Shown here one piece after another: positions 1 to 64,000 of a stretch of DNA of 64,000 nucleotides. The position numbers and the translations under genes are program-made. Under the pieces are notes generated by a model. That model was not told the DNA's origin. It did not search any database and saw only the letters and a list, made by a program, of their open reading frames with translations. The first letter of the stretch is position 1. Each line of letters starts with the position of its first letter. This stretch comes from Candidatus Allofournierella pullicola (GTDB lineage: Bacteria; Bacillota; Clostridia; Oscillospirales; Ruminococcaceae). The stretch covers positions 1 to 64,000 of the forward strand of contig DXFW01000040.1 of assembly GCA_019114225.1 (NCBI GenBank), given 5' to 3'.

Positions 1-60
1 CTCCCTTTGCTTGCTTGTGCAGTTGGCAGACCGCACTCCCAGTATAGCAAAGGGAGTTTT
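1..60 (+). terminator. Hairpin with T-tract at window edge
   Basis: A 10-bp stem (1-10 with 47-56) closes a 36-nt loop and is followed by TTTTTCTTTTT. It looks like the 3' end of a plus-strand transcript that begins before the window. What gene or RNA it ends cannot be told. Confidence 0.5.
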
Positions 61-93
61 TCTTTTTCCATTATCGACATTAGTCTTCTTTTG

Positions 94-116
94 AACCACT
101 CGCCTAGCGAGTGGTT
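94..116. repeat. Perfect 10-bp inverted repeat
   Basis: AACCACTCGC at 94-103 pairs with its reverse complement at 107-116 around a 3-nt loop. There is only a weak T-run after it. It may be an auxiliary terminator between the two facing terminators at 1-60 and 126-164. Confidence 0.4.
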
Positions 117-125
117 TTCGGTATA

Positions 126-164
126 CAAAAAAAGCCGCCCTGTGAGCGGCGCTCACAGGGCGGC
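126..164 (-). terminator. Rho-independent terminator of the SUFU gene
   Basis: A perfect 14-bp stem (134-147 with 151-164) is followed on the minus strand by seven Ts. It lies 10 bases beyond the stop codon of the large minus-strand gene at 174. Confidence 0.85.
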
Positions 165-173
165 ATAGGTTGG

Positions 174-3100
174 TCAGAGGGTCAGCCGGACGGGCCGCCG
201 CCCGGCCAGGGCGAGGGCCAGACGGTCGCGGCCGGAGGCGGCGGGTTCGGGCGGCATGTCGGGCAGGGTGAACTCCACCCAGCCGGCGCCCATGGCGGCG
301 GGCACCGCGCCGTACTGCTCATACCAGCGGCGGGCAAGGGCGGCAAGGCGAGGGCCGCTTTCGCCCAGGGGAAGCTTTTCAAACACCTCCCAGGGAGCCG
401 CTGCCGCCACCCGGGCCAGCACCACCGGGCGGGTGAGGCCGTCTTCGCCCCAGAGGCGGGCGAAGGGCTTTGTTCCGGTCTGCGGCTCGTTCGGAACCTG
501 CAAGCCGTCCAGACTCTGCCACAGCCCCTCCTCCACAGCCAGCAGCAGGGGGATATACTTATCCCGGATGGCCTGCCGCCGGGCGTAGTTGAAGGCAGCC
601 AGCAGAGGGTCGGGGTCCTTCATGGGCGGGAAGTAGCTGCACCGGCCCTCCAGCTGCCCCATCAGAGCCCGGGCCGGCTCAGGAGGCTGGCCGTCCCCCG
701 GAATGTCCTGGGCCAGCCAGCTGGCCCGGCGGCGGTCCATCACCGCGGCCATGCCCTGGTAATAGTGCTCGTCAAAGGGCACGAAGAGATAGGCTTCGTC
801 CTGGAACTCGTCGGACTGGTAACGCACCGGCCCGAACCAATCCAGGGACCAGCTGTCCACATCGTTGGGGAAGGAGGGCGCTTCGTTCTCGCCATAATAA
901 TAGGAAGCGAAGGCCTGCCCTTCCTCGCTGAAGAGGTTGGACCACAGCTTGCCGCCCAGTTCGTCCCGGATGAAGGGGCGCAGGTCGGCGGCCGCGCCGT
1001 CCTGCAGAACGGCCTGGACCAGGGCCTCGTGCCCGGCCAAAAACTCACCGCTCATCAGGCCCCGCTCGATACACCAGCGGAGGTAGATGGCCAGATGGCC
1101 GTAGGCCGCGGCGGGTTCCACCGCCAGGTGTTTTTCGTGCAGGCTCTGCAGGTGCCAGGCGGCGTTGTCCAGCAAGAAGGCGTCCGGGTCCTGTTCCTCC
1201 AGCCAAGCGCAGGGACGGTCCGGCATTACCACAAAGCTGACGCCGTCCATGTGGTCCAGCAGCGCCTCGGCGCCGTTTTCCTGCTTGAACTCCATCTCCG
1301 CCCGGTGAAGGGGGATGACCTGGTAGAAGTTGATCTCGTCCTCGCCGGACAGGGGGCAGACGTCGCCGCCGGGCAGCACCCCCTGCAGGCCCACCAGCAG
1401 CGCGGCGCACAGGCCGGTATCCGGCGCGTAGGGCTCCTGATTGTCCACCGTGTGGCCCCAGCCCAGCCAGGTGTTGCAGGCGCCGGGCAGCCGCGCCAGG
1501 CTCTTGAGCAAACGCAGCGGCCAATACCACCGCTCATCCTGCAAAGACTCCTGGTCCAGCTTCCAGTCCGGGGGAAGGGCGATGGCCAGTTCCGCCCGCT
1601 CCAGCCGGTGCCCGGCCAGCTCGGGGGGCACGTTCATCCGCCGCGCGCCCATGCCCATGGTGATGATGGTGTAGAAGTTGCGGTCGTCGTCCGGCGGCAC
1701 GACGCACAGGTCCACGTGGATGTCCGGCGAGACCAGCTCGTGCAGCACCTGATCGAAGGGGCCCACATGGCGGCGGATGTGCTCTTCCACCAGCTCCATC
1801 TGGTGCTCGGTGTAGACCCACTGGGGCGTGGGCTCCTCGTCCTCCGCCTGCTCCTGCCTGCCCCACCACTCGCAGGAGGCAGGCGTTCCGTCCTCGTTCA
1901 AAAGCACCTGGAAGCGTCCCCCTTCGGCGCTTTTGGAGCGACCCAGCAGCCGCACGCCGCGGTCCAGCCCGAAAAGCACCGTTTCCAGTTTGCCGGGGCC
2001 GCCCTCCGGGTCGGCGGGGGCAAGCCAGCAGCCGCTGTCCAGCCGGTCACGCTGGAGGCGCAGCCAGTCCCGGCCCAGCTTGGAAAGCCCCGCCTCGTTC
2101 ATCAAAAACACCACTTCCACCCGGCGGCCCTCCACCGTGCGGTGGAAGGTGCAGTAGGGCGCGCTGGGGGAATAGTCCTCTTCGGCAGGGGCAAACAACT
2201 CAAAGAAGTCCGCAAGGCCCGCCTCGTCCAGCACCATGCAGGAGATGGCCTGCTGCTTTGCCGCCGCGCCTTCGTCCTGTCCTGCCTGCAGCTTTTGGTC
2301 AAAGTCCGGGTCGATCCAGTGGTTTTCCATCTGCTCCAGGCTCGCCCCTGCCTCGATCTCCCGGCGCAGGGTGAGGAATTCGTAATCGCCGGGCACCAGT
2401 TCCAGGCCCCGTTCCACCGCCGCCAGGGCAGCTTCTTTCTCGCCGAAGTGGCTGCGGAGCTTGGCCGTCAGCAGCCAGGCCCAGGGGTAGTCCGGTTCCT
2501 CCACGGTGCCCTGCTCGGCGTATTGGCGGGCCTCCTCCAGCCGCCCGCAGTACATCAGCGCGGCGGCGTAGCGGTAATACCAGGTGCCGCAGCCTTTGGC
2601 CGCGGGCTCGGAGGCGGGCAGCCACTGGGCGGCCCGGTAGTAGTATTCGTACTCGTCCACGTTCAGGCAGGCGTAGGCATACCACAGGGCGATCTGCAAA
2701 TCGCGCCGGGCCTGCCGCTCGGAAAAGCGGCCCTCCTGCCGGCCTTTTTCGATGAAGTCCGTGAGGTATTGCAGCACCTGATAGAAATAGCCGCTGCTGG
2801 CCTCCAGATAGCTTTCCATCGCCTCGATGTCCCCGGGGGAAAGCAGCGAGCCAGTCTCGGGGTGCACCGGGGCCTCCTTTTCCTCTTCGGCGTTCCACAG
2901 CCGCACGGTGCCCACGTCCCGCCGGAAGGAATGGAAGGACCCCCACGCAACACCGGAGGCGGCAAAGAACTCCGCCGCAGCGTCCAGCACGGCGGGCAGG
3001 TCCCAGGCGATGAGGTCCAGATAGCCGCAGAAAAGGCCCATGGCGCCGCCCAGCAGGGTCACCTTGTCCGGGCCCGCGGCGGCGGCAAGCGCCTCTTCCA

Positions 3101-4100
3101 GCTGACCGCGCAGGGCAAAGGCCTGCGCGCCCCGCTCCTCGGGGGCAGACCCGCCCAGCGGCCAGCAGATAAAGCCTGCCGCCGCGCCGTCGTCGTGGAG
3201 CAGGTCCACCGCGCCGCTCTCCCCCGCCAGGTACTGGCGCACCAGCGCCGGGCAGCGGGTGGAGCCGGCGATGGTGTCCAGCCGCCAGTCGGCGTCCGGG
3301 TCCTCGTTGGGTTCCAGATGGTAGGTGACGTAGCAGTTTTCCAGGCTGGCCGCCGGGTCGTCCGTTTCGCCCTGTTCCGGCGCGCCGGGCACATCCTCCA
3401 TGGAGGCAAGGTCCACACTCACCTTCCAGTGCTGTGCCAGCGGGGCGGGCGCCTGGCGGACGAACTGCGCCAGCTGGAGCAGGCGCGCCCGGTCGCCGCC
3501 GGGGAAAAAGACCAGTTCATATCCTTCACCCCGGCGCAGGGCAAACTCCGGCCGGGCAAAAGCGAGGTTCAGCGCGCCCTCCGCCAGTTTCTCCGCTTTG
3601 CTTTGCTCTCCCTCGTCCAGCAGGCTGCGCACCTGCGCTTCCCGCCGGGCAAACTCCGCCCACGCCTCAACGGCACGGCGGCGGAAGGGCCGCTGGAACC
3701 GGGGCAGGGTGAGCCGGCGGCGGCAGTCGTCGATGAGCTGGCGGATCTCTTCCCGGCTGTTGCGCTGGGGCGAATCTCCGGGGTGCAGCTCCAGCGCCCG
3801 CTCCAGATACGAAAGGGCCGCGGCCTCCCGGTCCAAGTAATAGCAGGCGTAGCCCATGCGGAAGTTCCAGCTGTAGGGGTCGGGGCAGTCGGACTCGTGG
3901 CGGGCCATCAGCTCCAGCGCCCGCAGCAACATCTCCCGGCCTTCCGGTTCGTCGAGCTGGGCCAGGTTGTTGTAGGCCCGGGCCAGTTCCATATCGGTGG
4001 CGGCGGTGCGCTGCTCTTCGGGCAGCGCTTCCAGCGCCTGAACGATCTTTTCGTGTTCCTCCGCCTCATGCCACAGGCGGCACTGTTCCAAAAGGTCCAT
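174..4100 (-). CDS. Giant TPR / suppressor-of-fused (SUFU) domain protein
   Basis: A 1308-residue protein with no signal peptide or membrane segment. Residues about 35-125 and 500-590 look like tetratricopeptide repeats. Residues about 775-950 match the bacterial SUFU domain, with the typical run HELVSPDIHVDL, then TIITMGMGARRMNVP, then WYWPLRLLKSLARLP. The remaining N- and C-terminal thirds are not recognised. Bacterial SUFU domains are known mostly from polymorphic-toxin immunity proteins and from uncharacterised single-domain proteins. No toxin gene is visible beside this one, so an immunity role is only a possibility. The start at 4100 is chosen because AAAGGAGG lies upstream and a good promoter is at 4147-4175. 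It was probably the gene just downstream of rpsI before the island inserted. Confidence 0.75.
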   Translation of the reverse strand: MDLLEQCRLWHEAEEHEKIVQALEALPEEQRTAATDMELARAYNNLAQLDEPEGREMLLRALELMARHESDCPDPYSWNFRMGYACYYLDREAAALSYLERALELHPGDSPQRNSREEIRQLIDDCRRRLTLPRFQRPFRRRAVEAWAEFARREAQVRSLLDEGEQSKAEKLAEGALNLAFARPEFALRRGEGYELVFFPGGDRARLLQLAQFVRQAPAPLAQHWKVSVDLASMEDVPGAPEQGETDDPAASLENCYVTYHLEPNEDPDADWRLDTIAGSTRCPALVRQYLAGESGAVDLLHDDGAAAGFICWPLGGSAPEERGAQAFALRGQLEEALAAAAGPDKVTLLGGAMGLFCGYLDLIAWDLPAVLDAAAEFFAASGVAWGSFHSFRRDVGTVRLWNAEEEKEAPVHPETGSLLSPGDIEAMESYLEASSGYFYQVLQYLTDFIEKGRQEGRFSERQARRDLQIALWYAYACLNVDEYEYYYRAAQWLPASEPAAKGCGTWYYRYAAALMYCGRLEEARQYAEQGTVEEPDYPWAWLLTAKLRSHFGEKEAALAAVERGLELVPGDYEFLTLRREIEAGASLEQMENHWIDPDFDQKLQAGQDEGAAAKQQAISCMVLDEAGLADFFELFAPAEEDYSPSAPYCTFHRTVEGRRVEVVFLMNEAGLSKLGRDWLRLQRDRLDSGCWLAPADPEGGPGKLETVLFGLDRGVRLLGRSKSAEGGRFQVLLNEDGTPASCEWWGRQEQAEDEEPTPQWVYTEHQMELVEEHIRRHVGPFDQVLHELVSPDIHVDLCVVPPDDDRNFYTIITMGMGARRMNVPPELAGHRLERAELAIALPPDWKLDQESLQDERWYWPLRLLKSLARLPGACNTWLGWGHTVDNQEPYAPDTGLCAALLVGLQGVLPGGDVCPLSGEDEINFYQVIPLHRAEMEFKQENGAEALLDHMDGVSFVVMPDRPCAWLEEQDPDAFLLDNAAWHLQSLHEKHLAVEPAAAYGHLAIYLRWCIERGLMSGEFLAGHEALVQAVLQDGAAADLRPFIRDELGGKLWSNLFSEEGQAFASYYYGENEAPSFPNDVDSWSLDWFGPVRYQSDEFQDEAYLFVPFDEHYYQGMAAVMDRRRASWLAQDIPGDGQPPEPARALMGQLEGRCSYFPPMKDPDPLLAAFNYARRQAIRDKYIPLLLAVEEGLWQSLDGLQVPNEPQTGTKPFARLWGEDGLTRPVVLARVAAAAPWEVFEKLPLGESGPRLAALARRWYEQYGAVPAAMGAGWVEFTLPDMPPEPAASGRDRLALALAGRRPVRLTL

Positions 4101-4146
4101 GGGGTGCGATCCTCCTTTGCCCCCGGGGGGCGTGTATTCTACTCCG

Positions 4147-4175
4147 ATTATACCGAAAGCGGCAGCGAAACACAA
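4147..4175 (-). promoter_or_regulatory. Sigma-A promoter of the SUFU gene
   Basis: On the minus strand TTGTGT, a 17-bp spacer and a perfect TATAAT, about 45 bases ahead of the start codon at 4100. Confidence 0.6.
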
Positions 4176-4253
4176 TGCCGCAAAAAGACAAAAACTCGCA
4201 ATTGTCTTTATTTATCGTTCACAACACCGCCCGTGCGTCTTTTCCCGGTCTTG

Positions 4254-4293
4254 CAGCAAAAAAGCCCCGGAACCAAACGGTTCCGGGGCTTTT
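4254..4293 (-). terminator. Displaced original rpsI terminator
   Basis: A perfect 15-bp stem (4260-4274 with 4279-4293), loop AAAC, followed on the minus strand by six Ts. It sits 20 bases beyond the stop codon of the displaced rpsI 3' end at 4313. The natural reading is that this was the terminator of rpsI before the island separated the two. Confidence 0.8.
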
Positions 4294-4312
4294 GAAGCAA
4301 AGGGTACTGAAA

Positions 4313-4362
4313 TCAGCGCTTGCTGAACTGGGGAGCCCGACGGGCAGCCTTCAGGCCGTACT
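4313..4362 (-). repeat. attL: displaced 3' end of rpsI
   Basis: The minus strand reads the last 15 codons of S9 and a TGA stop. It aligns over 50 bp with 25734-25783, with 44 identities. The longest identical blocks are 14, 11 and 10 bp, and similarity ends abruptly after GTACT on the island side. Identical peptide with synonymous differences points to two different parental rpsI genes. Confidence 0.9.
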
Positions 4363-4424
4363 ATATGCTGTCTGTCATGCAAATTTCGCTTCGTTCTGCG
4401 GTTTTTCGAGCTTTCATTTTTGTG

Positions 4425-4446
4425 TTAACCCATGGTGTAACCCATT
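4425..4446. repeat. Left arm-type repeats
   Basis: TTAACCCAT at 4425-4433 and GTAACCCATT at 4437-4446, between attL and the recombinase stop codon. The same words recur four times near the other end. This is typical of integrase arm-binding or excisionase sites. Confidence 0.55.
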
Positions 4447-4449
4447 ACG

Positions 4450-4827
4450 CTAACTCACAGCCATTCCAGTACCAAATGCTCTATTCACGGCTGCAAGTAA
4501 CTGCTCAGGCCTGTTGTACTTCACCTTGGCATAAACGTCCATAGTGATCTTACTCTTTTCATGGCCTGCCAGATACTGCACAGTTTTGGGATCTACCGAT
4601 GCATGGATGAGGTTAGTTATATATGTATGCCGTAGCTGATGAGGTGTCACCCTGAAGTCCAAGCTGTAGACCACTTTGGAATTATGTGCCGCAGCTTTAC
4701 CCAGTTGAGGTTTTACCGTAATATAGGCAATCCATTTACTTGCTTGCACCGCTCCGCTGGATCCATCTTGGCATGCCTGGCCGTCTGTGACCTTGACCTT
4801 GCACAAATGAATTACCGCTATATTCAA
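4450..4827 (-). pseudogene. Tyrosine recombinase (integrase), C-terminal remnant
   Basis: About the last 75 of 125 residues form the C-terminal catalytic part of a phage/ICE tyrosine recombinase. They contain HQLRHTYITN (His and second Arg), GHEKSKITMDVY with the nucleophile Tyr, and the usual NRPEQLLAAVNRAF tail. A full enzyme has about 350-400 residues. The DNA-binding domains and the first catalytic Arg/Lys region are missing, and the first 45 or so residues do not look like integrase. It lies 87 bp from attL and points toward it, the normal position for the integrase of such an element. It is almost certainly inactive. Confidence 0.8.
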
Positions 4828-5125
4828 TACGTCAAACGTAGATGAATTACTTATTGCTTTTGTTGAAATTTGTGCCTATTGAATATTGATGGCAGAAAGC
4901 AAGTTCTATATAATGAGAGCATAGTGATTTTCACTCGATGTATTTGTTCTTTTAATCAGCAAGAATTGTATGGTAAACAAAGCCTGTGAACCGCAGCACT
5001 CCGCCGACTGAATAAACAATGAATCCCTGCTTCGATTTCGGACACGGACGCTGACGAGATCCACCAGCACGAGATTTGATACCGTGCTTTTCGTATCTAT
5101 AATTCGAGTTTGTGAGGAAAAGCTT
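4828..5125. other. Non-coding junction and long sulfatase leader
   Basis: No convincing gene is seen. The segment carries the promoter at 4886-4914 and, after it, a predicted untranslated leader of about 205 nt before the sulfatase start. No known riboswitch motif is recognised in the leader. It may simply be scar sequence left when the integrase was truncated. Confidence 0.5.
4886..4914 (+). promoter_or_regulatory. Promoter for the first sulfatase
   Basis: TTGATG, a 17-bp spacer and TATAAT on the plus strand. The predicted transcript start is near 4921. Confidence 0.55.
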
Positions 5126-6529
5126 ATGTCACATCCTAATATTATTATAATCCTTTTGGATGACCTTGGCTGGATGGATCTGTCCTGCCAAGGGAGCAAG
5201 TTTTACGAAACGCCGAACATCGACCGGTTGTTCCGGAGCGGCATGTCCTTTGATAACGCCTACGCAGCCTGCCCTGTGTGCTCGCCCAGCCGGGCAAGTA
5301 TCCTTTCCGGCAAGTACCCGGCCCGGCTGCATTTGACCGACTGGATCGATCATGGGAACTACCATCCCTGCAAAGGCAAGCTTGTGGATGCTCCGTATAT
5401 CAAGGGTCTGCCGCTGCAGGAGTATTCCCTGGCCGCGAGTCTGAAAGATGCCGGATACCAGACCTGGCACCTGGGCAAATGGCATTTGGGCAAAAACGAG
5501 ACCTATCCGGAAAAGCACGGCTTTGATGTGAACATCGGTGGCTGCTTTTGGGGTCACCCCGCCCACGGCTACTTCAGTCCCTACCATTTAGAAACACTCA
5601 CTGATGGTCCTGATGGAGAATACTTGACGGAACGGCTTGGAAATGAAGCAGTGAAACTGATTCGGGGCCGGGATAAGCGGCGTCCGTTCTTCTTAAACTT
5701 CTGGCATTACGCTGTTCACGTCCCCTTGCAGGCTCCCAAAGAACTGGTAACGCACTTTGAAGAGAAACTCAAGCAGATGGGCTTGGATCAGATTGATCCC
5801 TTTGAAGTGGGCGAACATTTCCCCATTGAGGCTAAAATGGATCAGCACGTCCTCCGACGCACGGTACAATCTGATCCGGTCTATGCTGCTATGATCTATT
5901 CTATGGACCAGACAGTTGGCCAGTTGATGGACACACTGCGGGAGGAGGGACTGGAAGAAGACACCATCATCGTCTTTACTTCCGACAATGGCGGTCTTGC
6001 GACGGCCGAAGGCTCTCCCACCTGCAATTATCCCCTCTCGGAGGGCAAGGGTTGGATGTATGAAGGCGCAGTGCGAGAGCCCTTGGCTGTGGTATGGCCT
6101 GGCCATATCCTGCCCGGAACGCTTTCTCACGAACTGACCACCAGCCCGGATTTCTATCCAACGTTGCTTGAACTGGCTGGTCTCCCCCTTCAGCCCCAAC
6201 AGCACGTTGATGGTATCAGCTTGGCCCCGCTCCTGCTTGGCAAAAACAACTCTCTTGACCGCGAAGCCATCTTCTGGCACTACCCTCACTATGGCAATCA
6301 AGGAGGAACCCCTGGTTCCTCCCTCCGTAGCGGTAAATGGAAATATATTGAGTTCTATGAGGACAACAGCCGCCACTTATTCGACCTTGAAACCGATATC
6401 GCAGAAAAGCATGATGTGGCATCGATTCACCCCGAATTAGTGGAGAGATTTCACCAATTGTTGTCAGAATGGCTGTCCGATTGCAAGGCATATTTCCCCA
6501 CCGTCAATGCGGACTATGGTGCTGACTGA
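5126..6529 (+). CDS. Type I sulfatase (Cys-type), cytoplasmic
   Basis: A 467-residue arylsulfatase-family (S1) enzyme, which hydrolyses sulfate esters. The N-terminus IIIILLDDLGWMDLSCQG gives the metal-binding Asp pair. The signature CSPSR begins at Cys52, the residue converted to formylglycine, and KWHLG and TSDNGG follow as expected. A Cys signature suits maturation by an anaerobic radical SAM enzyme, and one is encoded at 20300. No signal peptide is seen, so it should act in the cytosol, unlike most Bacteroides glycan sulfatases. The start at 5126 follows GAGGAAAAGCTT; an ATG 42 bases upstream lacks a ribosome binding site. The sulfate position and sugar it attacks cannot be read from sequence. 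It is a single-gene unit with its own promoter and terminator. Confidence 0.9.
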   Translation: MSHPNIIIILLDDLGWMDLSCQGSKFYETPNIDRLFRSGMSFDNAYAACPVCSPSRASILSGKYPARLHLTDWIDHGNYHPCKGKLVDAPYIKGLPLQEYSLAASLKDAGYQTWHLGKWHLGKNETYPEKHGFDVNIGGCFWGHPAHGYFSPYHLETLTDGPDGEYLTERLGNEAVKLIRGRDKRRPFFLNFWHYAVHVPLQAPKELVTHFEEKLKQMGLDQIDPFEVGEHFPIEAKMDQHVLRRTVQSDPVYAAMIYSMDQTVGQLMDTLREEGLEEDTIIVFTSDNGGLATAEGSPTCNYPLSEGKGWMYEGAVREPLAVVWPGHILPGTLSHELTTSPDFYPTLLELAGLPLQPQQHVDGISLAPLLLGKNNSLDREAIFWHYPHYGNQGGTPGSSLRSGKWKYIEFYEDNSRHLFDLETDIAEKHDVASIHPELVERFHQLLSEWLSDCKAYFPTVNADYGAD

Positions 6530-6560
6530 TTCTAAGCTTCTCGTCTTCCTCCATTTATTC

Positions 6561-6607
6561 AACACCCCCTGTATTGGCGCAAGCCATACAGGGGGTGTTG
6601 AGTTTTT
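6561..6607 (+). terminator. Terminator of the first sulfatase gene
   Basis: A perfect 14-bp stem (6561-6574 with 6586-6599) followed by GAGTTTTT. Confidence 0.85.
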
Positions 6608-6650
6608 CCGAACGCGTACCGGAAAAAAATCGCAGGTGAGACCTTAACAA

Positions 6651-6694
6651 TAAAACAGCTGCCGCTTGTCTTTCAGAGAACAAACGGCAGCTGT
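6651..6694 (-). terminator. Terminator of the MFS gene
   Basis: ACAGCTGCCG at 6655-6664 pairs with 6685-6694. The minus strand continues with TTTTATTGTT. It lies just beyond the stop codon at 6703. Confidence 0.75.
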
Positions 6695-6702
6695 CAATCA
6701 AA

Positions 6703-7920
6703 TCAGCGAACATCCTTCGGCAGATTGCGGAACAGCACGAAGGGGAACACCAGCAGGAGCAACCCTAATAAATACAAGCTTTGCAGCGGCAGACCAGCAG
6801 TGTTTTTGTCCAGCACCTCGATCAGAGCCGAGCATATTGAAGTTCCCACCAGGGAAGCAACGCCACTGATCAAGGAGTATGCTGAGAAATACACGCTTCG
6901 CATCTCGGCATCACTGGTTGCGACTCGCAGCTGCAGCGTTCCCACTGAGATACCGGACATGGGCAGAGTACTCAGCACCAGATAGATCGGCGCAATCCAA
7001 AATCCATTTTGGGGTCCAGAGAAAAACAACAATAGTGCCAGCAGGGCGTACAGCACAAAGATATTGGAAAGGCAGGTCTTCCAGCCTATCCTGGAGGCGA
7101 TACGGGAAAACACCGGCGCAAACGCGCCGCGCAGAATGTTTCCGGCCGTTCCCCATATCATAAGGGTGATGAAATCGATGTTCAGCACTCTCACCGCATA
7201 CACTCCGAACAAGCCACCAACGAACACATTGGCGAAACACCAGGAAGCGTTTGCCATGATGACCTTGGTGTGGTCTTTGTTCTTCAGCACCTGCAACAGA
7301 GTGGTGAGCGAACCGCCCTGTGAACGACCGGCGACCGGTGCGCTTAGTAAAGGCAGAATTGCCAGGCTGGTCAGCAGCAGCACGGCCTCCGCGATTCCCG
7401 CCAGAAAGAAACCAGCTTGTAGATTTCCCATCCGCTCCGATACTGAGATGGTGATTTGGACGGCCGCGTTGGCTACCGTGTAGATCAACATGAACAGGGT
7501 CTCACGGGCGGTGTAATAAGAGGTACAGTGCTCGGCTTCTGCAAGTTCGACTTGCCAGTTCTCGTAGGCGGGCGCCGAGAGTTGCTGAATGCCCTGCATG
7601 ACGAAAAGCAGTATGCAGAAAATGGCCGCACCGCTCGACATCGGCAGCAGAACCGTAAAGAACACCAGGCAGATGCTGACTCGCCACAGGACGTTCATGC
7701 CCACCAAAAAACGATGCTTGTGATTAAGCCTGGCGTAGAACAAACCACCCACAGGCTGTAGTGCCAGAAAGGTGGAGGAAAGGCCGGTAAGAAGATTTGA
7801 CAGGCCCAAAGGAAGATTGTAATACTGAGTGAGCTTGGCAATTAAAAAGCCCGTGCAGATCCAGTACGCGCTCATGGAAAAATTGTACTCAAGAATAAAC
7901 AACCGCAGTCGATGGCTCAT
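6703..7920 (-). CDS. MFS transporter
   Basis: A 405-residue integral membrane protein with about 12 hydrophobic segments and the layout of the major facilitator superfamily. There is a short basic loop near residue 70 (ARLNHKHR) in the place of the family's loop 2-3 motif. The start at 7920 (MSHRLRLF) is preceded by GAGGAACAG; the reading frame stays open 18 codons further up but without a good site. It is on the minus strand, downstream of and in the same direction as the AraC gene, with a terminator between them. Inside a glycan locus it could import sugars or export products such as monosaccharides or sulfate. The substrate is unknown. Confidence 0.8.
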   Translation of the reverse strand: MSHRLRLFILEYNFSMSAYWICTGFLIAKLTQYYNLPLGLSNLLTGLSSTFLALQPVGGLFYARLNHKHRFLVGMNVLWRVSICLVFFTVLLPMSSGAAIFCILLFVMQGIQQLSAPAYENWQVELAEAEHCTSYYTARETLFMLIYTVANAAVQITISVSERMGNLQAGFFLAGIAEAVLLLTSLAILPLLSAPVAGRSQGGSLTTLLQVLKNKDHTKVIMANASWCFANVFVGGLFGVYAVRVLNIDFITLMIWGTAGNILRGAFAPVFSRIASRIGWKTCLSNIFVLYALLALLLFFSGPQNGFWIAPIYLVLSTLPMSGISVGTLQLRVATSDAEMRSVYFSAYSLISGVASLVGTSICSALIEVLDKNTAGLPLQSLYLLGLLLLVFPFVLFRNLPKDVR

Positions 7921-8016
7921 AAACTGTTCCTCATTTGCAAATAGCATTTTGGGAAGGACCATATAGTAAGGCAATGCTATTTTACTCGGAAGAACTCAAT
8001 TCCGCAATAGGCAAAA

Positions 8017-8065
8017 TTAAAAGCGCCCTTTCGAATGCGAGGTGTTCGCAACACAAAGGGCGCTT
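8017..8065 (-). terminator. Terminator of the AraC gene
   Basis: AAGCGCCCTTT at 8021-8031 pairs perfectly with 8055-8065. The minus strand continues TTTTAATTTT. Confidence 0.8.
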
Positions 8066-8073
8066 GTCCGCTC

Positions 8074-8904
8074 TCAAGTGGAAGAATTTCTTCCCCGATA
8101 TTCGGAAGGAGATATTCCGAATCGCTTTTGAAAACTCTGTGAAAAATAGTTTCCGCTGCTAAAGCCCAGATTTCCACTAATGCTCACGATGCTACGATCG
8201 GTGGTCTCCAGCAGAAACTTGGCATCTCGGAACCGGCAGGATAGCATGTGCTCGATAGGGCTTACTCCATACCGTTTTTTGAACGCACGAATGAGACCAC
8301 ATCGGTTCAGTCCCACCTTGTCGGACAGCATCTCTAAGTTCAAAGGACTTGTGTAGTTGTCGTCAATGTATTGTTTGACCCACGCAATGCTGCTCTGTAA
8401 ACGGTTTTCAGTACTGACTTCCTGCTTGATTTCGCCGCCGGTAATTCTCGACAGATGGATCATAATGAGCTGTGCGATTCGCAGCGCTGCTCCAGAATAT
8501 TGCTTTTTCTTGTTCTGCAGCTCGCTTATCAATAAGGTCAGCAACTGCACCATGCCCTTACTATCCGCAACAAAAGAGCCGTGATAATAGCCGTTAGAGT
8601 CTGTAGGAAGGTTGGAATAGCCGCCCTTGATTCCAAGCACCACCCACTCTACTGGGGATTCCGGGATGGCTCGCTCCACATGTTCGGTGTCTGGATTGAT
8701 GAGAACGAATTCGTAAGGATGCAGCGTAAAACTAGAGTCACGCACAAAGAACTCACAGTCTCCGCTCACACAGAAGAAGATTTCAAGAAAGGAATGTGCG
8801 TGCCGAGTACCAATCCAGTGCTTTTCATAACGGAAACTGGTCACATACAGCAACTGAAGACCATCCTCCGCCACCGCATCTTCCAATTCAAAAAGATTGT
8901 ACAT
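8074..8904 (-). CDS. AraC-family transcriptional regulator
   Basis: 276 residues. The N-terminal half is an AraC-type cupin (RHAHSFLEIFFCVSGDCEF, then NPDTEHVE), the usual effector-sensing domain. The last about 100 residues hold two helix-turn-helix units, with NLEMLSDKVGLNRCGLIRAF and the family signature SISGNLGFSSGNYFSQSF. The start at 8904 (MYNLFELE) follows AAGGCGGTGACCTT; a longer reading frame of 101 more residues runs into the promoter region and has no regulator-like sequence. It is transcribed away from the ABC/glycosidase operon across a 197-bp gap. It is the likely local activator of that operon, responding to an imported sugar or breakdown product. Confidence 0.88.
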   Translation of the reverse strand: MYNLFELEDAVAEDGLQLLYVTSFRYEKHWIGTRHAHSFLEIFFCVSGDCEFFVRDSSFTLHPYEFVLINPDTEHVERAIPESPVEWVVLGIKGGYSNLPTDSNGYYHGSFVADSKGMVQLLTLLISELQNKKKQYSGAALRIAQLIMIHLSRITGGEIKQEVSTENRLQSSIAWVKQYIDDNYTSPLNLEMLSDKVGLNRCGLIRAFKKRYGVSPIEHMLSCRFRDAKFLLETTDRSIVSISGNLGFSSGNYFSQSFQKRFGISPSEYRGRNSST

Positions 8905-8963
8905 AAGGTCACCGCCTTGTATTTTCGGCCCTTGAATAGCCGAAATGTGAAATATGTATAACG

Positions 8964-8976
8964 ATATTGTCAATAT
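8964..8976. promoter_or_regulatory. Dyad in the araC / ABC-operon divergent region
   Basis: ATATTG-T-CAATAT is a perfect 6-1-6 inverted repeat. It overlaps a minus-strand TTGACA that could be the -35 box of the araC gene. A plus-strand TAGAAT at 9006-9011 with a poor -35 box would suit an activator-dependent promoter for the ABC operon. Assignment to the AraC protein is a guess. Confidence 0.3.
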
Positions 8977-9101
8977 ACCATATTCCCGACCGCAAAACAA
9001 TGGGTTAGAATGATTACAGAAGGGAGCTGTTAACAAGCAGCTTCGAATGGTACTCCCGTTCCGCAAAGGATGGGGGTGCAAAACAGAAACGGAGGATAAA
9101 C

Positions 9102-10382
9102 ATGAAAAAGAGCAAGCTTCTGAAAGCCCTGTGCGGTGTTTGCGCCGTGGGTATGATGCTGACCGCTTGCGGTGGCACCACCGCGGAAAGCACTCCTGCC
9201 GATGCATCCGGCAGCCAGGCTGCTTCCACCGGCAAGACCCTGACCTACTGGTCGATGTGGAACTCCACCGAAGGCCAGGCCAAGGTGATCCAGGAGGCCG
9301 CTGACGCCTATGAGGCCGCTACCGGCATCAAGATCAACATCGAGTGGAAGGGCCGCGACGTGAAGAACCTGATCGCTCCCGCCCTGGACGCTGGTGAGAA
9401 GATCGACATTTTCGATCAGGACTATGTGTTCATCTCCAGCACCGCCAGCAAGTACGCTGCAGATGTGACTCAGATGGTGGCTGATGCCGGCCTGGAGGAG
9501 CATATGCTGCCTGTTCTGGTGGAGACCGCTAAGAGCTACAACGACGGCGCCCTGAAGGTCATTCCCTACCAGCCCTACACCTCCGGCGTGTGGTATAACA
9601 AGGCGATGTTCGAGGCTGCTGGCATCGAGAACGTTCCCACCACTTTCGACGAGCTGCTGGATGTCTGCGAGGCTCTGAAGGCCAGCGGTGTGAACCCCAT
9701 GACCTGCGACCAGGGCGACGGCACTGCGCTGCTGATGGGTTATCAGCTGGCTCGCTACCTGGGCCAGGATGGCGTTCTGGATATGATCAACAACGCCAAG
9801 TGGGCTGAGGTTCCTGAGGCTAAGAAGGCCGCTGAGGACATCTACACCCTGTTTGCCAACGGCTACATGTCCGAGTACGCTCCTGCCAACTATCCCGACG
9901 GCGAGAACGAGCTGGGCTACGGCGAGACCGCCATGCTGCTGCAGGCTTCTTGGGTTCCCAACGAGGTTGTGCAGAACACCGGTGCTGAAATCGAATGGGG
10001 CTTCTTCCCCTGGCCCGCTGTTGAAGGCGGCGTGGACGGCGTAGAGGCCGCTATGGTCGGCGCTCAGGGCTATGCCATCGTCGAGACCAGCGAGTACAAG
10101 CAGGAAGCTTTCGACTTCATCCAGACCGTGGTCACCGGCGAGACCGATCTGAAGATGGCTCAGGCTGTTTCCTCCATCCCTGCCGATACCGCTAACACCG
10201 AGTGGCCCCAGGCCGTGTCTGGCGCTGAGCCCTACTTCAAGCAGATGACCAAGTCCTACCTGTGGGCGGTTGGCCTGCAGGAGAACGGCAACTACAAGGA
10301 TTACATCCAGGAAGCCATCAACCAGCTGTGCAAGATGGAAATCGACGCCACCGGCTTCATTGACGCCCTGTCCGATCTGTAA
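9102..10382 (+). CDS. Sugar ABC transporter substrate-binding lipoprotein
   Basis: 426 residues. A lipoprotein signal peptide ends in LTAC with the lipidated Cys at residue 23, followed by a Ser/Thr/Ala-rich linker. The rest is a family 1 extracellular solute-binding protein (LTYWSMWNSTEGQAKVIQEA, as in oligosaccharide binders). It should capture an oligosaccharide outside the membrane and hand it to the permeases encoded next. Codon choice is strongly restricted (GCT/GCC, AAC, GAC, AAG), which suggests high expression. A terminator-like hairpin separates it from the permease genes. No ATPase gene is present in the island, so a shared MsmK-type ATPase elsewhere in the genome is needed. The start follows GGAGGATAAAC. 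Confidence 0.92.
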   Translation: MKKSKLLKALCGVCAVGMMLTACGGTTAESTPADASGSQAASTGKTLTYWSMWNSTEGQAKVIQEAADAYEAATGIKINIEWKGRDVKNLIAPALDAGEKIDIFDQDYVFISSTASKYAADVTQMVADAGLEEHMLPVLVETAKSYNDGALKVIPYQPYTSGVWYNKAMFEAAGIENVPTTFDELLDVCEALKASGVNPMTCDQGDGTALLMGYQLARYLGQDGVLDMINNAKWAEVPEAKKAAEDIYTLFANGYMSEYAPANYPDGENELGYGETAMLLQASWVPNEVVQNTGAEIEWGFFPWPAVEGGVDGVEAAMVGAQGYAIVETSEYKQEAFDFIQTVVTGETDLKMAQAVSSIPADTANTEWPQAVSGAEPYFKQMTKSYLWAVGLQENGNYKDYIQEAINQLCKMEIDATGFIDALSDL

Positions 10383-10445
10383 TCTGAATAGCCAAATAAA
10401 GCGCTTACCCACGAAGCGATCCTAATCCAAGCAGTTGTGGGACGC

Positions 10446-10484
10446 AAAGGGGAGCTCTTTCAGGGGATAGAGCTCCCCTTTTTT
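10446..10484 (+). terminator. Intra-operon terminator/attenuator after the binding protein
   Basis: A perfect 13-bp stem (10446-10458 with 10469-10481) ending in a run of Ts, in the 145-bp gap between the binding protein and the first permease. It probably lets the binding protein be made in excess over the membrane components. Confidence 0.75.
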
Positions 10485-10527
10485 CGGCGAAGCATTCCCC
10501 CATTGCAAACAGAAAGGGGTATTTCGG

Positions 10528-11430
10528 TTGAAAAAAGACAAAAAAATGATCGTATGCTTTTTAACGCCGGCATTGTTCATGTTTTCAGTAATTTTCCTGT
10601 ATCCGGTGCTGCGCACGATCGCTATGAGCTTTTTCCAGGTTGAAGGTGTTAGCGATGCCTTCAGCACTTGGAAATTTACCGGTCTGGACAACTACATCAC
10701 TCTGCTGCAGACCCCGATTTTCCTGGACTCTATGAAGAACATGCTGAAGATTTGGGTATACGGCGGCATTGCTGTCATGCTGGTCTCGTTGCTGTTTGCG
10801 GCGATCCTCACCAACGGCCTTGCAGGCAAGACCTTCTATAAAACGGTCATCTATATTCCCAACATCATCAATGCGGTAGCTATGTCCACCATGTGGATCA
10901 CCGCTATCTTCAACAAACGGTTCGGATTTCTGCACAACTTCTTTGCGCTGTTCAATTCCGATCTGGCAAAGACCGACTACATGAGCGGTTCTATCAAGTT
11001 CTGGTCTCTGCTGGTGGCCTTCTGCTTCGGTTCGGTGGGTTACTACATGCTCATTTTCATGGGTGGCATTGAGCGTCTTTCGCCGGACATGTATGAGGCT
11101 GCCACTATCGACGGCGCCAGCAAGGTCAAGCAGTTCACCCGCATCACTTTGCCCCTGCTTCGTGGCGTGTTCAAAACCTGCCTGACCTTCTGGTCCATCG
11201 GTGTTGTGGGCTTCTTCGTTTGGAGCCAGATGTGGAGTGCGCCGCTGGCCAGCGAGCTGAGCACCACTACGCCCTTTGTTTACATGTACAACATCACCTT
11301 CGGCACCCAGGGCAACACCTTCCGGAATGCGGCCATGGGCGCAGCTGTGGGTGTGTTGATGGCAGTCACTGTGCTTATCGTTTTCTTCCTGATCAACTTC
11401 TTGATCAAGGATGACGACGTGGAAGTGTAA
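10528..11430 (+). CDS. ABC sugar transporter permease 1
   Basis: 300 residues with six predicted membrane segments, of the MalF/UgpA type. The EAA loop that contacts the ATPase reads EAATIDGASKVKQFTRITLP. The TTG start is placed at 10528 after AAAGGGG; no closer ATG has a better site. It forms the import channel together with the next gene, which begins 19 bp downstream. Confidence 0.92.
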   Translation: MKKDKKMIVCFLTPALFMFSVIFLYPVLRTIAMSFFQVEGVSDAFSTWKFTGLDNYITLLQTPIFLDSMKNMLKIWVYGGIAVMLVSLLFAAILTNGLAGKTFYKTVIYIPNIINAVAMSTMWITAIFNKRFGFLHNFFALFNSDLAKTDYMSGSIKFWSLLVAFCFGSVGYYMLIFMGGIERLSPDMYEAATIDGASKVKQFTRITLPLLRGVFKTCLTFWSIGVVGFFVWSQMWSAPLASELSTTTPFVYMYNITFGTQGNTFRNAAMGAAVGVLMAVTVLIVFFLINFLIKDDDVEV

Positions 11431-11449
11431 AGAGGGGGGAGAACAAACC

Positions 11450-12313
11450 ATGAAAAAGCAGAAAGCTTCAACGCTGGAGGCCAGAAAGCAGTTGCGGATG
11501 TTGCCGGGCCACCTTGTGGTCGGTCTCTGGTGTCTGTTTACCATCGGCATGCTGGCTTGGATCGTGGCGGCAAGTCTGTCCACCTCGCCTGAAATTATGA
11601 GGGGTGAAGCCCTCAAGTTTGCCACCGGTTTCCATTTCGAAAACTACATCAACGCCTGGACTGCCAATAACATCTCGGTGTTCTTCGTGAACTCCCTGCT
11701 CTATGCTTCTTGCACCATGGTGGGTTCGCTGGCTATTAGCGCGCCGGCCGCCTATGTGCTGGGGCGATACGTGTTCAAGGGCAACAAGCTGGTTCGCAAT
11801 GGCTTTATCACGGCCATGAGCCTGCCTCAGATTATGATCATCCTGCCTTTGTTCTCGCTGGCCACCCAAGCAAGCCTTACCGGCTCCAAATTCGTGCTGA
11901 TTTTCATCTACATTGGCATGCAGGTGCCTTACACCACCACTTTCCTTATCAGCTTCTTCTCCTCGCTTTCCAGTGTGTACGAGGAGGCTGCCGCGATCGA
12001 CGGCTGCCCTCCGATGAAAACTTTCTGGAAAATCATGTTGCCTCTGGCCCAGCCGGGCATTGTCACGGTAGGCATCTTCAACTTTATGAATATCTGGAAC
12101 GAATACTTCCTGTCGCTGATTTTCGCCTCGTCGGAAAAGAACATGTCGGTTGGCCCCGGCTTGAAGAGCGTGCTCACTGCCATGCAGTACACCGGCGACT
12201 GGGGTGGCCTCTTCGCGGCGGTTGTTATCGTATTCCTGCCCACCCTGGTTCTGTTCCTGTGCCTGTCCAAGACGATCATTAGCGGTATCACCGCAGGCGG
12301 CGTCAAAGGCTGA
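11450..12313 (+). CDS. ABC sugar transporter permease 2
   Basis: 287 residues, MalG/UgpE type, with six membrane segments and the EAA loop EEAAAIDGCPPMKTFWKIML. The ATG at 11450 follows AGAGGGGGGAG; an earlier in-frame ATG at 11411 overlaps the preceding gene and lacks a site. The GH20 gene follows 27 bp downstream, so transport and hydrolysis are one transcription unit. Confidence 0.92.
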   Translation: MKKQKASTLEARKQLRMLPGHLVVGLWCLFTIGMLAWIVAASLSTSPEIMRGEALKFATGFHFENYINAWTANNISVFFVNSLLYASCTMVGSLAISAPAAYVLGRYVFKGNKLVRNGFITAMSLPQIMIILPLFSLATQASLTGSKFVLIFIYIGMQVPYTTTFLISFFSSLSSVYEEAAAIDGCPPMKTFWKIMLPLAQPGIVTVGIFNFMNIWNEYFLSLIFASSEKNMSVGPGLKSVLTAMQYTGDWGGLFAAVVIVFLPTLVLFLCLSKTIISGITAGGVKG

Positions 12314-12340
12314 TTTCACAACCAAGAAAGGTCAATACCC

Positions 12341-14239
12341 ATGAAATTTCATACCGCAGATCCCAAACTACGGCAGCTGCTAGACACAGTCAGCGCGCAC
12401 CTGCCTCTGTATACTCGTGGGCAGGATGAACTGACCGTGGAAGTGGAGTGGGCAAGTGCGCCCAACTCCCTTCCCAGTTGGAAGAAGGCGGATGGAAAGC
12501 TAAGCATCACCTGCTATACAGCAGGTGATGCCCTAATGCTTATCGGACGCGGCCTCACGCAATCCGATAAGACCTCAGAGACGCTTGAACCTCGCTTTAC
12601 CGAGATGGCGGCCATGCTCGATGTATCCCGCAACGCGGTTTACACTCTGGCCACACTGAAAACCTTTCTGTGCCAACTGGCCATGATGGGCTATACAGCG
12701 TGCTATCTCTATATGGAGGACACCTATGAACTGCCCGGTTACCCCTATTTCGGCTATCGGCGGGGTCGCTACAGCGTAGAGGAGCAAAAGGAGATCGATC
12801 GTTTCGCGCAGTCTGTGGGAATCGAGCTTGTACCCTGCATCCAGACGCTGGCGCACCTTCGCACCGCGATCCGCTGGTCGTATATGCAGCCCATGCGGGA
12901 CACCGTTGATAACTTGAAAGTGGGCCACCCGGAAACCGAGGCTCTTGTGGAAGCAATGATTGCTCACTTCAGCAAGACCTTCCAAAGTCGGCGCATCCAT
13001 CTGGGCATGGATGAGGCCGTCAGCCTTGGCACTGGGCGGTATCTGCGGGAAAACGGCTACCGAGACCACCGGGAGATTTTGATGAATCACCTGCACACGG
13101 TCTGCCGCTTGTGCGAAAAATATGGGTTGCAACCCATGATTTGGGACGATATGCTCTTCCGGGATCGTACTCCCCTGATGGATTACTACGGCAACAGCGA
13201 TCCGGTGTCCGAACAGGATGCCGCTTGCTATCCGCCCGGTTTAACCTTTGTGTACTGGGATTATTACCACGACACTCAGGAGGAGTACGAGGCCCAAATT
13301 CGTCGGCGGGGCTGTCTGAAAACAGCCTTTGCTGGCGGTGTTTGGAAATGGGGCGGCTGGGTGCCAAACCTCACCAAGAGTTTCCAGGATTCCCAGGCGG
13401 CAGCGGAAGCCTGCTACAGTCTGGGCGTACAGCATATCCTGGTCACTTTGTGGGGGGATGACGGAGAAGAAACCCCGTTGGCAACCGTACTCCCCGGCAT
13501 GGCCCTTTACGGCCTGCTGCGGTATGGCTCTGCTGCGCCGGGCCAGACCGACGCATATTGCCGCTTGTTCAGTGATGCCCCGTTGGCAGCATATACCCTC
13601 ATGGAAAAGCTGAATACAATACCGGGCATACCTCAAGAAAACCTTGAGGCGCTGATTCCGCACAAGTTGCTACTCTACGGAGACATGGCAAGCGAATTGT
13701 TCCAACCCTCTCTTACCTCCGCGCCTGCAACATTGGCAGCGTATTATGAAGCGCTTGCGCCCCAGTTCGCTGCCTTTGCGCAGAACACACGCTGCGAGAG
13801 TTTGCAACGCATCCTTAAGATGTACCAGTGTCTTTCCCAAGTTTTGTCCATCCGTTGCAACGCCTCTGCCGCGCTGCACGATGCTGTTACTCAGCAAAGC
13901 CAGCAGCAGTCCCTAGCCGCCGCTACAGACCTTCTGATAGAAATGAAAGCCCAGGTCGAAGCCCTTCACGAACTTACAGTGGAGGTCTGGTCTCAGGAGC
14001 GCAAAGGCCAGGGCATGGAAATTCTGGATCTGCGCTTGGGTGGAGTAGCAGCACGTTGCCGGGCGCTGTGTAAACGGATCGAGCTGTTCACGGAGGGACG
14101 CATTGACGCTCTTTCCGAACTGGAGGAATCTTTCCTCCCATATCAAGGTATCTTGTCTCTGGACGGTCACACCCCCGGTCGGGAAGCCTACGGAGAGATT
14201 GTTACCGCTAATACGCTGTGCCACCAGTTCAGCGTCTGA
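12341..14239 (+). CDS. GH20 exo-beta-N-acetylhexosaminidase
   Basis: 632 residues with no signal peptide. The family 20 catalytic motif HLGMDEA carries the Asp224-Glu225 pair, which polarises the substrate N-acetyl group and acts as acid/base. A TIM-barrel pattern with FVYWDYYHDT and a later WGGWVPN is as in this family. The C-terminal about 200 residues are helical and unassigned. It should remove terminal beta-linked GlcNAc or GalNAc from imported oligosaccharides in the cytosol. Some GH20 members are lacto-N-biosidases or act on 6-sulfo-GlcNAc, and sequence reading cannot separate these. The start follows AAGAAAGG. It belongs to the ABC operon, followed 21 bp later by the beta-helix gene. 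Confidence 0.85.
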   Translation: MKFHTADPKLRQLLDTVSAHLPLYTRGQDELTVEVEWASAPNSLPSWKKADGKLSITCYTAGDALMLIGRGLTQSDKTSETLEPRFTEMAAMLDVSRNAVYTLATLKTFLCQLAMMGYTACYLYMEDTYELPGYPYFGYRRGRYSVEEQKEIDRFAQSVGIELVPCIQTLAHLRTAIRWSYMQPMRDTVDNLKVGHPETEALVEAMIAHFSKTFQSRRIHLGMDEAVSLGTGRYLRENGYRDHREILMNHLHTVCRLCEKYGLQPMIWDDMLFRDRTPLMDYYGNSDPVSEQDAACYPPGLTFVYWDYYHDTQEEYEAQIRRRGCLKTAFAGGVWKWGGWVPNLTKSFQDSQAAAEACYSLGVQHILVTLWGDDGEETPLATVLPGMALYGLLRYGSAAPGQTDAYCRLFSDAPLAAYTLMEKLNTIPGIPQENLEALIPHKLLLYGDMASELFQPSLTSAPATLAAYYEALAPQFAAFAQNTRCESLQRILKMYQCLSQVLSIRCNASAALHDAVTQQSQQQSLAAATDLLIEMKAQVEALHELTVEVWSQERKGQGMEILDLRLGGVAARCRALCKRIELFTEGRIDALSELEESFLPYQGILSLDGHTPGREAYGEIVTANTLCHQFSV

Positions 14240-14260
14240 CATTCACCACACAGAAAGCGA

Positions 14261-15919
14261 ATGGGATTTATGAGTAATATGAATATGACCGCTGCCCAGC
14301 AGCATTATTCCGGTCACCGTGCAACGATTTATTATGTCAGCAGCCGTTCGGGCGACGATACAAACAGCGGCCTCTCCCCTCAAAGCGCCCTGCGCAGCCT
14401 TGATGCGGTCAGCCGTAAGCCGCTGGCGCCCGGCGACAGCATCTTGCTGGAGCGTGGCAGTCGATTCGAAGGCGAGTATCTGCACCTGCGTGATATCCAC
14501 GCCTCTGCTGCCAACCCCATTTGCATCGACGCCTATGGCGAGGGCGTAAAACCTGAGATTCATGTCAACGGGCAGGGCTTGTGGTTCCAGGACTACGGTG
14601 TACCCCTGGACAACCCGGCTCACAAAAATTCCGGATATGTATCCAGCGCCGTGCTGCTTTATGACTGCGAAGGCATCGAGATTTCTGACTTGTCTATCAC
14701 CAACTGCAGTGAGGAGCCGGACGCTGTCTACAACGCTCTCGACCGTATGGACCGAACCGGTGTGGCGGTGGTGGCGCAGAACAGCGGTACCCTTAGCCAT
14801 ATCCACCTGCGCGATCTTACAGTGTGTCATGTGCACGGCAATGTGTACAACAAGCATATGAACAACGGTGGCATTTACTTCACTGCCTTCATGCCAACAG
14901 ACGAGGCGAAAACCGGAATTGCCCGGTTTGACGACGTGTGCATTGAGGGTTGCTATCTGGAAGACGTGAATCGGTGGGGCATCGCGGTGGCCTACACCGC
15001 ATATTGCGGCCATTTTCTTGCCAAAGAGATCCCCGACGATGTAGTTGCGCGGTACGGTGCCAGCCGCGTAGTCATCCGCCGCAACTTTGTCAAAGATGCC
15101 GGCGGCGATGCCATCACCACCATGTACTGCGACCGCCCTCTCATCGAGTACAACGTTTCCGATGGAGCTGGCCGCCAGATCAACAAAAAGGACTACGCCG
15201 AAAGCGACTTCGGTCGGGTGGCAGCCGCCGTCTGGCCTTGGAAATGCAAGGATGCACTGTTCCAGTTCAATGAAGTGTTCAACACCCGTTACCACAATGG
15301 CGAAAACCAGGACGGCCAGGCTTTTGACGCCGACTGGGGTGACGGCACAATCTACCAGTACAACTACAGCCACGACAATGAGGGCGGCTGCCTGATGGTC
15401 TGCGGTGAGGAGGCGGTGAACACCGTTTTCCGTTACAATATCAGCCAGAATGATGGCCGGGCCATCCTGTTGCCGGCCAGTAGTCCGGTGGCACAGGTGT
15501 ACAACAACACCTTCTATATCAAGGAAGGCGTACCCTTCATCGACACCAACAGCGATGCCGTAGGACCCATGGTGCTGAAGAACAACCTGGTTTACTATGC
15601 TGGCTCTCATCCCCGGCATGAAAACTGGTACACAGATGTTACCGAATACTGCAACAACCTGTTCTGGGGCTACCAGAACACGCCGGAAAACGGACAGAAT
15701 AATCTAACGGCAGATCCCTGTCTGCAGTCGCCCGGTACTGGGAAGACCGGCACCGAACAGGGCCCTGCTCTTGACACCTTGGCAGGTTACTGCTTGTGCG
15801 AGAGTAGCCCTGCTGTCGGCGCTGGGGTAACCACTGGACCGCAGCTGGTGGATTTTTATGGAAATAGCATTCCCAATCCCCCCTCTGTCGGTGCACACCA
15901 GTTGCCTGCAAAGAATTAA
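14261..15919 (+). CDS. GH136-like right-handed beta-helix glycosidase, candidate lacto-N-biosidase
   Basis: 552 residues. The N-terminus (YYVSSRSGDDTNSGLSPQSA) is typical of the start of secreted-type parallel beta-helix enzymes, and the rest shows short repeated strands (VFRYNISQNDG, IYQYNYSHDNEGG). The segment NQDGQAFDADWG has Asp351 and Asp358 seven residues apart. From memory this matches the spacing of the two catalytic Asp residues in GH136 lacto-N-biosidases. GH136 releases lacto-N-biose, the substrate of the GH112 enzyme encoded 37 bp downstream, which supports the call. There is no signal peptide and no LnbY-like chaperone gene nearby, so it would be cytoplasmic. Another beta-helix family remains possible. 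The ribosome binding site is weak; ATG 14270 is an alternative start. Confidence 0.6.
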   Translation: MGFMSNMNMTAAQQHYSGHRATIYYVSSRSGDDTNSGLSPQSALRSLDAVSRKPLAPGDSILLERGSRFEGEYLHLRDIHASAANPICIDAYGEGVKPEIHVNGQGLWFQDYGVPLDNPAHKNSGYVSSAVLLYDCEGIEISDLSITNCSEEPDAVYNALDRMDRTGVAVVAQNSGTLSHIHLRDLTVCHVHGNVYNKHMNNGGIYFTAFMPTDEAKTGIARFDDVCIEGCYLEDVNRWGIAVAYTAYCGHFLAKEIPDDVVARYGASRVVIRRNFVKDAGGDAITTMYCDRPLIEYNVSDGAGRQINKKDYAESDFGRVAAAVWPWKCKDALFQFNEVFNTRYHNGENQDGQAFDADWGDGTIYQYNYSHDNEGGCLMVCGEEAVNTVFRYNISQNDGRAILLPASSPVAQVYNNTFYIKEGVPFIDTNSDAVGPMVLKNNLVYYAGSHPRHENWYTDVTEYCNNLFWGYQNTPENGQNNLTADPCLQSPGTGKTGTEQGPALDTLAGYCLCESSPAVGAGVTTGPQLVDFYGNSIPNPPSVGAHQLPAKN

Positions 15920-15956
15920 GAAATTACCATCAATTGATAAAGGATAGGTTCTATCA

Positions 15957-18125
15957 ATGAATAACGATTTGAAAACCGGTCGAGTAACCATTCCCACCAA
16001 CCTCGACGTTGTACCTGAGACCATCGAGATTTTGAAACGCTGGGGCGCGGACGCAATTCGGGACTGCGACGGCACCGAATTCCCCGAAGAACTCACTAAA
16101 GTGGGTGCGAAAATCTATTCCACCTACTATACCACCCGCAAGGACAACGCTTGGGCGAAGGCGAATCCGGACGAGGTACAGCAGTGCTACATTATGACCG
16201 GCTTTTACACCGCCGAGAACGGCGAGCTGCGCATACCTCTCATGCAGGGTATCAGTGATGAGCTGTTGCAGGTAAACACCCGGGATGATATGAAGCGCTG
16301 GTGGGAGGTCGTGGATCGTACCACTGGTCAGCCGCTGTCTCCCGATTCCTGGAGCTACGACGAGACAGATGGCTGCGTGGTCATTCCCGCGCCGGAAGCC
16401 TACCACGAGTACACCGTGAGTTTTCTGGCTTACATCATTTGGGATCCCGTACATATGTACAACGCGGTGACCAACGACTGGAAGGACTTTGAACATCAAA
16501 TCACCTTCGATGTACGTCAGCCCAAAACTCACAAGTTCACCATGGAACGCCTGCGCAAGTTCATCGCCGACCATCCCTACGTGAACGTGATCCGCTACAC
16601 CACCTTCTTCCATCAGTTCACGCTGGTGTTTGATGAGCTGAAGCGCGAAAAGTATGTGGACTGGTTCGGCTATTCTGCCTCCGTGTCCCCCTACATCCTG
16701 GAGCAGTTTGAGAAAGAAGTGGGCTATAAGTTCCGCCCCGAGTACATCATCGACCAGGGCTACTACAACAACCAGTACCGTGTGCCCAGCAAGGAGTTCA
16801 AGGACTTTATGGCTTTCCAGCGTCGCGAGGTAGCGAAGCTGGCCAAGGAAATGGTGGACATCACCCACGAGCTGGGCAAGGAAGCCATGATGTTCCTTGG
16901 TGACCACTGGATTGGCACCGAGCCCTATCTGCCGGAGTTTGCCTCTATTGGGTTGGACGCCGTGGTGGGCAGTGTGGGTAATGGCTCTACCCTGCGCCTC
17001 ATCAGCGACATTCCCGGTGTGAAATACACCGAGGGCCGCTTCCTGCCCTACTTCTTCCCCGACACCTTCCACGAGGGCGGCGACCCGGTGAAGGAAGCCA
17101 AGGAAAACTGGGTCACTGCGCGGCGGGCTATCCTGCGCAAGCCGGTGGACCGCATCGGCTACGGCGGCTATCTGAAACTGGCTCTGGAGTTCCCTGAATT
17201 CATCGACTACGTGGAGAGCGTTTGCAACGAGTTCCGTGAGTTGTACGAGAATGCCCGTGGCACCACCGCCTACTGCATCAAGACTGTGGCGGTTCTGAAC
17301 AGCTGGGGCAAAGCCCGCAGCTGGGGCTGCCATATGGTGCATCACGCACTGTATCAAAAGCAGAACTACAGCTACGCCGGTATCATCGAGGCGCTCTCTG
17401 GCGCGCCCTTTGATGTGCGTTTCATCAGCTTTGACGACATCAAGGCTGATCCCTCCGTCCTGAACGATGTGGACGTGCTGGTGAACGTGGGCGATGGCGA
17501 CACCGCCCACACTGGCGGCGCGGTATGGGAAGATCCGGCAGTATCCGCTACGATTCGTGGTTTCATCCGCCAGGGTGGCGGCTTCATCGGTGTGGGTGAG
17601 CCTTCCGGTCATCAGTACCAGGGCCGTTACCTCCAGCTGGCTGCCGCGCTCGGCGTGGAGAAAGAGACTGGCCTGACTCTTAACTATGATAAGTACAACT
17701 GGGATGAGCATCCCGACCACTTCATCCTGGCTGACACCACCAAGCCGGTGGACTTCGGCGAAGGCAAGAAGAGCATTTACGCTCTGGAGAACACTGAGAT
17801 CCTGGTGCAGCGGGAAAAGGAAGTGCAGATGGCCGTCAACGAGTACGGCGAAGGCCGCAGTGTGTATATCAGCGGCCTGCCCTACAGCTTTGAGAACAGC
17901 CGCATTCTGTATCGTTCCATTCTTTGGGCCAGCCACAGCGAGGACGAACTGCACAAGTGGTTCAGCTCCAACTACAATGTGGAAGTGCATGCCTATGTGA
18001 AGAACGGCAAGTACTGCGTGGTCAACAACACCTACGAGCCGCAGCACACCACTGTCTACACCGGTGATGGTGCCAGCTTCGATTTGGATATGGACGCCAA
18101 CGAAATCCGCTGGTACGAAATTTAA
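15957..18125 (+). CDS. GH112 1,3-beta-galactosyl-N-acetylhexosamine phosphorylase
   Basis: 722 residues, the usual length of the family. It cleaves lacto-N-biose or galacto-N-biose with phosphate to galactose 1-phosphate and GlcNAc or GalNAc in the cytosol. Recognisable segments are RWGADAIRDCDGTEFPEEL near the N-terminus, FFHQFTLVFDE, and GDHWIGTEPY with Asp316. That position agrees with the general acid (Asp313) I recall for the bifidobacterial enzyme. A C-terminal glutamine-amidotransferase-like domain (GGFIGVGEPSG) and a small beta-domain follow, as in known structures. The start follows AAAGGATAGG. It is the last gene of the ABC operon. Kinase and uridylyl-transferase genes to use the products are not in the island. 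Confidence 0.9.
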   Translation: MNNDLKTGRVTIPTNLDVVPETIEILKRWGADAIRDCDGTEFPEELTKVGAKIYSTYYTTRKDNAWAKANPDEVQQCYIMTGFYTAENGELRIPLMQGISDELLQVNTRDDMKRWWEVVDRTTGQPLSPDSWSYDETDGCVVIPAPEAYHEYTVSFLAYIIWDPVHMYNAVTNDWKDFEHQITFDVRQPKTHKFTMERLRKFIADHPYVNVIRYTTFFHQFTLVFDELKREKYVDWFGYSASVSPYILEQFEKEVGYKFRPEYIIDQGYYNNQYRVPSKEFKDFMAFQRREVAKLAKEMVDITHELGKEAMMFLGDHWIGTEPYLPEFASIGLDAVVGSVGNGSTLRLISDIPGVKYTEGRFLPYFFPDTFHEGGDPVKEAKENWVTARRAILRKPVDRIGYGGYLKLALEFPEFIDYVESVCNEFRELYENARGTTAYCIKTVAVLNSWGKARSWGCHMVHHALYQKQNYSYAGIIEALSGAPFDVRFISFDDIKADPSVLNDVDVLVNVGDGDTAHTGGAVWEDPAVSATIRGFIRQGGGFIGVGEPSGHQYQGRYLQLAAALGVEKETGLTLNYDKYNWDEHPDHFILADTTKPVDFGEGKKSIYALENTEILVQREKEVQMAVNEYGEGRSVYISGLPYSFENSRILYRSILWASHSEDELHKWFSSNYNVEVHAYVKNGKYCVVNNTYEPQHTTVYTGDGASFDLDMDANEIRWYEI

Positions 18126-18167
18126 TAATTTCCTTCTTCTAATTCGCGTTAAACATCTTCCCCTCAT

Positions 18168-18212
18168 GCCGGGCGGCCTCCTCGATACTTCCGAGAGGCT
18201 GCCCGGCTTTTC
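18168..18212 (+). terminator. Terminator of the ABC/GH operon
   Basis: A 13-bp GC-rich stem with one G-U pair (18168-18180 with 18195-18207), followed by TTTTCT. Confidence 0.85.
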
Positions 18213-18356
18213 TCTACCGCTAGGTGGGCGAATTCACAAAACGTTCTTGTGCCACAGCTTGCCTATATTGAGGGATTCTGAGTCGGTTTAGGATCAATCC
18301 TACTGAACACACGATCCATCCGGTTGGATACTTCTGTTCTGGTTAGATGTGATTGA

Positions 18357-18602
18357 ATGAAGCGAGATAGAGAAAAAAGGTATGTTGCGGTCGACGTTCG
18401 ATTTGCAGCGGAAGGAAGGCTACGTCCTTTGCAGATTGTGTTTGACCAGGGGCATATCTATGAGATCGACCGGATCAAGGATGTGTGCCGCAGAGCCGCC
18501 GATGTAGGCGGCGTCGGTGATCGCTACACCTGTATCATCCAAGGCCACGAGCGGTATCTTTGGTTTGAGAAAGGGCGGTGGTTCGTGGAAGCCTTTGCCT
18601 GA
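18357..18602 (+). CDS. Small conserved mobile-element-type protein
   Basis: 81 residues (KRYVAVDVRF, IYEIDRIKDV, GDRYTCIIQG, GRWFVEAF). I recognise the pattern from small unnamed proteins found on Bacillota mobile elements, often beside Y-family DNA polymerase genes, but no function is known. It stands alone between the two glycan transcription units and has no clear ribosome binding site. It may be a leftover of the carrier element and not part of the glycan pathway. Confidence 0.55.
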   Translation: MKRDREKRYVAVDVRFAAEGRLRPLQIVFDQGHIYEIDRIKDVCRRAADVGGVGDRYTCIIQGHERYLWFEKGRWFVEAFA

Positions 18603-18745
18603 AGAACGAAGCCTGCGTTGTGACAATCGGTTCCCACAGGTCATTGCAACGCGTTACCCTTTAGGACAACCGTTCGTGCCGCTGTCGAACGCGTCAGCGC
18701 GCGTTCCAAGAGGCTAATTCTCCGCAAAAGAGCGGGAAATGTGCA
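18603..18745. other. Intergenic stretch without recognised content
   Basis: No gene is supported. Short reading frames here overlap the preceding small gene out of frame. The promoter for the second sulfatase follows at 18746. Confidence 0.4.
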
Positions 18746-18774
18746 ATGACAAAAATACGCTTAGATGGTATAAT
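18746..18774 (+). promoter_or_regulatory. Promoter of the sulfatase 2 / anSME / GH2 unit
   Basis: ATGACA, a 17-bp spacer and a perfect TATAAT. The predicted start of transcription is near 18781, at the base of the hairpin described next. Confidence 0.7.
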
Positions 18775-18779
18775 TAAAA

Positions 18780-18811
18780 AAACGCTCCAGATGTGACCTC
18801 TGTGAGCGTTT
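18780..18811 (+). promoter_or_regulatory. Hairpin at the 5' end of the sulfatase 2 transcript
   Basis: AAACGCTC (18780-18787) pairs with 18804-18811, followed by TCTTAG. On the minus strand it has seven Ts after it and could stop antisense transcription. On the plus strand it would be the very first structure of the mRNA, perhaps an RNA stabiliser or attenuator. Confidence 0.45.
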
Positions 18812-18888
18812 CTTAGATTGGCAGCAGCTTTTTGCGCTTCTCAGACAAGAACCTTCTATCAGACACGATCAGAAAGTGAGGGCATACC

Positions 18889-20247
18889 ATGGCTAATAAT
18901 ATCATCTTCTATTTCACCGATCAGCAAAGGTGGGATACATGCGGTTGCTTCGGACAACCCCTGAACATTACACCGAACCTCGATCGCCTGGCCGACAGCG
19001 GTGTGAAATTCCGAAACGCGTTTTCTCCGCAGCCTGTATGCGGCCCTTGCCGTGCGCTGTTCCAGACCGGACGTTATGCCACTGACATCGGTTGTTTCCG
19101 CAATAATATCATGCTACCGCCCAATGTGAAAACCCTGGCCAATTATCTTGAAGAAGCTGGATATGAGACCGCTTATGTGGGAAAATGGCATCTTGCAAGC
19201 GATGGCGATTTTTACGGTAATAATACTGTGGATCACACTACCACTGCTGTTCCTCGTGAGCTTCGTGGCGGTTATACGGGTTTTTGGCGTGCTGCGGACG
19301 TCTTGGAATTCACCTCCCATGGCTACGACGGCTACGTTTTCGACGAAAACAACCAAAGAATAGATTTCAAGGGTTATCGAGCAGACTGCATCAATGATAT
19401 GGCCCTTGAGTTTCTGGACACTTACAATGGGGAGAAGCCGTTCTTTATGACTATCTCCCAGATAGAGCCCCATCATCAGAATGATCGTCAGCACTATGAG
19501 GGCCCAATCGGTTCCAAAGAGCGGTTCAAGAATTTTGTATTGCCTCACGATCTGGAGGTGCTGGGCGGAAACGCCGCCGAGGAGTACCCGGATTATCTGG
19601 GGCAGTGTGCCAGCTTGGATGAGAATCTCGGGCGCCTGGTTTCCAAGCTGAGGGAAAAAGGGCTGTATGACAACACCGTTATCATCTATGCTTCCGATCA
19701 TGGTTCTCATTTCAAAACCCGCAACAAAGACAGCCATCGGAACGGCGGTGACGACTACAAGCGCACCTGCCATGACAGCGCATTGCGTGTACCCCTTGTT
19801 ATCTCCGGTGGCCCCTTCAATGGCGGTCTGGCGGTAGATGAGCTGGTGAGCACAGAGAGTTTGCCAAAGACGATTCTGGCGCTTGCCGGTGTTGATGTCG
19901 GTAGCGCAATGATCGGCGAAAACCTTTTGGACGTGGTGCACAAGTCGAATCCCGAGCGTCCCAACCGGGTATTCGCGCAGATTTCCGAAAGCCGCGTTGG
20001 ACGCTGTGTACGCACTCCCGATTTCCTGTACTCGGTTTACGCGCCTGGCAAGGACGGCGGAGAGGTGCCGGCTTCGAACGTCTATGCCGACGATTTTCTG
20101 TACGACCTCCGCAAGGATCCCTGGCAGCTGGACAACGTTGTTGATTCCCCGGATTACAATGAAGTCAAGCAAGAGCTGCGGCAATACCTGCTGGACTGGA
20201 TTGAGCACGCCGAAGGTTATCGTCCTACCATTCAAGACAACGCTTAA
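18889..20247 (+). CDS. Type I sulfatase (Cys-type), second
   Basis: 452 residues. NIIFYFTDQQRWDTCGCFGQ gives the metal-binding residues. The signature is CGPCR with Cys51 as the formylglycine precursor, then KWHLAS and YASDHG. It differs clearly from the first sulfatase (CSPSR) and so probably attacks another sulfate position. No signal peptide is present, so it should be cytosolic. The gene encoding a sulfatase-maturating enzyme begins 52 bp downstream in the same direction, the classic pairing. The start follows AAAGTGAGGG. The family is certain, but the substrate (for example 6-sulfo-GlcNAc or sulfated galactose) is not readable. Confidence 0.9.
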   Translation: MANNIIFYFTDQQRWDTCGCFGQPLNITPNLDRLADSGVKFRNAFSPQPVCGPCRALFQTGRYATDIGCFRNNIMLPPNVKTLANYLEEAGYETAYVGKWHLASDGDFYGNNTVDHTTTAVPRELRGGYTGFWRAADVLEFTSHGYDGYVFDENNQRIDFKGYRADCINDMALEFLDTYNGEKPFFMTISQIEPHHQNDRQHYEGPIGSKERFKNFVLPHDLEVLGGNAAEEYPDYLGQCASLDENLGRLVSKLREKGLYDNTVIIYASDHGSHFKTRNKDSHRNGGDDYKRTCHDSALRVPLVISGGPFNGGLAVDELVSTESLPKTILALAGVDVGSAMIGENLLDVVHKSNPERPNRVFAQISESRVGRCVRTPDFLYSVYAPGKDGGEVPASNVYADDFLYDLRKDPWQLDNVVDSPDYNEVKQELRQYLLDWIEHAEGYRPTIQDNA

Positions 20248-20299
20248 GGTTGCCTAAGCCAGCGCACAATGAAACCACGAACGCAAAGGATGATAAAGG

Positions 20300-21421
20300 A
20301 TGCCTCCCGTTAATGTGTTGATTAAACCCGCATCGTCGGCCTGCAATATGGCCTGCACTTACTGCTTTTATCGGGATGTCGCTTGTCATCGCCAGGAAAA
20401 TTTCCAGGGAATGTTGTCTCTTGAACTGATGGAAAAAGTAATTGCCGGCGCCATGGAATTTGCCGAAGGCAGTTGCTCTTTCCTGTTCCAAGGTGGAGAG
20501 CCTACCCTGGCTGGGCTTGACTTTTACCGCAGCGTCGTGGCTCTGGTCCAGAAACACTCCAAAACGAACGTGGCTGTCAGCTATGCGATTCAGACCAATG
20601 CGTATCATCTTGACGAAGCATGGTGCGAATTTTTTCGGGACAACAAGTTTCTGGTCGGAGTCTCTTTGGATGGACCTGCGGATCTTCACAATTTGAATCG
20701 GCCAGACCAGACCGGCCGCAACACCTTCAACGATGTCATGCGGTCGATTGAGTTGTTGCGCCTGTTTAAGGTGGATTTTAACATCCTGTGCGTACTTACG
20801 GGAAAGAACGCTCGTTCAGTCGAACGCATTTACCGTTTTTACCGGAAGCATGGTTTCAACCATATTCAGTTTATCCCCTGCCTGGAGCCCCTGGATCAGC
20901 AGCGCGGCACCGAGAAATATCATCTTTCCGTGGATGAGTACGGCACATTTCTTGTCCGTCTGTTCGATTTGTGGTACCGGGATCTGCAAGAAGGATATTA
21001 TACGAGCGTGCGGCATCTGGACAACTGGCTCTCCATCCTTATGGGAGGCCGCCCAGAGTCCTGCGGGATGATGGGGCATTGTTCGATCCAGTTTGTTGTT
21101 GAAGGCGATGGTGGCGTCTATCCATGTGACTTTTATGTTCTGGATGAGTTGCGCCTAGGCACTGTCGGCATTGACCGTTTTGAAAACATGGCACACTCCC
21201 CCATTGCACAAGAATTCCTGCATAGCTCCTTTTCTGTGCCTGAAGAATGCAGGCAGTGCCATTATTACCCCCTTTGCCGGAATGGCTGCCGACGTGATCG
21301 CATGGTATCAAGCACAGGAATTCCTGTACAGACCTACTATTGCCCGGCATTAAAGCATTTCTTCTCCAGCCGTCTGGCCCAATTGCAGCAAGCCGCAGCT
21401 ATCTTGGCACGCTGGTGCTGA
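20300..21421 (+). CDS. Anaerobic sulfatase-maturating enzyme (radical SAM, SPASM)
   Basis: 373 residues. The radical SAM cluster motif CNMACTYC uses Cys15, Cys19 and Cys22. The middle contains the family-typical FLFQGGEPTLAG, VGVSLDGP and QFIPCLEP. The C-terminal SPASM region carries the further cysteines (CGMMGHCS, YPCDFY, CRQCHYYPLCRNGC) that bind two auxiliary clusters. Such enzymes oxidise the active-site Cys of sulfatases to formylglycine in the cytosol without oxygen. Length and motifs fit anSME well. It lies between the second sulfatase and the GH2 gene and should serve both island sulfatases, since both have Cys at the key position. Confidence 0.93.
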   Translation: MPPVNVLIKPASSACNMACTYCFYRDVACHRQENFQGMLSLELMEKVIAGAMEFAEGSCSFLFQGGEPTLAGLDFYRSVVALVQKHSKTNVAVSYAIQTNAYHLDEAWCEFFRDNKFLVGVSLDGPADLHNLNRPDQTGRNTFNDVMRSIELLRLFKVDFNILCVLTGKNARSVERIYRFYRKHGFNHIQFIPCLEPLDQQRGTEKYHLSVDEYGTFLVRLFDLWYRDLQEGYYTSVRHLDNWLSILMGGRPESCGMMGHCSIQFVVEGDGGVYPCDFYVLDELRLGTVGIDRFENMAHSPIAQEFLHSSFSVPEECRQCHYYPLCRNGCRRDRMVSSTGIPVQTYYCPALKHFFSSRLAQLQQAAAILARWC

Positions 21422-21545
21422 TTTGCATAGCTCGATGTAGATCAACTATCCATGGTCAAACACAGCAAATCATGTACTCCTCTGGGCCGATCTGATACAT
21501 TTTTCGTAAGAATTTGCAGCGTACCGGCGAAAGGCGAGGCTTGTT

Positions 21546-21748
21546 ATGACTACTAGACGGTATGATTTCAAAAAACAAGATTTGCAGACGCACGAATGTG
21601 GTGCCACTCTTGAGTATATCAGTTCGACGAAATACAAAGAGGAAGGGAGCGGATTACTGCACACCCATCCATTCACCGAACTATTCTATGTTACCAAGGG
21701 AAAGGGCCAATATAATAGCAGCAGACAATATTTCGGCAGCGATCATCG
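21546..21748 (+). pseudogene. Broken AraC-type cupin fragment
   Basis: The frame beginning MTTRRYDFKKQDLQ contains HTHPFTELFYVTKGKGQ, the sensing-domain motif of AraC regulators. It then loses similarity, while the shifted frame continues IIAADNIS for a few residues and stops. The original frame runs on, unlike any regulator, into the GH2 gene to 21977. The DNA-binding domain is absent. This looks like the start of a second regulator that was frameshifted and deleted up to the GH2 gene. It keeps a possible ribosome binding site (AAAGGCGAGG), so it may still be translated as a short leader. Confidence 0.6.
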
Positions 21749-21769
21749 CTGCCTGACAGGAGGTATCCT

Positions 21770-24595
21770 ATGCGACCCGATCTCCATTGGCTGGAGGATC
21801 CCACCGTCTGGCAAGTTAACAGACTGGATGCTCATTCCGACCACATCTGGTATCATCAAGGCAAAGATTTGCGGCAAAGCCTGGACGGACCTTGGCGCTT
21901 CGCCTGGAGCCCCCGCCCCGCCGACCGTCCTGAGGATTTCTGGCGGGAGGATTACGACCTGGCCGATTTCGGCATGATCCAGGTGCCGGGCCATATTGAA
22001 CTGCAGGGCTATAGCCAGGTGCATTATACCAATACCATCTACCCCTGGGACGGCGTGTCTGAACTTCGCCCGCCCCAGATCGACTGGAATGACAACCCTG
22101 TGGGCAGTTATGTGCGGTATTTCGATTTGGACGAGCCCCTGCGGGGTAAACGGGTCTGCATCTCGTTCCAAGGCGCAGAGCAGGCCATCTATGTGTGGCT
22201 CAACGGCCAGTTCGTGGGCTATGCGGAGGACAGCTTCACCCCCTCCGACTTTGACCTGACTCCCTATGTCCGGGAGCGGGGCAACCGCCTGTGTGTGGAG
22301 GTATACAAGCGCAGCAGTGCCGCCTGGATCGAGGATCAGGACTTTTTCCGATTCTCTGGGCTGTTCCGCTCGGTATATCTGTACGCAAAACCGGCGCTGC
22401 ATCTGGAGGACCTGTGGCTGCGCCCCACGCTGGAGACGGACGGCACTGGTAGCTTGCGGATGCGTCTGAAGCTGAGCACTGTTTGTCCCGGTCTTATGAC
22501 TGATCCCACCCAGTGCCAGGTGCATTGCCGGGTAGACACGCCTCAAGGGCAGCCGCTGTTCAACGGCCCTCTGACCTTAATCTCCGGCGAGGAAGGTGCT
22601 TTGGAGGCCGAACCTCTGGCTCTGGGGCCGGTACAACCTTGGCAATACGGCAATCCTTTCCTGTACCCGGTAGCCTTGACCCTGTTCGATGCGGCCGGGG
22701 TTGAGCAGGAGACAGTGCCCGCACGAACCGGGTTCCGGCGGTTCGGTATCGAGAACGGCATCATGGTGCTGAACGGCGAACGACTCATTCTGAAAGGCGT
22801 CAACCGGCACGAGTGGAGTGCCGAAAAGGGCCGCGCCATCGATGCAGAGGATATGCACCGGGATATGCGAGCAGTGCTGGGCGCGGGCATCAACGCGGTG
22901 CGTACCTCCCATTATCCCAATCAAAGTCTGTGGTATGATCTGTGTGATGAGTCCGGTATCTACCTGATTGACGAGACCAATCTGGAGAGTCACGGCACCT
23001 GGCAGAAACTTTGCGGTACTGACGCGGAGTGGAACGTACCGGGCTGTCTGCCCGAATGGGAAGGCTGTGTGGTGGATCGGGCCCGATCGATGTTCGAGCG
23101 GGACAAAAACCATCCCAGCATTCTCTTCTGGTCCTGTGGCAATGAGAGCTATGCGGGCACCTGTATCCAGGCCATGGCCAACTTCTTCCGCAACTGTGAC
23201 GACAGCCGCCTGGTACACTACGAAGGAGTGTTCCATAACCGGGCGTTCGATGATATCAGCGACGTGGAAAGTCGGATGTACGCCACGCCGGACGAGATCC
23301 GGGAGTATCTGACCGGCCCGAATCCGAATCCCATGCTGTTGTGCGAGTATATGCATGACATGGGCAACTCTCTGGGCGGCATGGAGGAATATATCCGACT
23401 GCAGGAGGAGTTTGCCCAGTACCAGGGCGGCTTTATCTGGGACTTCAAGGACCAGGCCCTTTGGCACACCGATCCTTTGGGCCGGCGAGTGTTGGGCTAC
23501 GGTGGCGATTTCGGCGACCGGCCAACCGATTACAATTTCAGCGCCAATGGCATCCTGTTTGCGGACGGGCGAGAAAAGCCCGCCATTCAAGAGGTGCGCT
23601 ACTGGTATGCAGACGAGGAAACCCGCCGTCGGCAGGATGAGGCCAACGCCCGGGCCCGACAACTGGCAGAGACGGAACTGAACGAGGAGCGTAAGGCCGC
23701 CGCCATGAAGGCGGGGGCGGCCCCCGCGCTGCGCATCGCCCGGGGTGACGGAAACCTGGGCGTGTACGGCAAGGATTTCTCGGTGCTGTTCTCCTACCAG
23801 GAGGGCGGGCCGGTAAGCCTGCGGTACAAAGGGGTGGAATGGATGTTCCGGGCGCCGCGTCCGGCGCTGTGGCGCGCCCCCACCGAGAACGATATCGGCT
23901 GCAGATTCCCCCAGAAGAGCGCCGTCTGGCGTGCGGCCGACCAGTATCTGCGCTGCAGCGGCTGGGAGATCCTGCACGCGGAGGCGGACGCGGCCACCAT
24001 CCGGTACAGGTTCACCCTGCCAGCGGTGCCGCAGGCTACGGCGGAGGTCTGCTATACCGTAAACCGGCTGGGTGAGATCCAGGTGCGTGCAGCTTTCCAC
24101 GGCGCGGCGGGCCTGCCGGAGCTGCCCTGTTTCGGTCTGCGCTTTTCCACCCCGGCCCCGGTGGACCGAGTGGATTGGCTGGGCCTCAGCGGCGAGACCT
24201 ATCCTGACCGGTGCAAGGGCGGAGTGTTCGGGCTGCACAGCGAGGTTCCGGCCCAGGCGGCATACCTGGTGCCGCAGGAGTACGGCTGTCATGTGGATAC
24301 GGTGCGGGCGATGCTGCACCGGCTGACCCCCGGCCTGGCTGACGCGGGTCGGCTGGAATTGGCCATGGAGCATGAGGCGTTCACCTTCTCGGCGGTGCCC
24401 CATACCTCTGGCCAGCTGGAAGAAGCCTGGCATCAAGAGGAATTGCCTCCCTCGGCCCGCACGGTGGTGTCGGTGTACGGCGCCATGCGCGGCGTGGGCG
24501 GCATCAATACCTGGGGCGCGGACGTGCAGCCGCCCTGGCGTGTAAGCGCTGAGGGCGAACATGTGCTGGCTTTCCGCCTTTGCCCTGGACGATAA
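21770..24595 (+). CDS. GH2 beta-galactosidase (LacZ type)
   Basis: 941 residues, somewhat shorter than E. coli LacZ. Domain order is a sugar-binding jelly roll (VHYTNTIYPWDG, FVGYAEDSFTPSDFDLT), immunoglobulin-like domains, a TIM barrel and a C-terminal galactose-mutarotase-like domain. The barrel carries GVNRHEWSAEKGRAI, INAVRTSHYPN, the acid/base Glu459 in SCGNES and the nucleophile Glu526 in LLCEYMHDMGNSLG. It hydrolyses terminal beta-galactosides. No signal peptide is present. The start follows a strong AGGAGG at 21760. It is likely the last gene of the sulfatase 2 unit, although the broken regulator upstream separates it by about 350 bp from the radical SAM gene. Linkage preference is unknown. 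Confidence 0.92.
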   Translation: MRPDLHWLEDPTVWQVNRLDAHSDHIWYHQGKDLRQSLDGPWRFAWSPRPADRPEDFWREDYDLADFGMIQVPGHIELQGYSQVHYTNTIYPWDGVSELRPPQIDWNDNPVGSYVRYFDLDEPLRGKRVCISFQGAEQAIYVWLNGQFVGYAEDSFTPSDFDLTPYVRERGNRLCVEVYKRSSAAWIEDQDFFRFSGLFRSVYLYAKPALHLEDLWLRPTLETDGTGSLRMRLKLSTVCPGLMTDPTQCQVHCRVDTPQGQPLFNGPLTLISGEEGALEAEPLALGPVQPWQYGNPFLYPVALTLFDAAGVEQETVPARTGFRRFGIENGIMVLNGERLILKGVNRHEWSAEKGRAIDAEDMHRDMRAVLGAGINAVRTSHYPNQSLWYDLCDESGIYLIDETNLESHGTWQKLCGTDAEWNVPGCLPEWEGCVVDRARSMFERDKNHPSILFWSCGNESYAGTCIQAMANFFRNCDDSRLVHYEGVFHNRAFDDISDVESRMYATPDEIREYLTGPNPNPMLLCEYMHDMGNSLGGMEEYIRLQEEFAQYQGGFIWDFKDQALWHTDPLGRRVLGYGGDFGDRPTDYNFSANGILFADGREKPAIQEVRYWYADEETRRRQDEANARARQLAETELNEERKAAAMKAGAAPALRIARGDGNLGVYGKDFSVLFSYQEGGPVSLRYKGVEWMFRAPRPALWRAPTENDIGCRFPQKSAVWRAADQYLRCSGWEILHAEADAATIRYRFTLPAVPQATAEVCYTVNRLGEIQVRAAFHGAAGLPELPCFGLRFSTPAPVDRVDWLGLSGETYPDRCKGGVFGLHSEVPAQAAYLVPQEYGCHVDTVRAMLHRLTPGLADAGRLELAMEHEAFTFSAVPHTSGQLEEAWHQEELPPSARTVVSVYGAMRGVGGINTWGADVQPPWRVSAEGEHVLAFRLCPGR

Positions 24596-24599
24596 ATCA

Positions 24600-24650
24600 A
24601 AAGAGCGACGGGACATCCCTTTGAAAGAGGTGTCCCGTCGCTCTTTGCTA
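24600..24650 (+). terminator. Terminator of the GH2 gene
   Basis: A perfect 16-bp stem (24600-24615 with 24631-24646) just after the stop codon. The T-run is short. Confidence 0.7.
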
Positions 24651-24654
24651 AAAT

Positions 24655-24693
24655 GAAAAAAGTGCCGGCGTCTTTCCCGTGAAAGGCGCCGGC
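24655..24693 (-). terminator. Terminator of the sigma-factor gene
   Basis: A 13-bp stem with one G-U pair (24664-24676 with 24681-24693). The minus strand continues with six Ts. Confidence 0.75.
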
Positions 24694-24699
24694 TTTCTG

Positions 24700-25191
24700 T
24701 CATCCTGCCGAGAGCAGGTCTCTCAATGCGGGATCCGACCGCAGATACTTTCTTGCTTTTGCAATCCAAGCCGTGACGTGGTTGACGGGTACCCCCATCA
24801 TTTCGCTTATCTCACGGCAATTATACCCTTTGTTTTTCAGTCTGAGGGCGTGCATTCCCTTGGCCGTCACCCCAGAGGCTTGCTGCTCGGCTTGATTGAG
24901 AACGGCATCTAAGTCAAAACAGCTTATGTCAGGAGACGCCGCAACCACTACTGGCTGCACTATTGTTCCTGAATCCATCAGTGCCTCTCTTGAGGACCGA
25001 ACCGAGGCATATTCCAAAGCCGTGCAGATTTCATTCCAGATAAGGCGATATGCATATGTGGAAAAAACACCGCCTTTGTCCGTTGCGGCAGCCTTGCAAA
25101 GCCCAATACAACCAATCTGATATAAATCGTCGTAAGTAAAGATTCCGACTTGATTCGGATTATGAACCCTGTCATGGATGACTTTGTGCAC
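24700..25191 (-). CDS. Phage/ICE-type sigma-70 family factor
   Basis: At least 163 residues. Region 2 is present (YDDLYQIGCIGLCKAA, FSTYAYRLIWNEI) and a C-terminal region 4 helix-turn-helix (NCREISEMMGVPVNHVTAWIAKARKYL). It belongs to the compact sigma factors found on conjugative elements and prophages of gut Bacillota. The first usable in-frame start is GTG at 25191, but coding-like sequence (ETDSAQQERVSENLKLV) continues about 16 codons upstream with no start codon. The well-placed AAGGAGG-ATG at 25239-25241 is in another frame and stops after 14 codons. A small indel has probably broken the start. Confidence 0.7.
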   Translation of the reverse strand: MHKVIHDRVHNPNQVGIFTYDDLYQIGCIGLCKAAATDKGGVFSTYAYRLIWNEICTALEYASVRSSREALMDSGTIVQPVVVAASPDISCFDLDAVLNQAEQQASGVTAKGMHALRLKNKGYNCREISEMMGVPVNHVTAWIAKARKYLRSDPALRDLLSAG

Positions 25192-25291
25192 CAGCTTCAG
25201 GTTTTCGCTGACCCGTTCCTGCTGCGCGGAGTCAGTTTCATGTGGCAGCCTCCTTATGGCTACACCTCCAGTGTAAAGGAGTCTGTGAAAA

Positions 25292-25364
25292 TGTCGATTG
25301 GTTATTTTCAGTGGACTAAAATTGGTTGTTTTCGATGGACCCGGAGTGGTTCTTTTCGCCGGAC
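25292..25364. repeat. Three 24-bp-spaced repeats, IS21-like end
   Basis: Units of 20 bp start at 25297, 25321 and 25345 and share GGTT-n-TTTTC-nnn-GGAC. A TGTCGATTGG motif at 25292 opens the array. Multiple transposase-binding repeats of this kind occur at the ends of IS21-family elements. No istA or istB gene is in the window, so this would be a solo end. Confidence 0.45.
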
Positions 25365-25423
25365 GCTAACAATCATTCTTCTGATCATAAACTAAAACTC
25401 CTTTTTTCACTGCAAATACCTCC

Positions 25424-25456
25424 AAAAAAATGCGCCCGATAATGCTATCGGGCGCA
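25424..25456 (-). terminator. Terminator inside the right end of the island
   Basis: TGCGCCCGATA (25431-25441) pairs with 25446-25456. Seven Ts follow on the minus strand. No gene is seen between it and rpsI, so it may be a second stop for rpsI transcripts or the end of a lost gene. Confidence 0.6.
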
Positions 25457-25574
25457 TACAAACTATTTTTCTTGCTATCAGACTGTGACAAACCGTGGCA
25501 CATTTGTCCATATGGACCGGAGCCATTCCCAAGCAGTTTTACCTCAGCTTTGGCCTCTGAAACCAGCGATTTTT

Positions 25575-25635
25575 GTAACCCATTCCGTAACCCATTTTCG
25601 TGAAAAAAGGGCTGTTAACCCCTTGTTAACCCATT
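25575..25635. repeat. Right arm-type repeats
   Basis: GTAACCCATT at 25575 and 25587, GTTAACCCCTT at 25614 and GTTAACCCATT at 25625. They match the repeats at 4425-4446 beside the other end and suggest integrase arm sites. Apart from these, the terminators and the IS-like repeat, the 25192-25733 stretch holds nothing recognised. Confidence 0.55.
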
Positions 25636-25677
25636 AAAACCGTTACAAAAGATGCCGAATTTTGCCAAACCCTATCA

Positions 25678-25714
25678 AAAGAAAAACCGCGAAACTGCGT
25701 AGTTCCGCGGTTTT
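25678..25714 (-). terminator. Current rpsI terminator, supplied by the island
   Basis: AAAACCGCG (25683-25691) pairs with 25706-25714, with a partly paired inner stem and TTTTTCTTTT after it on the minus strand. It differs completely from the displaced terminator at 4254-4293. Confidence 0.7.
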
Positions 25715-25733
25715 CTGATGCTTTTGAGAAAGT

Positions 25734-25783
25734 TTAGCGTTTGCTGAACTGGGGTGCACGGCGGGCAGCCTTGAGGCCGTACT
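25734..25783 (-). repeat. attR: rebuilt 3' end of rpsI
   Basis: The partner of 4313-4362. It provides the last 15 codons and a TAA stop of the intact rpsI gene. Confidence 0.9.
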
Positions 25784-26132
25784 TCTTGCGCTCCTTCATA
25801 CGAGGATCGCGGGTCAGGAAGCCAGCCTTCTTCAGAGCAGGACGCAGGTTCTCGTCGTACTGCAGCAGGGCACGGGACAGGCCGTGACGGATGGCGCCAG
25901 CCTGGCCAGCAACGCCGCCGCCGTTCACGCGGACCACGATGTCGAACTTGCCTTCGACCTCGGCCACAGCCAGGGGCTGACGAACGATCAGCTTCAGGGT
26001 CTCCAGGCCAAAGTAATCGTCGATGTCACGATCGTTGATGGTGATCTTGCCGGTGCCGGTGTAGACGCGAACGCGGGCAACGGAATTCTTACGACGACCG
26101 GTGCCGTAGAAATAAGGTTTCGTCTCGTACAT
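25734..26132 (-). CDS. rpsI: Small ribosomal subunit protein S9
   Basis: 132 residues, full length, with the usual [14 protein letters not shown] start, [16 protein letters not shown] and the basic tail RRAPQFSKR that reaches the P-site tRNA. It is a component of the 30S head. It is cotranscribed with rplM (16-bp gap, start after GGAGGCAATAG). Its last 50 bases are one of the two attachment-site copies, so the final codons probably came from the inserted element while the protein sequence was kept. Confidence 0.98.
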
Positions 26133-26148
26133 ATTCTATTGCCTCCTA

Positions 26149-26577
26149 TTAAAACTCGTAGACTTCGGGCTTCTGGGCGGCGTTCAGGTGCTCAGCGCCC
26201 TTGTAGCAGCGCAGGCGGGTCATGGCCTTGGCGCCCAGGGTGTTGGCGGGGATCATGCCCTTCACCGCAACGTACATGGCCTTGTCGCTGTTCTCAGCCA
26301 TCAGGGTCTTGTACTGGGTCTCTTTCAGGCCGCCGATCCAGCCGGAATGGGTGCGGTAGTACTTCTTCTCCAGCTTCTTGCCGGTCAGAACCGCCTGGTC
26401 GCAGTTGATGATGATGACATGGTCGCCGCAGTCCACATTGGGGGTGAAGGTGACCTTGTTCTTGCCGCGCAGCAGCACGGCGGCTTTGGCGGCAACGCGG
26501 CCGAGGGGCTTGCCCGCGGCGTCGATCACATACCACTTGCGCTCGGTCTGGGCGGGTTTAGCGAGAGTAGTGCTCAT
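26149..26577 (-). CDS. rplM: Large ribosomal subunit protein L13
   Basis: 142 residues. The core KWYVIDAAGKPLGRVAAKAA, NVDCGDHVIIINC, YYRTHSGWIGG and GMIPANTLGAKA motifs are all present. It is an early-assembling 50S protein. The start at 26577 follows AGGAGGAACAGCAA; the frame stays open 36 codons upstream but across the leader and promoter. It is the first gene of the rplM-rpsI operon. Confidence 0.98.
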   Translation of the reverse strand: MSTTLAKPAQTERKWYVIDAAGKPLGRVAAKAAVLLRGKNKVTFTPNVDCGDHVIIINCDQAVLTGKKLEKKYYRTHSGWIGGLKETQYKTLMAENSDKAMYVAVKGMIPANTLGAKAMTRLRCYKGAEHLNAAQKPEVYEF

Positions 26578-26646
26578 TTGCTGTTCCTCCTGATTTTCTT
26601 TTCGTGCCAAAAGGCGCGTGAATGCGGTTTGGCGCACATCGGCGCA
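26578..26646 (-). promoter_or_regulatory. rplM leader, possible L13 autoregulatory element
   Basis: About 69 nt between the predicted transcript start and rplM. It contains a possible stem, GCCAAA with TTTGGC, around a GC-rich loop. Length and place fit the L13 leader known in Bacillota, but I could not match its consensus. Confidence 0.3.
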
Positions 26647-26652
26647 AGGTTG

Positions 26653-26681
26653 ATTATAACCGATAGGAAAAGCCGCGTCAA
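26653..26681 (-). promoter_or_regulatory. Strong promoter of rplM-rpsI
   Basis: TTGACG, a 17-bp spacer and TATAAT on the minus strand. Confidence 0.8.
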
Positions 26682-26793
26682 GCACTTTTTTCGATTATTT
26701 TGATTTAATCCCAGCTCACTCGCTCATGCTCTTTTATTCTCTCTCATTCTCCCGTTTGCTCACTTTCTATTTTTTCAAATTTTCGCGCAAAGT

Positions 26794-26823
26794 TTGTGCA
26801 GATTGCCTCAGGTGTGGTATAAT
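26794..26823 (+). promoter_or_regulatory. Probable promoter of the TtcA-like operon
   Basis: TTGTGC, an 18-bp spacer and a perfect TATAAT on the plus strand, about 75 bases ahead of the first gene. The -35 box is weak. Confidence 0.5.
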
Positions 26824-26903
26824 GACCGGGAAAAGCGCCTCTTTGCCCCTTGCGGCATGGAGCGCTCGTCTTTATAATACATTATATGGAAGGGGGCCGC
26901 GAC

Positions 26904-27653
26904 ATGCAGCGTCTGGAAGGACTCATGCGCAAGGCCATTCAGGAATACGGCATGATCGCGCCCGGCGACCGGGTGTGCGTGGGCGTGTCCGGCGGCAAGG
27001 ACAGCGTGGCCCTCACGGTGGGCCTTGCCCGCCTGCGGGAATATCTGGGCATTCCCTTTGAGCTGGTGGCTGTGAGCCTGGACCCCCAGTTCGGCGGCAC
27101 TCCCGCCGACTACTCTTTGCTGGAAAAGCTGTTCGCGGAGCACAACGTGGAGTACCACATCCGCCGCAGCGAGATCGGGCACGTGGTGTTCGATCTGCGC
27201 CAGGAGAAGAACCCCTGCGCCCTCTGCGCCAAAATGCGCCGGGGCCTTTTACACAACACCGCCAAGGAGCTGGGCTGCAACCGGGTGGCTCTGGGCCATC
27301 ACCTGGACGACGCGGTGGAGACCTTTTACATGAACCTCTGGGGCGAGGGGCGGCTGGGCTGCTTTTCGCCGGTGACCTGGCTTTCCCGCAAGGAACTGTA
27401 TCTCATCCGGCCCATGGTGCTGGCCACCGAGGCCGAGGTGCGCCGGGCGGTGCGGGAACTGGACCTGCCGGTGGTGAAGAGCGCCTGCCCCGCAGACGGC
27501 GCCACCCGCCGCCAGGAGATGAAGGATTACGTGGCGGACATGGCCAAAAAGGACCCGGCCTTCCGCCAGAAAATGCTGGGGGCCCTGCAGGACGCCGGCC
27601 TGGACGGCTGGGCGCCCCTGCCCGGCACCCAAGGGCGCAGAGCCCGGCGGTGA
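26904..27653 (+). CDS. TtcA-like tRNA thiolation / PP-loop ATPase
   Basis: 249 residues. The PP-loop SGGKDS (adenylation of the target) is near residue 30. A Cys pair in CALCAKMRRG and a later Cys in KSACPADG are where TtcA/TtuA enzymes hold an iron-sulfur cluster. GHHLDDAVETFYMNL is the second ATP-pyrophosphatase motif. These enzymes thiolate tRNA bases; TtcA itself makes 2-thiocytidine at position 32. The exact tRNA position is uncertain. The ATG at 26904 is preferred over one 18 bases upstream because the conserved part starts right after it. It is the first gene of a run with alr, a nicotinamidase-like gene and lepA. Confidence 0.85.
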   Translation: MQRLEGLMRKAIQEYGMIAPGDRVCVGVSGGKDSVALTVGLARLREYLGIPFELVAVSLDPQFGGTPADYSLLEKLFAEHNVEYHIRRSEIGHVVFDLRQEKNPCALCAKMRRGLLHNTAKELGCNRVALGHHLDDAVETFYMNLWGEGRLGCFSPVTWLSRKELYLIRPMVLATEAEVRRAVRELDLPVVKSACPADGATRRQEMKDYVADMAKKDPAFRQKMLGALQDAGLDGWAPLPGTQGRRARR

Positions 27654-27699
27654 GCGCGGGCCATTCCGCCGCCTGAGAGCGGCAAGCGAGGTGTTACCA

Positions 27700-28884
27700 T
27701 TGGAGTTTGAAAAGCACTGTTGGGCCGAGGTAGACCTGGACGCTCTCGCCCATAACTTTAAACTCATCGCGGCCCACGCCGCCCCCGCCAAGGTATGCGC
27801 GGTGGTGAAGGCCGGAGCCTACGGCCATGCCGACGGCATGGTGTGCCAGACGCTGCAGGCCGCCGGAGCCGAATGGTTCGCGGTGAGCTGCCTTGCCGAG
27901 GCGCTGCACCTGCGCTCCGGCGGGGTGACGGGGCACATCCTCATCCTGGGCCACACCGACCCGGCCTACGCCGCCGAGCTCATCGGCAGCGACCTGACCC
28001 AAGCGGTGTTCAGCGGGGCCTACGCCCAGGCGCTGAGTGAGAACGCCCGGGCCGCGGGCGGCCGGGTGAAGGCCCATCTGAAGGTGGACACCGGCATGGG
28101 CCGGCTGGGCTTTGACGCCCGCAGCGAAGGGCACATCGAGGCCTGCGTCTCCGCTTTGGCAGACTGCTGCGGCCTGCCGGGCCTCCGAGTGACGGGCCTG
28201 TTCCAGCACTTTGCCGTGGCGGACAGCCACGCCCCCAAAGACATCGCCTACACCGCCGGCCAGCACGACCGCTTTGTGAAGGTGGCCGAGGCGCTGAAGG
28301 GCCGGGGCATTGCCCTCGAGACCGTTCACTGCAGCAACTCCGCCGCCCTCACCGAGCACCCGGAATGGGGCATGGACCTGGTTCGGCCGGGTATCATCCT
28401 CTACGGCTGCGACCCCAGCGACGAGGTGCACTTTGAGGGCCTGCGCCCGGTGCTGCGCCTCAAGGCCCGGGTGAGCCAGGTCAAGACCATCGAGGCGGGC
28501 CAGTCTTTGAGCTACGGCCTGCTCTACACCGCCCCCGGCCCCCGCCGGGTGGCCACCCTCTGCGTGGGCTACGCCGACGGCTACCCCCGCAGCCTGACGG
28601 GCCAGGGTGTGTGCAGCATTCACGGCCAGAGCGCCCCGGTCATCGGCCGGGTGTGCATGGACCAGCTGATGGTGGACGTGACGGGCCTTGACGGCGTGGA
28701 CGCGGGCGACGAAGCCTGCGTTTTCGGCGCACCGGGGTGCGACTCCATCGAGGACGTGGCCCGCAAGGCGGGCACCATCCCCTACGAGATCATGTGCGCG
28801 CTGGCGCTGCGGGTGCCCCGGGTCTATCTCCGGGACGGCGAAGCCGTGGCACTGGCGGACTATCTGAATCAGACCTCATTCTGA
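27700..28884 (+). CDS. alr: Alanine racemase
   Basis: 394 residues, normal length. A PLP-dependent enzyme that interconverts L- and D-alanine for peptidoglycan. The cofactor Lys37 lies in VVKAGAYGHADG. The second catalytic Tyr region (CVGYADGYPR) and GRVCMDQLMVDVT are present. The TTG at 27700 is taken as start because GAGGTG lies six bases upstream; the GTG at 27691 would overlap that site. It begins 46 bp after the TtcA-like gene. Confidence 0.95.
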   Translation: MEFEKHCWAEVDLDALAHNFKLIAAHAAPAKVCAVVKAGAYGHADGMVCQTLQAAGAEWFAVSCLAEALHLRSGGVTGHILILGHTDPAYAAELIGSDLTQAVFSGAYAQALSENARAAGGRVKAHLKVDTGMGRLGFDARSEGHIEACVSALADCCGLPGLRVTGLFQHFAVADSHAPKDIAYTAGQHDRFVKVAEALKGRGIALETVHCSNSAALTEHPEWGMDLVRPGIILYGCDPSDEVHFEGLRPVLRLKARVSQVKTIEAGQSLSYGLLYTAPGPRRVATLCVGYADGYPRSLTGQGVCSIHGQSAPVIGRVCMDQLMVDVTGLDGVDAGDEACVFGAPGCDSIEDVARKAGTIPYEIMCALALRVPRVYLRDGEAVALADYLNQTSF

Positions 28885-28903
28885 CACATCGGAGGGCAGG
28901 AAA

Positions 28904-29443
28904 ATGAGCAAGCTGCTTGTGGTGGTGGACTATCAGAAAGACTTTGTGGACGGCGCGCTGGGCTACGCCGGGGCGGAAACGCTGGAAGGCCCCCTGTACG
29001 ACAAGGTGCAGGCGGCGCTGGCCGATGGCTGGAAAGTGCTTTTCACCCGGGACACCCACGCCCCCGATTATCTTGACACCCGGGAGGGCCGTTTTCTCCC
29101 GGTGCCCCACTGCCTCAAGGGCAGCGAGGGCTGGCACCTTTACGGCAAGCTGGCCGAGTTTGAGGCGGCAGGCAATGAAGCCATCGCCTTTGTGGACAAG
29201 CCCACCTTCGGCAGCATGGAGCTGCCCGGGGCCGCCCGTGCTCTCTGCAGCGGCGAGCCGGAGGAAATCGCCCTGTGCGGCGTGGTCACCAACATCTGCG
29301 TGGTGAGCAACGCGGTGGTGCTGCATTCCGCTTTCCTTTCCAGCACCATCACCCTGCTGAAAGATCTGTGCGGCACCGGCGATGACGCCATGGGCCGAAA
29401 GGCCTTTGACCTGCTGGCGGGCATGGGCTACAACGTGATTTAA
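28904..29443 (+). CDS. Isochorismatase-family hydrolase, nicotinamidase-like
   Basis: 179 residues of the cysteine hydrolase family. The triad can be placed as Asp in [11 protein letters not shown], Lys in VDKPTFGS and Cys in [22 protein letters not shown] is where nicotinamidases bind metal. It likely converts nicotinamide to nicotinate for NAD recycling, but other amides are possible in this family. It starts after GGAGGGCAGGAAA, 19 bp behind alr. Confidence 0.8.
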
Positions 29444-29496
29444 ACCAAGCGCCGGGGCTTCCCCGGCTTCACACCTGTTTTTTGGAGGGGACCTGT

Positions 29497-31302
29497 TTGT
29501 CGAAAAAGAACATCCGCAATTTCTGTATCATCGCCCACATCGACCACGGCAAGAGCACCCTGGCCGACCGCATTCTGGAAAAGACCCACAGCGTGGACGA
29601 ACGCCAGATGGAGGACCAGCTGCTGGACAACATGGAGCTGGAACGGGAGCGGGGCATTACCATCAAGGCCCGGGCGGTGACGCTGGACTACACCGCCCGT
29701 GACGGCGAGCACTATGAATTCAACCTCATCGACACCCCGGGCCACGTGGACTTCGGCTATGAGGTGAGCCGCAGCCTGGCCGCCTGCGAGGGCGCGGTGC
29801 TGGTGGTGGACTCCACCCAGGGCGTGGAGGCCCAGACCCTGGCCAACACCTATCTGGCGCTGGAGCACGACCTGGAACTGGTGCCCATCCTGAACAAGAT
29901 CGACCTGCCCAGCTCTGAGCCGGACCGGGTGGCCAAAGAGGTGGAGGACGTGATCGGCCTGCCCTGCATGGACGCCCCCCGGGTGAGCGCCAAGATGGGC
30001 ATTGGCATTGAGGACGTGCTGGAAAAGGTCATCACCGACATCCCCGCCCCCAAGGGGGACGAGACCGCGCCGCTGAAGGCCCTCATCTTCGACAGCGTCT
30101 ACGACAGCTACAAGGGCGTTATTGTCTACATCCGCGTGTTTGAAGGCACGGTGAAGCCCGGCGACACGGTGCGGATGATGGCCACCGGCGCGGAGTTCAC
30201 GCTGGTGGAGGTGGGCCGCATGGGCGCCACCAGCCTCATGCCCTGCGACAAGCTGGAGGCCGGCGACGTGGGCTATCTCACCGCCAGTATCAAAAACGTG
30301 CGGGAGACCCGCGTGGGCGACACGGTGACCCTGGTGGCCAACCCCACCCCCGAACCGCTGCCCGGTTACCGCAAGGTGACGCCGATGGTGTTCTGCGGTA
30401 TCTACACCGTGGACGGCGCCAAGTACCCCGACCTGAAGGACGCGCTGGAAAAGCTGCAGCTGAACGACGCGGCTCTGAGCTTTGAGCCGGAGACCAGCGC
30501 GGCGCTGGGCTTTGGTTTCCGCTGCGGTTTCCTGGGCCTTTTGCACCTGGACATCATCACCCAGCGGCTGGAACGGGAGTTCGATCTGGACCTCATCACC
30601 ACCGCTCCCAGTGTGGAATACCGCTTCACCCTCACCGACGGCACCACCCTCACCATCGAGAACCCGTCGGACTACCCCGATCCGGGCCGCATTGCCAAGC
30701 AGGAAGAGCCCTATGTGGACGCTCACATCTACACCCCCACCGAGTATGTGGGCAGCCTGATGGACCTGTGCCAGGACCGGCGGGGCACCATGATCGACAT
30801 GAAGTATCTGGACGCCGAGCGGGTGGACCTGCACTACGAGCTGCCCCTGGGCGAGATCGTCTACGACTTCTTCGACGCCATCAAGAGCCGCAGCCGGGGC
30901 TACGCCAGCTACGACTACGAGATGAAGGGCTTCAAGGAGAGCAAACTGGTCAAGCTGGACATGCTGCTCAACGGCGACATGGTGGACGCGCTGAGCATGG
31001 TGGTCCACGCGGACAAGGCCTACGCCAAGGGCCGCCGCCTGGCCGAGCGGCTGAAGGAGAACATTCCCCGCCAGATGTTTGAAATTCCCATTCAGGCGGC
31101 CATCGGCGGCAAGGTCATCGCCCGTGAGACGGTGAAGGCCATGCGCAAGGACGTGCTGGCCAAATGCTACGGCGGCGACATCACCCGAAAGAAAAAGCTG
31201 CTGGAAAAGCAGAAAGAAGGCAAAAAGAAAATGCGCCAGCTGGGCAGCGTGGAACTGCCCAGCGAGGCCTTTACCGCCGTGCTCAAACTGGACGAGAACT
31301 GA
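29497..31302 (+). CDS. lepA: Elongation factor 4
   Basis: 601 residues. A translational GTPase that back-translocates stalled ribosomes or aids their assembly. G1 [12 protein letters not shown]2 (ERGITI), G3 [12 protein letters not shown] and G4 NKID are all present, then domains II, III and V and the LepA-specific C-terminal domain ([18 protein letters not shown]). The TTG at 29497 is chosen because GGAGGGG sits nine bases upstream. It is the last gene of the operon that starts at 26904. Confidence 0.97.
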
Positions 31303-31310
31303 CACACAAA

Positions 31311-31339
31311 GAAGGGCCGCCCCATCGGGGCGGCCCTTC
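31311..31339. terminator. Shared terminator of lepA and the Bax-inhibitor gene
   Basis: A perfect 13-bp stem (31311-31323 with 31327-31339) between two converging genes. Confidence 0.7.
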
Positions 31340-31351
31340 TGCGTTTAAAAA

Positions 31352-32101
31352 TCAGTCGCGGCTGCGGGAGAAAATGCGCAGGATGTAGAGGAACAGGTTG
31401 ATGAAGTCCAGATACAGTTCCAGCGCCGAGAACACCGAAGCTTTCTTCGCCAGTTCCGGGTTGCCGGCGTAAGCGAAGTAAGCGGCCTTGATCTTCTGGG
31501 TGTCGTAGGCGGTGTAGCAGGCAAAGATGACAATGCCCACGCAGCACAGCAGGATGTTCACCCCGCCGAAGAACATGCCGATGACGCTGACGATCATCAT
31601 GGCGATGAGGCCGAACATCAGCGGTTTGGCCCAGCCGGACAGATCCTGCTTGGTGAGGTAGCCGTAGGCGGCCATGATACCGAAGTAGAGGGCGGTGGCG
31701 CCAAAGGCCAGCACCAGATCGAACATCTGGTAGAGGTAGAAGTAGCAGCTGAACACCAGGCCGTTGAGGGCGGCGTAGAGGAAGAACATGCCCCTGGCGC
31801 TGCCCACGCCGATCTTGTGAATGCGGGCGCTCATCACCATCACCACCGCGATCTCAGCGATGGCCAGGCCCCAGAACAGCAGCGAATTGCGCAGCAGCAG
31901 AATGCCGATCCCGCTGGTGTAGCCCGCCAGCGCCACCAGGAAGGTGACCATCAGGCCTGCGAACATCCAGCCGAAGGTCTTGGCGGTGTATTCCGCCAGC
32001 GTCTCGTAGCGGGCATTGGTGCTGAACACACCGTCCGGCCCCTGGTTGGCATAAAAAGCATTGTTGTCGGGCTCAAAGCCCGGTCCGTATTGTTGATTCA
32101 T
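31352..32101 (-). CDS. Bax inhibitor-1 / YccA family membrane protein
   Basis: 249 residues. A 45-residue soluble N-terminus is followed by seven hydrophobic segments. The TMBIM-family pattern is seen in TFGWMFAGLMVTFLVAL and in CYTAYDTQKIKAAYF near the end, where the conserved Asp of the pH-sensing pair lies. The C-terminus is LYLDFINLFLYILRIF. Bacterial relatives conduct calcium or interact with membrane proteases. The role here is not known. It is a single gene on the minus strand, converging with lepA. Confidence 0.88.
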   Translation of the reverse strand: MNQQYGPGFEPDNNAFYANQGPDGVFSTNARYETLAEYTAKTFGWMFAGLMVTFLVALAGYTSGIGILLLRNSLLFWGLAIAEIAVVMVMSARIHKIGVGSARGMFFLYAALNGLVFSCYFYLYQMFDLVLAFGATALYFGIMAAYGYLTKQDLSGWAKPLMFGLIAMMIVSVIGMFFGGVNILLCCVGIVIFACYTAYDTQKIKAAYFAYAGNPELAKKASVFSALELYLDFINLFLYILRIFSRSRD

Positions 32102-32149
32102 GGGGATCTCCCTCCTTTGGGCTTATTATATCGCACAACAACGCCGGAA

Positions 32150-32178
32150 TTGTAAACAAAATCAAAATAATTTATAAT
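32150..32178 (+). promoter_or_regulatory. Promoter of hemW
   Basis: TTGTAA, a 17-bp spacer and TATAAT on the plus strand, 37 bases ahead of the start codon. Confidence 0.7.
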
Positions 32179-32214
32179 ACCCTGTGAAACCTTTGTGTAA
32201 AGGAGGCCGCCGCC

Positions 32215-33288
32215 TTGGGCTTTGGGCTGTATCTGCACGTTCCCTACTGCCTTGCCAAGTGCCGCTACTGCGATTTTTATTCCGCCGGGGCCAGCCGCGC
32301 CGTGCCGGCGGAATACGTGGACGCCCTCATCGCCCGGATGGAGGCCATGTGCCCCGGGCGGCCGGAAACATTGTACTTTGGCGGCGGCACCCCCAGTCTG
32401 CTCTCCCCCGCCCAGGCGGCGCGGCTGGTAAAGGCCGCCCACCCGCTGCCCGGCGCGGAAATAACGCTGGAAGCGAATCCCGAAACGGTGGACGAAGCAA
32501 AGTTGGCGGACTTTCGCGCCGCCGGGGTCAATCGTCTGAGCCTTGGAGTGCAGACGGCGGACGACGAGAGCCTCGCCCGCCTGGGCCGTCCCCACACCGC
32601 CGCCCAGAGCCGCGCCGCGCTGGCCGCGGCAAAGGCCGCGGGCTTTGAGAACATCACCGGCGACATCATGCTGGCTCTGCCCCATTATACGCGGGGGGAG
32701 TTCGGCCGCACCCTTTCCCTGCTGGCGGAGGGCGGCGCCACCCACATCTCGGCCTATCTTTTGAAAATCGAGCCGGGCACCCCCTTCGGAAAAAATCCCC
32801 CGCCGGGCCTGCCGGACGAGGACGAAGCGGCGGATTTTTACCTCTACGCAGTGGACGAACTGGCAAAAGCGGGCTACGCCCAGTATGAGATAAGCAACTT
32901 CGCCCGGCCCGGCTTTGAGGGCAAACACAACCTCATCTACTGGGACTGCCGGGACTATCTGGGCCTCGGCCCTGCGGCGGCCAGCTGCATGGGGGGCAAG
33001 CGCTTCTCCTTCGGCCGCAGCACCGCGGATTTCCTGGCCGGGGCGGCCCCCGCGCCGGAGGGCGAGTGCACCGGGGCGGACTACATCATGCTGCGGCTGC
33101 GCCTTGCCGAGGGTCTGCGCCTCTCGCTGTTGAAAGAGCGGTACGGCCTTGCCTTTGACGAAGGCCGTCTTGCCTTTATCCGCCGGTGCGTGGCGGCGGG
33201 CTACGCCCTGTTTGACGGCGAACGCCTGGCCCTCACCCCAAGGGGAATGCTGGTGCAGAACAGCATTCTCACGGAACTTTTGCCCTGA
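32215..33288 (+). CDS. hemW: HemW-type radical SAM protein (heme chaperone / coproporphyrinogen oxidase-like)
   Basis: 357 residues. LYLHVPYCLAKCRYCDFYS holds the CxxxCxxC cluster motif. YFGGGTPSLL and ITLEANPETV follow, then RLSLGVQTADDESL and the C-terminal HemW domain with NLIYWDCRDYLGLGPAA. Members bind heme and deliver it to respiratory enzymes, and they were often misannotated as oxygen-independent coproporphyrinogen oxidase. The TTG at 32215 is the start, behind AAAGGAGG. It stands as a single gene. Confidence 0.9.
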   Translation: MGFGLYLHVPYCLAKCRYCDFYSAGASRAVPAEYVDALIARMEAMCPGRPETLYFGGGTPSLLSPAQAARLVKAAHPLPGAEITLEANPETVDEAKLADFRAAGVNRLSLGVQTADDESLARLGRPHTAAQSRAALAAAKAAGFENITGDIMLALPHYTRGEFGRTLSLLAEGGATHISAYLLKIEPGTPFGKNPPPGLPDEDEAADFYLYAVDELAKAGYAQYEISNFARPGFEGKHNLIYWDCRDYLGLGPAAASCMGGKRFSFGRSTADFLAGAAPAPEGECTGADYIMLRLRLAEGLRLSLLKERYGLAFDEGRLAFIRRCVAAGYALFDGERLALTPRGMLVQNSILTELLP

Positions 33289-33293
33289 ACATC

Positions 33294-33328
33294 AAAAGCG
33301 GCAGGCCCCTGATGGGGTCTGCCGCTTT
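33294..33328. terminator. Bidirectional terminator of hemW and the restriction operon
   Basis: A 15-bp stem with one G-U pair (33294-33308 with 33314-33328) lies between the converging stop codons. Confidence 0.8.
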
Positions 33329-33337
33329 GTTGTGGGC

Positions 33338-35443
33338 TCAGTCCGATAGATTCTCCATGATCTCTTCACGCCAGGCGGTGTTCGCAATAGCGGGCACACT
33401 TGCAAAGGAAGTTTTCACCGCATTTACGATCTTTTTATAGTACACATTGTTTTGAAGAAAATCCCTGATCTCCAAACTGGTGAACGGCATGATCACAACG
33501 CCATCCACCGGAACATGCGTGTTGGTGGATTCCAGTGATGCCGACGCAACTGCCCGCCAGATGTTGATGGTGTTATAATCCAATTCATCCGCAATGAAAA
33601 AAGTTATGGTCTCTTTCGGCTCGTTGTCCGCCTTCAGGTTGAGGGAATGGCGCAGCACCGGCTCCCATTCTCCCCGTTTTTGAACCTGTTTTTTCATGAG
33701 AGTCACTTCCAGCATGACCACGATCTCCGGATAATGGATCACAATGTCTCCCTCGCCGCCCCCGGCATGGATGACAGGTTCGAAGTCGGCATTAAGGGTC
33801 AGATTGAAGCTGTTGTAAAGATCAAACTCTTCGTTGGAGAGATAGTACCACGCGATGCCCACGATGTATTCATAGATGGTGGGCACAGTAGCCGCGTCGT
33901 TGACCTCTTTTTTGATTTTCAAGTCGTTCCTGCGATCAGAAAACAGAGCCAACAACTCGATCACTTTTTCCCTTGGATATTTGCTCCGGATGTGCGCAGC
34001 AAAATCAGCGCTCTTCTGCCCGACGAGCAGCTCATTTGCGGCCGCAGCTGTAGTAACTCCCAGGTGATCTTCGATTTGCTGGGTGATGGTTTCCACCTCA
34101 ACCGCGGAATAGTGGAAGATGTTTGCGATGGATACATTTTTGCCGAGATAACAATCTTCGTCTTTCTCGTACCGGCGATATTCATCCTCGGTCATTTCGC
34201 CAAAGATATGCTCTCTCAAACGGTCGGCGCAAAACATGCGGGAAAGAACTTCCTGGTAAGCCAGTTCCGGAAGCCTCTTGAATTTAAACAAACCGGTAGC
34301 GCCCAAAAGGCGGAGCGTCGTATCGGAATATTCCCGGATCCCATCGATCCATTTGGACCGGGCGTATGTGGTATAGAACGCCGAAATGAAATCCGTTGCG
34401 CACAGCAGCGGATGCCCTGCATTCTTCTCGAGGAATTCTTCCAGACTGTGGTGGTTGCCCCTGTTGCCGATGTCAAAGACCGCCCTGCCGCAGCCAAAAG
34501 CCTTGTTGATCAGCGGGGCATCCTCTCTGTCAAAGCATTCCAGCAGACGCTCATAATCGCCATGGCTCCGGCTCTGAAGAAAGTCTCGGAGTGCACAGAA
34601 AAAAGCATAATAGGCTTTGGATATGGTGGCGTTGCTTTTTGAACTTTTGAAAACAGTCTGAAAGACGGCGTAGTCCAAATCGCTTTTGCCCGCAAGTTCG
34701 CCGGGCAGGGTGATGTTAATGTCGCAGATGATCTCTTCCAGTTGCTCGGCGGTGACGGAATTGCTGCGGATGGCTTCCTTCAGAGAATCGTTTGCATAGG
34801 GTGAAAGCCCTTGCACCACGATCTCAAAGGTATGCCCGCTGACAGCCTCTCCTTCCAGCAGCAATGTCAGCGCCATAAGAAAGGGCGCGTAATATTGCCG
34901 CCTGCCCTGGCGCGACTCGCCAAAAATCTTGAGTTTTGCAAGCTGGCGGAGCAGCGCGATGTTGATGTTGTCCAACGGGAGGATCCCTTCCAGGGCGTCC
35001 CGCTGGACGCTGCCCCGCAGATAGGCATAGCCCGCCTCGGTGATGTTGCGGTCCTCGGTGGAAAAGCCCATCTTCACCAGGTTGCTGGTGTAGTGTCGGG
35101 CCCTCTTTTCGATGGACTCGTCCAGGACCCGGGCAAAGCGGGCAAAGTTTTTTTGCACCCATCCTTCGTCACGGTCGATAAAGGTCTGGCGCTCTGCGCC
35201 CAGCGCCTGGACGAAGGCGTCGTATTTCCGATGGACCTGAAAAACATCCTTGGACTTATCCAGCGCCTTTTCATAAAACAGAAACTGTGCCAGGCTGGCC
35301 GGATAGGTCCCCCATTTTTCGGAAGGCCAGGTCTCCTTCAGCTCCTCCAAAATCTCCAGATAGACCTTCAGCGCGTTGAGCACGTCGCTGCGCCGCCCGT
35401 TGGTGTCCATCAGATTGAAGATGTGGTTTGGTTCAACAAACAC
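33338..35443 (-). CDS. AlwI-family type IIS restriction endonuclease
   Basis: 701 residues. The C-terminal part contains GGEGDIVIHYPEIVVMLEVTL followed by EWEPVLRHSLNL. This is the PD-(D/E)xK-like nuclease core as found in AlwI and related enzymes that recognise GGATC and cut outside it. The rest is helical, as in this family. The gene follows two DNA adenine methyltransferase genes in the same direction (17-bp gap), which fits an asymmetric recognition site needing one enzyme per strand. The specificity GGATC is inferred from the family only. The start at 35443 follows GGGGAGACACAAAG. It appears complete. Confidence 0.85.
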   Translation of the reverse strand: MFVEPNHIFNLMDTNGRRSDVLNALKVYLEILEELKETWPSEKWGTYPASLAQFLFYEKALDKSKDVFQVHRKYDAFVQALGAERQTFIDRDEGWVQKNFARFARVLDESIEKRARHYTSNLVKMGFSTEDRNITEAGYAYLRGSVQRDALEGILPLDNINIALLRQLAKLKIFGESRQGRRQYYAPFLMALTLLLEGEAVSGHTFEIVVQGLSPYANDSLKEAIRSNSVTAEQLEEIICDINITLPGELAGKSDLDYAVFQTVFKSSKSNATISKAYYAFFCALRDFLQSRSHGDYERLLECFDREDAPLINKAFGCGRAVFDIGNRGNHHSLEEFLEKNAGHPLLCATDFISAFYTTYARSKWIDGIREYSDTTLRLLGATGLFKFKRLPELAYQEVLSRMFCADRLREHIFGEMTEDEYRRYEKDEDCYLGKNVSIANIFHYSAVEVETITQQIEDHLGVTTAAAANELLVGQKSADFAAHIRSKYPREKVIELLALFSDRRNDLKIKKEVNDAATVPTIYEYIVGIAWYYLSNEEFDLYNSFNLTLNADFEPVIHAGGGEGDIVIHYPEIVVMLEVTLMKKQVQKRGEWEPVLRHSLNLKADNEPKETITFFIADELDYNTINIWRAVASASLESTNTHVPVDGVVIMPFTSLEIRDFLQNNVYYKKIVNAVKTSFASVPAIANTAWREEIMENLSD

Positions 35444-35460
35444 TTTGTGTCTCCCCTATG

Positions 35461-36381
35461 TCAGTAGTTAACGATCAGCACCTCTTCGGAAGCAGAGGTC
35501 CTGTCCTTGGTCTGGTAGTTGGAGTTGGCGTAGCTGCAGATCAGCGGGATCGCGGTGTAGCGGCCGGCGTTTTGTCTCAGCCAGTCCAGCAGGATGTCGT
35601 TCTCCTTGCCCTTGCTGCGCAAAACGTTGGACAGCGCAAACCGGATCTTTTTCTGATGCAGCCGGTCCAGCAGCGACAGCAAATCTCTCTCGGCCGTCTC
35701 ATCCCAACCGCCTTTTTCGTTGTAGGTCGCGCAGGTGATCAGATAGGGTGGATCTGCATAGACAAAGTCATGGGGTGAGAGAGAGGAAAAGTCAAACGCG
35801 CGAAAATCGCCGCAGGTAAAAACGCAGTCCCGCGTTTGTATGGTCTCCAAAAATGCCAAAAGCTTTTGTTCCATGCTTTTGTTGAAATCCCGCTTGCCCA
35901 CAGGCAGGTTGAATTCTCCTTTGGCGTTGAAACGGATCTGGTTGTTGAAGGAATAAACGATCAACACATAGAGCATGAGGTAAGCGGCGGCATCTTTTTC
36001 TCCGTTTGTGTATTTTCGATTGAAATCGTTCCGCAATTCAAAAAAGCCCTTTTTGTTGTAAGCGCTGAGACCTCGGCTGCTGTTGCACCCGTAGCGAGCG
36101 TAGCCATGCCGGCTGACCAGCGAAAGGCCATAGGCCTCAATGATCTCATAGACCCCCTTCAGGACATCCGACTTGTCCATGGCTTTGAAGGTGTTGTAAA
36201 GCCCCATCAGATTGGCGTCCTTGTCGTTGTACACCGTGCGCATTCCGGGAGCATTGAGGCCCACATTGCAGCCGCCGCAAAACAGATCCACAAACAAGCC
36301 CACGTCCCGAGGAAAGAAGGGCAAGATCTGAGGCAGCAGTTTGTGTTTACCACCAGTGTAGTTGAGTGGCGATCGTATCAT
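35461..36381 (-). CDS. Dam-family DNA adenine methyltransferase (M2)
   Basis: 306 residues of the D12 class. The SAM-binding motif is FVDLFCGGCNVGLN after PLNYTGGKHKLLP, and the catalytic motif is YADPPYLI. It transfers methyl to N6 of adenine. The start at 36381 lies three bases beyond the stop of the first methyltransferase gene, so the two are translationally coupled. It probably protects one strand of the site cut by the neighbouring AlwI-like enzyme. Confidence 0.92.
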   Translation of the reverse strand: MIRSPLNYTGGKHKLLPQILPFFPRDVGLFVDLFCGGCNVGLNAPGMRTVYNDKDANLMGLYNTFKAMDKSDVLKGVYEIIEAYGLSLVSRHGYARYGCNSSRGLSAYNKKGFFELRNDFNRKYTNGEKDAAAYLMLYVLIVYSFNNQIRFNAKGEFNLPVGKRDFNKSMEQKLLAFLETIQTRDCVFTCGDFRAFDFSSLSPHDFVYADPPYLITCATYNEKGGWDETAERDLLSLLDRLHQKKIRFALSNVLRSKGKENDILLDWLRQNAGRYTAIPLICSYANSNYQTKDRTSASEEVLIVNY

Positions 36382-36384
36382 CGT

Positions 36385-37428
36385 TTACGCTCCATCATAG
36401 CATGTGCAGAGAAACAGCCGCTCGGCGTTTTCTTCGATATCGGACCTTCCTGTGGTAAAGGGTTTGTAGCTTTCGGAAAACACCTTGACCACGCCCTTTT
36501 GGCGCAGGATCCTGAGGATATCCTCGTCCGAGATCTTGGCGTTTGAACGGCTGTTTCCCTTTTCCGCCATGTTGTTGTAGGAAAGCAGGATATACCGGGC
36601 CCGGATGTCCCCCACCAGCGCCTCAAATGCCTCGGCGGCACCGGCGGTGCAGTAGCGGCTCTTCATACCGCTTCGGTCCATCTTTTTGGCCACCCCGAAC
36701 ACCTCCGGCTTTTCCCAGCGGGCAACGTTCTCCAAAAGGTGGTAGGCGTCGCAGTACTGCCTGGAGTTGTAGGGCGGGTCGATGTAAACCAGGTCCGCGC
36801 GGATCCTTTTGACCAGTTCATTGGCATCCTCGTTGAAGCACCGGTTGCCCGGGCGGTTGTTCGCCCGGGCCAGCGGCACGGCAAGCTCCAGCGCCCCTTC
36901 ATAGGCGGCGCCTTTGCGATAAGCATCGTAATGACCGCAGGTAGCAGCGATCTTGTCCATCGCATAGAGCAATGACGTGATCAGCAGCGCCCGCTCACGC
37001 TCGTTCAGCTCACCTTTTTTGTAACTGCGTTCGATGTCCTCGCGGATATAACCGATCTTCGCGCAATTTCTTTTGTTGAAATAGGTGCCTGCAAAGTTGC
37101 GGGTCATATAATTTTCGCCGCACCTGGTCTTTGCATTGTAACGCGCAACAAAGTCAGCGATTTTTTTCTGATCGTAAGCCTGCGCGCCAAACCAAGCGCA
37201 GTGACAAATATAGTTGCTGTACATCAAATCGTTGGTGATGACTGCCTTGTCCGGGAACGCGGAAGCCACCGCGCCGGTCCCTGCAAAGATGTCGGCGACC
37301 GTTTCAATTCCGGCGCACTCTTTTTCCACCACACCAGTGATGAAAGGGAGCAGTTTGTACTTGTTTCCCAGATATCGTCTGTTGTTGATTTGAAACGTTT
37401 TGCACACCTTGGCCTCAGAAACGCCCAC
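36385..37428 (-). CDS. D12-class DNA adenine methyltransferase (M1)
   Basis: 347 residues. RRYLGNKYKLLPFI and VADIFAGTGAVASAF are the SAM-binding region. YIDPPYNSRQY is the DPPY catalytic motif, and YILLSYNNMA follows. It is clearly different from the adjacent Dam-type enzyme, as expected when each methylates one strand of an asymmetric site. The GTG at 37428 is taken as start, with GGAGG nine bases upstream; an ATG at 37443 would sit inside that site. It is the first gene of the restriction-modification operon. Confidence 0.9.
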   Translation of the reverse strand: MGVSEAKVCKTFQINNRRYLGNKYKLLPFITGVVEKECAGIETVADIFAGTGAVASAFPDKAVITNDLMYSNYICHCAWFGAQAYDQKKIADFVARYNAKTRCGENYMTRNFAGTYFNKRNCAKIGYIREDIERSYKKGELNERERALLITSLLYAMDKIAATCGHYDAYRKGAAYEGALELAVPLARANNRPGNRCFNEDANELVKRIRADLVYIDPPYNSRQYCDAYHLLENVARWEKPEVFGVAKKMDRSGMKSRYCTAGAAEAFEALVGDIRARYILLSYNNMAEKGNSRSNAKISDEDILRILRQKGVVKVFSESYKPFTTGRSDIEENAERLFLCTCYDGA

Positions 37429-37627
37429 GGCGGATCCCTCCATATTTTGCTGTTTTCACTATACGCCATTTGGGGTCCCTTAGGCAGGACTTTTCCCATC
37501 CTGTGCCGGCAGCTGACCATTCGGCGGGCAGACTGCCGGCTATGGTGCGCCTCCCTTCATCAAAACAAAAGACGCTTTTTTATTCTATGGTCCAGCAACT
37601 AACAAGTCAATCTGTTTTTGCGGCGGC

Positions 37628-39232
37628 TCAGTCCTGCCACTTGTCGCAGAGGGCTTCCACCTGGCTGGCAAAGCGGGCCAGCTCCTTGTTGGTGTGGCCT
37701 TCCTTGGCTTTGATGATGTTCAGCAGGCGGTGGCCGGCGTCCAGCAGGCGGCGGAACACCGGGTTCTCCCGTTTCTTGCCGCCGCCCTCCTCCTTGGCGA
37801 TGCGCTGGGTGTTGCCCACCACAAGGCAGCTGCCGGTGAGGAGGTCGTACTCCGCGCCGTTGTAGGGCGCGGCGGCGGCCAGGCCCAGCTCCGCGCGCAG
37901 GCGGTTCGCGAAGATGTCGCACACCTCGTCCTCGCCGTGGGTGACGAAGACGGTGCGGGGCTTCGTTTCAAAGTTCTTCACCCAGTTCATCAGGCCCTCG
38001 TTGTCCGCGTGGCCGGACACGCCTGCCAGCACCTGCACTTTGCAGCGCACCTCGATGGTCTCGCCGAAGAGTTTGACCTCTTTCGCGCCCTCCACCAGCG
38101 CCCGGCCCAGGGTGCCCGGCGACTGATAGCCCACAAAGAGCACCGTGCTCTCCGGCCGCCAGAGGTTGTGTTTCAGATGGTGACGGATCCGCCCGGCTTC
38201 GCACATGCCGCTGGCGGAGAGGATGACCTTGGGCTCGGAATCAAAGTTGATGGCTTTGGAGTCGTCGCTGCTCAAAGAGAGCTTGAGCCCCCGGAAATTG
38301 ATGGGATTCACCCCCTGCATGACCAGGGTTCGGGCCTCCTCGTCGTAGCACTCGGCCCAGCTGGTCTTGAACACCTGGGTGGCCTCCACGGCCATGGGGC
38401 TGTCCACATACACCGTGAAGTTCTCGTGGCCCTTCACCAGATTCTGCTCCTTGATCTGGCGCAGGAAATAGAGCATTTCCTGGGTGCGGCCCACGGCGAA
38501 GCTGGGGATGACCAGGTTGCCGCCCCGGTCGAAGGTGTCCTGCAAGACGGCGGCCAGGGCGGGCACATAGTCCGGCCGGGGGCCGTGGCTGCGGTCGCCG
38601 TAGGTGGACTCCATCACCACATAGTCCGCCTCATGGATGGGCTGGGGGTCCCGCAGCAGGGGCTGATGGGTGTTGCCGATGTCGCCGGAAAAGACGATCT
38701 TGCGGGTCTCCTCCCCTTCGGTGACCCACAACTCGATGGACGCGGAGCCCAGAAGGTGGCCCACATCGGTGAAGCGGGCGCGGATGTTCGGCCCCACCTC
38801 CACCGTCTCGCCGTAGTCCACTTCATGGAACAGGGCCAGGGCGGCCTCGGCGTCCTGCATGGTGTAAAGGGGCTGGTACTCCTCGCCGCCGGAGCGTTTG
38901 GCCTTGCGGTTGCGCCACTCGGCCTCGAACTCCTGGATGTGGGCGGAGTCGCGCAGCATGATACCGCACAGTTCGGCGGTGGCGCCGGTGGTAAAGACCG
39001 GTCCCTTGTAGCCGTTTTTCACCATCAGGGGAATACGCCCGGAATGGTCGATGTGGGCGTGGGTCAGCAGCATGCAGTCCACCTGGCCGGGGGCCAAAGG
39101 CAGGGGCTGGTTCTCGTAGATGTCGCGGCCCTGCTCCATGCCGCAGTCCACCATCAGGTTGAAACCGCCGGTCTGCAAAAGATAGCAGCTGCCGGTGACC
39201 TCGTGGGCGGCGCCTAAGAACGAAAGTTTCAT
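37628..39232 (-). CDS. Metallo-beta-lactamase / beta-CASP nuclease (RNA-specific type)
   Basis: 534 residues. The metal site THAHIDHSG lies at residues 57-65, with GDIGN and further ligands GHLLGS and SGHAD. The beta-CASP domain begins with PSFAVGRTQEML, and SASGMCEAGRIRHHL is typical. The C-terminal RMMBL segment is VFVTHGEDEVCDIF. Relatives are the archaeal CPSF-like and bacterial YsgA/TTHA0252-type RNases. A tail of about 60 residues follows that I do not recognise. It probably processes or decays RNA in the cytosol. It is a single gene on the minus strand. Confidence 0.9.
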   Translation of the reverse strand: MKLSFLGAAHEVTGSCYLLQTGGFNLMVDCGMEQGRDIYENQPLPLAPGQVDCMLLTHAHIDHSGRIPLMVKNGYKGPVFTTGATAELCGIMLRDSAHIQEFEAEWRNRKAKRSGGEEYQPLYTMQDAEAALALFHEVDYGETVEVGPNIRARFTDVGHLLGSASIELWVTEGEETRKIVFSGDIGNTHQPLLRDPQPIHEADYVVMESTYGDRSHGPRPDYVPALAAVLQDTFDRGGNLVIPSFAVGRTQEMLYFLRQIKEQNLVKGHENFTVYVDSPMAVEATQVFKTSWAECYDEEARTLVMQGVNPINFRGLKLSLSSDDSKAINFDSEPKVILSASGMCEAGRIRHHLKHNLWRPESTVLFVGYQSPGTLGRALVEGAKEVKLFGETIEVRCKVQVLAGVSGHADNEGLMNWVKNFETKPRTVFVTHGEDEVCDIFANRLRAELGLAAAAPYNGAEYDLLTGSCLVVGNTQRIAKEEGGGKKRENPVFRRLLDAGHRLLNIIKAKEGHTNKELARFASQVEALCDKWQD

Positions 39233-39307
39233 ACGCTTGCTCCCCCTTTCCCTTTGCGGGCGTTGGTATTTGTCTTTATTATACCCCGCCTGCGCGCAGG
39301 GGGCAAG

Positions 39308-39350
39308 GAAGAAAAACGCACCGTCTCCCTTTCGGGAAACGGTGCGTTTT
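39308..39350 (-). terminator. Terminator of thrS
   Basis: AAAACGCACCGT (39313-39324) pairs with 39339-39350. TTTTTCTTCC follows on the minus strand. Confidence 0.8.
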
Positions 39351-39363
39351 GTTCAGTGAAAAA

Positions 39364-41265
39364 TTACCGCTCCTTGGAGTCGATCTCGGCGCGGATGGCA
39401 GCCAGGAAGGCGTCCACGGTCATGGTGCCGCCCTTCTCCTCCTTGCGGGCGCGGACGGCCACGGTGCCGTCCTCCATCTCCTTGTCGCCCACCACCAGCA
39501 TGTAGGGGATCTTCTTCAGCTGGGCCTCGCGGATCTTGTAGCCCATTTTCTCGCTGCGGTAGTCGGCCTCCACACGGATACCGGCGGCGGCTAGCTTTTT
39601 CTCCAGCTCCTTGGCGTACTCGTGCTGACGGTCGGTAATGGGGATGATCATCGCCTGCACCGGGGCCAGCCAGGTGGGGAAGGCGCCGGCGAAGTGCTCG
39701 ATGAGGATGCCGATGAAGCGCTCAATGCTGCCGAACACTACGCGGTGGATCATCACCGGGCGGTGCTTCAGGCCGTCTTCGCCGGTGTACTCCAGCTCAA
39801 AGCGCTCGGGCAGCTGCATATCCAGCTGGATGGTGCCGCACTGCCAGGTACGGCCGATGGCGTCCACCAGATGGAAGTCCAGCTTCGGGCCGTAGAAGGC
39901 GCCGTCGCCCTCGTTCACGGTGTACTCGCGGCCCAGCTCCTCAATGGCGCTGCGCAGGCCGTCGGTGGCACGGGCCCAGTCCTCGTCGCTGCCCATGTGG
40001 TCTTCCGGCATGGTGGACAGCTCGATATGATACTCAAAGCCGAACAGGCTGTAGACCTTGTCGATCAGCTGCACAACGCCCTTGATCTCGTCCTTGATCT
40101 GGTCGGGGGTCATAAAGATATGGGCGTCGTCCTGGGTGAAGCAGCGCACACGCATGAGGCCGTGCAGCGCGCCGGACAGCTCGTGGCGGTGCACGAGGCC
40201 CAGCTCGCCCATGCGCAGGGGCAGGTCACGGTAGCTGCGGGGCTGGGTCTGGTACACCAGCATGCCGCCGGGGCAGTTCATCGGCTTGATGGCAAAATCG
40301 GTGTCGTCGATGACGGTGGTGTACATGTTGTTCTTGTAGTGATCCCAGTGGCCGCTGCGCTCCCACAGGCTGCGGTTGAGCATCATGGGGGTGCTGATCT
40401 CCTGATAGCCGGCCTCACGATGGATCTGCCGCCAGAAGTCGATGAGGGTGTTCTTCAGCACCATGCCCTTGGGCAGGAAGAAGGGGAAGCCGGGGCCCTC
40501 TTCCAGCAGGGTGAACAGCTCCAGTTCCTTGCCCAGACGGCGATGGTCGCGCTTGGCGGCCTCTTCCATCAGCTTCAGATACTCCTCCAGGCCGCTGGCC
40601 TTGGGGAAGGCAATGCCGTAGAGGCGGTCCAGGCTGTCGCGGGAGGCGTCGCCGCGCCAGTAGGCGGCGGCCACCTTGGTCAGCTTCACGGCCTTGATGG
40701 CGCCGGTGCTCATCAGGTGGGGGCCGGCGCACAGGTCGGTGAAGTCGCCCTGCTTGTAAACGGTGAGCTCCCAGCCCTTCTCGGCGTACTCTTCCAGCAG
40801 CTCCAGTTTGTAGGTCTGGCCGGCGAAGATCTCGCGGCCTTCCTCCACGGTGATGACCCGCTTTTCGAGAGGCAGGTCCTCTTTGACGATTTTCTTCATC
40901 TCGGCTTCGATGGCCTCAAAGTCGCCGGTGGTCAGGGGCCGGTCGGCCTTGATGTCGTAGTACCAGCCGTTTTCCAGCGCCGGGCCAATGCCGAAGTGGG
41001 CGCCGGGGAACAAGTGCTGCACCGCCTGGGCCATCACATGGGCCGCGGTGTGCCAAAAGGCATGCTTGCCGCCCTCGTCCTCAAAGGTGAGGATCTCCAG
41101 GGTGCAGTCCTCGTTCAGAACGGTGCGCAGATCGCACAGCTCGCCGTTCACTTTCGCGGCGCAGGCGCTCTTGTAGAGGCCCATGCCGATGCTCTTGGCC
41201 ACGTCGGCCGCGGACACGCCCGCCTCAAACTGGCGCGCGTCCCCTTTCAGTTCCACATTGATCAT
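39364..41265 (-). CDS. thrS: Threonyl-tRNA synthetase
   Basis: 633 residues. An N-terminal TGS domain is followed by the editing domain with its zinc-like HxxxH (HTAAHVMAQAV), and the class II catalytic core has motif 2 (RVRCFTQDDAHIF), motif 3 (HRVVFGSIERFIGILIEH) and the zinc ligands MNCPGG. The anticodon-binding domain ends the protein. It charges tRNA-Thr. The start at 41265 follows AGGAGGTTTTGAGAAC. A T-box leader precedes it, so synthesis should rise when tRNA-Thr is uncharged. Confidence 0.98.
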   Translation of the reverse strand: MINVELKGDARQFEAGVSAADVAKSIGMGLYKSACAAKVNGELCDLRTVLNEDCTLEILTFEDEGGKHAFWHTAAHVMAQAVQHLFPGAHFGIGPALENGWYYDIKADRPLTTGDFEAIEAEMKKIVKEDLPLEKRVITVEEGREIFAGQTYKLELLEEYAEKGWELTVYKQGDFTDLCAGPHLMSTGAIKAVKLTKVAAAYWRGDASRDSLDRLYGIAFPKASGLEEYLKLMEEAAKRDHRRLGKELELFTLLEEGPGFPFFLPKGMVLKNTLIDFWRQIHREAGYQEISTPMMLNRSLWERSGHWDHYKNNMYTTVIDDTDFAIKPMNCPGGMLVYQTQPRSYRDLPLRMGELGLVHRHELSGALHGLMRVRCFTQDDAHIFMTPDQIKDEIKGVVQLIDKVYSLFGFEYHIELSTMPEDHMGSDEDWARATDGLRSAIEELGREYTVNEGDGAFYGPKLDFHLVDAIGRTWQCGTIQLDMQLPERFELEYTGEDGLKHRPVMIHRVVFGSIERFIGILIEHFAGAFPTWLAPVQAMIIPITDRQHEYAKELEKKLAAAGIRVEADYRSEKMGYKIREAQLKKIPYMLVVGDKEMEDGTVAVRARKEEKGGTMTVDAFLAAIRAEIDSKER

Positions 41266-41282
41266 GTTCTCAAAACCTCCTG

Positions 41283-41549
41283 TAAACGAAAAAACGCCCC
41301 ACCCCGTTGCAAAACATACGGGATGAAGCATTGTGCTCCACGGTTCCACCCGAATTGCGCCCAAAAAGCGCCACTCGTTTGGGCTGTAACGGGCCCGGCC
41401 CGGCGGGGGTTCACCCCCGCGCTCGGCGGTGGTAGGTCAGGCAGGCCGCGCAAAGCCGCTTGCAGCACGCCCGAAAAGGGTGGCGGCTCTCTCTGGTGCG
41501 CGCCTTCGCCCGCCCGTGTCCGCTTCGACACTTTGCGGGATAAGACTGT
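41283..41549 (-). promoter_or_regulatory. T-box riboswitch of thrS
   Basis: The minus strand contains the T-box sequence GGGTGGAACCGTG (41340-41352). It is followed by a hairpin, CATCCCGT with ACGGGGTG, and a T-run ending near 41286. That is the terminator which competes with the antiterminator containing the T-box. Upstream to 41549 lie large GC-rich stems that would be Stem I. A candidate ACC (Thr) specifier lies in the 3' side of Stem I, but I could not fold it with certainty. Confidence 0.88.
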
Positions 41550-41555
41550 GCCCTA

Positions 41556-41584
41556 ATGATATACTTCTTTTGGCCTGCTGTCAA
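41556..41584 (-). promoter_or_regulatory. Promoter of the thrS T-box transcript
   Basis: TTGACA, a 17-bp spacer and TATCAT on the minus strand. It lies back to back with the rny promoter. Confidence 0.75.
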
Positions 41585-41590
41585 TATTTC

Positions 41591-41619
41591 TTGACAATTT
41601 GTAAACTGTTCATTAAAAT
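41591..41619 (+). promoter_or_regulatory. Promoter of rny
   Basis: TTGACA, a 17-bp spacer and TAAAAT on the plus strand. It gives a 5' leader of about 205 nt ahead of the RNase Y start, in which no known motif is seen. Confidence 0.65.
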
Positions 41620-41830
41620 AATGTAGTAGTATATTTGATGATCTGCCGCTGGGCCCAATGCAACGCAGGGCCGGCGCTGTGCGATTTATATGACAGGGCC
41701 CCGCAAGGGTCTTTTTGGTATGCTCATTGTCAATTATAAATAACGGTCTTGTTTTGCCATTTTTTGAAACAGGCAAGCCCAGGACGGCGATTATCTCAGA
41801 TACCTATTCTATCTTGAGGAGTTGAAACAA

Positions 41831-43384
41831 TTGCCACCCATTATCGCTATTGTGGTGGCGGTCGTTGCAGCTGTCGTTTCCGGGTTTGTCTGTTTTTTTG
41901 CGGGTTCGGCCTACCGCCGCAAGACCGCAGAGGCAAAGCTTGGCAGTGCTGAAGAGGAAGCCAAGCGTATCGTGAACGACGCCATCAAGGCCGCCGAACA
42001 GAAACGCAAGGAGACCGTGATCGAGGCCAAGGACGAAGCCCTTCGCATGAAGACCGAGGCCGACAAGGAGATCAAAGAGCGCCGCAGCGAGCTGTCCCGC
42101 CAGGAGCGCCGCCTGGACCAGAAGGAAGAGGCTCTGGACAAGCGCGTGGCCGCCTTCGAGCAGAAGGAAGAGGAGCAGCGCCAGCGCTCGGAACTGGTGG
42201 AGGCCAAGCTGGACGAACTGGAACAGCTGAAACTCCGCCAGCTGGAAAAGCTGGAGACCATCGCCGGCCTGACCCAGGAGGACGCCAAGCAGCTGCTTTT
42301 GAACCGTCTGGACCAGGACCTGACCCACGAAAAGGCCATGCGTGTGGCCGCCTACGAGGCCAACCTCAAGGACCAGTGCGACGCCATGGCCCGGGAGCTG
42401 ATCGGCCAGGCCATCGCCCGCTGCGCCGCCGACCACTCCAGCGAGGCCACCGTGAGCGTTGTGCCTCTGCCCAACGACGACATGAAGGGCCGGATCATCG
42501 GCCGTGAGGGCCGCAACATCCGCGCCCTGGAGACCGCCACCGGCGTGGACCTTATCATCGACGACACCCCCGAGGCCATCACCCTGTCCAGCTTCGACCA
42601 GGCCCGCCGCGAGGTGGCCCGCATGACGCTGGAGCGCCTCATCACCGACGGCCGTATCCACCCCGCCCGCATTGAGGAGACGGTGGAGAAATGCCGCCGC
42701 GAGCTGGAACTGAGCATGAAGCGGGAAGGCGAGCGCGCGGTGATGGAGGTGGGCCTGCACGGCATCCATCCCGACATCGTGAAGCTGCTGGGCCGGCTGA
42801 AATTCCGCACCAGCTTTGGCCAGAACGTGCTGAACCACTCGCTGGAAGTGGCCTACCTCTCCGGCCTGCTGGCCGCCGAGATGGGCGTGAACGTGACCCA
42901 GGCCCGCCGCGCCGGCCTTCTGCACGACATCGGCAAGGCGCTGGACCACGAGATCGAAGGCAGCCACATCCAGATCGGTGTGGAGATCGCCCGCAAGTAC
43001 AAGGAGAACCCGGCTGTCATCCATGCCATCGAGGCCCACCACGGCGACGTGGAGCCCAAGACCCCGCTGGCCTTCATCGTGATGGCCGCCGACGCCATCA
43101 GCGCCGCCCGCCCGGGCGCCCGCCGCGAGAACCTGGAAAGCTACATCAAGCGGCTGGAGAACCTGGAAGAGCTGAGCTGCAGCTTCGAAGGCGTGGAGAC
43201 CGCCTTCGCCGTGCAGGCAGGCCGTGAGGTGCGTATCATGGTGAAGCCCGACGCGGTGGACGACGATCATCTGGTGCTGCTGGCCCGGGCCATCACCAAG
43301 AAGATCGAGGACGAACTGGACTACCCCGGTCAGATCAAGGTGAACGTGATCCGGGAGAGCCGCGCGGTGGAATACGCGAAATAA
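41831..43384 (+). CDS. rny: Ribonuclease Y
   Basis: 517 residues. One N-terminal membrane segment ([20 protein letters not shown]) is followed by a coiled coil of about 150 residues rich in Glu, Lys and Arg. A KH domain ([15 protein letters not shown]) and an HD domain with the metal pair in [13 protein letters not shown] come next. It is the membrane-anchored endonuclease that starts mRNA decay in Bacillota. The TTG at 41831 is chosen because GAGGAG ends nine bases upstream; the TTG at 41822 touches that site. It is transcribed divergently from thrS. Confidence 0.97.
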
Positions 43385-43391
43385 GCCTTTT

Positions 43392-43422
43392 GCAGGGCCC
43401 CTTTGCGGGGCCCTGCTTTTTT
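43392..43422 (+). terminator. Terminator of rny
   Basis: A perfect 10-bp GC-rich stem (43392-43401 with 43407-43416) followed by six Ts. Confidence 0.9.
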
Positions 43423-43465
43423 GCGTCCCGTGGAAATTTGTACAATAATTTTTTAACAGTTCGCC

Positions 43466-43494
43466 TTGTTTTTCATCCAAAAATATTGTATTCT
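43466..43494 (+). promoter_or_regulatory. Promoter of the PRTase-like gene
   Basis: TTGTTT, a 17-bp spacer and TATTCT on the plus strand. Transcription would begin near 43501. Confidence 0.5.
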
Positions 43495-43499
43495 AAAAA

Positions 43500-43533
43500 A
43501 AAGGCGTTTTGCCCGGGCGGGCAAAGCGCCTTT
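43500..43533 (+). promoter_or_regulatory. 5' hairpin ahead of the PRTase-like gene
   Basis: Two 16-base arms (43500-43515 with 43518-43533) are complementary with one G-U pair and would fold with a small loop right at the predicted 5' end of the mRNA, seven bases ahead of GAGGAAG. No T-run follows on this strand. Eight Ts follow on the other strand, where no gene needs stopping. Confidence 0.5.
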
Positions 43534-43551
43534 GAACATGGAGGAAGCGTT

Positions 43552-44190
43552 ATGGAACAGCGTATGCAGAAGGTCTATTCCCGCAGCGGCGCGGTGGCGC
43601 TGAAGGTGGCTCCGGGCCACTTTGCCACCAACCACAGCCACATCAACTACTACATCGACATCACTGCCCTCAAGACCCGCCTGAGCGACGCGGAAGCGGT
43701 GGCCCGGGAGCTGGCGCAGAAGTACGTCACCAGCACCGTCATCGACACCATCGTCTGCCTGGACGGCACCCAGGTCATCGGCGCCTGCCTTGCCCGGGAG
43801 CTGACCAAGAGCGGCCTTGCCTCCATCAACGCCCACCAGTCCATCTACGTCATCCGCCCGGAATACAATTCCAACAGCCAGCTGCTCTTCCGCGACAACC
43901 TCCAGCCCATGCTGAACGGCAAACACGTCCTGATCCTGATGGCCTCGGTGGCCACCGGCAAAACCATCAACAAGAGCGTGGAGTGCGTGCAGTATTACGG
44001 CGGTATCGTGCAGGGCGTGGCCGCGGTGTACAGCACCATGAAGTCCATCGACGGGCTGGACATCCAGTCCATCTTCTCCCCCGACGACCTGCCCGGCTAC
44101 GCCAGCTACGAGTTCAAGGATTGCCCCTACTGCAAGCAGGGCATTAAGCTGGACGCGCTGGTGAACAGCTTTGGTTATTCCAAATTGTAA
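43552..44190 (+). CDS. Type I phosphoribosyltransferase-like protein (orotate PRTase-like)
   Basis: 212 residues. The layout is that of a PRPP-binding enzyme, and such proteins are often annotated as orotate phosphoribosyltransferase. The PRPP loop region reads HVLILMASVATGKTINKS. The usual two acidic residues before the loop (as in VVDDVITTG) are replaced by Met-Ala-Ser. A small C-terminal CPYCKQG knuckle could bind metal. Canonical catalysis is therefore doubtful, and it may be a regulator or act on another base. The start at 43552 follows GGAGGAAGC. It has its own promoter and terminator and is not with other pyr genes. Confidence 0.65.
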   Translation: MEQRMQKVYSRSGAVALKVAPGHFATNHSHINYYIDITALKTRLSDAEAVARELAQKYVTSTVIDTIVCLDGTQVIGACLARELTKSGLASINAHQSIYVIRPEYNSNSQLLFRDNLQPMLNGKHVLILMASVATGKTINKSVECVQYYGGIVQGVAAVYSTMKSIDGLDIQSIFSPDDLPGYASYEFKDCPYCKQGIKLDALVNSFGYSKL

Positions 44191-44210
44191 AACCGAGTCG
44201 AAATATTACA

Positions 44211-44247
44211 AAAAGGACCCGCCGGTTTTTGCCCGGCGGGTCCTTTT
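44211..44247. terminator. Bidirectional terminator
   Basis: A perfect 15-bp stem (44211-44225 with 44233-44247) lies between the converging PRTase-like gene and the small minus-strand gene. Confidence 0.85.
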
Positions 44248-44256
44248 CTGCTTTGT

Positions 44257-44583
44257 TCAGCCCTGGCAGCCCAGGTCGTCCCAGTCGCCGAAGTCCTCGG
44301 CGCAGGCAATACGGGTGGCGTCCAGCTTGCCGTCCTCGGTGAGAGGCTTTTCGGCCGCGCCCAGGTCCACCGGGTTGGGGTTGGGGCCCCGGTCCGGCTT
44401 TTGGGCCGCGTGGTAAGGCTCTTCTTCCCCGGCGGGGGCAGTGTCGTCTTCCTCGGTCAGGGGCACCTCCACATAGTCGCCCTCGATGTGGCCGTCGTTG
44501 TTGTAATCCCGCAGCAGCTTCACAGCAAAGGCCCCCGCGGCAAGCCCTAAGCCGATGGATAAAAAGCGGCGAATGAATCCCAT
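44257..44583 (-). CDS. Small hypothetical protein with N-terminal hydrophobic segment
   Basis: 108 residues. FLSIGLGLAAGAFAVKLL at the start could be a membrane anchor or signal. The rest is acidic and low in complexity (VPLTEEDDTAPAGEEEP), ending in an aromatic, acidic tail (FGDWDDLGCQG). No family is recognised. The start at 44583 follows GAGGGAGGAAAAC. It is a lone gene. Confidence 0.6.
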   Translation of the reverse strand: MGFIRRFLSIGLGLAAGAFAVKLLRDYNNDGHIEGDYVEVPLTEEDDTAPAGEEEPYHAAQKPDRGPNPNPVDLGAAEKPLTEDGKLDATRIACAEDFGDWDDLGCQG

Positions 44584-44689
44584 GTTTTCCTCCCTCTGCA
44601 TGCCCCGCCGGTCCCGGCGGGGCGTCAAAAAGCGCTATGGTGTAAGTATACCACGGCATGCCGCCCCTTTCAACCGAAAACAGGCGAAG

Positions 44690-44718
44690 AGAAAAGGCCG
44701 GCCCTTTGGGGCCGGCCT
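44690..44718 (-). terminator. Terminator of the BlaI-like gene
   Basis: AGGCCGGCCC (44695-44704) pairs with 44709-44718. TTTTCTCTTC follows on the minus strand. Confidence 0.75.
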
Positions 44719-44739
44719 CTCTGTGTGCACAACGCTCCG

Positions 44740-45102
44740 TCAGCGCAGTTCGTCCAGCACGCGCACCAGTTCCGCGCGGTGCGCGGGGTCGGAGCAGCCG
44801 TCGCGGCAAAGCACCTCCAGCACTTCCGCTTCGCTGCCGCCAAACCGCTTTTCGACCAGGTTGTTCAGCTCCACAAGCTGCATCTGGCGGCGGGTCACCA
44901 GCGGCGTCACCGTAAAGTCGGTCCCGCTGCGTTCCAGAACGCCCTTGCTGATCAGCCGCTTGAGCACCGTGTAGGTGGTGTTCTTCGCCCAGTCAAACCG
45001 CTGGCCGGCAATGGCAGCGATCCGGCTGGCCGTGGTGGGGGCCGTCTCCCATACGATCTCCATCAGGTTCCATTCTGCGTCGAACAGCTTTACTGTTTCC
45101 AC
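44740..45102 (-). CDS. BlaI/MecI/CopY-family repressor
   Basis: 120 residues. The winged helix reads LMEIVWETAPTTASRIAAIA, then WAKNTTYTVLKRLISKGVL. The last 40 residues form the dimerisation part. Family members repress beta-lactamase, penicillin-binding protein or copper genes and are usually relieved by a BlaR1 protease. No BlaR1 gene is adjacent, so this is an orphan repressor. A near-perfect dyad at 45289-45307 upstream could be its operator. The start follows GGAAAGGACGGATC. Confidence 0.85.
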   Translation of the reverse strand: METVKLFDAEWNLMEIVWETAPTTASRIAAIAGQRFDWAKNTTYTVLKRLISKGVLERSGTDFTVTPLVTRRQMQLVELNNLVEKRFGGSEAEVLEVLCRDGCSDPAHRAELVRVLDELR

Positions 45103-45288
45103 TGTTGATCCGTCCTTTCCGCCCTGCCACAGGCTATTTTCCGGCAGAAGGGGGCAGTATCCCCTTGTTTACTTTACTATATCATACCCCCCGCCCTTTT
45201 TCAGCATAAAACTTCCCCGCCGGGATTTTTTTGTAACTTTGCACTTAATGCGCCCGCTTTTTGGTAGTCTCTATGACAATAGTAGACG

Positions 45289-45307
45289 ATTTATGTAGTA
45301 CATAAAT
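45289..45307. promoter_or_regulatory. 9-1-9 dyad, candidate BlaI operator
   Basis: ATTTATGTA-G-TACATAAAT is a perfect inverted repeat around one base. It contains TGTA and TACA half-sites like those bound by BlaI/MecI proteins. It lies about 190 bp upstream of the BlaI-like gene. The rest of 45103-45404 holds only AT-rich sequence and the terminator at 45330-45373. Confidence 0.4.
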
Positions 45308-45329
45308 GGACATTTTTATACACAATACA

Positions 45330-45373
45330 CAAAAATAAAGCGCCCCGCAGGCAAAATTGCCCGCGGGGCGAAA
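45330..45373 (-). terminator. Terminator of the COG0523 operon
   Basis: CGCCCCGC and GGCA (45341-45353) pair with TGCC and GCGGGGCG (45358-45370). TTTATTTTTG follows on the minus strand. Confidence 0.75.
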
Positions 45374-45404
45374 ACACTTTATTTGCACGATCAGCGCTCA
45401 GAAC

Positions 45405-46364
45405 TCAGCTGAAGGTGACATAATCCTGCTCCAGAGGCTTGGCCGGCTCCACTTCCAGGGCGGTGAGCACCGGGCCCTTGCCGCCGAACAGCGGGTGGAA
45501 CTGCACACGGACCTTGGCGGTGAGCTTGATCCAGCTGCGCTGGGCCAGCTTTTTGGCGTCGTCGTATTTGCAGGGGAAGCCCACGAACTGGATGTCCTCC
45601 ACGCAGCAGGTCATGGCAAAGCGCCCGGGCACGAACTGGCCCTGGCCCACCCGGGGGGTCTGGCAGACCTGGGCGGTGAAGCGCACCGTCTTGCCGGCGT
45701 ACTTTTCCGGGTCCTCGGAGGCGTCCAGATACCAGATACCAAAATCCTCGTCGCCAATATCGATGACGTCGGCTTCGATGTCAAAGGGCAGTTCGTCGGG
45801 CAGGTCGTCGTACTCCACGCTGCCGTCGGAATACTCATAGGCGATGTCGCACCGGCGGCTGGCCTGGCGCACCGCTTTGTGGATGTAGTCCCGGTCGTCG
45901 GAGGAGCTGACCGCCTCCGCCCGGTTGACCACCAGCAGCTCGCTGGCGCCGAATTTTTCCAACATCAGCTGGCGCATGTTTTCAAAATAGGTGCGGAAGG
46001 TGGTGCCGTCTGCGGTGCAGATGGTCTGGTAGACGAGCCAGTGGGGCGGCAAAGCCTCCATCAGCGCCGAGAGGGGCCACATGCCGTTGTACTCGATGAG
46101 CACCCGGCCCGCGCCGCTCTTTTTGGCTTTCTCTTCCAGAACGTCGGGGGTCAGGTCCGCCTGGGAGTCGATGGTGTCCACCGTGACGCCGCCGAAGGCA
46201 AACTCCTCGGGGCGGTACTCCACCTCACCCTCCTCACAGATCAGCAGCAGGGTCTTGTCGCCGCTGTCGAACTTGGGGTCGTTCATGGTCTCCTGGATGA
46301 AGGTGGTCTTGCCGCTTTCCAGCTGGCCCAGGAACAGGTAGACCGGGATCTCAGTCGCTGCCAT
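45405..46364 (-). CDS. COG0523 GTPase fused to a YcgQ-like (DUF1980) domain
   Basis: 319 residues. The N-terminal half is a G3E-type P-loop GTPase (FLGQLESGKTTF; hydrophobic strand then Glu in ILIEYNGMW-like RVLIEYNGMW). The C-terminal about 120 residues match the YcgQ/DUF1980 family seen with YcgR permeases (GQFVPGRFAMTCCVEDIQF, GFPCKYD, HPLFGGKGPVLTALEVEPA). In B. subtilis the separate YciC and YcgQ/YcgR proteins relate to zinc starvation. The usual CxCC metal motif of COG0523 is absent in this GTPase. The start at 46364 follows AAAGGAGAGACGAAG. It is coupled (14-bp gap) behind a His-rich COG0523 gene, which suggests joint work in metal handling. Confidence 0.8.
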   Translation of the reverse strand: MAATEIPVYLFLGQLESGKTTFIQETMNDPKFDSGDKTLLLICEEGEVEYRPEEFAFGGVTVDTIDSQADLTPDVLEEKAKKSGAGRVLIEYNGMWPLSALMEALPPHWLVYQTICTADGTTFRTYFENMRQLMLEKFGASELLVVNRAEAVSSSDDRDYIHKAVRQASRRCDIAYEYSDGSVEYDDLPDELPFDIEADVIDIGDEDFGIWYLDASEDPEKYAGKTVRFTAQVCQTPRVGQGQFVPGRFAMTCCVEDIQFVGFPCKYDDAKKLAQRSWIKLTAKVRVQFHPLFGGKGPVLTALEVEPAKPLEQDYVTFS

Positions 46365-46378
46365 TCTTCGTCTCTCCT

Positions 46379-47479
46379 TTACGCTAGGTGGAAGATCAGT
46401 TCCAGCGCCGGCTCGTTCAGCTTTGCGCCGATGACACACAGCCGGCCGGTCACGTCGGCGGCGCCGGTGCGCACATCCGCCTCGCCGGGCACATAGTCAA
46501 AGTGGATCCACTCGCCCTCGCCGGGCAGAATGCCCTTGGCCCGCAGGATGGTGCCGTACTTGCCGGTGTCCAGGGCGGCCAGGGCGGCCTTTACCTCGTC
46601 GGCGGTGAACTTGCGGGCAGTCTCGCGGCCAAAGCTGGAGAACACCTCGTCGGCATGATGGTGGTGATGGTCGTGGCCGCAGGAGCAGTGCTCATCGTGG
46701 TCATGGTGGTGCTCATGGTCATGGCCGCAGCCGCAATGCTCGTCGTGGTCGTGATCGTGATGATGGTCGTGGTCATGGCCGCACTCACAGTGCTCGTCAT
46801 GGTCGTGGTGGTGCTCATGCTCATGTTCGTGCTCGTGGTCGTGCTCGGCCAGGGTCTGGGCCAGCAGCTTTGCCACAAAGTCCTGCCCTTCCTCGATGGC
46901 GGCCAGGATCTGCGCGCCGGAGAGCTGGGCCCAGTCGGTGGTGATGATGACCGCGTCGGGGTTGACGGTGCGCAGCAGCGCCACCGCGTCGGCCACCTTC
47001 TGCTCGCTGGCAGAGCCGGTGCGGCTGAGGATGACGGCGTTGGCGTGGGAGACCTGGTCGTTGTAGAACTCGCCGAAGTTCTTCATGTACATCTTGACCT
47101 TGTTCACGTCCGCCACGGTGGCAAAGCAGTTCAGCTTCACGTCCCGCTCGCCGGCCACGGCGGCCACGGCGCGGGTCACGTCGCTGAGCTTGCCCACGCC
47201 GGAGGGCTCGATGAGGATACGGTCGGGGGCGAACTGGTCGATGACCTTCTTCAGCGCCTCGCGGAAGTCGCCCACCAGGCTGCAGCAGATACAGCCGGAA
47301 TTCATCTCGGTGATCTCAATGCCTGCGTCCTTCAGAAAGCCGCCGTCAATGCCGATCTCGCCGAACTCGTTCTCGATGAGCACCAGCTTCTGGCCGGCGT
47401 AGGCCTCGCTGATGAGTTTTTTGATAAGGGTGGTCTTGCCGGCACCCAGAAAACCGGAAAAAATATCAATTTTGGTCAT
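46379..47479 (-). CDS. COG0523 (CobW/ZigA-like) metallochaperone GTPase, His-rich
   Basis: 366 residues. Walker A is GFLGAGKTTLIKKL. The metal-binding GCICC motif is near residue 66, and ILIEPSGVG follows. Residues about 211-280 are almost wholly His, Asp, Glu, Cys and Gly in a repeated HDHDEHCxCGHDH pattern with three CxCG units, an unusually large metal-binding stretch. The C-terminal CobW_C domain (GRETARKF, ILRAKGILP) is complete. Such proteins deliver zinc or another divalent metal to target enzymes under GTP control. The start at 47479 is preferred over 47488, which is too close to AAAGGAG. It is the first gene of the pair with the DUF1980 fusion. Confidence 0.9.
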   Translation of the reverse strand: MTKIDIFSGFLGAGKTTLIKKLISEAYAGQKLVLIENEFGEIGIDGGFLKDAGIEITEMNSGCICCSLVGDFREALKKVIDQFAPDRILIEPSGVGKLSDVTRAVAAVAGERDVKLNCFATVADVNKVKMYMKNFGEFYNDQVSHANAVILSRTGSASEQKVADAVALLRTVNPDAVIITTDWAQLSGAQILAAIEEGQDFVAKLLAQTLAEHDHEHEHEHEHHHDHDEHCECGHDHDHHHDHDHDEHCGCGHDHEHHHDHDEHCSCGHDHHHHHADEVFSSFGRETARKFTADEVKAALAALDTGKYGTILRAKGILPGEGEWIHFDYVPGEADVRTGAADVTGRLCVIGAKLNEPALELIFHLA

Positions 47480-47605
47480 GGTTTCCATCTCTCCTTTTAT
47501 CCATCCCGGAAAAGGCCCGCGGCGCCGGCAAAAGGGCGCTGCGGGCGGCAATGCTCCAACTTTTATTATACCCGTTTTGTCAACACCCGCACCGGGTTGG
47601 GGGCT

Positions 47606-47633
47606 TTGCAACGGGGCTTTAGCGTGCTACAAT
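47606..47633 (+). promoter_or_regulatory. Promoter of the Xaa-Pro peptidase gene
   Basis: TTGCAA, a 16-bp spacer and TACAAT on the plus strand, about 70 bases ahead of the start. Confidence 0.55.
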
Positions 47634-47701
47634 AGAAGCGGTCGTTTTTGATCGAAGCGCTCTGCGCTCATTGCATTATTTGAGAATCGAGGTTTTGTTT
47701 T

Positions 47702-49489
47702 ATGCAGACCACCAACGAAAAGATCGCGCTGCTGCGCGCCGCCATGAAGGCCGCCGGCGCCAATGCCTGCCTCATCCCCTCCTCCGATCCCCACATCAGC
47801 GAGTATCTGCCCGCCCACTGGTCCGCCCGCCGCTACTTCTCCGGCTTCACCGGCAGCGTGGGCAATCTGGTGGTCACCGAGACCGCCAGCGCCCTGTGGG
47901 TGGACGGCCGCTACTTTGTGCAGGCCGCCCATCAGCTGGAGGGCAGTGAGATCGTGCTGCAGAAAATGGGCGTGGAAGGCGTACCCACCCTGATGGAGTA
48001 CCTGACCGACGCTCTGGGCGAGGGGCAGGTGCTGGCGGTGGACGGCATGGTCACCGCCACCTCCACCATGAAGGAGCTGCAGAAGGCTCTGGCCAAGAAG
48101 GGCGCCACCGTCAAGAGCGTGGACCTGGTGGAGGGCAACTGGCCTGACCGGCCCGCCGTGCCTGCCAGCCAGGCCTTCCTGCTGGACGAAGCCTATGCCG
48201 GTCGCAGCGCCGCCGAAAAGCTGGCCGACCTGCGGGCGGAATTGGCGAAAAAGGACGCGAGCGCCATGGTGGTCTGTCGTCTGGACAGCGTTGCCTGGCT
48301 TTTGAACCTGCGCGCCGCCGACCTGGACTGCACACCCTTCGCCCTGGCCTACTGCTTCGTGACCCCGGATGACGCCATCCTCTTCATCAACACCGCCCGC
48401 CTGCCCGCCGAGGCCGTGGAGGCTTTGAGCCGCCAGGGCGTGCGGGTCACCGACTACGACCATCTGCTGGGCGCGCTCACCGGCTATCACCACGTTCAGA
48501 CGGTGCTGGTGGACGAAGCGGGCACCAACTGGGCGGTGTACTCCGCTCTGGCGGAGAATCCGGTATTCACCCTGAAGGCGGGCGAGGACCCCATCCAGGC
48601 GCTGAAGGGCGTGAAGAACCCGGTGGAGATCGAAAACCTGAAGAACGCCCATGTGAAGGACGGCGTGGCCATGGTGAAGTTCCAGATGTGGCTGGAGGAA
48701 AAGATGGCCGCGGGCGAGGCCGTGACCGAGGTGAATGTGGACGAAAAGCTGATGGCTCTGCGGGGCGAGCAGGCTCTGAACATCGGTGTCAGCTTCGACA
48801 CCATCGCCGCCTACGGCGCCAACGCCGCCATGATGCACTACCACGCCACCCCGGCGGGCTGCACCACCCTGACCCCCAAGGGCTTTTTGCTGGTGGACTG
48901 CGGCGGCCAGTATCTGGACGGCACCACCGACATCACCCGCACCTACGCTCTGGGCGAGCTGACCGACAACGAGCGCACCTACTACACCTACGTGCTCAAG
49001 AGCCACATCGACATGGCGAAGCTGCAGTTCTTGAACACCTGCACCGGCGGCAATCTGGACGTGATCGCCCGCGCTCCGGTGTGGGCCCACGGCATTGACT
49101 ACCGCTGCGGCACCGGCCACGGCGTGGGCTTTGTGGGCGGCGTGCACGAAGGCCCTCACAACCTGCGTATCACCAACCAGGTGAAGTTCATGCCCGGCAT
49201 GATCGTCACCGACGAGCCCGGTATTTACGAAGAGGGCGAAGTGGGCATCCGCATTGAAAACGAGCTGCTGTGCTGCGAGCGGGTGAAGAACCAGTACGGC
49301 CAGTTCCTGGGCTTTGAGCCGGTGACCTACTGCCCCATCGACCTGACCCCCGTGCGGCCCGAGCTGCTGGACGCGGAGGAAAAGGAGTGGCTGAACGCCT
49401 TCCACCAGATGGTGCGGGAGAAGCTGACCCCCCATCTGAACGCCGCCGAGGCGGCCTGGCTGGCGGAAAAGACCAAGGCTCTGGCGTAA
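47702..49489 (+). CDS. Xaa-Pro aminopeptidase (M24B)
   Basis: 595 residues, the long three-domain form. Two creatinase-like N-terminal domains precede the pita-bread catalytic domain. The metal ligands can be placed as Asp in LVDCGGQYLDGTTDITR (both Asp), His in GTGHGVGF, Glu in DEPGIYEEG and Glu in IRIENELL. It removes an N-terminal residue before proline. There is no signal peptide, so it is cytosolic. It is a single gene with its own promoter and a hairpin terminator after it. Confidence 0.92.
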   Translation: MQTTNEKIALLRAAMKAAGANACLIPSSDPHISEYLPAHWSARRYFSGFTGSVGNLVVTETASALWVDGRYFVQAAHQLEGSEIVLQKMGVEGVPTLMEYLTDALGEGQVLAVDGMVTATSTMKELQKALAKKGATVKSVDLVEGNWPDRPAVPASQAFLLDEAYAGRSAAEKLADLRAELAKKDASAMVVCRLDSVAWLLNLRAADLDCTPFALAYCFVTPDDAILFINTARLPAEAVEALSRQGVRVTDYDHLLGALTGYHHVQTVLVDEAGTNWAVYSALAENPVFTLKAGEDPIQALKGVKNPVEIENLKNAHVKDGVAMVKFQMWLEEKMAAGEAVTEVNVDEKLMALRGEQALNIGVSFDTIAAYGANAAMMHYHATPAGCTTLTPKGFLLVDCGGQYLDGTTDITRTYALGELTDNERTYYTYVLKSHIDMAKLQFLNTCTGGNLDVIARAPVWAHGIDYRCGTGHGVGFVGGVHEGPHNLRITNQVKFMPGMIVTDEPGIYEEGEVGIRIENELLCCERVKNQYGQFLGFEPVTYCPIDLTPVRPELLDAEEKEWLNAFHQMVREKLTPHLNAAEAAWLAEKTKALA

Positions 49490-49495
49490 GCTAAG

Positions 49496-49531
49496 AAAAA
49501 GTGCTGTCCCTCATGGGGCAGCACTTTTTTT
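49496..49531. terminator. Terminator of the peptidase gene, overlapping the dedA end
   Basis: AAAAAGTGCTG (49496-49506) pairs with its complement in CAGCACTTTTT, followed by a run of Ts on the plus strand. The last codons of the converging DedA gene lie inside it. Confidence 0.8.
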
Positions 49532-50137
49532 GTCTCTCTTTTTCATTAGCCTGCGCAGCAACAGCACCGCCGCCGCGGCCACCAGCACCCAGCGCACTGC
49601 GCCGGAGCCGTCCGCAAAGCGGCGGGCCAGCAGCGCCCAGCTCTCCCCTGCCGCCGCGCCCAGGTGCACCAGAACGGCGTTCCAGACAAAGCTGCCCGCC
49701 GTGGTGTAGAGCAGAAAGCGCACCAGGTTCATCCGGGCCATGCCCGCGGGGATGGAGATGAGGCTGCGCAGAATGGGCACACAGCGGCAGAAAAGCACCG
49801 TCTTTGCGCCCTTTTTCTCGAACCAGCCGGCGGCCCGGGCGGCGGCTTCGGCGTCAAAGCCCAGCCGCTTGCCCCAGGGCCCCGCCAGCAGCGCGTTCAT
49901 CCGCTGGCCGCCCAGCGCCCGGCCCACTCCGTAGAGGGCCAGCGCCCCCGCCACCGCCCCCAGGGTGGCCCAGGCCACCACCCACCACACGTCCAGCGCG
50001 GTGCGGGTGGTGAGGAAGCCGCCGAAGGTGAGGATGACCTCCGAGGGGATGGGCGGAAAGAGGTTTTCCACCGCGATGAGCAAGGCCATGCCCGGATAGC
50101 CGAAGTCCTCCATCACATTCACGATAAACTGCTCCAT
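49511..50137 (-). CDS. DedA-family (VTT domain) membrane protein
   Basis: 208 residues with about five hydrophobic segments. The start NLFPPIPSEVILTFGGFL and the later FCRCVPILRSLISIPAGMARM are hallmark DedA motifs with the essential acidic and Arg residues. Members flip undecaprenyl phosphate or phosphatidylethanolamine and keep the envelope stable. The start follows AAAGGGGGCGG. It is a single gene, 102 bp downstream of the DUF1275 gene on the same strand with a terminator between. Confidence 0.88.
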   Translation of the reverse strand: MEQFIVNVMEDFGYPGMALLIAVENLFPPIPSEVILTFGGFLTTRTALDVWWVVAWATLGAVAGALALYGVGRALGGQRMNALLAGPWGKRLGFDAEAAARAAGWFEKKGAKTVLFCRCVPILRSLISIPAGMARMNLVRFLLYTTAGSFVWNAVLVHLGAAAGESWALLARRFADGSGAVRWVLVAAAAVLLLRRLMKKRDKKSAAP

Positions 50138-50193
50138 GCCGCCGCCCCCTTTGGATACAGTCTATTCGGGCCGGGCAAAAAAATATGAACGCA

Positions 50194-50230
50194 GAAAAGC
50201 GGCCGCCCCGGCAAACCCGGAGCGGCCGCT
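50194..50230 (-). terminator. Terminator of the DUF1275 gene
   Basis: AGCGGCCGC (50198-50206) pairs with 50222-50230. TTTTCTGC follows on the minus strand. Confidence 0.75.
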
Positions 50231-50239
50231 CTTTGCTTT

Positions 50240-50926
50240 TTATTCCCGGCTGGTCACTTCGGCCCGGCTTAAGCTCACCAGCACCACCGCCAGCAGCACA
50301 CAGGCCGCCAGCACCGACCACTGGCCCAGAGGCCCGGCCAGCACCGCGCTCACCGCCGCGCCGGCGATGAAGGCCGCGATGACCTGATAATAGCGCAGGC
50401 TGGAGCGCAAAATGCCCCGGTCGTGGGTCTGGAAGTACTGATACAGCAGCTCGGTGCCGCTGCGCAGGTTGCCGGTGCACATGGTGGTGGCGTAGGCCTT
50501 GCCGTGCACCCGGCGGAAGCTCTCCACCTGCAAAGCACAGACGAAGCTCACCGCCCAGTTCACCGCCATATCCCACACGCCGCCCAGCGGCGCGAACGCC
50601 GCGGCGGCCAGAACACCGATCTCCAGCGCCAGCACCCACTGGCGCCAGTGCACCCGGGCGGACGGGGCCGCTTTGCCCCGGCGGCGGATGGCCTCCGCCG
50701 CCAGCACGCCCAGAAAGAAGGCGAAGATGGGCGGCAGATATTTGGCCGCGGCGGCCCAGTCGCCCGCCGCCAGCTTTACGCCCAGCAGAACCATGTTGCC
50801 GGTCTCGGCGTTGGCGAATACTCCGCCCCGGCACAGGTAGGTGTAGGCGTCCAGATAGCCGCCCGCCAGCGCCAGCACAAGGCCCACCCGCAGCGCTTCG
50901 CTGGTCTGCACCCGCTGTTCGGTCAT
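50240..50926 (-). CDS. YoaK/DUF1275 family membrane protein
   Basis: 228 residues with six hydrophobic segments. The family start GGYLDAYTYLCRGGVFANAETGNMV and the middle CALQVESFRRVHGKAYATTMCTGNLRSGTELL are conserved. The function of this family is not known; it is a likely transporter or membrane sensor. The start at 50926 follows GGGGAGAGAAACAA. Confidence 0.88.
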   Translation of the reverse strand: MTEQRVQTSEALRVGLVLALAGGYLDAYTYLCRGGVFANAETGNMVLLGVKLAAGDWAAAAKYLPPIFAFFLGVLAAEAIRRRGKAAPSARVHWRQWVLALEIGVLAAAAFAPLGGVWDMAVNWAVSFVCALQVESFRRVHGKAYATTMCTGNLRSGTELLYQYFQTHDRGILRSSLRYYQVIAAFIAGAAVSAVLAGPLGQWSVLAACVLLAVVLVSLSRAEVTSRE

Positions 50927-51010
50927 TTGTTTCTCTCCCCTCTTTTTTACCCTTAAAGCAGCGCCGCACCATCCACGGCGAACGCCGCCTGGAAGAATGC
51001 CGTACCACCT

Positions 51011-51040
51011 CAAAAATGGCCCCCGGTCTCCCGGGGGCCA
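51011..51040 (-). terminator. Terminator of pckG
   Basis: A 10-bp GC stem with a TCTC loop (about 51017-51040). ATTTTTGAGG follows on the minus strand. Confidence 0.8.
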
Positions 51041-51064
51041 CAGCTTGCTCAGCAGGGGTATGGT

Positions 51065-52843
51065 TTACTTGGACAGACGCTCGCGCAGGGCAGCCAGCTG
51101 CTTGTGCAGCTCAGCGGGAACGCGCTCGCCGATCTCGTTGTAGAGGGCCTCGACGCCGTCGCAGTCCTCCAGCCACAGGTCCTTGTCCACGCTCAGCAGG
51201 CCCTTGACGGTATCCAGAGTGATGTCGTCCAGGCCGGTGATGTCGATGTCCTCGGCGTTGGGCAGGTAGCCGATGGGGGTCTCCACGGCGTCCACTTCGC
51301 CCTTGCAGCGCTTCAGCATCCACATCAGCACACGCATGTTGTCGCCGAAGCCGGGCCAGATGAAGTGGCCTTCGTCATCGGTGCGGAACCAGTTGACGTG
51401 GAAGATCTTGGGAGCCTTGTCGCCCAGCTTCTCGCCCATCTCGATCCAGTGGCCGAAGTAGTCGCCCATGTTGTAGCCGGTGAAGGGGCGCATGGCCATG
51501 GGATCGCGGCGCACGACGCCCACGGCGCCGGCGGCGGCAGCGGTGGTTTCGGAGGCCATGGCGCTGCCCACATACACGCCGTGGTTCCAGTCAAAGCTCT
51601 GGAACACCAGCGGAGCGGTCTTGGCGCGGCGGCCGCCGAACACCATGGCGGTGACAGGCACGCCGCCCGGGTTGTTGAACTCCTTGCTCAGGCAGGGGCA
51701 GTTCACAGCGGGAGCGGTGAAGCGGCTGTTGGGATGGGCCAGCTTGTTGCCTTCGGCCACCCACTCCTTGCCGTTGACCTTCTTGCCGGTCCACTCTTCG
51801 GCGTTCTCGGGAGGATTCTTGTCCAGGCCTTCCCACCACACGGTGTTGTTGTCCAGATTGTGGGCAACGTTGGTGAAGATGGTGTTCTTCATGGTGGTGT
51901 GCAGGGCGTTGGGGTTGGACTTCTCGTTGGTGCCGGGGGCAACGCCGAAGAAGCCGTTCTCGGGGTTGATGGCGTAGAGGCGGCCGTCCTCACCGATGTG
52001 CATCCAGGCGATGTCGTCGCCGACGGTCCAGACCTTGTAGCCCTGCTTGGCGTAGACCTCGGGCGGGATCAGCATGGCCAGGTTGGTCTTGCCGCAGGCA
52101 GAGGGGAAGGCGGCGGTGATGTACTCCACATGGCCGGTGGGATCCTCAATGCCCAGGATCAGCATATGCTCGGCCATCCAGCCTTCCTTCAGGCCCTGAT
52201 AGCTGGCGATACGCAGCGCAAAGCACTTCTTGCCCAGCAGCACGTTGCCGCCGTAGCCGGAGTTGATGGACCAGATGGTGTTCTCTTCGGGGAACTGCAC
52301 GATGTAGCGGTTCTCCTCTTCCATCTTGGCCTTGGAGTGCAGGCCGCGGACGAAGTCGTTGGAATCGCCCAGCTGATCCAGAGCCTGCTTGCCCATGCGG
52401 GTCATGATGTCCATGTTCATGACCACGTAGATGGAGTCGGTCAGCTCAATGCCCACCTTGCTGAAGGGGCTGCCGATGGGGCCCATGCAGTAGGGCAGAA
52501 CGTACATGGTGCGGCCCTTCATGCAGCCGTCGTACATGGGGATCAGCTTGGCCTTCATCTCGCTGGTTTCCATCCAGTTGTTGATGGGGGCGGCGTCCTC
52601 ACGCTTCTTGGTGCAGATGTAGGTGCGGCCTTCCACGCGGGCAACGTCGTTCACCGCGGTGTGATGCAGCACACAGCCGGGCAGCAGCTCCTCGTTCAGG
52701 GGGACCATCTCACCGGTCTTGAAGCTCTCTTCCCGCAGGGCGGTGAGCTGCTCCTCGCTGCCGTCGATCCACACGACCTTGTCGGGCTTCACCAGGGCGA
52801 CCATTTCGTCCAGCCAGGTCAGAACATGCTTGTTCGTTGTCAT
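51065..52843 (-). CDS. pckG: Phosphoenolpyruvate carboxykinase (GTP)
   Basis: 592 residues, full length. It interconverts oxaloacetate and PEP with GTP/GDP. The hyper-reactive Cys P-loop is FPSACGKTNLAML, and MVFGGRRAKTAPLVF, WTVGDDIAWM and FNNPGGVPVTAMV are conserved. In anaerobic gut Bacillota it often runs in the PEP-to-oxaloacetate direction. Codon choice is strongly biased, as in a highly expressed gene. It has its own promoter at 52938-52966 and a terminator. Confidence 0.97.
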   Translation of the reverse strand: MTTNKHVLTWLDEMVALVKPDKVVWIDGSEEQLTALREESFKTGEMVPLNEELLPGCVLHHTAVNDVARVEGRTYICTKKREDAAPINNWMETSEMKAKLIPMYDGCMKGRTMYVLPYCMGPIGSPFSKVGIELTDSIYVVMNMDIMTRMGKQALDQLGDSNDFVRGLHSKAKMEEENRYIVQFPEENTIWSINSGYGGNVLLGKKCFALRIASYQGLKEGWMAEHMLILGIEDPTGHVEYITAAFPSACGKTNLAMLIPPEVYAKQGYKVWTVGDDIAWMHIGEDGRLYAINPENGFFGVAPGTNEKSNPNALHTTMKNTIFTNVAHNLDNNTVWWEGLDKNPPENAEEWTGKKVNGKEWVAEGNKLAHPNSRFTAPAVNCPCLSKEFNNPGGVPVTAMVFGGRRAKTAPLVFQSFDWNHGVYVGSAMASETTAAAAGAVGVVRRDPMAMRPFTGYNMGDYFGHWIEMGEKLGDKAPKIFHVNWFRTDDEGHFIWPGFGDNMRVLMWMLKRCKGEVDAVETPIGYLPNAEDIDITGLDDITLDTVKGLLSVDKDLWLEDCDGVEALYNEIGERVPAELHKQLAALRERLSK

Positions 52844-52937
52844 ACGCTTTCACCAATCCTCTCATGATGTTCGGGGGCAAACTGCGCCGCGAAAAGGCGG
52901 CGATGAAAAAAGTTTGCCATTTGCACCCATTGTAATC

Positions 52938-52966
52938 ATTATACTTCTGCGGGTGCAAAACGGCAA
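52938..52966 (-). promoter_or_regulatory. Promoter of pckG
   Basis: TTGCCG, a 17-bp spacer and TATAAT on the minus strand. It gives a leader of about 85 nt. Confidence 0.75.
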
Positions 52967-53051
52967 TGAATTTTGTGTTAAAAAACCGAAAGTGCAAAAG
53001 TTTTCCGTTCCGCTTAAAACTTTGACTATTTTTTGACGATTTCCGTTTGTT

Positions 53052-54233
53052 TCACCGAACGAGCACCGGTTTTTGGGTGTAACAGCCGCCCATGGGGCCG
53101 GGAGCGCGGCGGCAAAGGGCCGCCAAGTCCGCGGCGGCGGCGTGGGCGGCGGCCGCCGCCCGGCAGTCATCGTTTTCGCGGGCAAGGCGGGCCAGCGAGG
53201 CCCCGGCGGGCTTTTTGCTGCCCCGCAGAAGGGCCAGGCCCCGTTCGTTCGCCGCCAGCACATGGACATAGGGCGGCAGGGCGCGCAGGGCGGCGGTGTA
53301 GCCCAGGGCGGCGTCCAGGGCGTAGCGGCGCAGCCGGGCATGGGCGTAGCGTTTGGATTTCATCCCGTCGTAAAGTTCCGTCAGGGTCCCGGCGGTGCGC
53401 AGGGCGTTTTCCAGCAGATGTTCCAGGCCTTCGGCGGTGCCCCGGGTGCGGGCAAAGGCGGCGGCGTCCGTCCCCCGCAGGCGGGAGAGCACCGCCACGC
53501 CCCAGGCCCTTTCGTCCAGGTCCTGCCCGGCAGCCTGGGCCTCTTTGTAAAGGGCCAGCGCGGCTTCGGGCACATAGCCCTCCAGCGCCGCCGCGCCGCC
53601 CTGCCGCCAGAGGGTGCGCAGGCTGGAGGCGCTGGCGAAGCCCTCGGTGCCGGGGCGCGCCTCCCCGTGGGCCGCGCCCTTGCGGGGCAGGGCCAGGGGC
53701 GAAATGTGGCTGTTTTGAAGGGCGAGGGCCTTGCAGTATTCCACTCCCAGGTTGTTGTTGGGGCTGGCCAGCACCGCCCCCGCGCCGGGGCAGACCTCCC
53801 CGGCGGCGGCGGCCCGGGCGGCGGCAAAGGGCGCGCCCCCCGCGAGGCTGCGGGCCAGAGCGGCGGAGAAGCCTTCCGCGCGCAGGGCTTTGGCGGTTTT
53901 GACCAGGGCCGCCGTGTCCGGCGTTTCCGCCCCGAACACCAGGGTGTCCAGCGCGGGCAGGGCGCTCAAAACGGCCACCCCGGCGGCGGCAAATCCCTCG
54001 GCAGAAAGGCAGGCGTAGGGGTTCGGCAGGCTCAGCACCAGGTCCGCCCCGCAGCCAAGGGCCGCGGCGGCCCGCACCGAGGGCGGCAGCAGCGCCGCGC
54101 CGCCCCGCTGGGTGACATCGCCGCTCATGCAGACGGTCACCGTTTCGGCGCCCTGGCGGCGCGCTTCGGCGATCTGCCAGGCGTGGCCGGCGTGGAACGG
54201 GTCATATTCGGCGATGATCCCGGCGTTTTTCAT
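53052..54233 (-). CDS. tmcAL: tRNA(Met) cytidine acetate ligase (TmcAL)
   Basis: 393 residues. The nucleotidyltransferase start is IIAEYDPFHAGHAWQI, with CMSGDVTQRGG following. LASPNNNLGVEYCKAL and EGFASASSLRTLW are family motifs. It makes N4-acetylcytidine at the wobble base of elongator tRNA-Met from acetate and ATP. It is encoded divergently from ackA, another acetate-ATP enzyme. The composition is extremely rich in Ala and Gly, and the C-terminal half is less conserved. The start at 54233 follows AAAAAGGGGG. Confidence 0.88.
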   Translation of the reverse strand: MKNAGIIAEYDPFHAGHAWQIAEARRQGAETVTVCMSGDVTQRGGAALLPPSVRAAAALGCGADLVLSLPNPYACLSAEGFAAAGVAVLSALPALDTLVFGAETPDTAALVKTAKALRAEGFSAALARSLAGGAPFAAARAAAAGEVCPGAGAVLASPNNNLGVEYCKALALQNSHISPLALPRKGAAHGEARPGTEGFASASSLRTLWRQGGAAALEGYVPEAALALYKEAQAAGQDLDERAWGVAVLSRLRGTDAAAFARTRGTAEGLEHLLENALRTAGTLTELYDGMKSKRYAHARLRRYALDAALGYTAALRALPPYVHVLAANERGLALLRGSKKPAGASLARLARENDDCRAAAAAHAAAADLAALCRRAPGPMGGCYTQKPVLVR

Positions 54234-54254
54234 GGGTTTGGCCCCCTTTTTGCC

Positions 54255-54283
54255 TTGAAAAGCGGTTTTTCCCATTATATAAT
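54255..54283 (+). promoter_or_regulatory. Promoter of ackA
   Basis: TTGAAA, a 17-bp spacer and TATAAT on the plus strand. It gives a leader of about 60 nt. Confidence 0.75.
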
Positions 54284-54348
54284 AGTGGGTGAACAATGTA
54301 AATCCGGGCGGCGAAAGCCGCCAGAAACAGTTTTGGGAGGAAGTATCA

Positions 54349-55551
54349 ATGAAAATCCTGGTTATCAACTGCGGTTCGTCCTCGCTGAAATATCAGCTGA
54401 TCGACATGACCGACGAGAGCGTGCTGTGCAAGGGCCTGTGCGAGCGCATCGGCATTGAGGGCAGCAAGATCACCCATCAGGCCCACGGCGGCAAGTGGAG
54501 CGTGGAGGTCCCCTTCCCCACCCACACCGAGGCCTTTATGAAGGTCGTGGAGATGATGACCACCGGCGAGGGCGCTGTTGTTGCTGACAAGAGCGAGATC
54601 GGCGCCATCGGCCACCGTATCGTGCAGGGTGCCGAGTTCTTCACCAAGAGCGAGATCGTCACCGACGCCATCATCGACAAGATCGAGGAGATCGCTCCCC
54701 TGGCCCCCGTGCACAACCTGGCCCATGTTCAGGGCCTGCGCAGCGCCAAGAAGGTCTTCGGCGCCGACGTGCCCAACGTGGTCGTTTTTGACACCACCTT
54801 CCACCAGACCATGCCTCCCAAGGCTTATATGTACGGCGTGCCCTACGAGATGTACGAGAAGTACGCCATCCGCCGCTACGGCGCCCACGGCACCAGCCAC
54901 CGCTATGTGAGCATGGCCGCCGCCCAGTTCCTGGGCAAGGACCCCGCTGAGCTGAAGATGGTCACCTGCCATCTGGGCAACGGCAGCAGCATTACCGCCG
55001 TGGACGGCGGCAAGTGCGTGGACACCAGCATGGGCCTGACCCCGCTGGCCGGCGTGCTGATGGGCACCCGCTGCGGCGACGTGGACCCCAGCGTGGTGAC
55101 CTACATGGAGCAGAAGCTGGGCATTCATGGCCAGGAGATGGCCGACTACCTGAACAAGAAGTGCGGCCTGCTGGGCGTGTCCGGCGTGTCCAGCGACAAG
55201 CGCGACGTGGAGGCAGCCTCCGCCGCGGGCAACGAGCGGGCCAAGCTGGCCAGCGACATGCTGAACTACCAGATCAAGAAGTACGTGGGCGCCTACGCCG
55301 CCGTGATGGGCGGTCTGGACTGCGTGGTCTTCACCGGCGGTATCGGTGAGAACGACGACTACGTGCGCAGCGAAGTGTGCAAGAACATGGAGTTCCTGGG
55401 CATTAAGCTGGACGAGGAGAAGAACAAGCTGCGCGGCCAGGACATCATCGACCTGTCCGCCGCCGACAGCCGCGTGAAGGTGCTGATGGTCTGCACCAAC
55501 GAAGAGCTGATGATCGCCCGCGACACCCTGGCGCTGGTGACCGCGAAGTAA
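54349..55551 (+). CDS. ackA: Acetate kinase
   Basis: 400 residues, full length. Conserved segments are LVINCGSSSLKYQL, FDTTFHQTMPP, RRYGAHGTSHRYVS, HLGNGSSITAV and FTGGIGEND. It makes ATP and acetate from acetyl phosphate in fermentation. The start follows GGGAGGAAGTATCA. Codon use is highly biased, as expected of an abundant enzyme. No pta gene is beside it. Confidence 0.98.
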   Translation: MKILVINCGSSSLKYQLIDMTDESVLCKGLCERIGIEGSKITHQAHGGKWSVEVPFPTHTEAFMKVVEMMTTGEGAVVADKSEIGAIGHRIVQGAEFFTKSEIVTDAIIDKIEEIAPLAPVHNLAHVQGLRSAKKVFGADVPNVVVFDTTFHQTMPPKAYMYGVPYEMYEKYAIRRYGAHGTSHRYVSMAAAQFLGKDPAELKMVTCHLGNGSSITAVDGGKCVDTSMGLTPLAGVLMGTRCGDVDPSVVTYMEQKLGIHGQEMADYLNKKCGLLGVSGVSSDKRDVEAASAAGNERAKLASDMLNYQIKKYVGAYAAVMGGLDCVVFTGGIGENDDYVRSEVCKNMEFLGIKLDEEKNKLRGQDIIDLSAADSRVKVLMVCTNEELMIARDTLALVTAK

Positions 55552-55570
55552 ATCATTTCCCTGCGTTTCA

Positions 55571-55602
55571 AGGGCCGCCCCGGTTTGGGGCGGCCCTTTT
55601 TT
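55571..55602 (+). terminator. Terminator of ackA
   Basis: A perfect 11-bp stem (55571-55581 with 55587-55597) followed by six Ts. Confidence 0.9.
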
Positions 55603-55646
55603 GCTGCCCCAAAGCCGCCGGCGGAGGGGATTTTTCCGCCCGCCCC

Positions 55647-55675
55647 TTGACAAGGCGGGGCAAAGGTGCTATGGT
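55647..55675 (+). promoter_or_regulatory. Promoter of the GntR/ABC operon
   Basis: TTGACA, a 17-bp spacer and TATGGT. Just after it, TTAC-ACAA-GTAA is a small dyad that could be bound by the GntR-type protein for autoregulation. Confidence 0.65.
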
Positions 55676-55723
55676 TAGTTACACAAGTAATGAACAAACG
55701 AACAAGGAGCGGAGGTGAACCGG

Positions 55724-56110
55724 GTGCATGGGAGTTTGAACGACCAGGCGCTGATCTATCTGCAGATCGCCCAAATGCTGGAGGACGACATCCTCCGGGG
55801 CGTTTACCGTGAGGAGGAGCAGGTGCCCTCCACCAACGAGCTGGCCCGGGAGTACAACATCAATCCGGCCACGGCGGCCAAAGGGATCAATCTGCTGGTG
55901 GCGGAGGGCGTGCTCTACAAGCGGCGGGGCATTGGGATGTTCGTTGCCCCCGGCGCGACAGCCGCGGTGAAGGAAAAGCGCCGCAAGGCTCTGGGCGAGG
56001 AGTATGTGCTGCCCCTTCTGCGGGAGGCGAAGTCCCTGGGCCTCAATAAGGAAGAACTGCTGGCGATGGTGAAAGAGGCCATCGAACACGAAGGAGGAGA
56101 GAAGGCATGA
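55724..56110 (+). CDS. GntR-family regulator (YtrA subfamily)
   Basis: 128 residues. The winged helix-turn-helix is IYLQIAQMLEDDILRGVY, QVPSTNELAREYNINPATAAKGIN and GVLYKRRGIGMFV. Only a short C-terminal helical tail follows and no effector domain, as in the YtrA group that controls adjacent ABC transporters. The GTG at 55724 is chosen because GGAGGTG lies just upstream. Its stop overlaps the start of the ATPase gene by four bases. Confidence 0.9.
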   Translation: MHGSLNDQALIYLQIAQMLEDDILRGVYREEEQVPSTNELAREYNINPATAAKGINLLVAEGVLYKRRGIGMFVAPGATAAVKEKRRKALGEEYVLPLLREAKSLGLNKEELLAMVKEAIEHEGGEKA

Positions 56111-57000
56111 CGAGCGGAGTATTGCAGGCGAAGGGCCTGTGCAAATCCTACAAGGACAAACAGGTGCTGAAGAATCTGGACATCACCATCGAGCCGGGCA
56201 AGATCTACGGGCTCATCGGGCGCAACGGCGCGGGCAAAACCACGCTGCTGGGCATTCTCACCGCCCAGAACACCCACGATTCGGGCGAAGTGACCTATGG
56301 CGGCGAGCCGGTGTGGGAAAACCCCAAAGCCCTGGCGGACCTGTGCTTTTCCCGCGAGCTGCAGACCACCCTGTTCTACGGCCAGAACAATTTGAAAGTC
56401 CGCCACTATCTGCAGGCGGGAGCCACCTTCTACCCCCGGTGGGACGAGGATTATGCCCGGCGGCTGATGAAGGAGTTCGGGCTGGAGGAGAAAAAGCGGG
56501 TATGCCAGCTGTCCAAGGGCCAGCTTTCCATGGTGACCATCCTCATCGCCCTGGCCAGCAATGCGCCCGTCACCATTCTGGACGAGCCGGTGGCGGGCCT
56601 GGACGTGGTGGCCCGGGAGCGCTTTTACCAGCTTTTGCTGGACGACTACGCCCGCACGAACCGCACCTTCATCATCTCCACCCACATCATCGAAGAAGCC
56701 GCGTCGGTGTTCGAGCGGGTGCTCATTCTGGACGACGGCCACATCATTGAAAACGAGGAGACGGAGGAACTGGTGGACCAGTTCCGCTATGTGTCCGGCG
56801 CGGCCGAAGAGGTGGACCGGGTGTGCGAAGGGATGACGGTGGTGCACCAGCGCACCATGGGCCGCCGCAAGACCGCCGCCGTGCGGGACACCGGCGGCCG
56901 GCGGGCCGCTGATCTGGAAGGCGCGGGCGACGTGGACGTTTCGCCCCTGAGCCTGCAGAATGTGTTCGTGGCTCTGTGCGGCCACGAGCCGGTGGAATAA
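56107..57000 (+). CDS. ABC transporter ATP-binding protein
   Basis: 297 residues. Walker A GRNGAGKTTLL, signature QLSKGQLSMVTI, Walker B VTILDEPVAGLD and the switch His in ISTHIIEE are all present. The C-terminal about 80 residues are a subfamily-specific extension. It belongs with the YtrB/BcrA-type exporters whose permeases are encoded next. Bacillota relatives respond to cell-wall antibiotics, which is a possible role here. Confidence 0.92.
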   Translation: MTSGVLQAKGLCKSYKDKQVLKNLDITIEPGKIYGLIGRNGAGKTTLLGILTAQNTHDSGEVTYGGEPVWENPKALADLCFSRELQTTLFYGQNNLKVRHYLQAGATFYPRWDEDYARRLMKEFGLEEKKRVCQLSKGQLSMVTILIALASNAPVTILDEPVAGLDVVARERFYQLLLDDYARTNRTFIISTHIIEEAASVFERVLILDDGHIIENEETEELVDQFRYVSGAAEEVDRVCEGMTVVHQRTMGRRKTAAVRDTGGRRAADLEGAGDVDVSPLSLQNVFVALCGHEPVE

Positions 57001-57013
57001 GGGAGGTGGCGGC

Positions 57014-57667
57014 ATGACACGCTGTTTCCGGTTCCTTCTGCGCTTTTCCCTGATCAATCTTGCCATCTTCGCCGCCGTGGCGGCGGTCATCGTGGGCGGA
57101 GCCTTCATCACCGACGTACCTTCGGGAAACACGAACCTCTTTTCCACCTATTTCGACGGTTTTCCCGCCCTGTCGCTGTTGATCTTGTTTATGATGGCCT
57201 TTTCCATGACCAGCACCCTCACCCTGGCTCTGAATTTCGGGGCCACCCGCAAAGCCCTGTTCGCCGCGCTGCAAGGGGTGCTGGTGATCTACGCTGTGGG
57301 CGGCTGGGCCATCTCGGCCCTCTTTTCCTCCGTGCCGGTGTGGTTCGGCTGGTCCCGGGAGGGCGCGGCAACGGTGCTGATGTTGAACTCGGGCCCCGCC
57401 TTTCTGGCGGCGGGAGCCGCCGCCGCGGTGTTCGGGGTGCTCAGCGGCGTGATGATGGCCCGCAACCGCGTCATCGGCGGCATGGTCCTCATTCTGGCCA
57501 TGCTGCTGATGATGGTGGGCATTTTCTGGCTGGTCATCACCGGGGGCTCCTTCTCCGGCGGGATGTGGGGCGACCTGCCCTGGCTGCTGCCTCTGGCGCT
57601 GGGTCTGGCCGCCGTGGCCGCAGATGTATTTTTGTATCGCTATCTCAAGCGCTATGTGGTGAGGTGA
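57014..57667 (+). CDS. Membrane protein, likely ABC permease subunit
   Basis: 217 residues with about six hydrophobic segments (AVAAVIVGGAFI, LILFMMAFSMTSTLTLAL, VLVIYAVGGWAISALF and others). There is no conserved EAA loop, as usual for ABC-2-type exporters. The family cannot be named from sequence alone. It starts after GGGAGGTGGCGGC, 13 bp behind the ATPase gene, and its stop is seven bases before the next gene. The operon position supports the role. Confidence 0.7.
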   Translation: MTRCFRFLLRFSLINLAIFAAVAAVIVGGAFITDVPSGNTNLFSTYFDGFPALSLLILFMMAFSMTSTLTLALNFGATRKALFAALQGVLVIYAVGGWAISALFSSVPVWFGWSREGAATVLMLNSGPAFLAAGAAAAVFGVLSGVMMARNRVIGGMVLILAMLLMMVGIFWLVITGGSFSGGMWGDLPWLLPLALGLAAVAADVFLYRYLKRYVVR

Positions 57668-57674
57668 CAACGCC

Positions 57675-58403
57675 ATGTTTAAAAATTTTCTGAAGATGAA
57701 CGCCGGCGATTTCTCCCTTTACGCCGCGATCACGGGCGGGCTGTTCCTGCTGGGTGAGGTGGTCATCCTCTGCGTGATGGCCTTTATGAAGCCGGACACC
57801 AGCATTTTTCTGGCGGGGATCGTGCTGCCCATCGTGGGGGCGTTCTCCTTATTTCTCATGAGCTTCATCAATTCGACCGTGATGTTCGACACCGCCCTGC
57901 GCTTTGGCCGCACCCGGCGGCAGAGCCTGGGGCTGGTGGCCGGGCTGCTGGCATTGGAAGGGGTCTTCGTCATGGGGCTGGCCGCTGTGCTGGCGCTGGC
58001 GGAACGCTTTCTGCTGCCCGGCCTTTGGGCGAAGCTGGCGGGTTTTGAGGGCTGGAAGCTGGGGCTGAACATGCCTGTGCCCGAGGGCAGCCAGCCTGTC
58101 CAGGCCGCTCTGCTTCAAATCGAGGATTTCGTGCTGGCCTGGTGGTGGTACCCGCTGCTGTGGGCTGCCGCGCTGGCCCTGGGTCTGGCCTTCGGGGCGC
58201 TGATCCAGCGCTTTGGGCCCAAAGGCGCCTGGGTGCTGTGGTGCCTGTGGATGGGGCTGTGCTTCGGGCCGCAGCTGTTCGGCGCGAACATGTACTTCAT
58301 CGGCCAGTGGAGCGCCGGTCTGATCGCGGGGGTCGCGGTGCTGGTGCTGGCGGGCCTTGTGTGGGCGGTGTGGTCGCTCCTCCACGCGGTGGTGCGCTGG
58401 TAA
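57675..58403 (+). CDS. Membrane protein, likely second ABC permease subunit
   Basis: 242 residues with about six hydrophobic segments. FDTALRFGRTRRQSLGLVAG matches in style a loop in the preceding protein (LALNFGATRKALFAALQG), so the two are probably paralogous halves of one export channel. It starts after GAGGTG that overlaps the end of the preceding gene. Confidence 0.7.
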   Translation: MFKNFLKMNAGDFSLYAAITGGLFLLGEVVILCVMAFMKPDTSIFLAGIVLPIVGAFSLFLMSFINSTVMFDTALRFGRTRRQSLGLVAGLLALEGVFVMGLAAVLALAERFLLPGLWAKLAGFEGWKLGLNMPVPEGSQPVQAALLQIEDFVLAWWWYPLLWAAALALGLAFGALIQRFGPKGAWVLWCLWMGLCFGPQLFGANMYFIGQWSAGLIAGVAVLVLAGLVWAVWSLLHAVVRW

Positions 58404-58416
58404 GGGAGGCGCAGAC

Positions 58417-59349
58417 ATGGTACACGTTGTCTTTTCCACCTCTGAAAAAGGCAGTCTGCGGGTGGCGCTGTCCGGCCCGGGGGGCGCGGCGGCGGTGGCC
58501 GTCATCGGCGGCACGGGCGGGCCGCTGGAGCGCCTTGCCGCAAAGCGGGAAGCCGCCCGCCAAAAACAGCGGGCCGCCGAAGCCCTGCTCATGGAAGGCA
58601 CGCCCGCCGACGTGGTCTGCCTGCCCCTGGCTTTGAGCGTGGGGGACATTTCCGAAGCTGAACCGGGCGAAAAGCGCAAAAAAGAACTGGCAGGCCTTTG
58701 GGCCATGAGCCCCGCTGAGAACGAGGAATTTGCCGAAAAAATGCTGGAGGAGAGCCGCCGGGCACTGGAGACGCTCCGCCGCCGGGCGGGGTCCGGTGAA
58801 ACGGTGCGGGTATGGCAGAGCCCCGGGGCGGACGACGCCTGCGGTGTGCGTTTTCTGGCGGCCTGGCTGCGCCCGCTGGAGTTTGACAAGCTGACCGTGG
58901 AGCGGGTGCGGCTGCCGGAGTTTGAAGCACGGGCGGACGGCACGGCGGTGCGGTACGACGGCTGGGGCGAAGTGGAGCCCTGGCACTGGGCCGCCCTGGC
59001 CGACCCGGAGCCTCTGGCGGCTCCGGTGCTGAACGCGCTGGCCCTGGAGTGGGCGATGCTGCAGGCGCAGAACGCCCCCCTGCGGGCGGTGGTGAACGGG
59101 CGTCCGGTGAGCGTTCCGGAAGATTTTTACGACAGTTTTGTGCGGGACGTGCTGCGCGCCCAGCCGAAAGAGTTCCGGGAAGCCGAGGCCATCGGAACAC
59201 TGCTGGCCACCCTGCGCCCCGGTGTCAGCGACGGATTTGCCGCGCGGCGCATTGAGGCGCTGGTGCAGGCGGGTCTGCTGGAAGCAATGAGCAGCCCCGC
59301 GCCGGGCCGCCCGGTCTACGATCGGGTGCTGCGCAAAAAGGGCATATAA
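58417..59349 (+). CDS. DUF1835/DUF3658 domain protein
   Basis: 310 residues. The start MVHVVFSTSEKGSLRVAL is the typical beginning of DUF1835, and the part around VPEDFYDSFV and IGTLLATLRPGVSDGFAARRIEAL fits the C-terminal helical DUF3658. The biochemical role is unknown. It begins 13 bp after the second permease gene with GGGAGG upstream, so it is cotranscribed with the exporter, though such genes also occur alone. Confidence 0.7.
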   Translation: MVHVVFSTSEKGSLRVALSGPGGAAAVAVIGGTGGPLERLAAKREAARQKQRAAEALLMEGTPADVVCLPLALSVGDISEAEPGEKRKKELAGLWAMSPAENEEFAEKMLEESRRALETLRRRAGSGETVRVWQSPGADDACGVRFLAAWLRPLEFDKLTVERVRLPEFEARADGTAVRYDGWGEVEPWHWAALADPEPLAAPVLNALALEWAMLQAQNAPLRAVVNGRPVSVPEDFYDSFVRDVLRAQPKEFREAEAIGTLLATLRPGVSDGFAARRIEALVQAGLLEAMSSPAPGRPVYDRVLRKKGI

Positions 59350-59385
59350 AAAGCGGGTGTTCGGTTTTCCGAACATCCGCTTTTT
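59348..59385. terminator. Bidirectional terminator
   Basis: A 17-bp stem with one G-U pair (59348-59364 with 59369-59385) flanked by A and T runs lies between two converging genes. Confidence 0.85.
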
Positions 59386-59391
59386 CTGCTT

Positions 59392-60216
59392 TCAGCAGCC
59401 TTTGATCCTGTAATACACCGCGAAGGCCGCGCGGCTCACCGGCTCGAAAAGGCCCAGCTTTACCAGCGCCTTGCGCACCCGGTAGCCCAGCGCCCGGCGG
59501 TCCGCCTCGGTGTTGGCCACGTCCATGAACAGGATCTTCTCCGGCGCAAAGTTGTGGTCCGCCCAAATGCACAGCAGATACTCCGAGATGAAGCCGCACA
59601 TCCGCGGGTCCAGAATGCCCTGCTCTTCGCCCAGGCGTTCAAACTCCTCCAGCAGAGGGAACATCCAGGCGCTGTAGGCGCAGAAGACCTCCCGCTTTGC
59701 CACCAGCATGTTGCCGAAGCTGGCCCGGTGGCCATAGACAAATTTTTCGAAGGAGGGCAGATACTCCGGGCAGCGGCGGGTGACGATGTCCTCCAGCAGC
59801 AAAAGGGGCTTGTCCTGCCCTTCGCGGGGCTTTGAGTGATAGAGGGTGCCGTTGTAGGCCAGCTTATAGACGGGTTTGGGCAGGATGATGTCGTATTTTT
59901 CCAGCAAAGCGTCCGCCTCAGCGGCGGTGAGGATCTGGCCTTTCACGTCGGGGGCATACATGTCCTTCACAAAATACCGCCGATAGTGCACAAGGCCCAT
60001 CACCTGGGGGCCGGTAAGGTTCTTCCAGGCCCAGTACTGGGCGGTCAGCTCACAGTACTGGGGGTTTTTGACCGAGATGTTCTCCCCCTCATCGTCCCGC
60101 TGAAACCCCAGCTCCTTCTGTGCCAGCGCCGCGCCCACCTGCACCGGCAGATAGCCCTCCAGAGCCGGCGGGTCAAAGGGCTTGTGGGCCGCGATCAGGA
60201 TCGCCGTGTCCCCCAT
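59392..60216 (-). CDS. DUF4422 glycosyltransferase
   Basis: 274 residues. The domain start ILIAAHKP, the middle NISVKNPQYCELTAQYWAWKN and VMGLVHYRRYF are typical of DUF4422, a family found in capsule and exopolysaccharide clusters. Later YGHRASFGNMLVAKREVF and CGFISEYLLCIW are also conserved. It is probably a sugar transferase for a surface glycan. It is transcribed away from the plus-strand glycosyltransferase run that begins 180 bp away. The start follows AAAGGAGGACACGGCC. Confidence 0.85.
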   Translation of the reverse strand: MGDTAILIAAHKPFDPPALEGYLPVQVGAALAQKELGFQRDDEGENISVKNPQYCELTAQYWAWKNLTGPQVMGLVHYRRYFVKDMYAPDVKGQILTAAEADALLEKYDIILPKPVYKLAYNGTLYHSKPREGQDKPLLLLEDIVTRRCPEYLPSFEKFVYGHRASFGNMLVAKREVFCAYSAWMFPLLEEFERLGEEQGILDPRMCGFISEYLLCIWADHNFAPEKILFMDVANTEADRRALGYRVRKALVKLGLFEPVSRAAFAVYYRIKGC

Positions 60217-60266
60217 GGCCGTGTCCTCCTTTTTTGCCCGGCGCGCGGGCGGTGTTCTTTCCGCTT

Positions 60267-60296
60267 ATTGTACCACAGGCCGCCGGGGCTTTGCAA
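60267..60296 (-). promoter_or_regulatory. Promoter of the DUF4422 gene
   Basis: TTGCAA, an 18-bp spacer and TACAAT on the minus strand, divergent from the next promoter. Confidence 0.5.
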
Positions 60297-60309
60297 TGGC
60301 GGCGGCTTT

Positions 60310-60338
60310 GTTGCAACAAGCGCGTTTTTTTGCTATAC
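60310..60338 (+). promoter_or_regulatory. Promoter of the glycosyltransferase run
   Basis: TTGCAA, a 17-bp spacer and TATACT on the plus strand. It gives a leader of about 50 nt. Confidence 0.7.
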
Positions 60339-60395
60339 TCTAATCTGTATAAGTGTGGGCCGTGCGGCCAAACAAAAACAGCGGAGGGAAATCGT

Positions 60396-61643
60396 ATGAA
60401 GGTGATGTGGATCCTGGATTTTCTGCCCCCCGCCTTTTCCCGCCGGCTGGGCCTTGCGCCTCAGGCCAGCGGCAGTTGGGCGGTAAGCCTGCTGGCCGCC
60501 CTGCCCAAAGAGGGTCTCGGCCTCGTTCTCTGCAGCTTTTCGCCGGAACTTTCCTCCCCGCGCCGGGAGGTGATCGACGGCGTTTCTTATCTCGGCCTGC
60601 CCGCCGGGGACCGTTCTGCGCTGGAACATGCGCTGGCGGAAGAAAAGCCCGACCTGGTTCAGCTGTTCGGCACCGAAAATGACCACGCCGCCTGGGTGCT
60701 GGAGACTTATGACCCGGAGCGGGTCCTGGTTTACATTCAGGGTCTGGCCGGGCCCTGCGGCGAGCACATGGCGGACGGCCTGCCGCCCCGCTTTTTGCGC
60801 CGCCAGCCTCTGAAGGAGACGCTGGCAAGGCGCACCGGTGGTCTGACCGTGCTGGCCCAGAAGGAGCGGCTGGAAGCCCGGGGCGAAAAAGAGCGGGCGG
60901 TGCTGGCAAAAGCGCGGCACATCCTCGGCCGCACCGACTGGGACAAAGCCTACTGCGCCCGATACGCCCCAGAGGCGGAGTATCACCACCTGCCGGAGAT
61001 CATGCGCCCGGTGTTCTACCAGGGCGGCTGGCAGCGGCAAAACGCCCAGCCCCACCGGCTTTTCGTGAGCCAGGGCAACGTGCCTCTGAAAGGGCTGCAC
61101 CGGGCCATTGAGGCGCTGCCTGCCCTGGCGCAGCGCTGGCCGGACACCCAGCTCTATGTGGCGGGTTGGCCCCCGCCGGACAAAGGCCCGCTGCTGCGGC
61201 CGTTGTTCCACTGGCTGGCGGAGTATCCCGGCTATCTGGACAGCCTGGCCCGCCGCCTCGGCGTTCACGACCGTATCCATTACACCGGCGTTCTGAGCGC
61301 GGAGGAAATGCGCGGGCAGTTTTTGCTGGCGGAGACCTATCTGCTCTGCTCCAGCGTGGAGAACAGCCCCAACTCCCTGGGCGAAGCCATGCTCACCGGG
61401 GTGCCCTGCGCCGCCGCGGCGGTGGGAGGCGTGCCCAGCATGCTGAGCGAAGGAGAGGGCGAACTGTTCGACCCTGCCGCCCCTGGCGCGCTGGCCGGCG
61501 CGGTGGCCGCCCTGTGGGCCGACCCCGCCCTGGCCGAAGAAAAAGCCGCCGCCGCGCAGCGCCGTGCGCTGGCCGTCCATGACCCGAAGGCGGTGGCCGG
61601 CACGCTGCTGGAACTTTACCGCCGCCTTTGCCCCGGCGGCTGA
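60396..61643 (+). CDS. GT4-type glycosyltransferase
   Basis: 415 residues of GT-B fold. The C-terminal nucleotide-sugar half shows RLFVSQGNVPLKGLHRAIEAL, then LCSSVENSPNSLGEAMLTGVPCAAAAVGGVPSML, which contains the conserved ExxxxxxxE-like stretch of the GT4 family. A retaining transferase acting at the cytoplasmic membrane face is likely; donor and acceptor are unknown. The start at 60396 follows GCGGAGGGAAATCG. Confidence 0.88.
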   Translation: MKVMWILDFLPPAFSRRLGLAPQASGSWAVSLLAALPKEGLGLVLCSFSPELSSPRREVIDGVSYLGLPAGDRSALEHALAEEKPDLVQLFGTENDHAAWVLETYDPERVLVYIQGLAGPCGEHMADGLPPRFLRRQPLKETLARRTGGLTVLAQKERLEARGEKERAVLAKARHILGRTDWDKAYCARYAPEAEYHHLPEIMRPVFYQGGWQRQNAQPHRLFVSQGNVPLKGLHRAIEALPALAQRWPDTQLYVAGWPPPDKGPLLRPLFHWLAEYPGYLDSLARRLGVHDRIHYTGVLSAEEMRGQFLLAETYLLCSSVENSPNSLGEAMLTGVPCAAAAVGGVPSMLSEGEGELFDPAAPGALAGAVAALWADPALAEEKAAAAQRRALAVHDPKAVAGTLLELYRRLCPGG

Positions 61644-61667
61644 TCCCAAGAAAAGGAAGTGGACCCC

Positions 61668-62621
61668 ATGGCCCCGTTGGTGACCGTTGTCATCACCACC
61701 TACAACCAGGAGCACTACATCCGCAAGGCCATCGACAGCGTGCTGGCCCAAAAGACGGATTTTGACTTTGAGATCTACATCACCGAGGACTGCGGCACCG
61801 ACGGCACCCGGGCCATTCTGCAGGAGTATGCCGCCCGATACCCCGGGCGTATCCGCCTGAACCTGCGCCAGCAAAACGTGGGGATCAGCCGCAACTGGTA
61901 CGAGGGCCTTTGCGCCGCGAAGGGCGAGTTCGTCTGCACCCTTGAGGGGGACGACTGGTGGCGGGACGAATCGAAGCTGCAAAAACAGGCGGACTTCCTG
62001 CGCGCTCACCCCGAATATCTGGCGGTGAGCCACACCCTGCTTCTCACCGATGACGCCGGACGCACCTACGGCACCCTGCCCGACGACAAGCGTATCCTGA
62101 ACGCCGACGCCACCATGCCCCTTTTCCTGCGGGGCGTCACCTACTCCTGCACCGCCTGCATGGTGCGCAACATCTTCAAAACCCCCGACCCGGCCCGGGC
62201 GGCCTATGTCACCGCCAACCGCAGTATTGCGGACTTTGCCCTGTGCATGCTGTATCTGGACGGCGGGCGGGTGTTCGTGATGGACGAGGCCATGAGCGCC
62301 TACCGGGTGTCCGGCGGCGACGCGGCCCACCAGAACTACAACACCCGGGCCAGCGCCGTGAAAAAGTACGCCGATTTTCTGGACGTGGTGCTGGCGAGCA
62401 AAACCTATTTCGGCCGCCGCTACCCCTTCACCCGGTGCCTTTTGGCGGGCACCTTCTATCCCCTCATCGACCGGGTCAAATACGGCGGTCTCGGCCCCTT
62501 CCTCAAAGAGATGGGCCGACTGCCCGCCGCCGCAAAACTGGCCCTGCCCTTTTATTTCGCTGGCCGGTGCTTTGGCCTTGTGTGGAACAAGTTTTTCGGA
62601 AAAAAGGAGGCCCGGGCATGA
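61668..62621 (+). CDS. GT2-family glycosyltransferase
   Basis: 317 residues. The GT-A start VVITTYNQEHYIRKAIDSVL, EDCGTDGT, and CTLEGDDWW in the place of the DxD metal motif are visible. MDEAMSAYRV marks the acceptor side. The C-terminus has an amphipathic or hydrophobic stretch. An inverting transferase for a surface polysaccharide is likely. The ATG at 61668 follows AAAAGGAAG. Its stop overlaps the next start by four bases. Confidence 0.9.
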   Translation: MAPLVTVVITTYNQEHYIRKAIDSVLAQKTDFDFEIYITEDCGTDGTRAILQEYAARYPGRIRLNLRQQNVGISRNWYEGLCAAKGEFVCTLEGDDWWRDESKLQKQADFLRAHPEYLAVSHTLLLTDDAGRTYGTLPDDKRILNADATMPLFLRGVTYSCTACMVRNIFKTPDPARAAYVTANRSIADFALCMLYLDGGRVFVMDEAMSAYRVSGGDAAHQNYNTRASAVKKYADFLDVVLASKTYFGRRYPFTRCLLAGTFYPLIDRVKYGGLGPFLKEMGRLPAAAKLALPFYFAGRCFGLVWNKFFGKKEARA

Positions 62622-63619
62622 GCGAAGTGGTGCTGAGCGTCGTCGTGCCGGTGTACAACGCCGCCGCCACGCTGGAACAATGCGCGGCCAGCGTCCTCGG
62701 CCAGGCACCCGCGGCTGCCGAGCTGATTTTGGTGGACGACGGTTCCGCCGACGCCTCCCCTGCCCTGTGTGACCAGCTTGCGGCAAAGGACAGCCGCGTG
62801 CGGGTCATCCACCAGAAAAACGGCGGGGCCAGTGCCGCCCGCAACGCCGGCCTTGCCGCCGCCGCGGGGCGGTATGTGCAGTTCGTGGACGCGGACGACT
62901 GGGTGGAACCGGGTCTTTACGACGCGGCTCTGCCCGCTTTGGAGGCCGGGGCGGACGTCTGCTTTTTTGGGGTGAACACCCTGCTGGGCGACGTGCGCGA
63001 GACCCTGCCCAGCGGGCGGATGGACTCGCTGGCACAGCTTGCCGGGAACTTCGCCTATTATCTGGTGGACACCGGCCTGTTTGCCGCGCTTTACAACAAG
63101 ATCTTCCGCCGCGCCTGTCTTTCCGGCGTGCGCTTTGACGAGGCGCTGAAAGTCAACGAGGACCTGCTCTTCTGCCTTTCGGCGCTGGAACACTGCGGCC
63201 CGGCGTATTTCATTCCCGCGGCCTATTACGTCTGCGACAACCGGGCGGAGGGCAGCCTCTCCCGCCGGCTGCGCACCGACCTGCTGGACGCGGAGGAATA
63301 CACCCGCCCGGCGGTGGCCGCTTTTCTGGCCCATTTCGGCGCGTCGGAGGCCGAACAGCAGGAAGTGCTGCGCAAACGGCAGGGCGGCGTTGCCGCCGCC
63401 CAGTGTGCCATGCTGCTGGGGCGCAAAGGGACGCTGCCCTTTGGGGAGTGCCGCCGCCTGTTCGCCCGGCTGCTGGCGCCCGCTTTCTGCCGCGACGCGG
63501 TGGCCGCCTGGGTGGAGAGCTGCTATTCCGGCCCGGCGCGCCTTGTCTACGGGGCCTGCGTGCGCCTGCGTCTTGCCGGGGCCCTGGCCCTTGTGCGCCG
63601 TCTGCGCGCGGGGAGCTGA
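62618..63619 (+). CDS. GT2-family glycosyltransferase
   Basis: 333 residues. LSVVVPVYNAAATLEQCAAS, ILVDDGSADAS, NGGASAARNAG and VQFVDADDWVEPG are the classic GT2 motifs, including the DxD. NEDLLFCLSAL lies in the acceptor region. The start at 62618 follows AAAGGAGG and overlaps the preceding stop codon, so translation is coupled. Confidence 0.92.
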   Translation: MSEVVLSVVVPVYNAAATLEQCAASVLGQAPAAAELILVDDGSADASPALCDQLAAKDSRVRVIHQKNGGASAARNAGLAAAAGRYVQFVDADDWVEPGLYDAALPALEAGADVCFFGVNTLLGDVRETLPSGRMDSLAQLAGNFAYYLVDTGLFAALYNKIFRRACLSGVRFDEALKVNEDLLFCLSALEHCGPAYFIPAAYYVCDNRAEGSLSRRLRTDLLDAEEYTRPAVAAFLAHFGASEAEQQEVLRKRQGGVAAAQCAMLLGRKGTLPFGECRRLFARLLAPAFCRDAVAAWVESCYSGPARLVYGACVRLRLAGALALVRRLRAGS

Positions 63620-63642
63620 AACTTCTCAAGGAGGCTTTTTTC

Positions 63643-64000
63643 ATGCCCGCTGTCATCAGCTGTGTAATGCCCGTCTACAACGCCGAAATGTACCTTCCCG
63701 CGGCGGTGGAGAGCGTTTTGGGGCAGAACTACCCCTATTTTGAACTGATCCTGGTGGACGACGGCTCCACCGACGGCTCTTCCGCGATCTGCGGCGAATT
63801 TTCCCGCAGGGACGACCGGGTGCGGCTGCTCAGCCAGCCCAACGGCGGGGCCGCCGCCGCCCGCAATGCCGGCCTTGCCGCCGCCTCCGGGCACTACCTC
63901 ACCTTTGTGGACGCGGACGACATCCTCAAGCCCGGCGCCTTTGACGCCATCGCCCGGGCCGCCGCTTCTTCCCCCGACCTCATCAGCTACGGCTTTGAGT
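63643..64000 (+). CDS. GT2-family glycosyltransferase (cut by window end)
   Basis: The first 119 codons only. ISCVMPVYNAEMYLPAAVES, LILVDDGSTDGS, NGGAAAARNAG and LTFVDADDILKPG are nearly the same motif series as in the preceding gene, suggesting a recent duplication or close relatives. The start follows AAGGAGGC. The protein continues beyond the window. Confidence 0.9.
   Translation, partial: MPAVISCVMPVYNAEMYLPAAVESVLGQNYPYFELILVDDGSTDGSSAICGEFSRRDDRVRLLSQPNGGAAAARNAGLAAASGHYLTFVDADDILKPGAFDAIARAAASSPDLISYGFE

Follow-up and report, generated by a model that had tools for sequence, protein, structure and literature searches.

A predicted cytoplasmic GH136 lacto-N-biosidase encoded without its GH136I (LnbY) partner

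LnbX of Bifidobacterium longum, the founding member of GH136, is an extracellular enzyme whose activity requires co-expression of the adjacent gene (PMC8106489). The RhLnb136I/II locus of Roseburia hominis serves the uptake of LNT, LNB and GNB, and the GH136I helper has been treated as compulsory for activity (PMC7335108). In ErLnb136 of Eubacterium ramulus, Y145 of the helper comes to lie near the active site, and the Y145A exchange leads to a 4.9-fold higher KM. That the characterised LnbX, RhLnb136, RiLea/b136 and ErLnb136 need a partner or domain counts against partner-free activity. We found no published chaperone-independent GH136 in the open literature, a coverage that leaves out the paper on PDB entries 7v6m and 7v6i.

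Here we describe a GH136 gene of Candidatus Allofournierella pullicola, a gut bacterium with kinship to Gemmiger. The gene lies in the window, by which we mean the whole stretch of 64,000 nucleotides analysed (contig DXFW01000040.1, positions 1 to 64,000). Our reading, which we hold with a probability of about two in three, is that it encodes a cytoplasmic GH136 which belongs to the LnbX/TnX branch and needs no GH136I (LnbY) to fold and to work in an import-first pathway.

Family assignment and catalytic residues

The open reading frame extends from an ATG at 14261 to a stop at 15919, coordinates as first noted, and encodes 552 amino acids:

14261..15919, + strand: GH136 (LnbX/TnX-type) lacto-N-biosidase catalytic subunit, 552 aa, no signal peptide (assigned by profile, structure and alignment)
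15311-15313, + strand: codon of D351, predicted acid/base, aligned with ErLnb136 D568
15332-15334, + strand: codon of D358, predicted nucleophile, aligned with ErLnb136 D575

The NCBIfam profile LnbX (NF047897) matches residues 17-545 with E 9.5e-127; its score does not reach the 2500 bits required over the whole length, a cut-off set for a multidomain protein of 1498 residues. A sequence search of the PDB retrieved TnX, ErLnb136, LnbX and BsaX at E 1e-147 to 6e-113; over all known GH136 structures the matches range from E 1e-147 to 4e-112. The AlphaFold model (pLDDT 87.9) predicts a right-handed beta-helix of LnbX type, which superposes on TnX, LnbX, BsaX and ErLnb136 with Z 49.6, 47.0, 46.2 and 39.6, followed by an alginate lyase as the next family (Z 27.9). 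The sequence-only reading had argued for a lacto-N-biosidase-type GH136 and yet doubted the family, a doubt explained by the fact that Pfam yields a generic Beta_helix match and nothing more specific. The profile search and the overlay on LnbX confirm its first choice, no different family scoring higher.

The Asp351/Asp358 pair on which that reading relied is present and invariant across 45 aligned homologues. In ErLnb136, D568 acts as acid/base, D575 as nucleophile, and W548 stacks on galactose (PMC7335108). D351 and D358 align with the two aspartates and W327 with the tryptophan, so that by alignment the protein would have the GH136 set of an Asp pair seven residues apart and a Gal-stacking Trp. 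The chain index of ErLnb136 in this alignment equals the residue number + 2, as confirmed by structure superposition. Comparison with the GH136 gene of Gemmiger sp. An120 gave dN 0.079, dS 1.16 and dN/dS 0.068; the gene is thus under purifying selection and maintained without a chaperone gene, and these rates indicate a maintained enzyme. Judged by its sequence, the protein is a genuine GH136 lacto-N-biosidase-type domain, and release of lacto-N-biose is its predicted activity.

Shortening of two GH136 loops has been linked to Lewis a/b specificity (PMC7335108). Loop 1 (ErLnb136 330-341) is equally long in the window protein and loop 2 (ErLnb136 520-543) is 2 residues shorter. Since the loops are not shortened as in the Lewis a/b type, we expect the specificity of a plain lacto-N-biosidase.

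Location, partner gene and ancestry

The reading frame is interrupted by a stop 21 nt ahead of the first GH136 ATG and, from stop to stop, comprises just 559 codons. A longer start can therefore add no signal peptide, which excludes export by way of an upstream start. No hydrophobic core is seen in the 23 residues ahead of the first beta strand (maximal 11-residue hydropathy 0.3, versus 2.1-3.1 in relatives with signal peptides), and the signal peptide or anchor of the extracellular LnbX type is absent. The missing signal peptide noted from the sequence thus holds. The accompanying statement that characterised GH136 enzymes are extracellular does not: RhLnb136I and II of R. hominis have no signal peptide, are assigned to the cytoplasm and are active (PMC7335108). 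In addition, the short-form proteins of the L013-L042 branch are mostly signal-less. Intracellular GH136 enzymes are therefore ordinary and already known; the unusual part is the missing GH136I/LnbY partner.

For the partner search we built a profile, A1, from GH136I/LnbY genes adjoining GH136, with NCBIfam LnbY as a second, independent profile. As a control, A1 matches the helper domain of ErLnb136 (E 2e-25). No GH136I/LnbY gene was found near the window GH136. Both profiles likewise found none in the window genome (G000, 97.6% complete), in the Gemmiger genomes G021 and G139 (the sources of the L002 and L003 sequences) or in G224; the estimated completeness of these four genomes is 97-99%, and one of them matches isolate An120. 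Neither subunit nor fused domain is thus encoded in locus or genome, with positive controls, and the absence of the chaperone noted by the sequence-only reading extends genome-wide and to the whole clade.

A1 was positive in 23 of the 29 searched genomes with GH136-like genes. Among the remaining genomes searched, it matched every one with a close GH136 relative but G217 (83% complete, the weakest chaperone-less call), and most of those holding only 31-38%-identical GH136-like proteins. G180, with a 35%-identical protein and 85% completeness, gave no A1 match and was not used. In G154, the one helper copy lies beside other paralogues and not beside the copy of the window clade. Nearly every other GH136 gene with an available flank adjoins a GH136I/LnbY gene; an exception is the secreted L029, for which none was found within the 8-kb upstream flank, the only part searched. 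The close, signal-less relative L004 was left out of the scoring (3.5-kb contig, ending about 150 nt upstream of the domain). The 31-38%-identical beta-helix proteins (L060-L063, L103-L106) are often very long, and their genomes also hold diverged GH136I-like helpers, several of them close by; they are possibly an uncharacterised sister group sharing the same helper system.

In a maximum-likelihood tree of 407 columns, the window protein forms a clade with L003, L002, L091 and L092 (support 96/95). This clade is nested in a secreted, chaperone-bearing branch (100/99) with L093, L006 and L009, followed by L094 and L095. The helper-paired short cytoplasmic enzymes fall into a separate branch, so cytoplasmic location arose twice. 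A second chaperone-less pair, L096 and L099, adjoins these short enzymes. A single origin was rejected both for all chaperone-less proteins (p-AU 1e-5) and for all signal-less proteins (p-AU 0.003), and parsimony requires two changes for the signal peptide and two for the chaperone. On this phylogeny, the window branch is placed as having lost signal peptide and partner gene separately from the L096/L099 pair. The ancestor would have been a secreted enzyme with an LnbY-type chaperone; the lineage would have dropped the signal peptide, the C-terminal extensions past the beta-helix and the chaperone gene, and the GH136 gene would then have entered an ABC-importer/GH20 operon.

Some further observations concern these relatives. 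L096 (1445-3073, - strand) and L099 (8497-9702, + strand) encode signal-less GH136 proteins without an adjacent chaperone; of their genomes, G217 has none at 83% completeness and G031 has a chaperone elsewhere. L012 (5397-15304), as well as L011, L008, L010 and L094, contains tandem arrays of 2-4 secreted GH136 paralogues with one chaperone gene upstream. One paralogue lineage of these arrays forms a separate branch (100/98) and may have another specificity. Only six positions are consistently specific to the window clade (190, 223, 269, 341, 399 and 401), and we base no claim about a presumed chaperone interface on them.

Gene neighbourhood and proposed pathway

The genes around the GH136 gene were assigned as follows:

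4450..4827, - strand: tyrosine-integrase remnant
5126..6529, + strand: cytoplasmic Cys-type sulfatase (CSPSR motif), first of two; PF00884 E 4e-55, ORF listed from GTG 5084
6703..7974, - strand: MFS transporter, common to the Gemmiger island copy; PF07690 E 8e-14, in the 98.7% identical block
8074..8904, - strand: AraC-family locus regulator; HTH_AraC and AraC_binding, still divergently paired in relatives; the listed ORF reaches 9207, but an internal Met ahead of YNLFEL is the inferred start
9102..10382, + strand: lipoprotein sugar-binding protein (SBP) of the ABC importer; SBP_bac_1 E 3e-27, N-terminus MKKSKLLKALCGVCAVGMMLTACGG, lipobox LTAC
10528..11430, + strand: ABC sugar importer permease, MalF type, start TTG as listed; orthologues in L089, L091 and L092, position and sequence reading
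11411..12313, + strand: ABC sugar importer permease, MalG type; orthologues in L089-L092, position and sequence reading
12341..14239, + strand: GH20 beta-N-acetylhexosaminidase, GH20C type, no signal peptide; Pfam PF18088/PF00728, S. pneumoniae GH20C (5a69) E 7e-91
15957..18125, + strand: GH112 galacto-N-biose/lacto-N-biose phosphorylase, no signal peptide; TIGR02336 E 2e-298, PDB 3wfz/2zus
18889..20247, + strand: cytoplasmic Cys-type sulfatase (CGPCR motif); PF00884 E 6e-49
20300..21421, + strand: anaerobic sulfatase-maturing radical SAM enzyme (anSME); TIGR03942 and PRK13758 above curated cut-off
21770..24595, + strand: GH2 beta-galactosidase, LacZ type; NF052611 above cut-off

GH112 starts 37 nt past the GH136 stop and so directly follows it, as the sequence-only reading had it. 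The gene order AraC-SBP-MalF-MalG-GH20-GH136 recurs in the window clade. In L091 (6917-7680, genome G154) the GH20 gene is apparently split into two short pieces beside an intact GH136.

The segment 4315-25783 (about 21.4 kb) is flanked by 48-bp direct repeats (4315-4362 and 25736-25783, 89.6% identical), of which the right one is the 3' end of rpsI (S9; ORF 25734-26135, identified by reading). G+C is mostly 50-57% within the segment versus 62-68% just outside, and the flanks are joined at an empty site in the same-genus genomes G002, G003 and G004. Window positions 5080-18290 match positions 2185-15395 of L089, a Gemmiger MAG contig from another genus, over 13.2 kb at 98.7% identity with sharp edges. 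This cross-genus block, the repeats, the integrase remnant, the lower G+C and the empty site mark the locus as a recently acquired island. On this comparative evidence, the glycan locus is best described as recently transferred horizontally and inserted at rpsI.

Neither sulfatase has a signal peptide. The enzymes of the locus appear to be cytoplasmic, so import should precede cleavage in this pathway. The ABC importer would take up short type-1 glycans (Gal-beta1,3-GlcNAc-beta1,3-R, perhaps sulfated), from which the anSME-activated cytoplasmic sulfatases would remove sulfate. GH136 would then release lacto-N-biose by a retaining two-Asp mechanism, with D351 as acid/base and D358 as nucleophile. 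GH112 would phosphorolyse lacto-N-biose to Gal-1-P and GlcNAc, and GH20 and GH2 would process the remainder. A pathway for type-1 mucin or milk glycans is our best reading. Gemmiger sp. An120 was isolated from chicken caecum (PMC6069880), and mucin upregulates the GH136 genes of Limousia pullorum ET540, also a chicken bacterium (PMC12997984). Milk glycans fit, but in view of these two chicken bacteria mucin O-glycans are at least as likely.

The same data bear on whether the enzyme, although an intact GH136, has an altered specificity. Without the helper Tyr at the +1 subsite, to which Y145 of ErLnb136 probably contributes, it could admit other aglycones, so that not lacto-N-tetraose but mucin core fragments or Gal-beta1,3-HexNAc units, sulfated or otherwise, would be its substrates. 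The sulfatases and anSME on the same island would suit such substrates, as would the milk-free host of An120 and the mucin response of the ET540 genes. However, the catalytic pair and the stacking Trp are kept, the Lewis a/b-linked loops are of full length or 2 residues short, and an LNB/GNB phosphorylase directly follows. We regard altered specificity as possible, if the less probable outcome.

The role of the helper and comparison with known systems

Y145 of ErLnb136 sits in an FTRYxGD motif that is kept in almost all cytoplasmic-type helpers. In the secreted branch, LnbY-type helpers lack this motif (FKQNDGI in L093, FVKDDDI in L094, FTKNDDI in L095), and those of the window enzyme's nearest relatives are among them. 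LnbY-type helpers resemble PPIC-type foldases (Rotamase_2, E 5e-7), and the solved structures of LnbX, TnX and BsaX are of single chains, the last two with lacto-N-biose bound. Given the lack of the active-site Tyr motif, the foldase likeness and the single-chain structures, the helper of the secreted branch seems to serve the folding of an exported protein rather than to form part of the active site. Once export was lost, it may no longer have been needed. We incline to the view that the second subunit is dispensable in this branch, which has neither export signal nor GH136I, is probably catalytically active and represents one of two independent losses.

The enzyme could still need a helper of an unrelated kind, such as GroEL, trigger factor or the adjacent GH20 protein. 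A general foldase could stand in, given the PPIC likeness of LnbY-type helpers, and in the window, L089, L090 and L092 (in L091 in broken form) the gene directly before GH136, where other loci have the chaperone, is that of GH20. Yet a comparison of GH136I and GH20 profiles showed no relation (probability 0.3%) and gave no sign of a helper domain hidden in the upstream GH20. The GH20 protein is itself a complete, conserved enzyme, and the GH136 of L091 is intact although its GH20 is interrupted. We consider an unrelated helper unlikely. Much less probable still is a GH136I/LnbY gene that was overlooked through incomplete genomes or sequence divergence. The window does come from a fragmented draft assembly of 40 contigs, but two profiles found nothing in four nearly complete genomes, one of them the isolate match; A1 detects helpers in most genomes whose GH136-like proteins are only 31-38% identical; and the gene order is closed, with 21 nt from the GH20 stop to the GH136 start. 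Finally, we dismiss membership in a neighbouring, uncharacterised beta-helix glycosidase family: apart from the generic Pfam match, the LnbX profile, the PDB matches, the gap in model Z and the tree all speak against it, and of the two options left by the sequence-only reading only the intracellular GH136, for which the missing signal peptide argues, still stands.

A cytoplasmic GH136 working without its partner would matter in several ways. A natural clade without GH136I makes the claim of a compulsory helper directly testable, and it separates two helper roles, foldase only in the LnbX branch or active-site subunit in the Roseburia/Eubacterium branch. If the reading is true, a soluble single-chain lacto-N-biosidase would be a handier tool to make or analyse lacto-N-biose as well as milk oligosaccharides. 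In addition, Gemmiger-type bacteria, including a chicken isolate, join the predicted users of type-1 glycans, and in the window genome the trait is carried on a horizontally acquired island. As read from sequence comparison, what is new here is a cytoplasmic GH136 that was reached by an independent route and has no partner subunit.

Among known systems, TnX of Tyzzerella nexilis (PDB 7v6m) is the best match, at E 1e-147 by sequence and with Z 49.6 and 1.6 A over 518 residues by structure. Its catalytic part, with the C-terminal region counted in, is of equal length, and its annotation reads Fibronectin type III domain-containing protein. TnX was reportedly expressed together with a chaperone. 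Within our set, the secreted members of this branch bear a signal peptide and C-terminal extensions and are accompanied by an LnbY-type chaperone gene, whereas the window protein has none of these. LnbX/LnbY (PDB 5gqc) shares the beta-helix fold (Z 47.0), the Asp pair and the profile, but LnbX differs in being extracellular and dependent on its co-expressed neighbour (PMC8106489). RhLnb136I/II resembles our system in its signal-less subunits and in a locus with ABC importer and GH112, but is active solely when both subunits are co-expressed (PMC7335108). The short, cytoplasmic, helper-paired enzymes of this type form a tree branch separate from the window clade. The catalytic domain of ErLnb136 (PDB 6kqs) superposes at 1.0 A over 420 residues with the same D, D and W. 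Its helper domain is fused N-terminally and gives Y145 to the active site, whereas the window protein has no helper, fused or separate.
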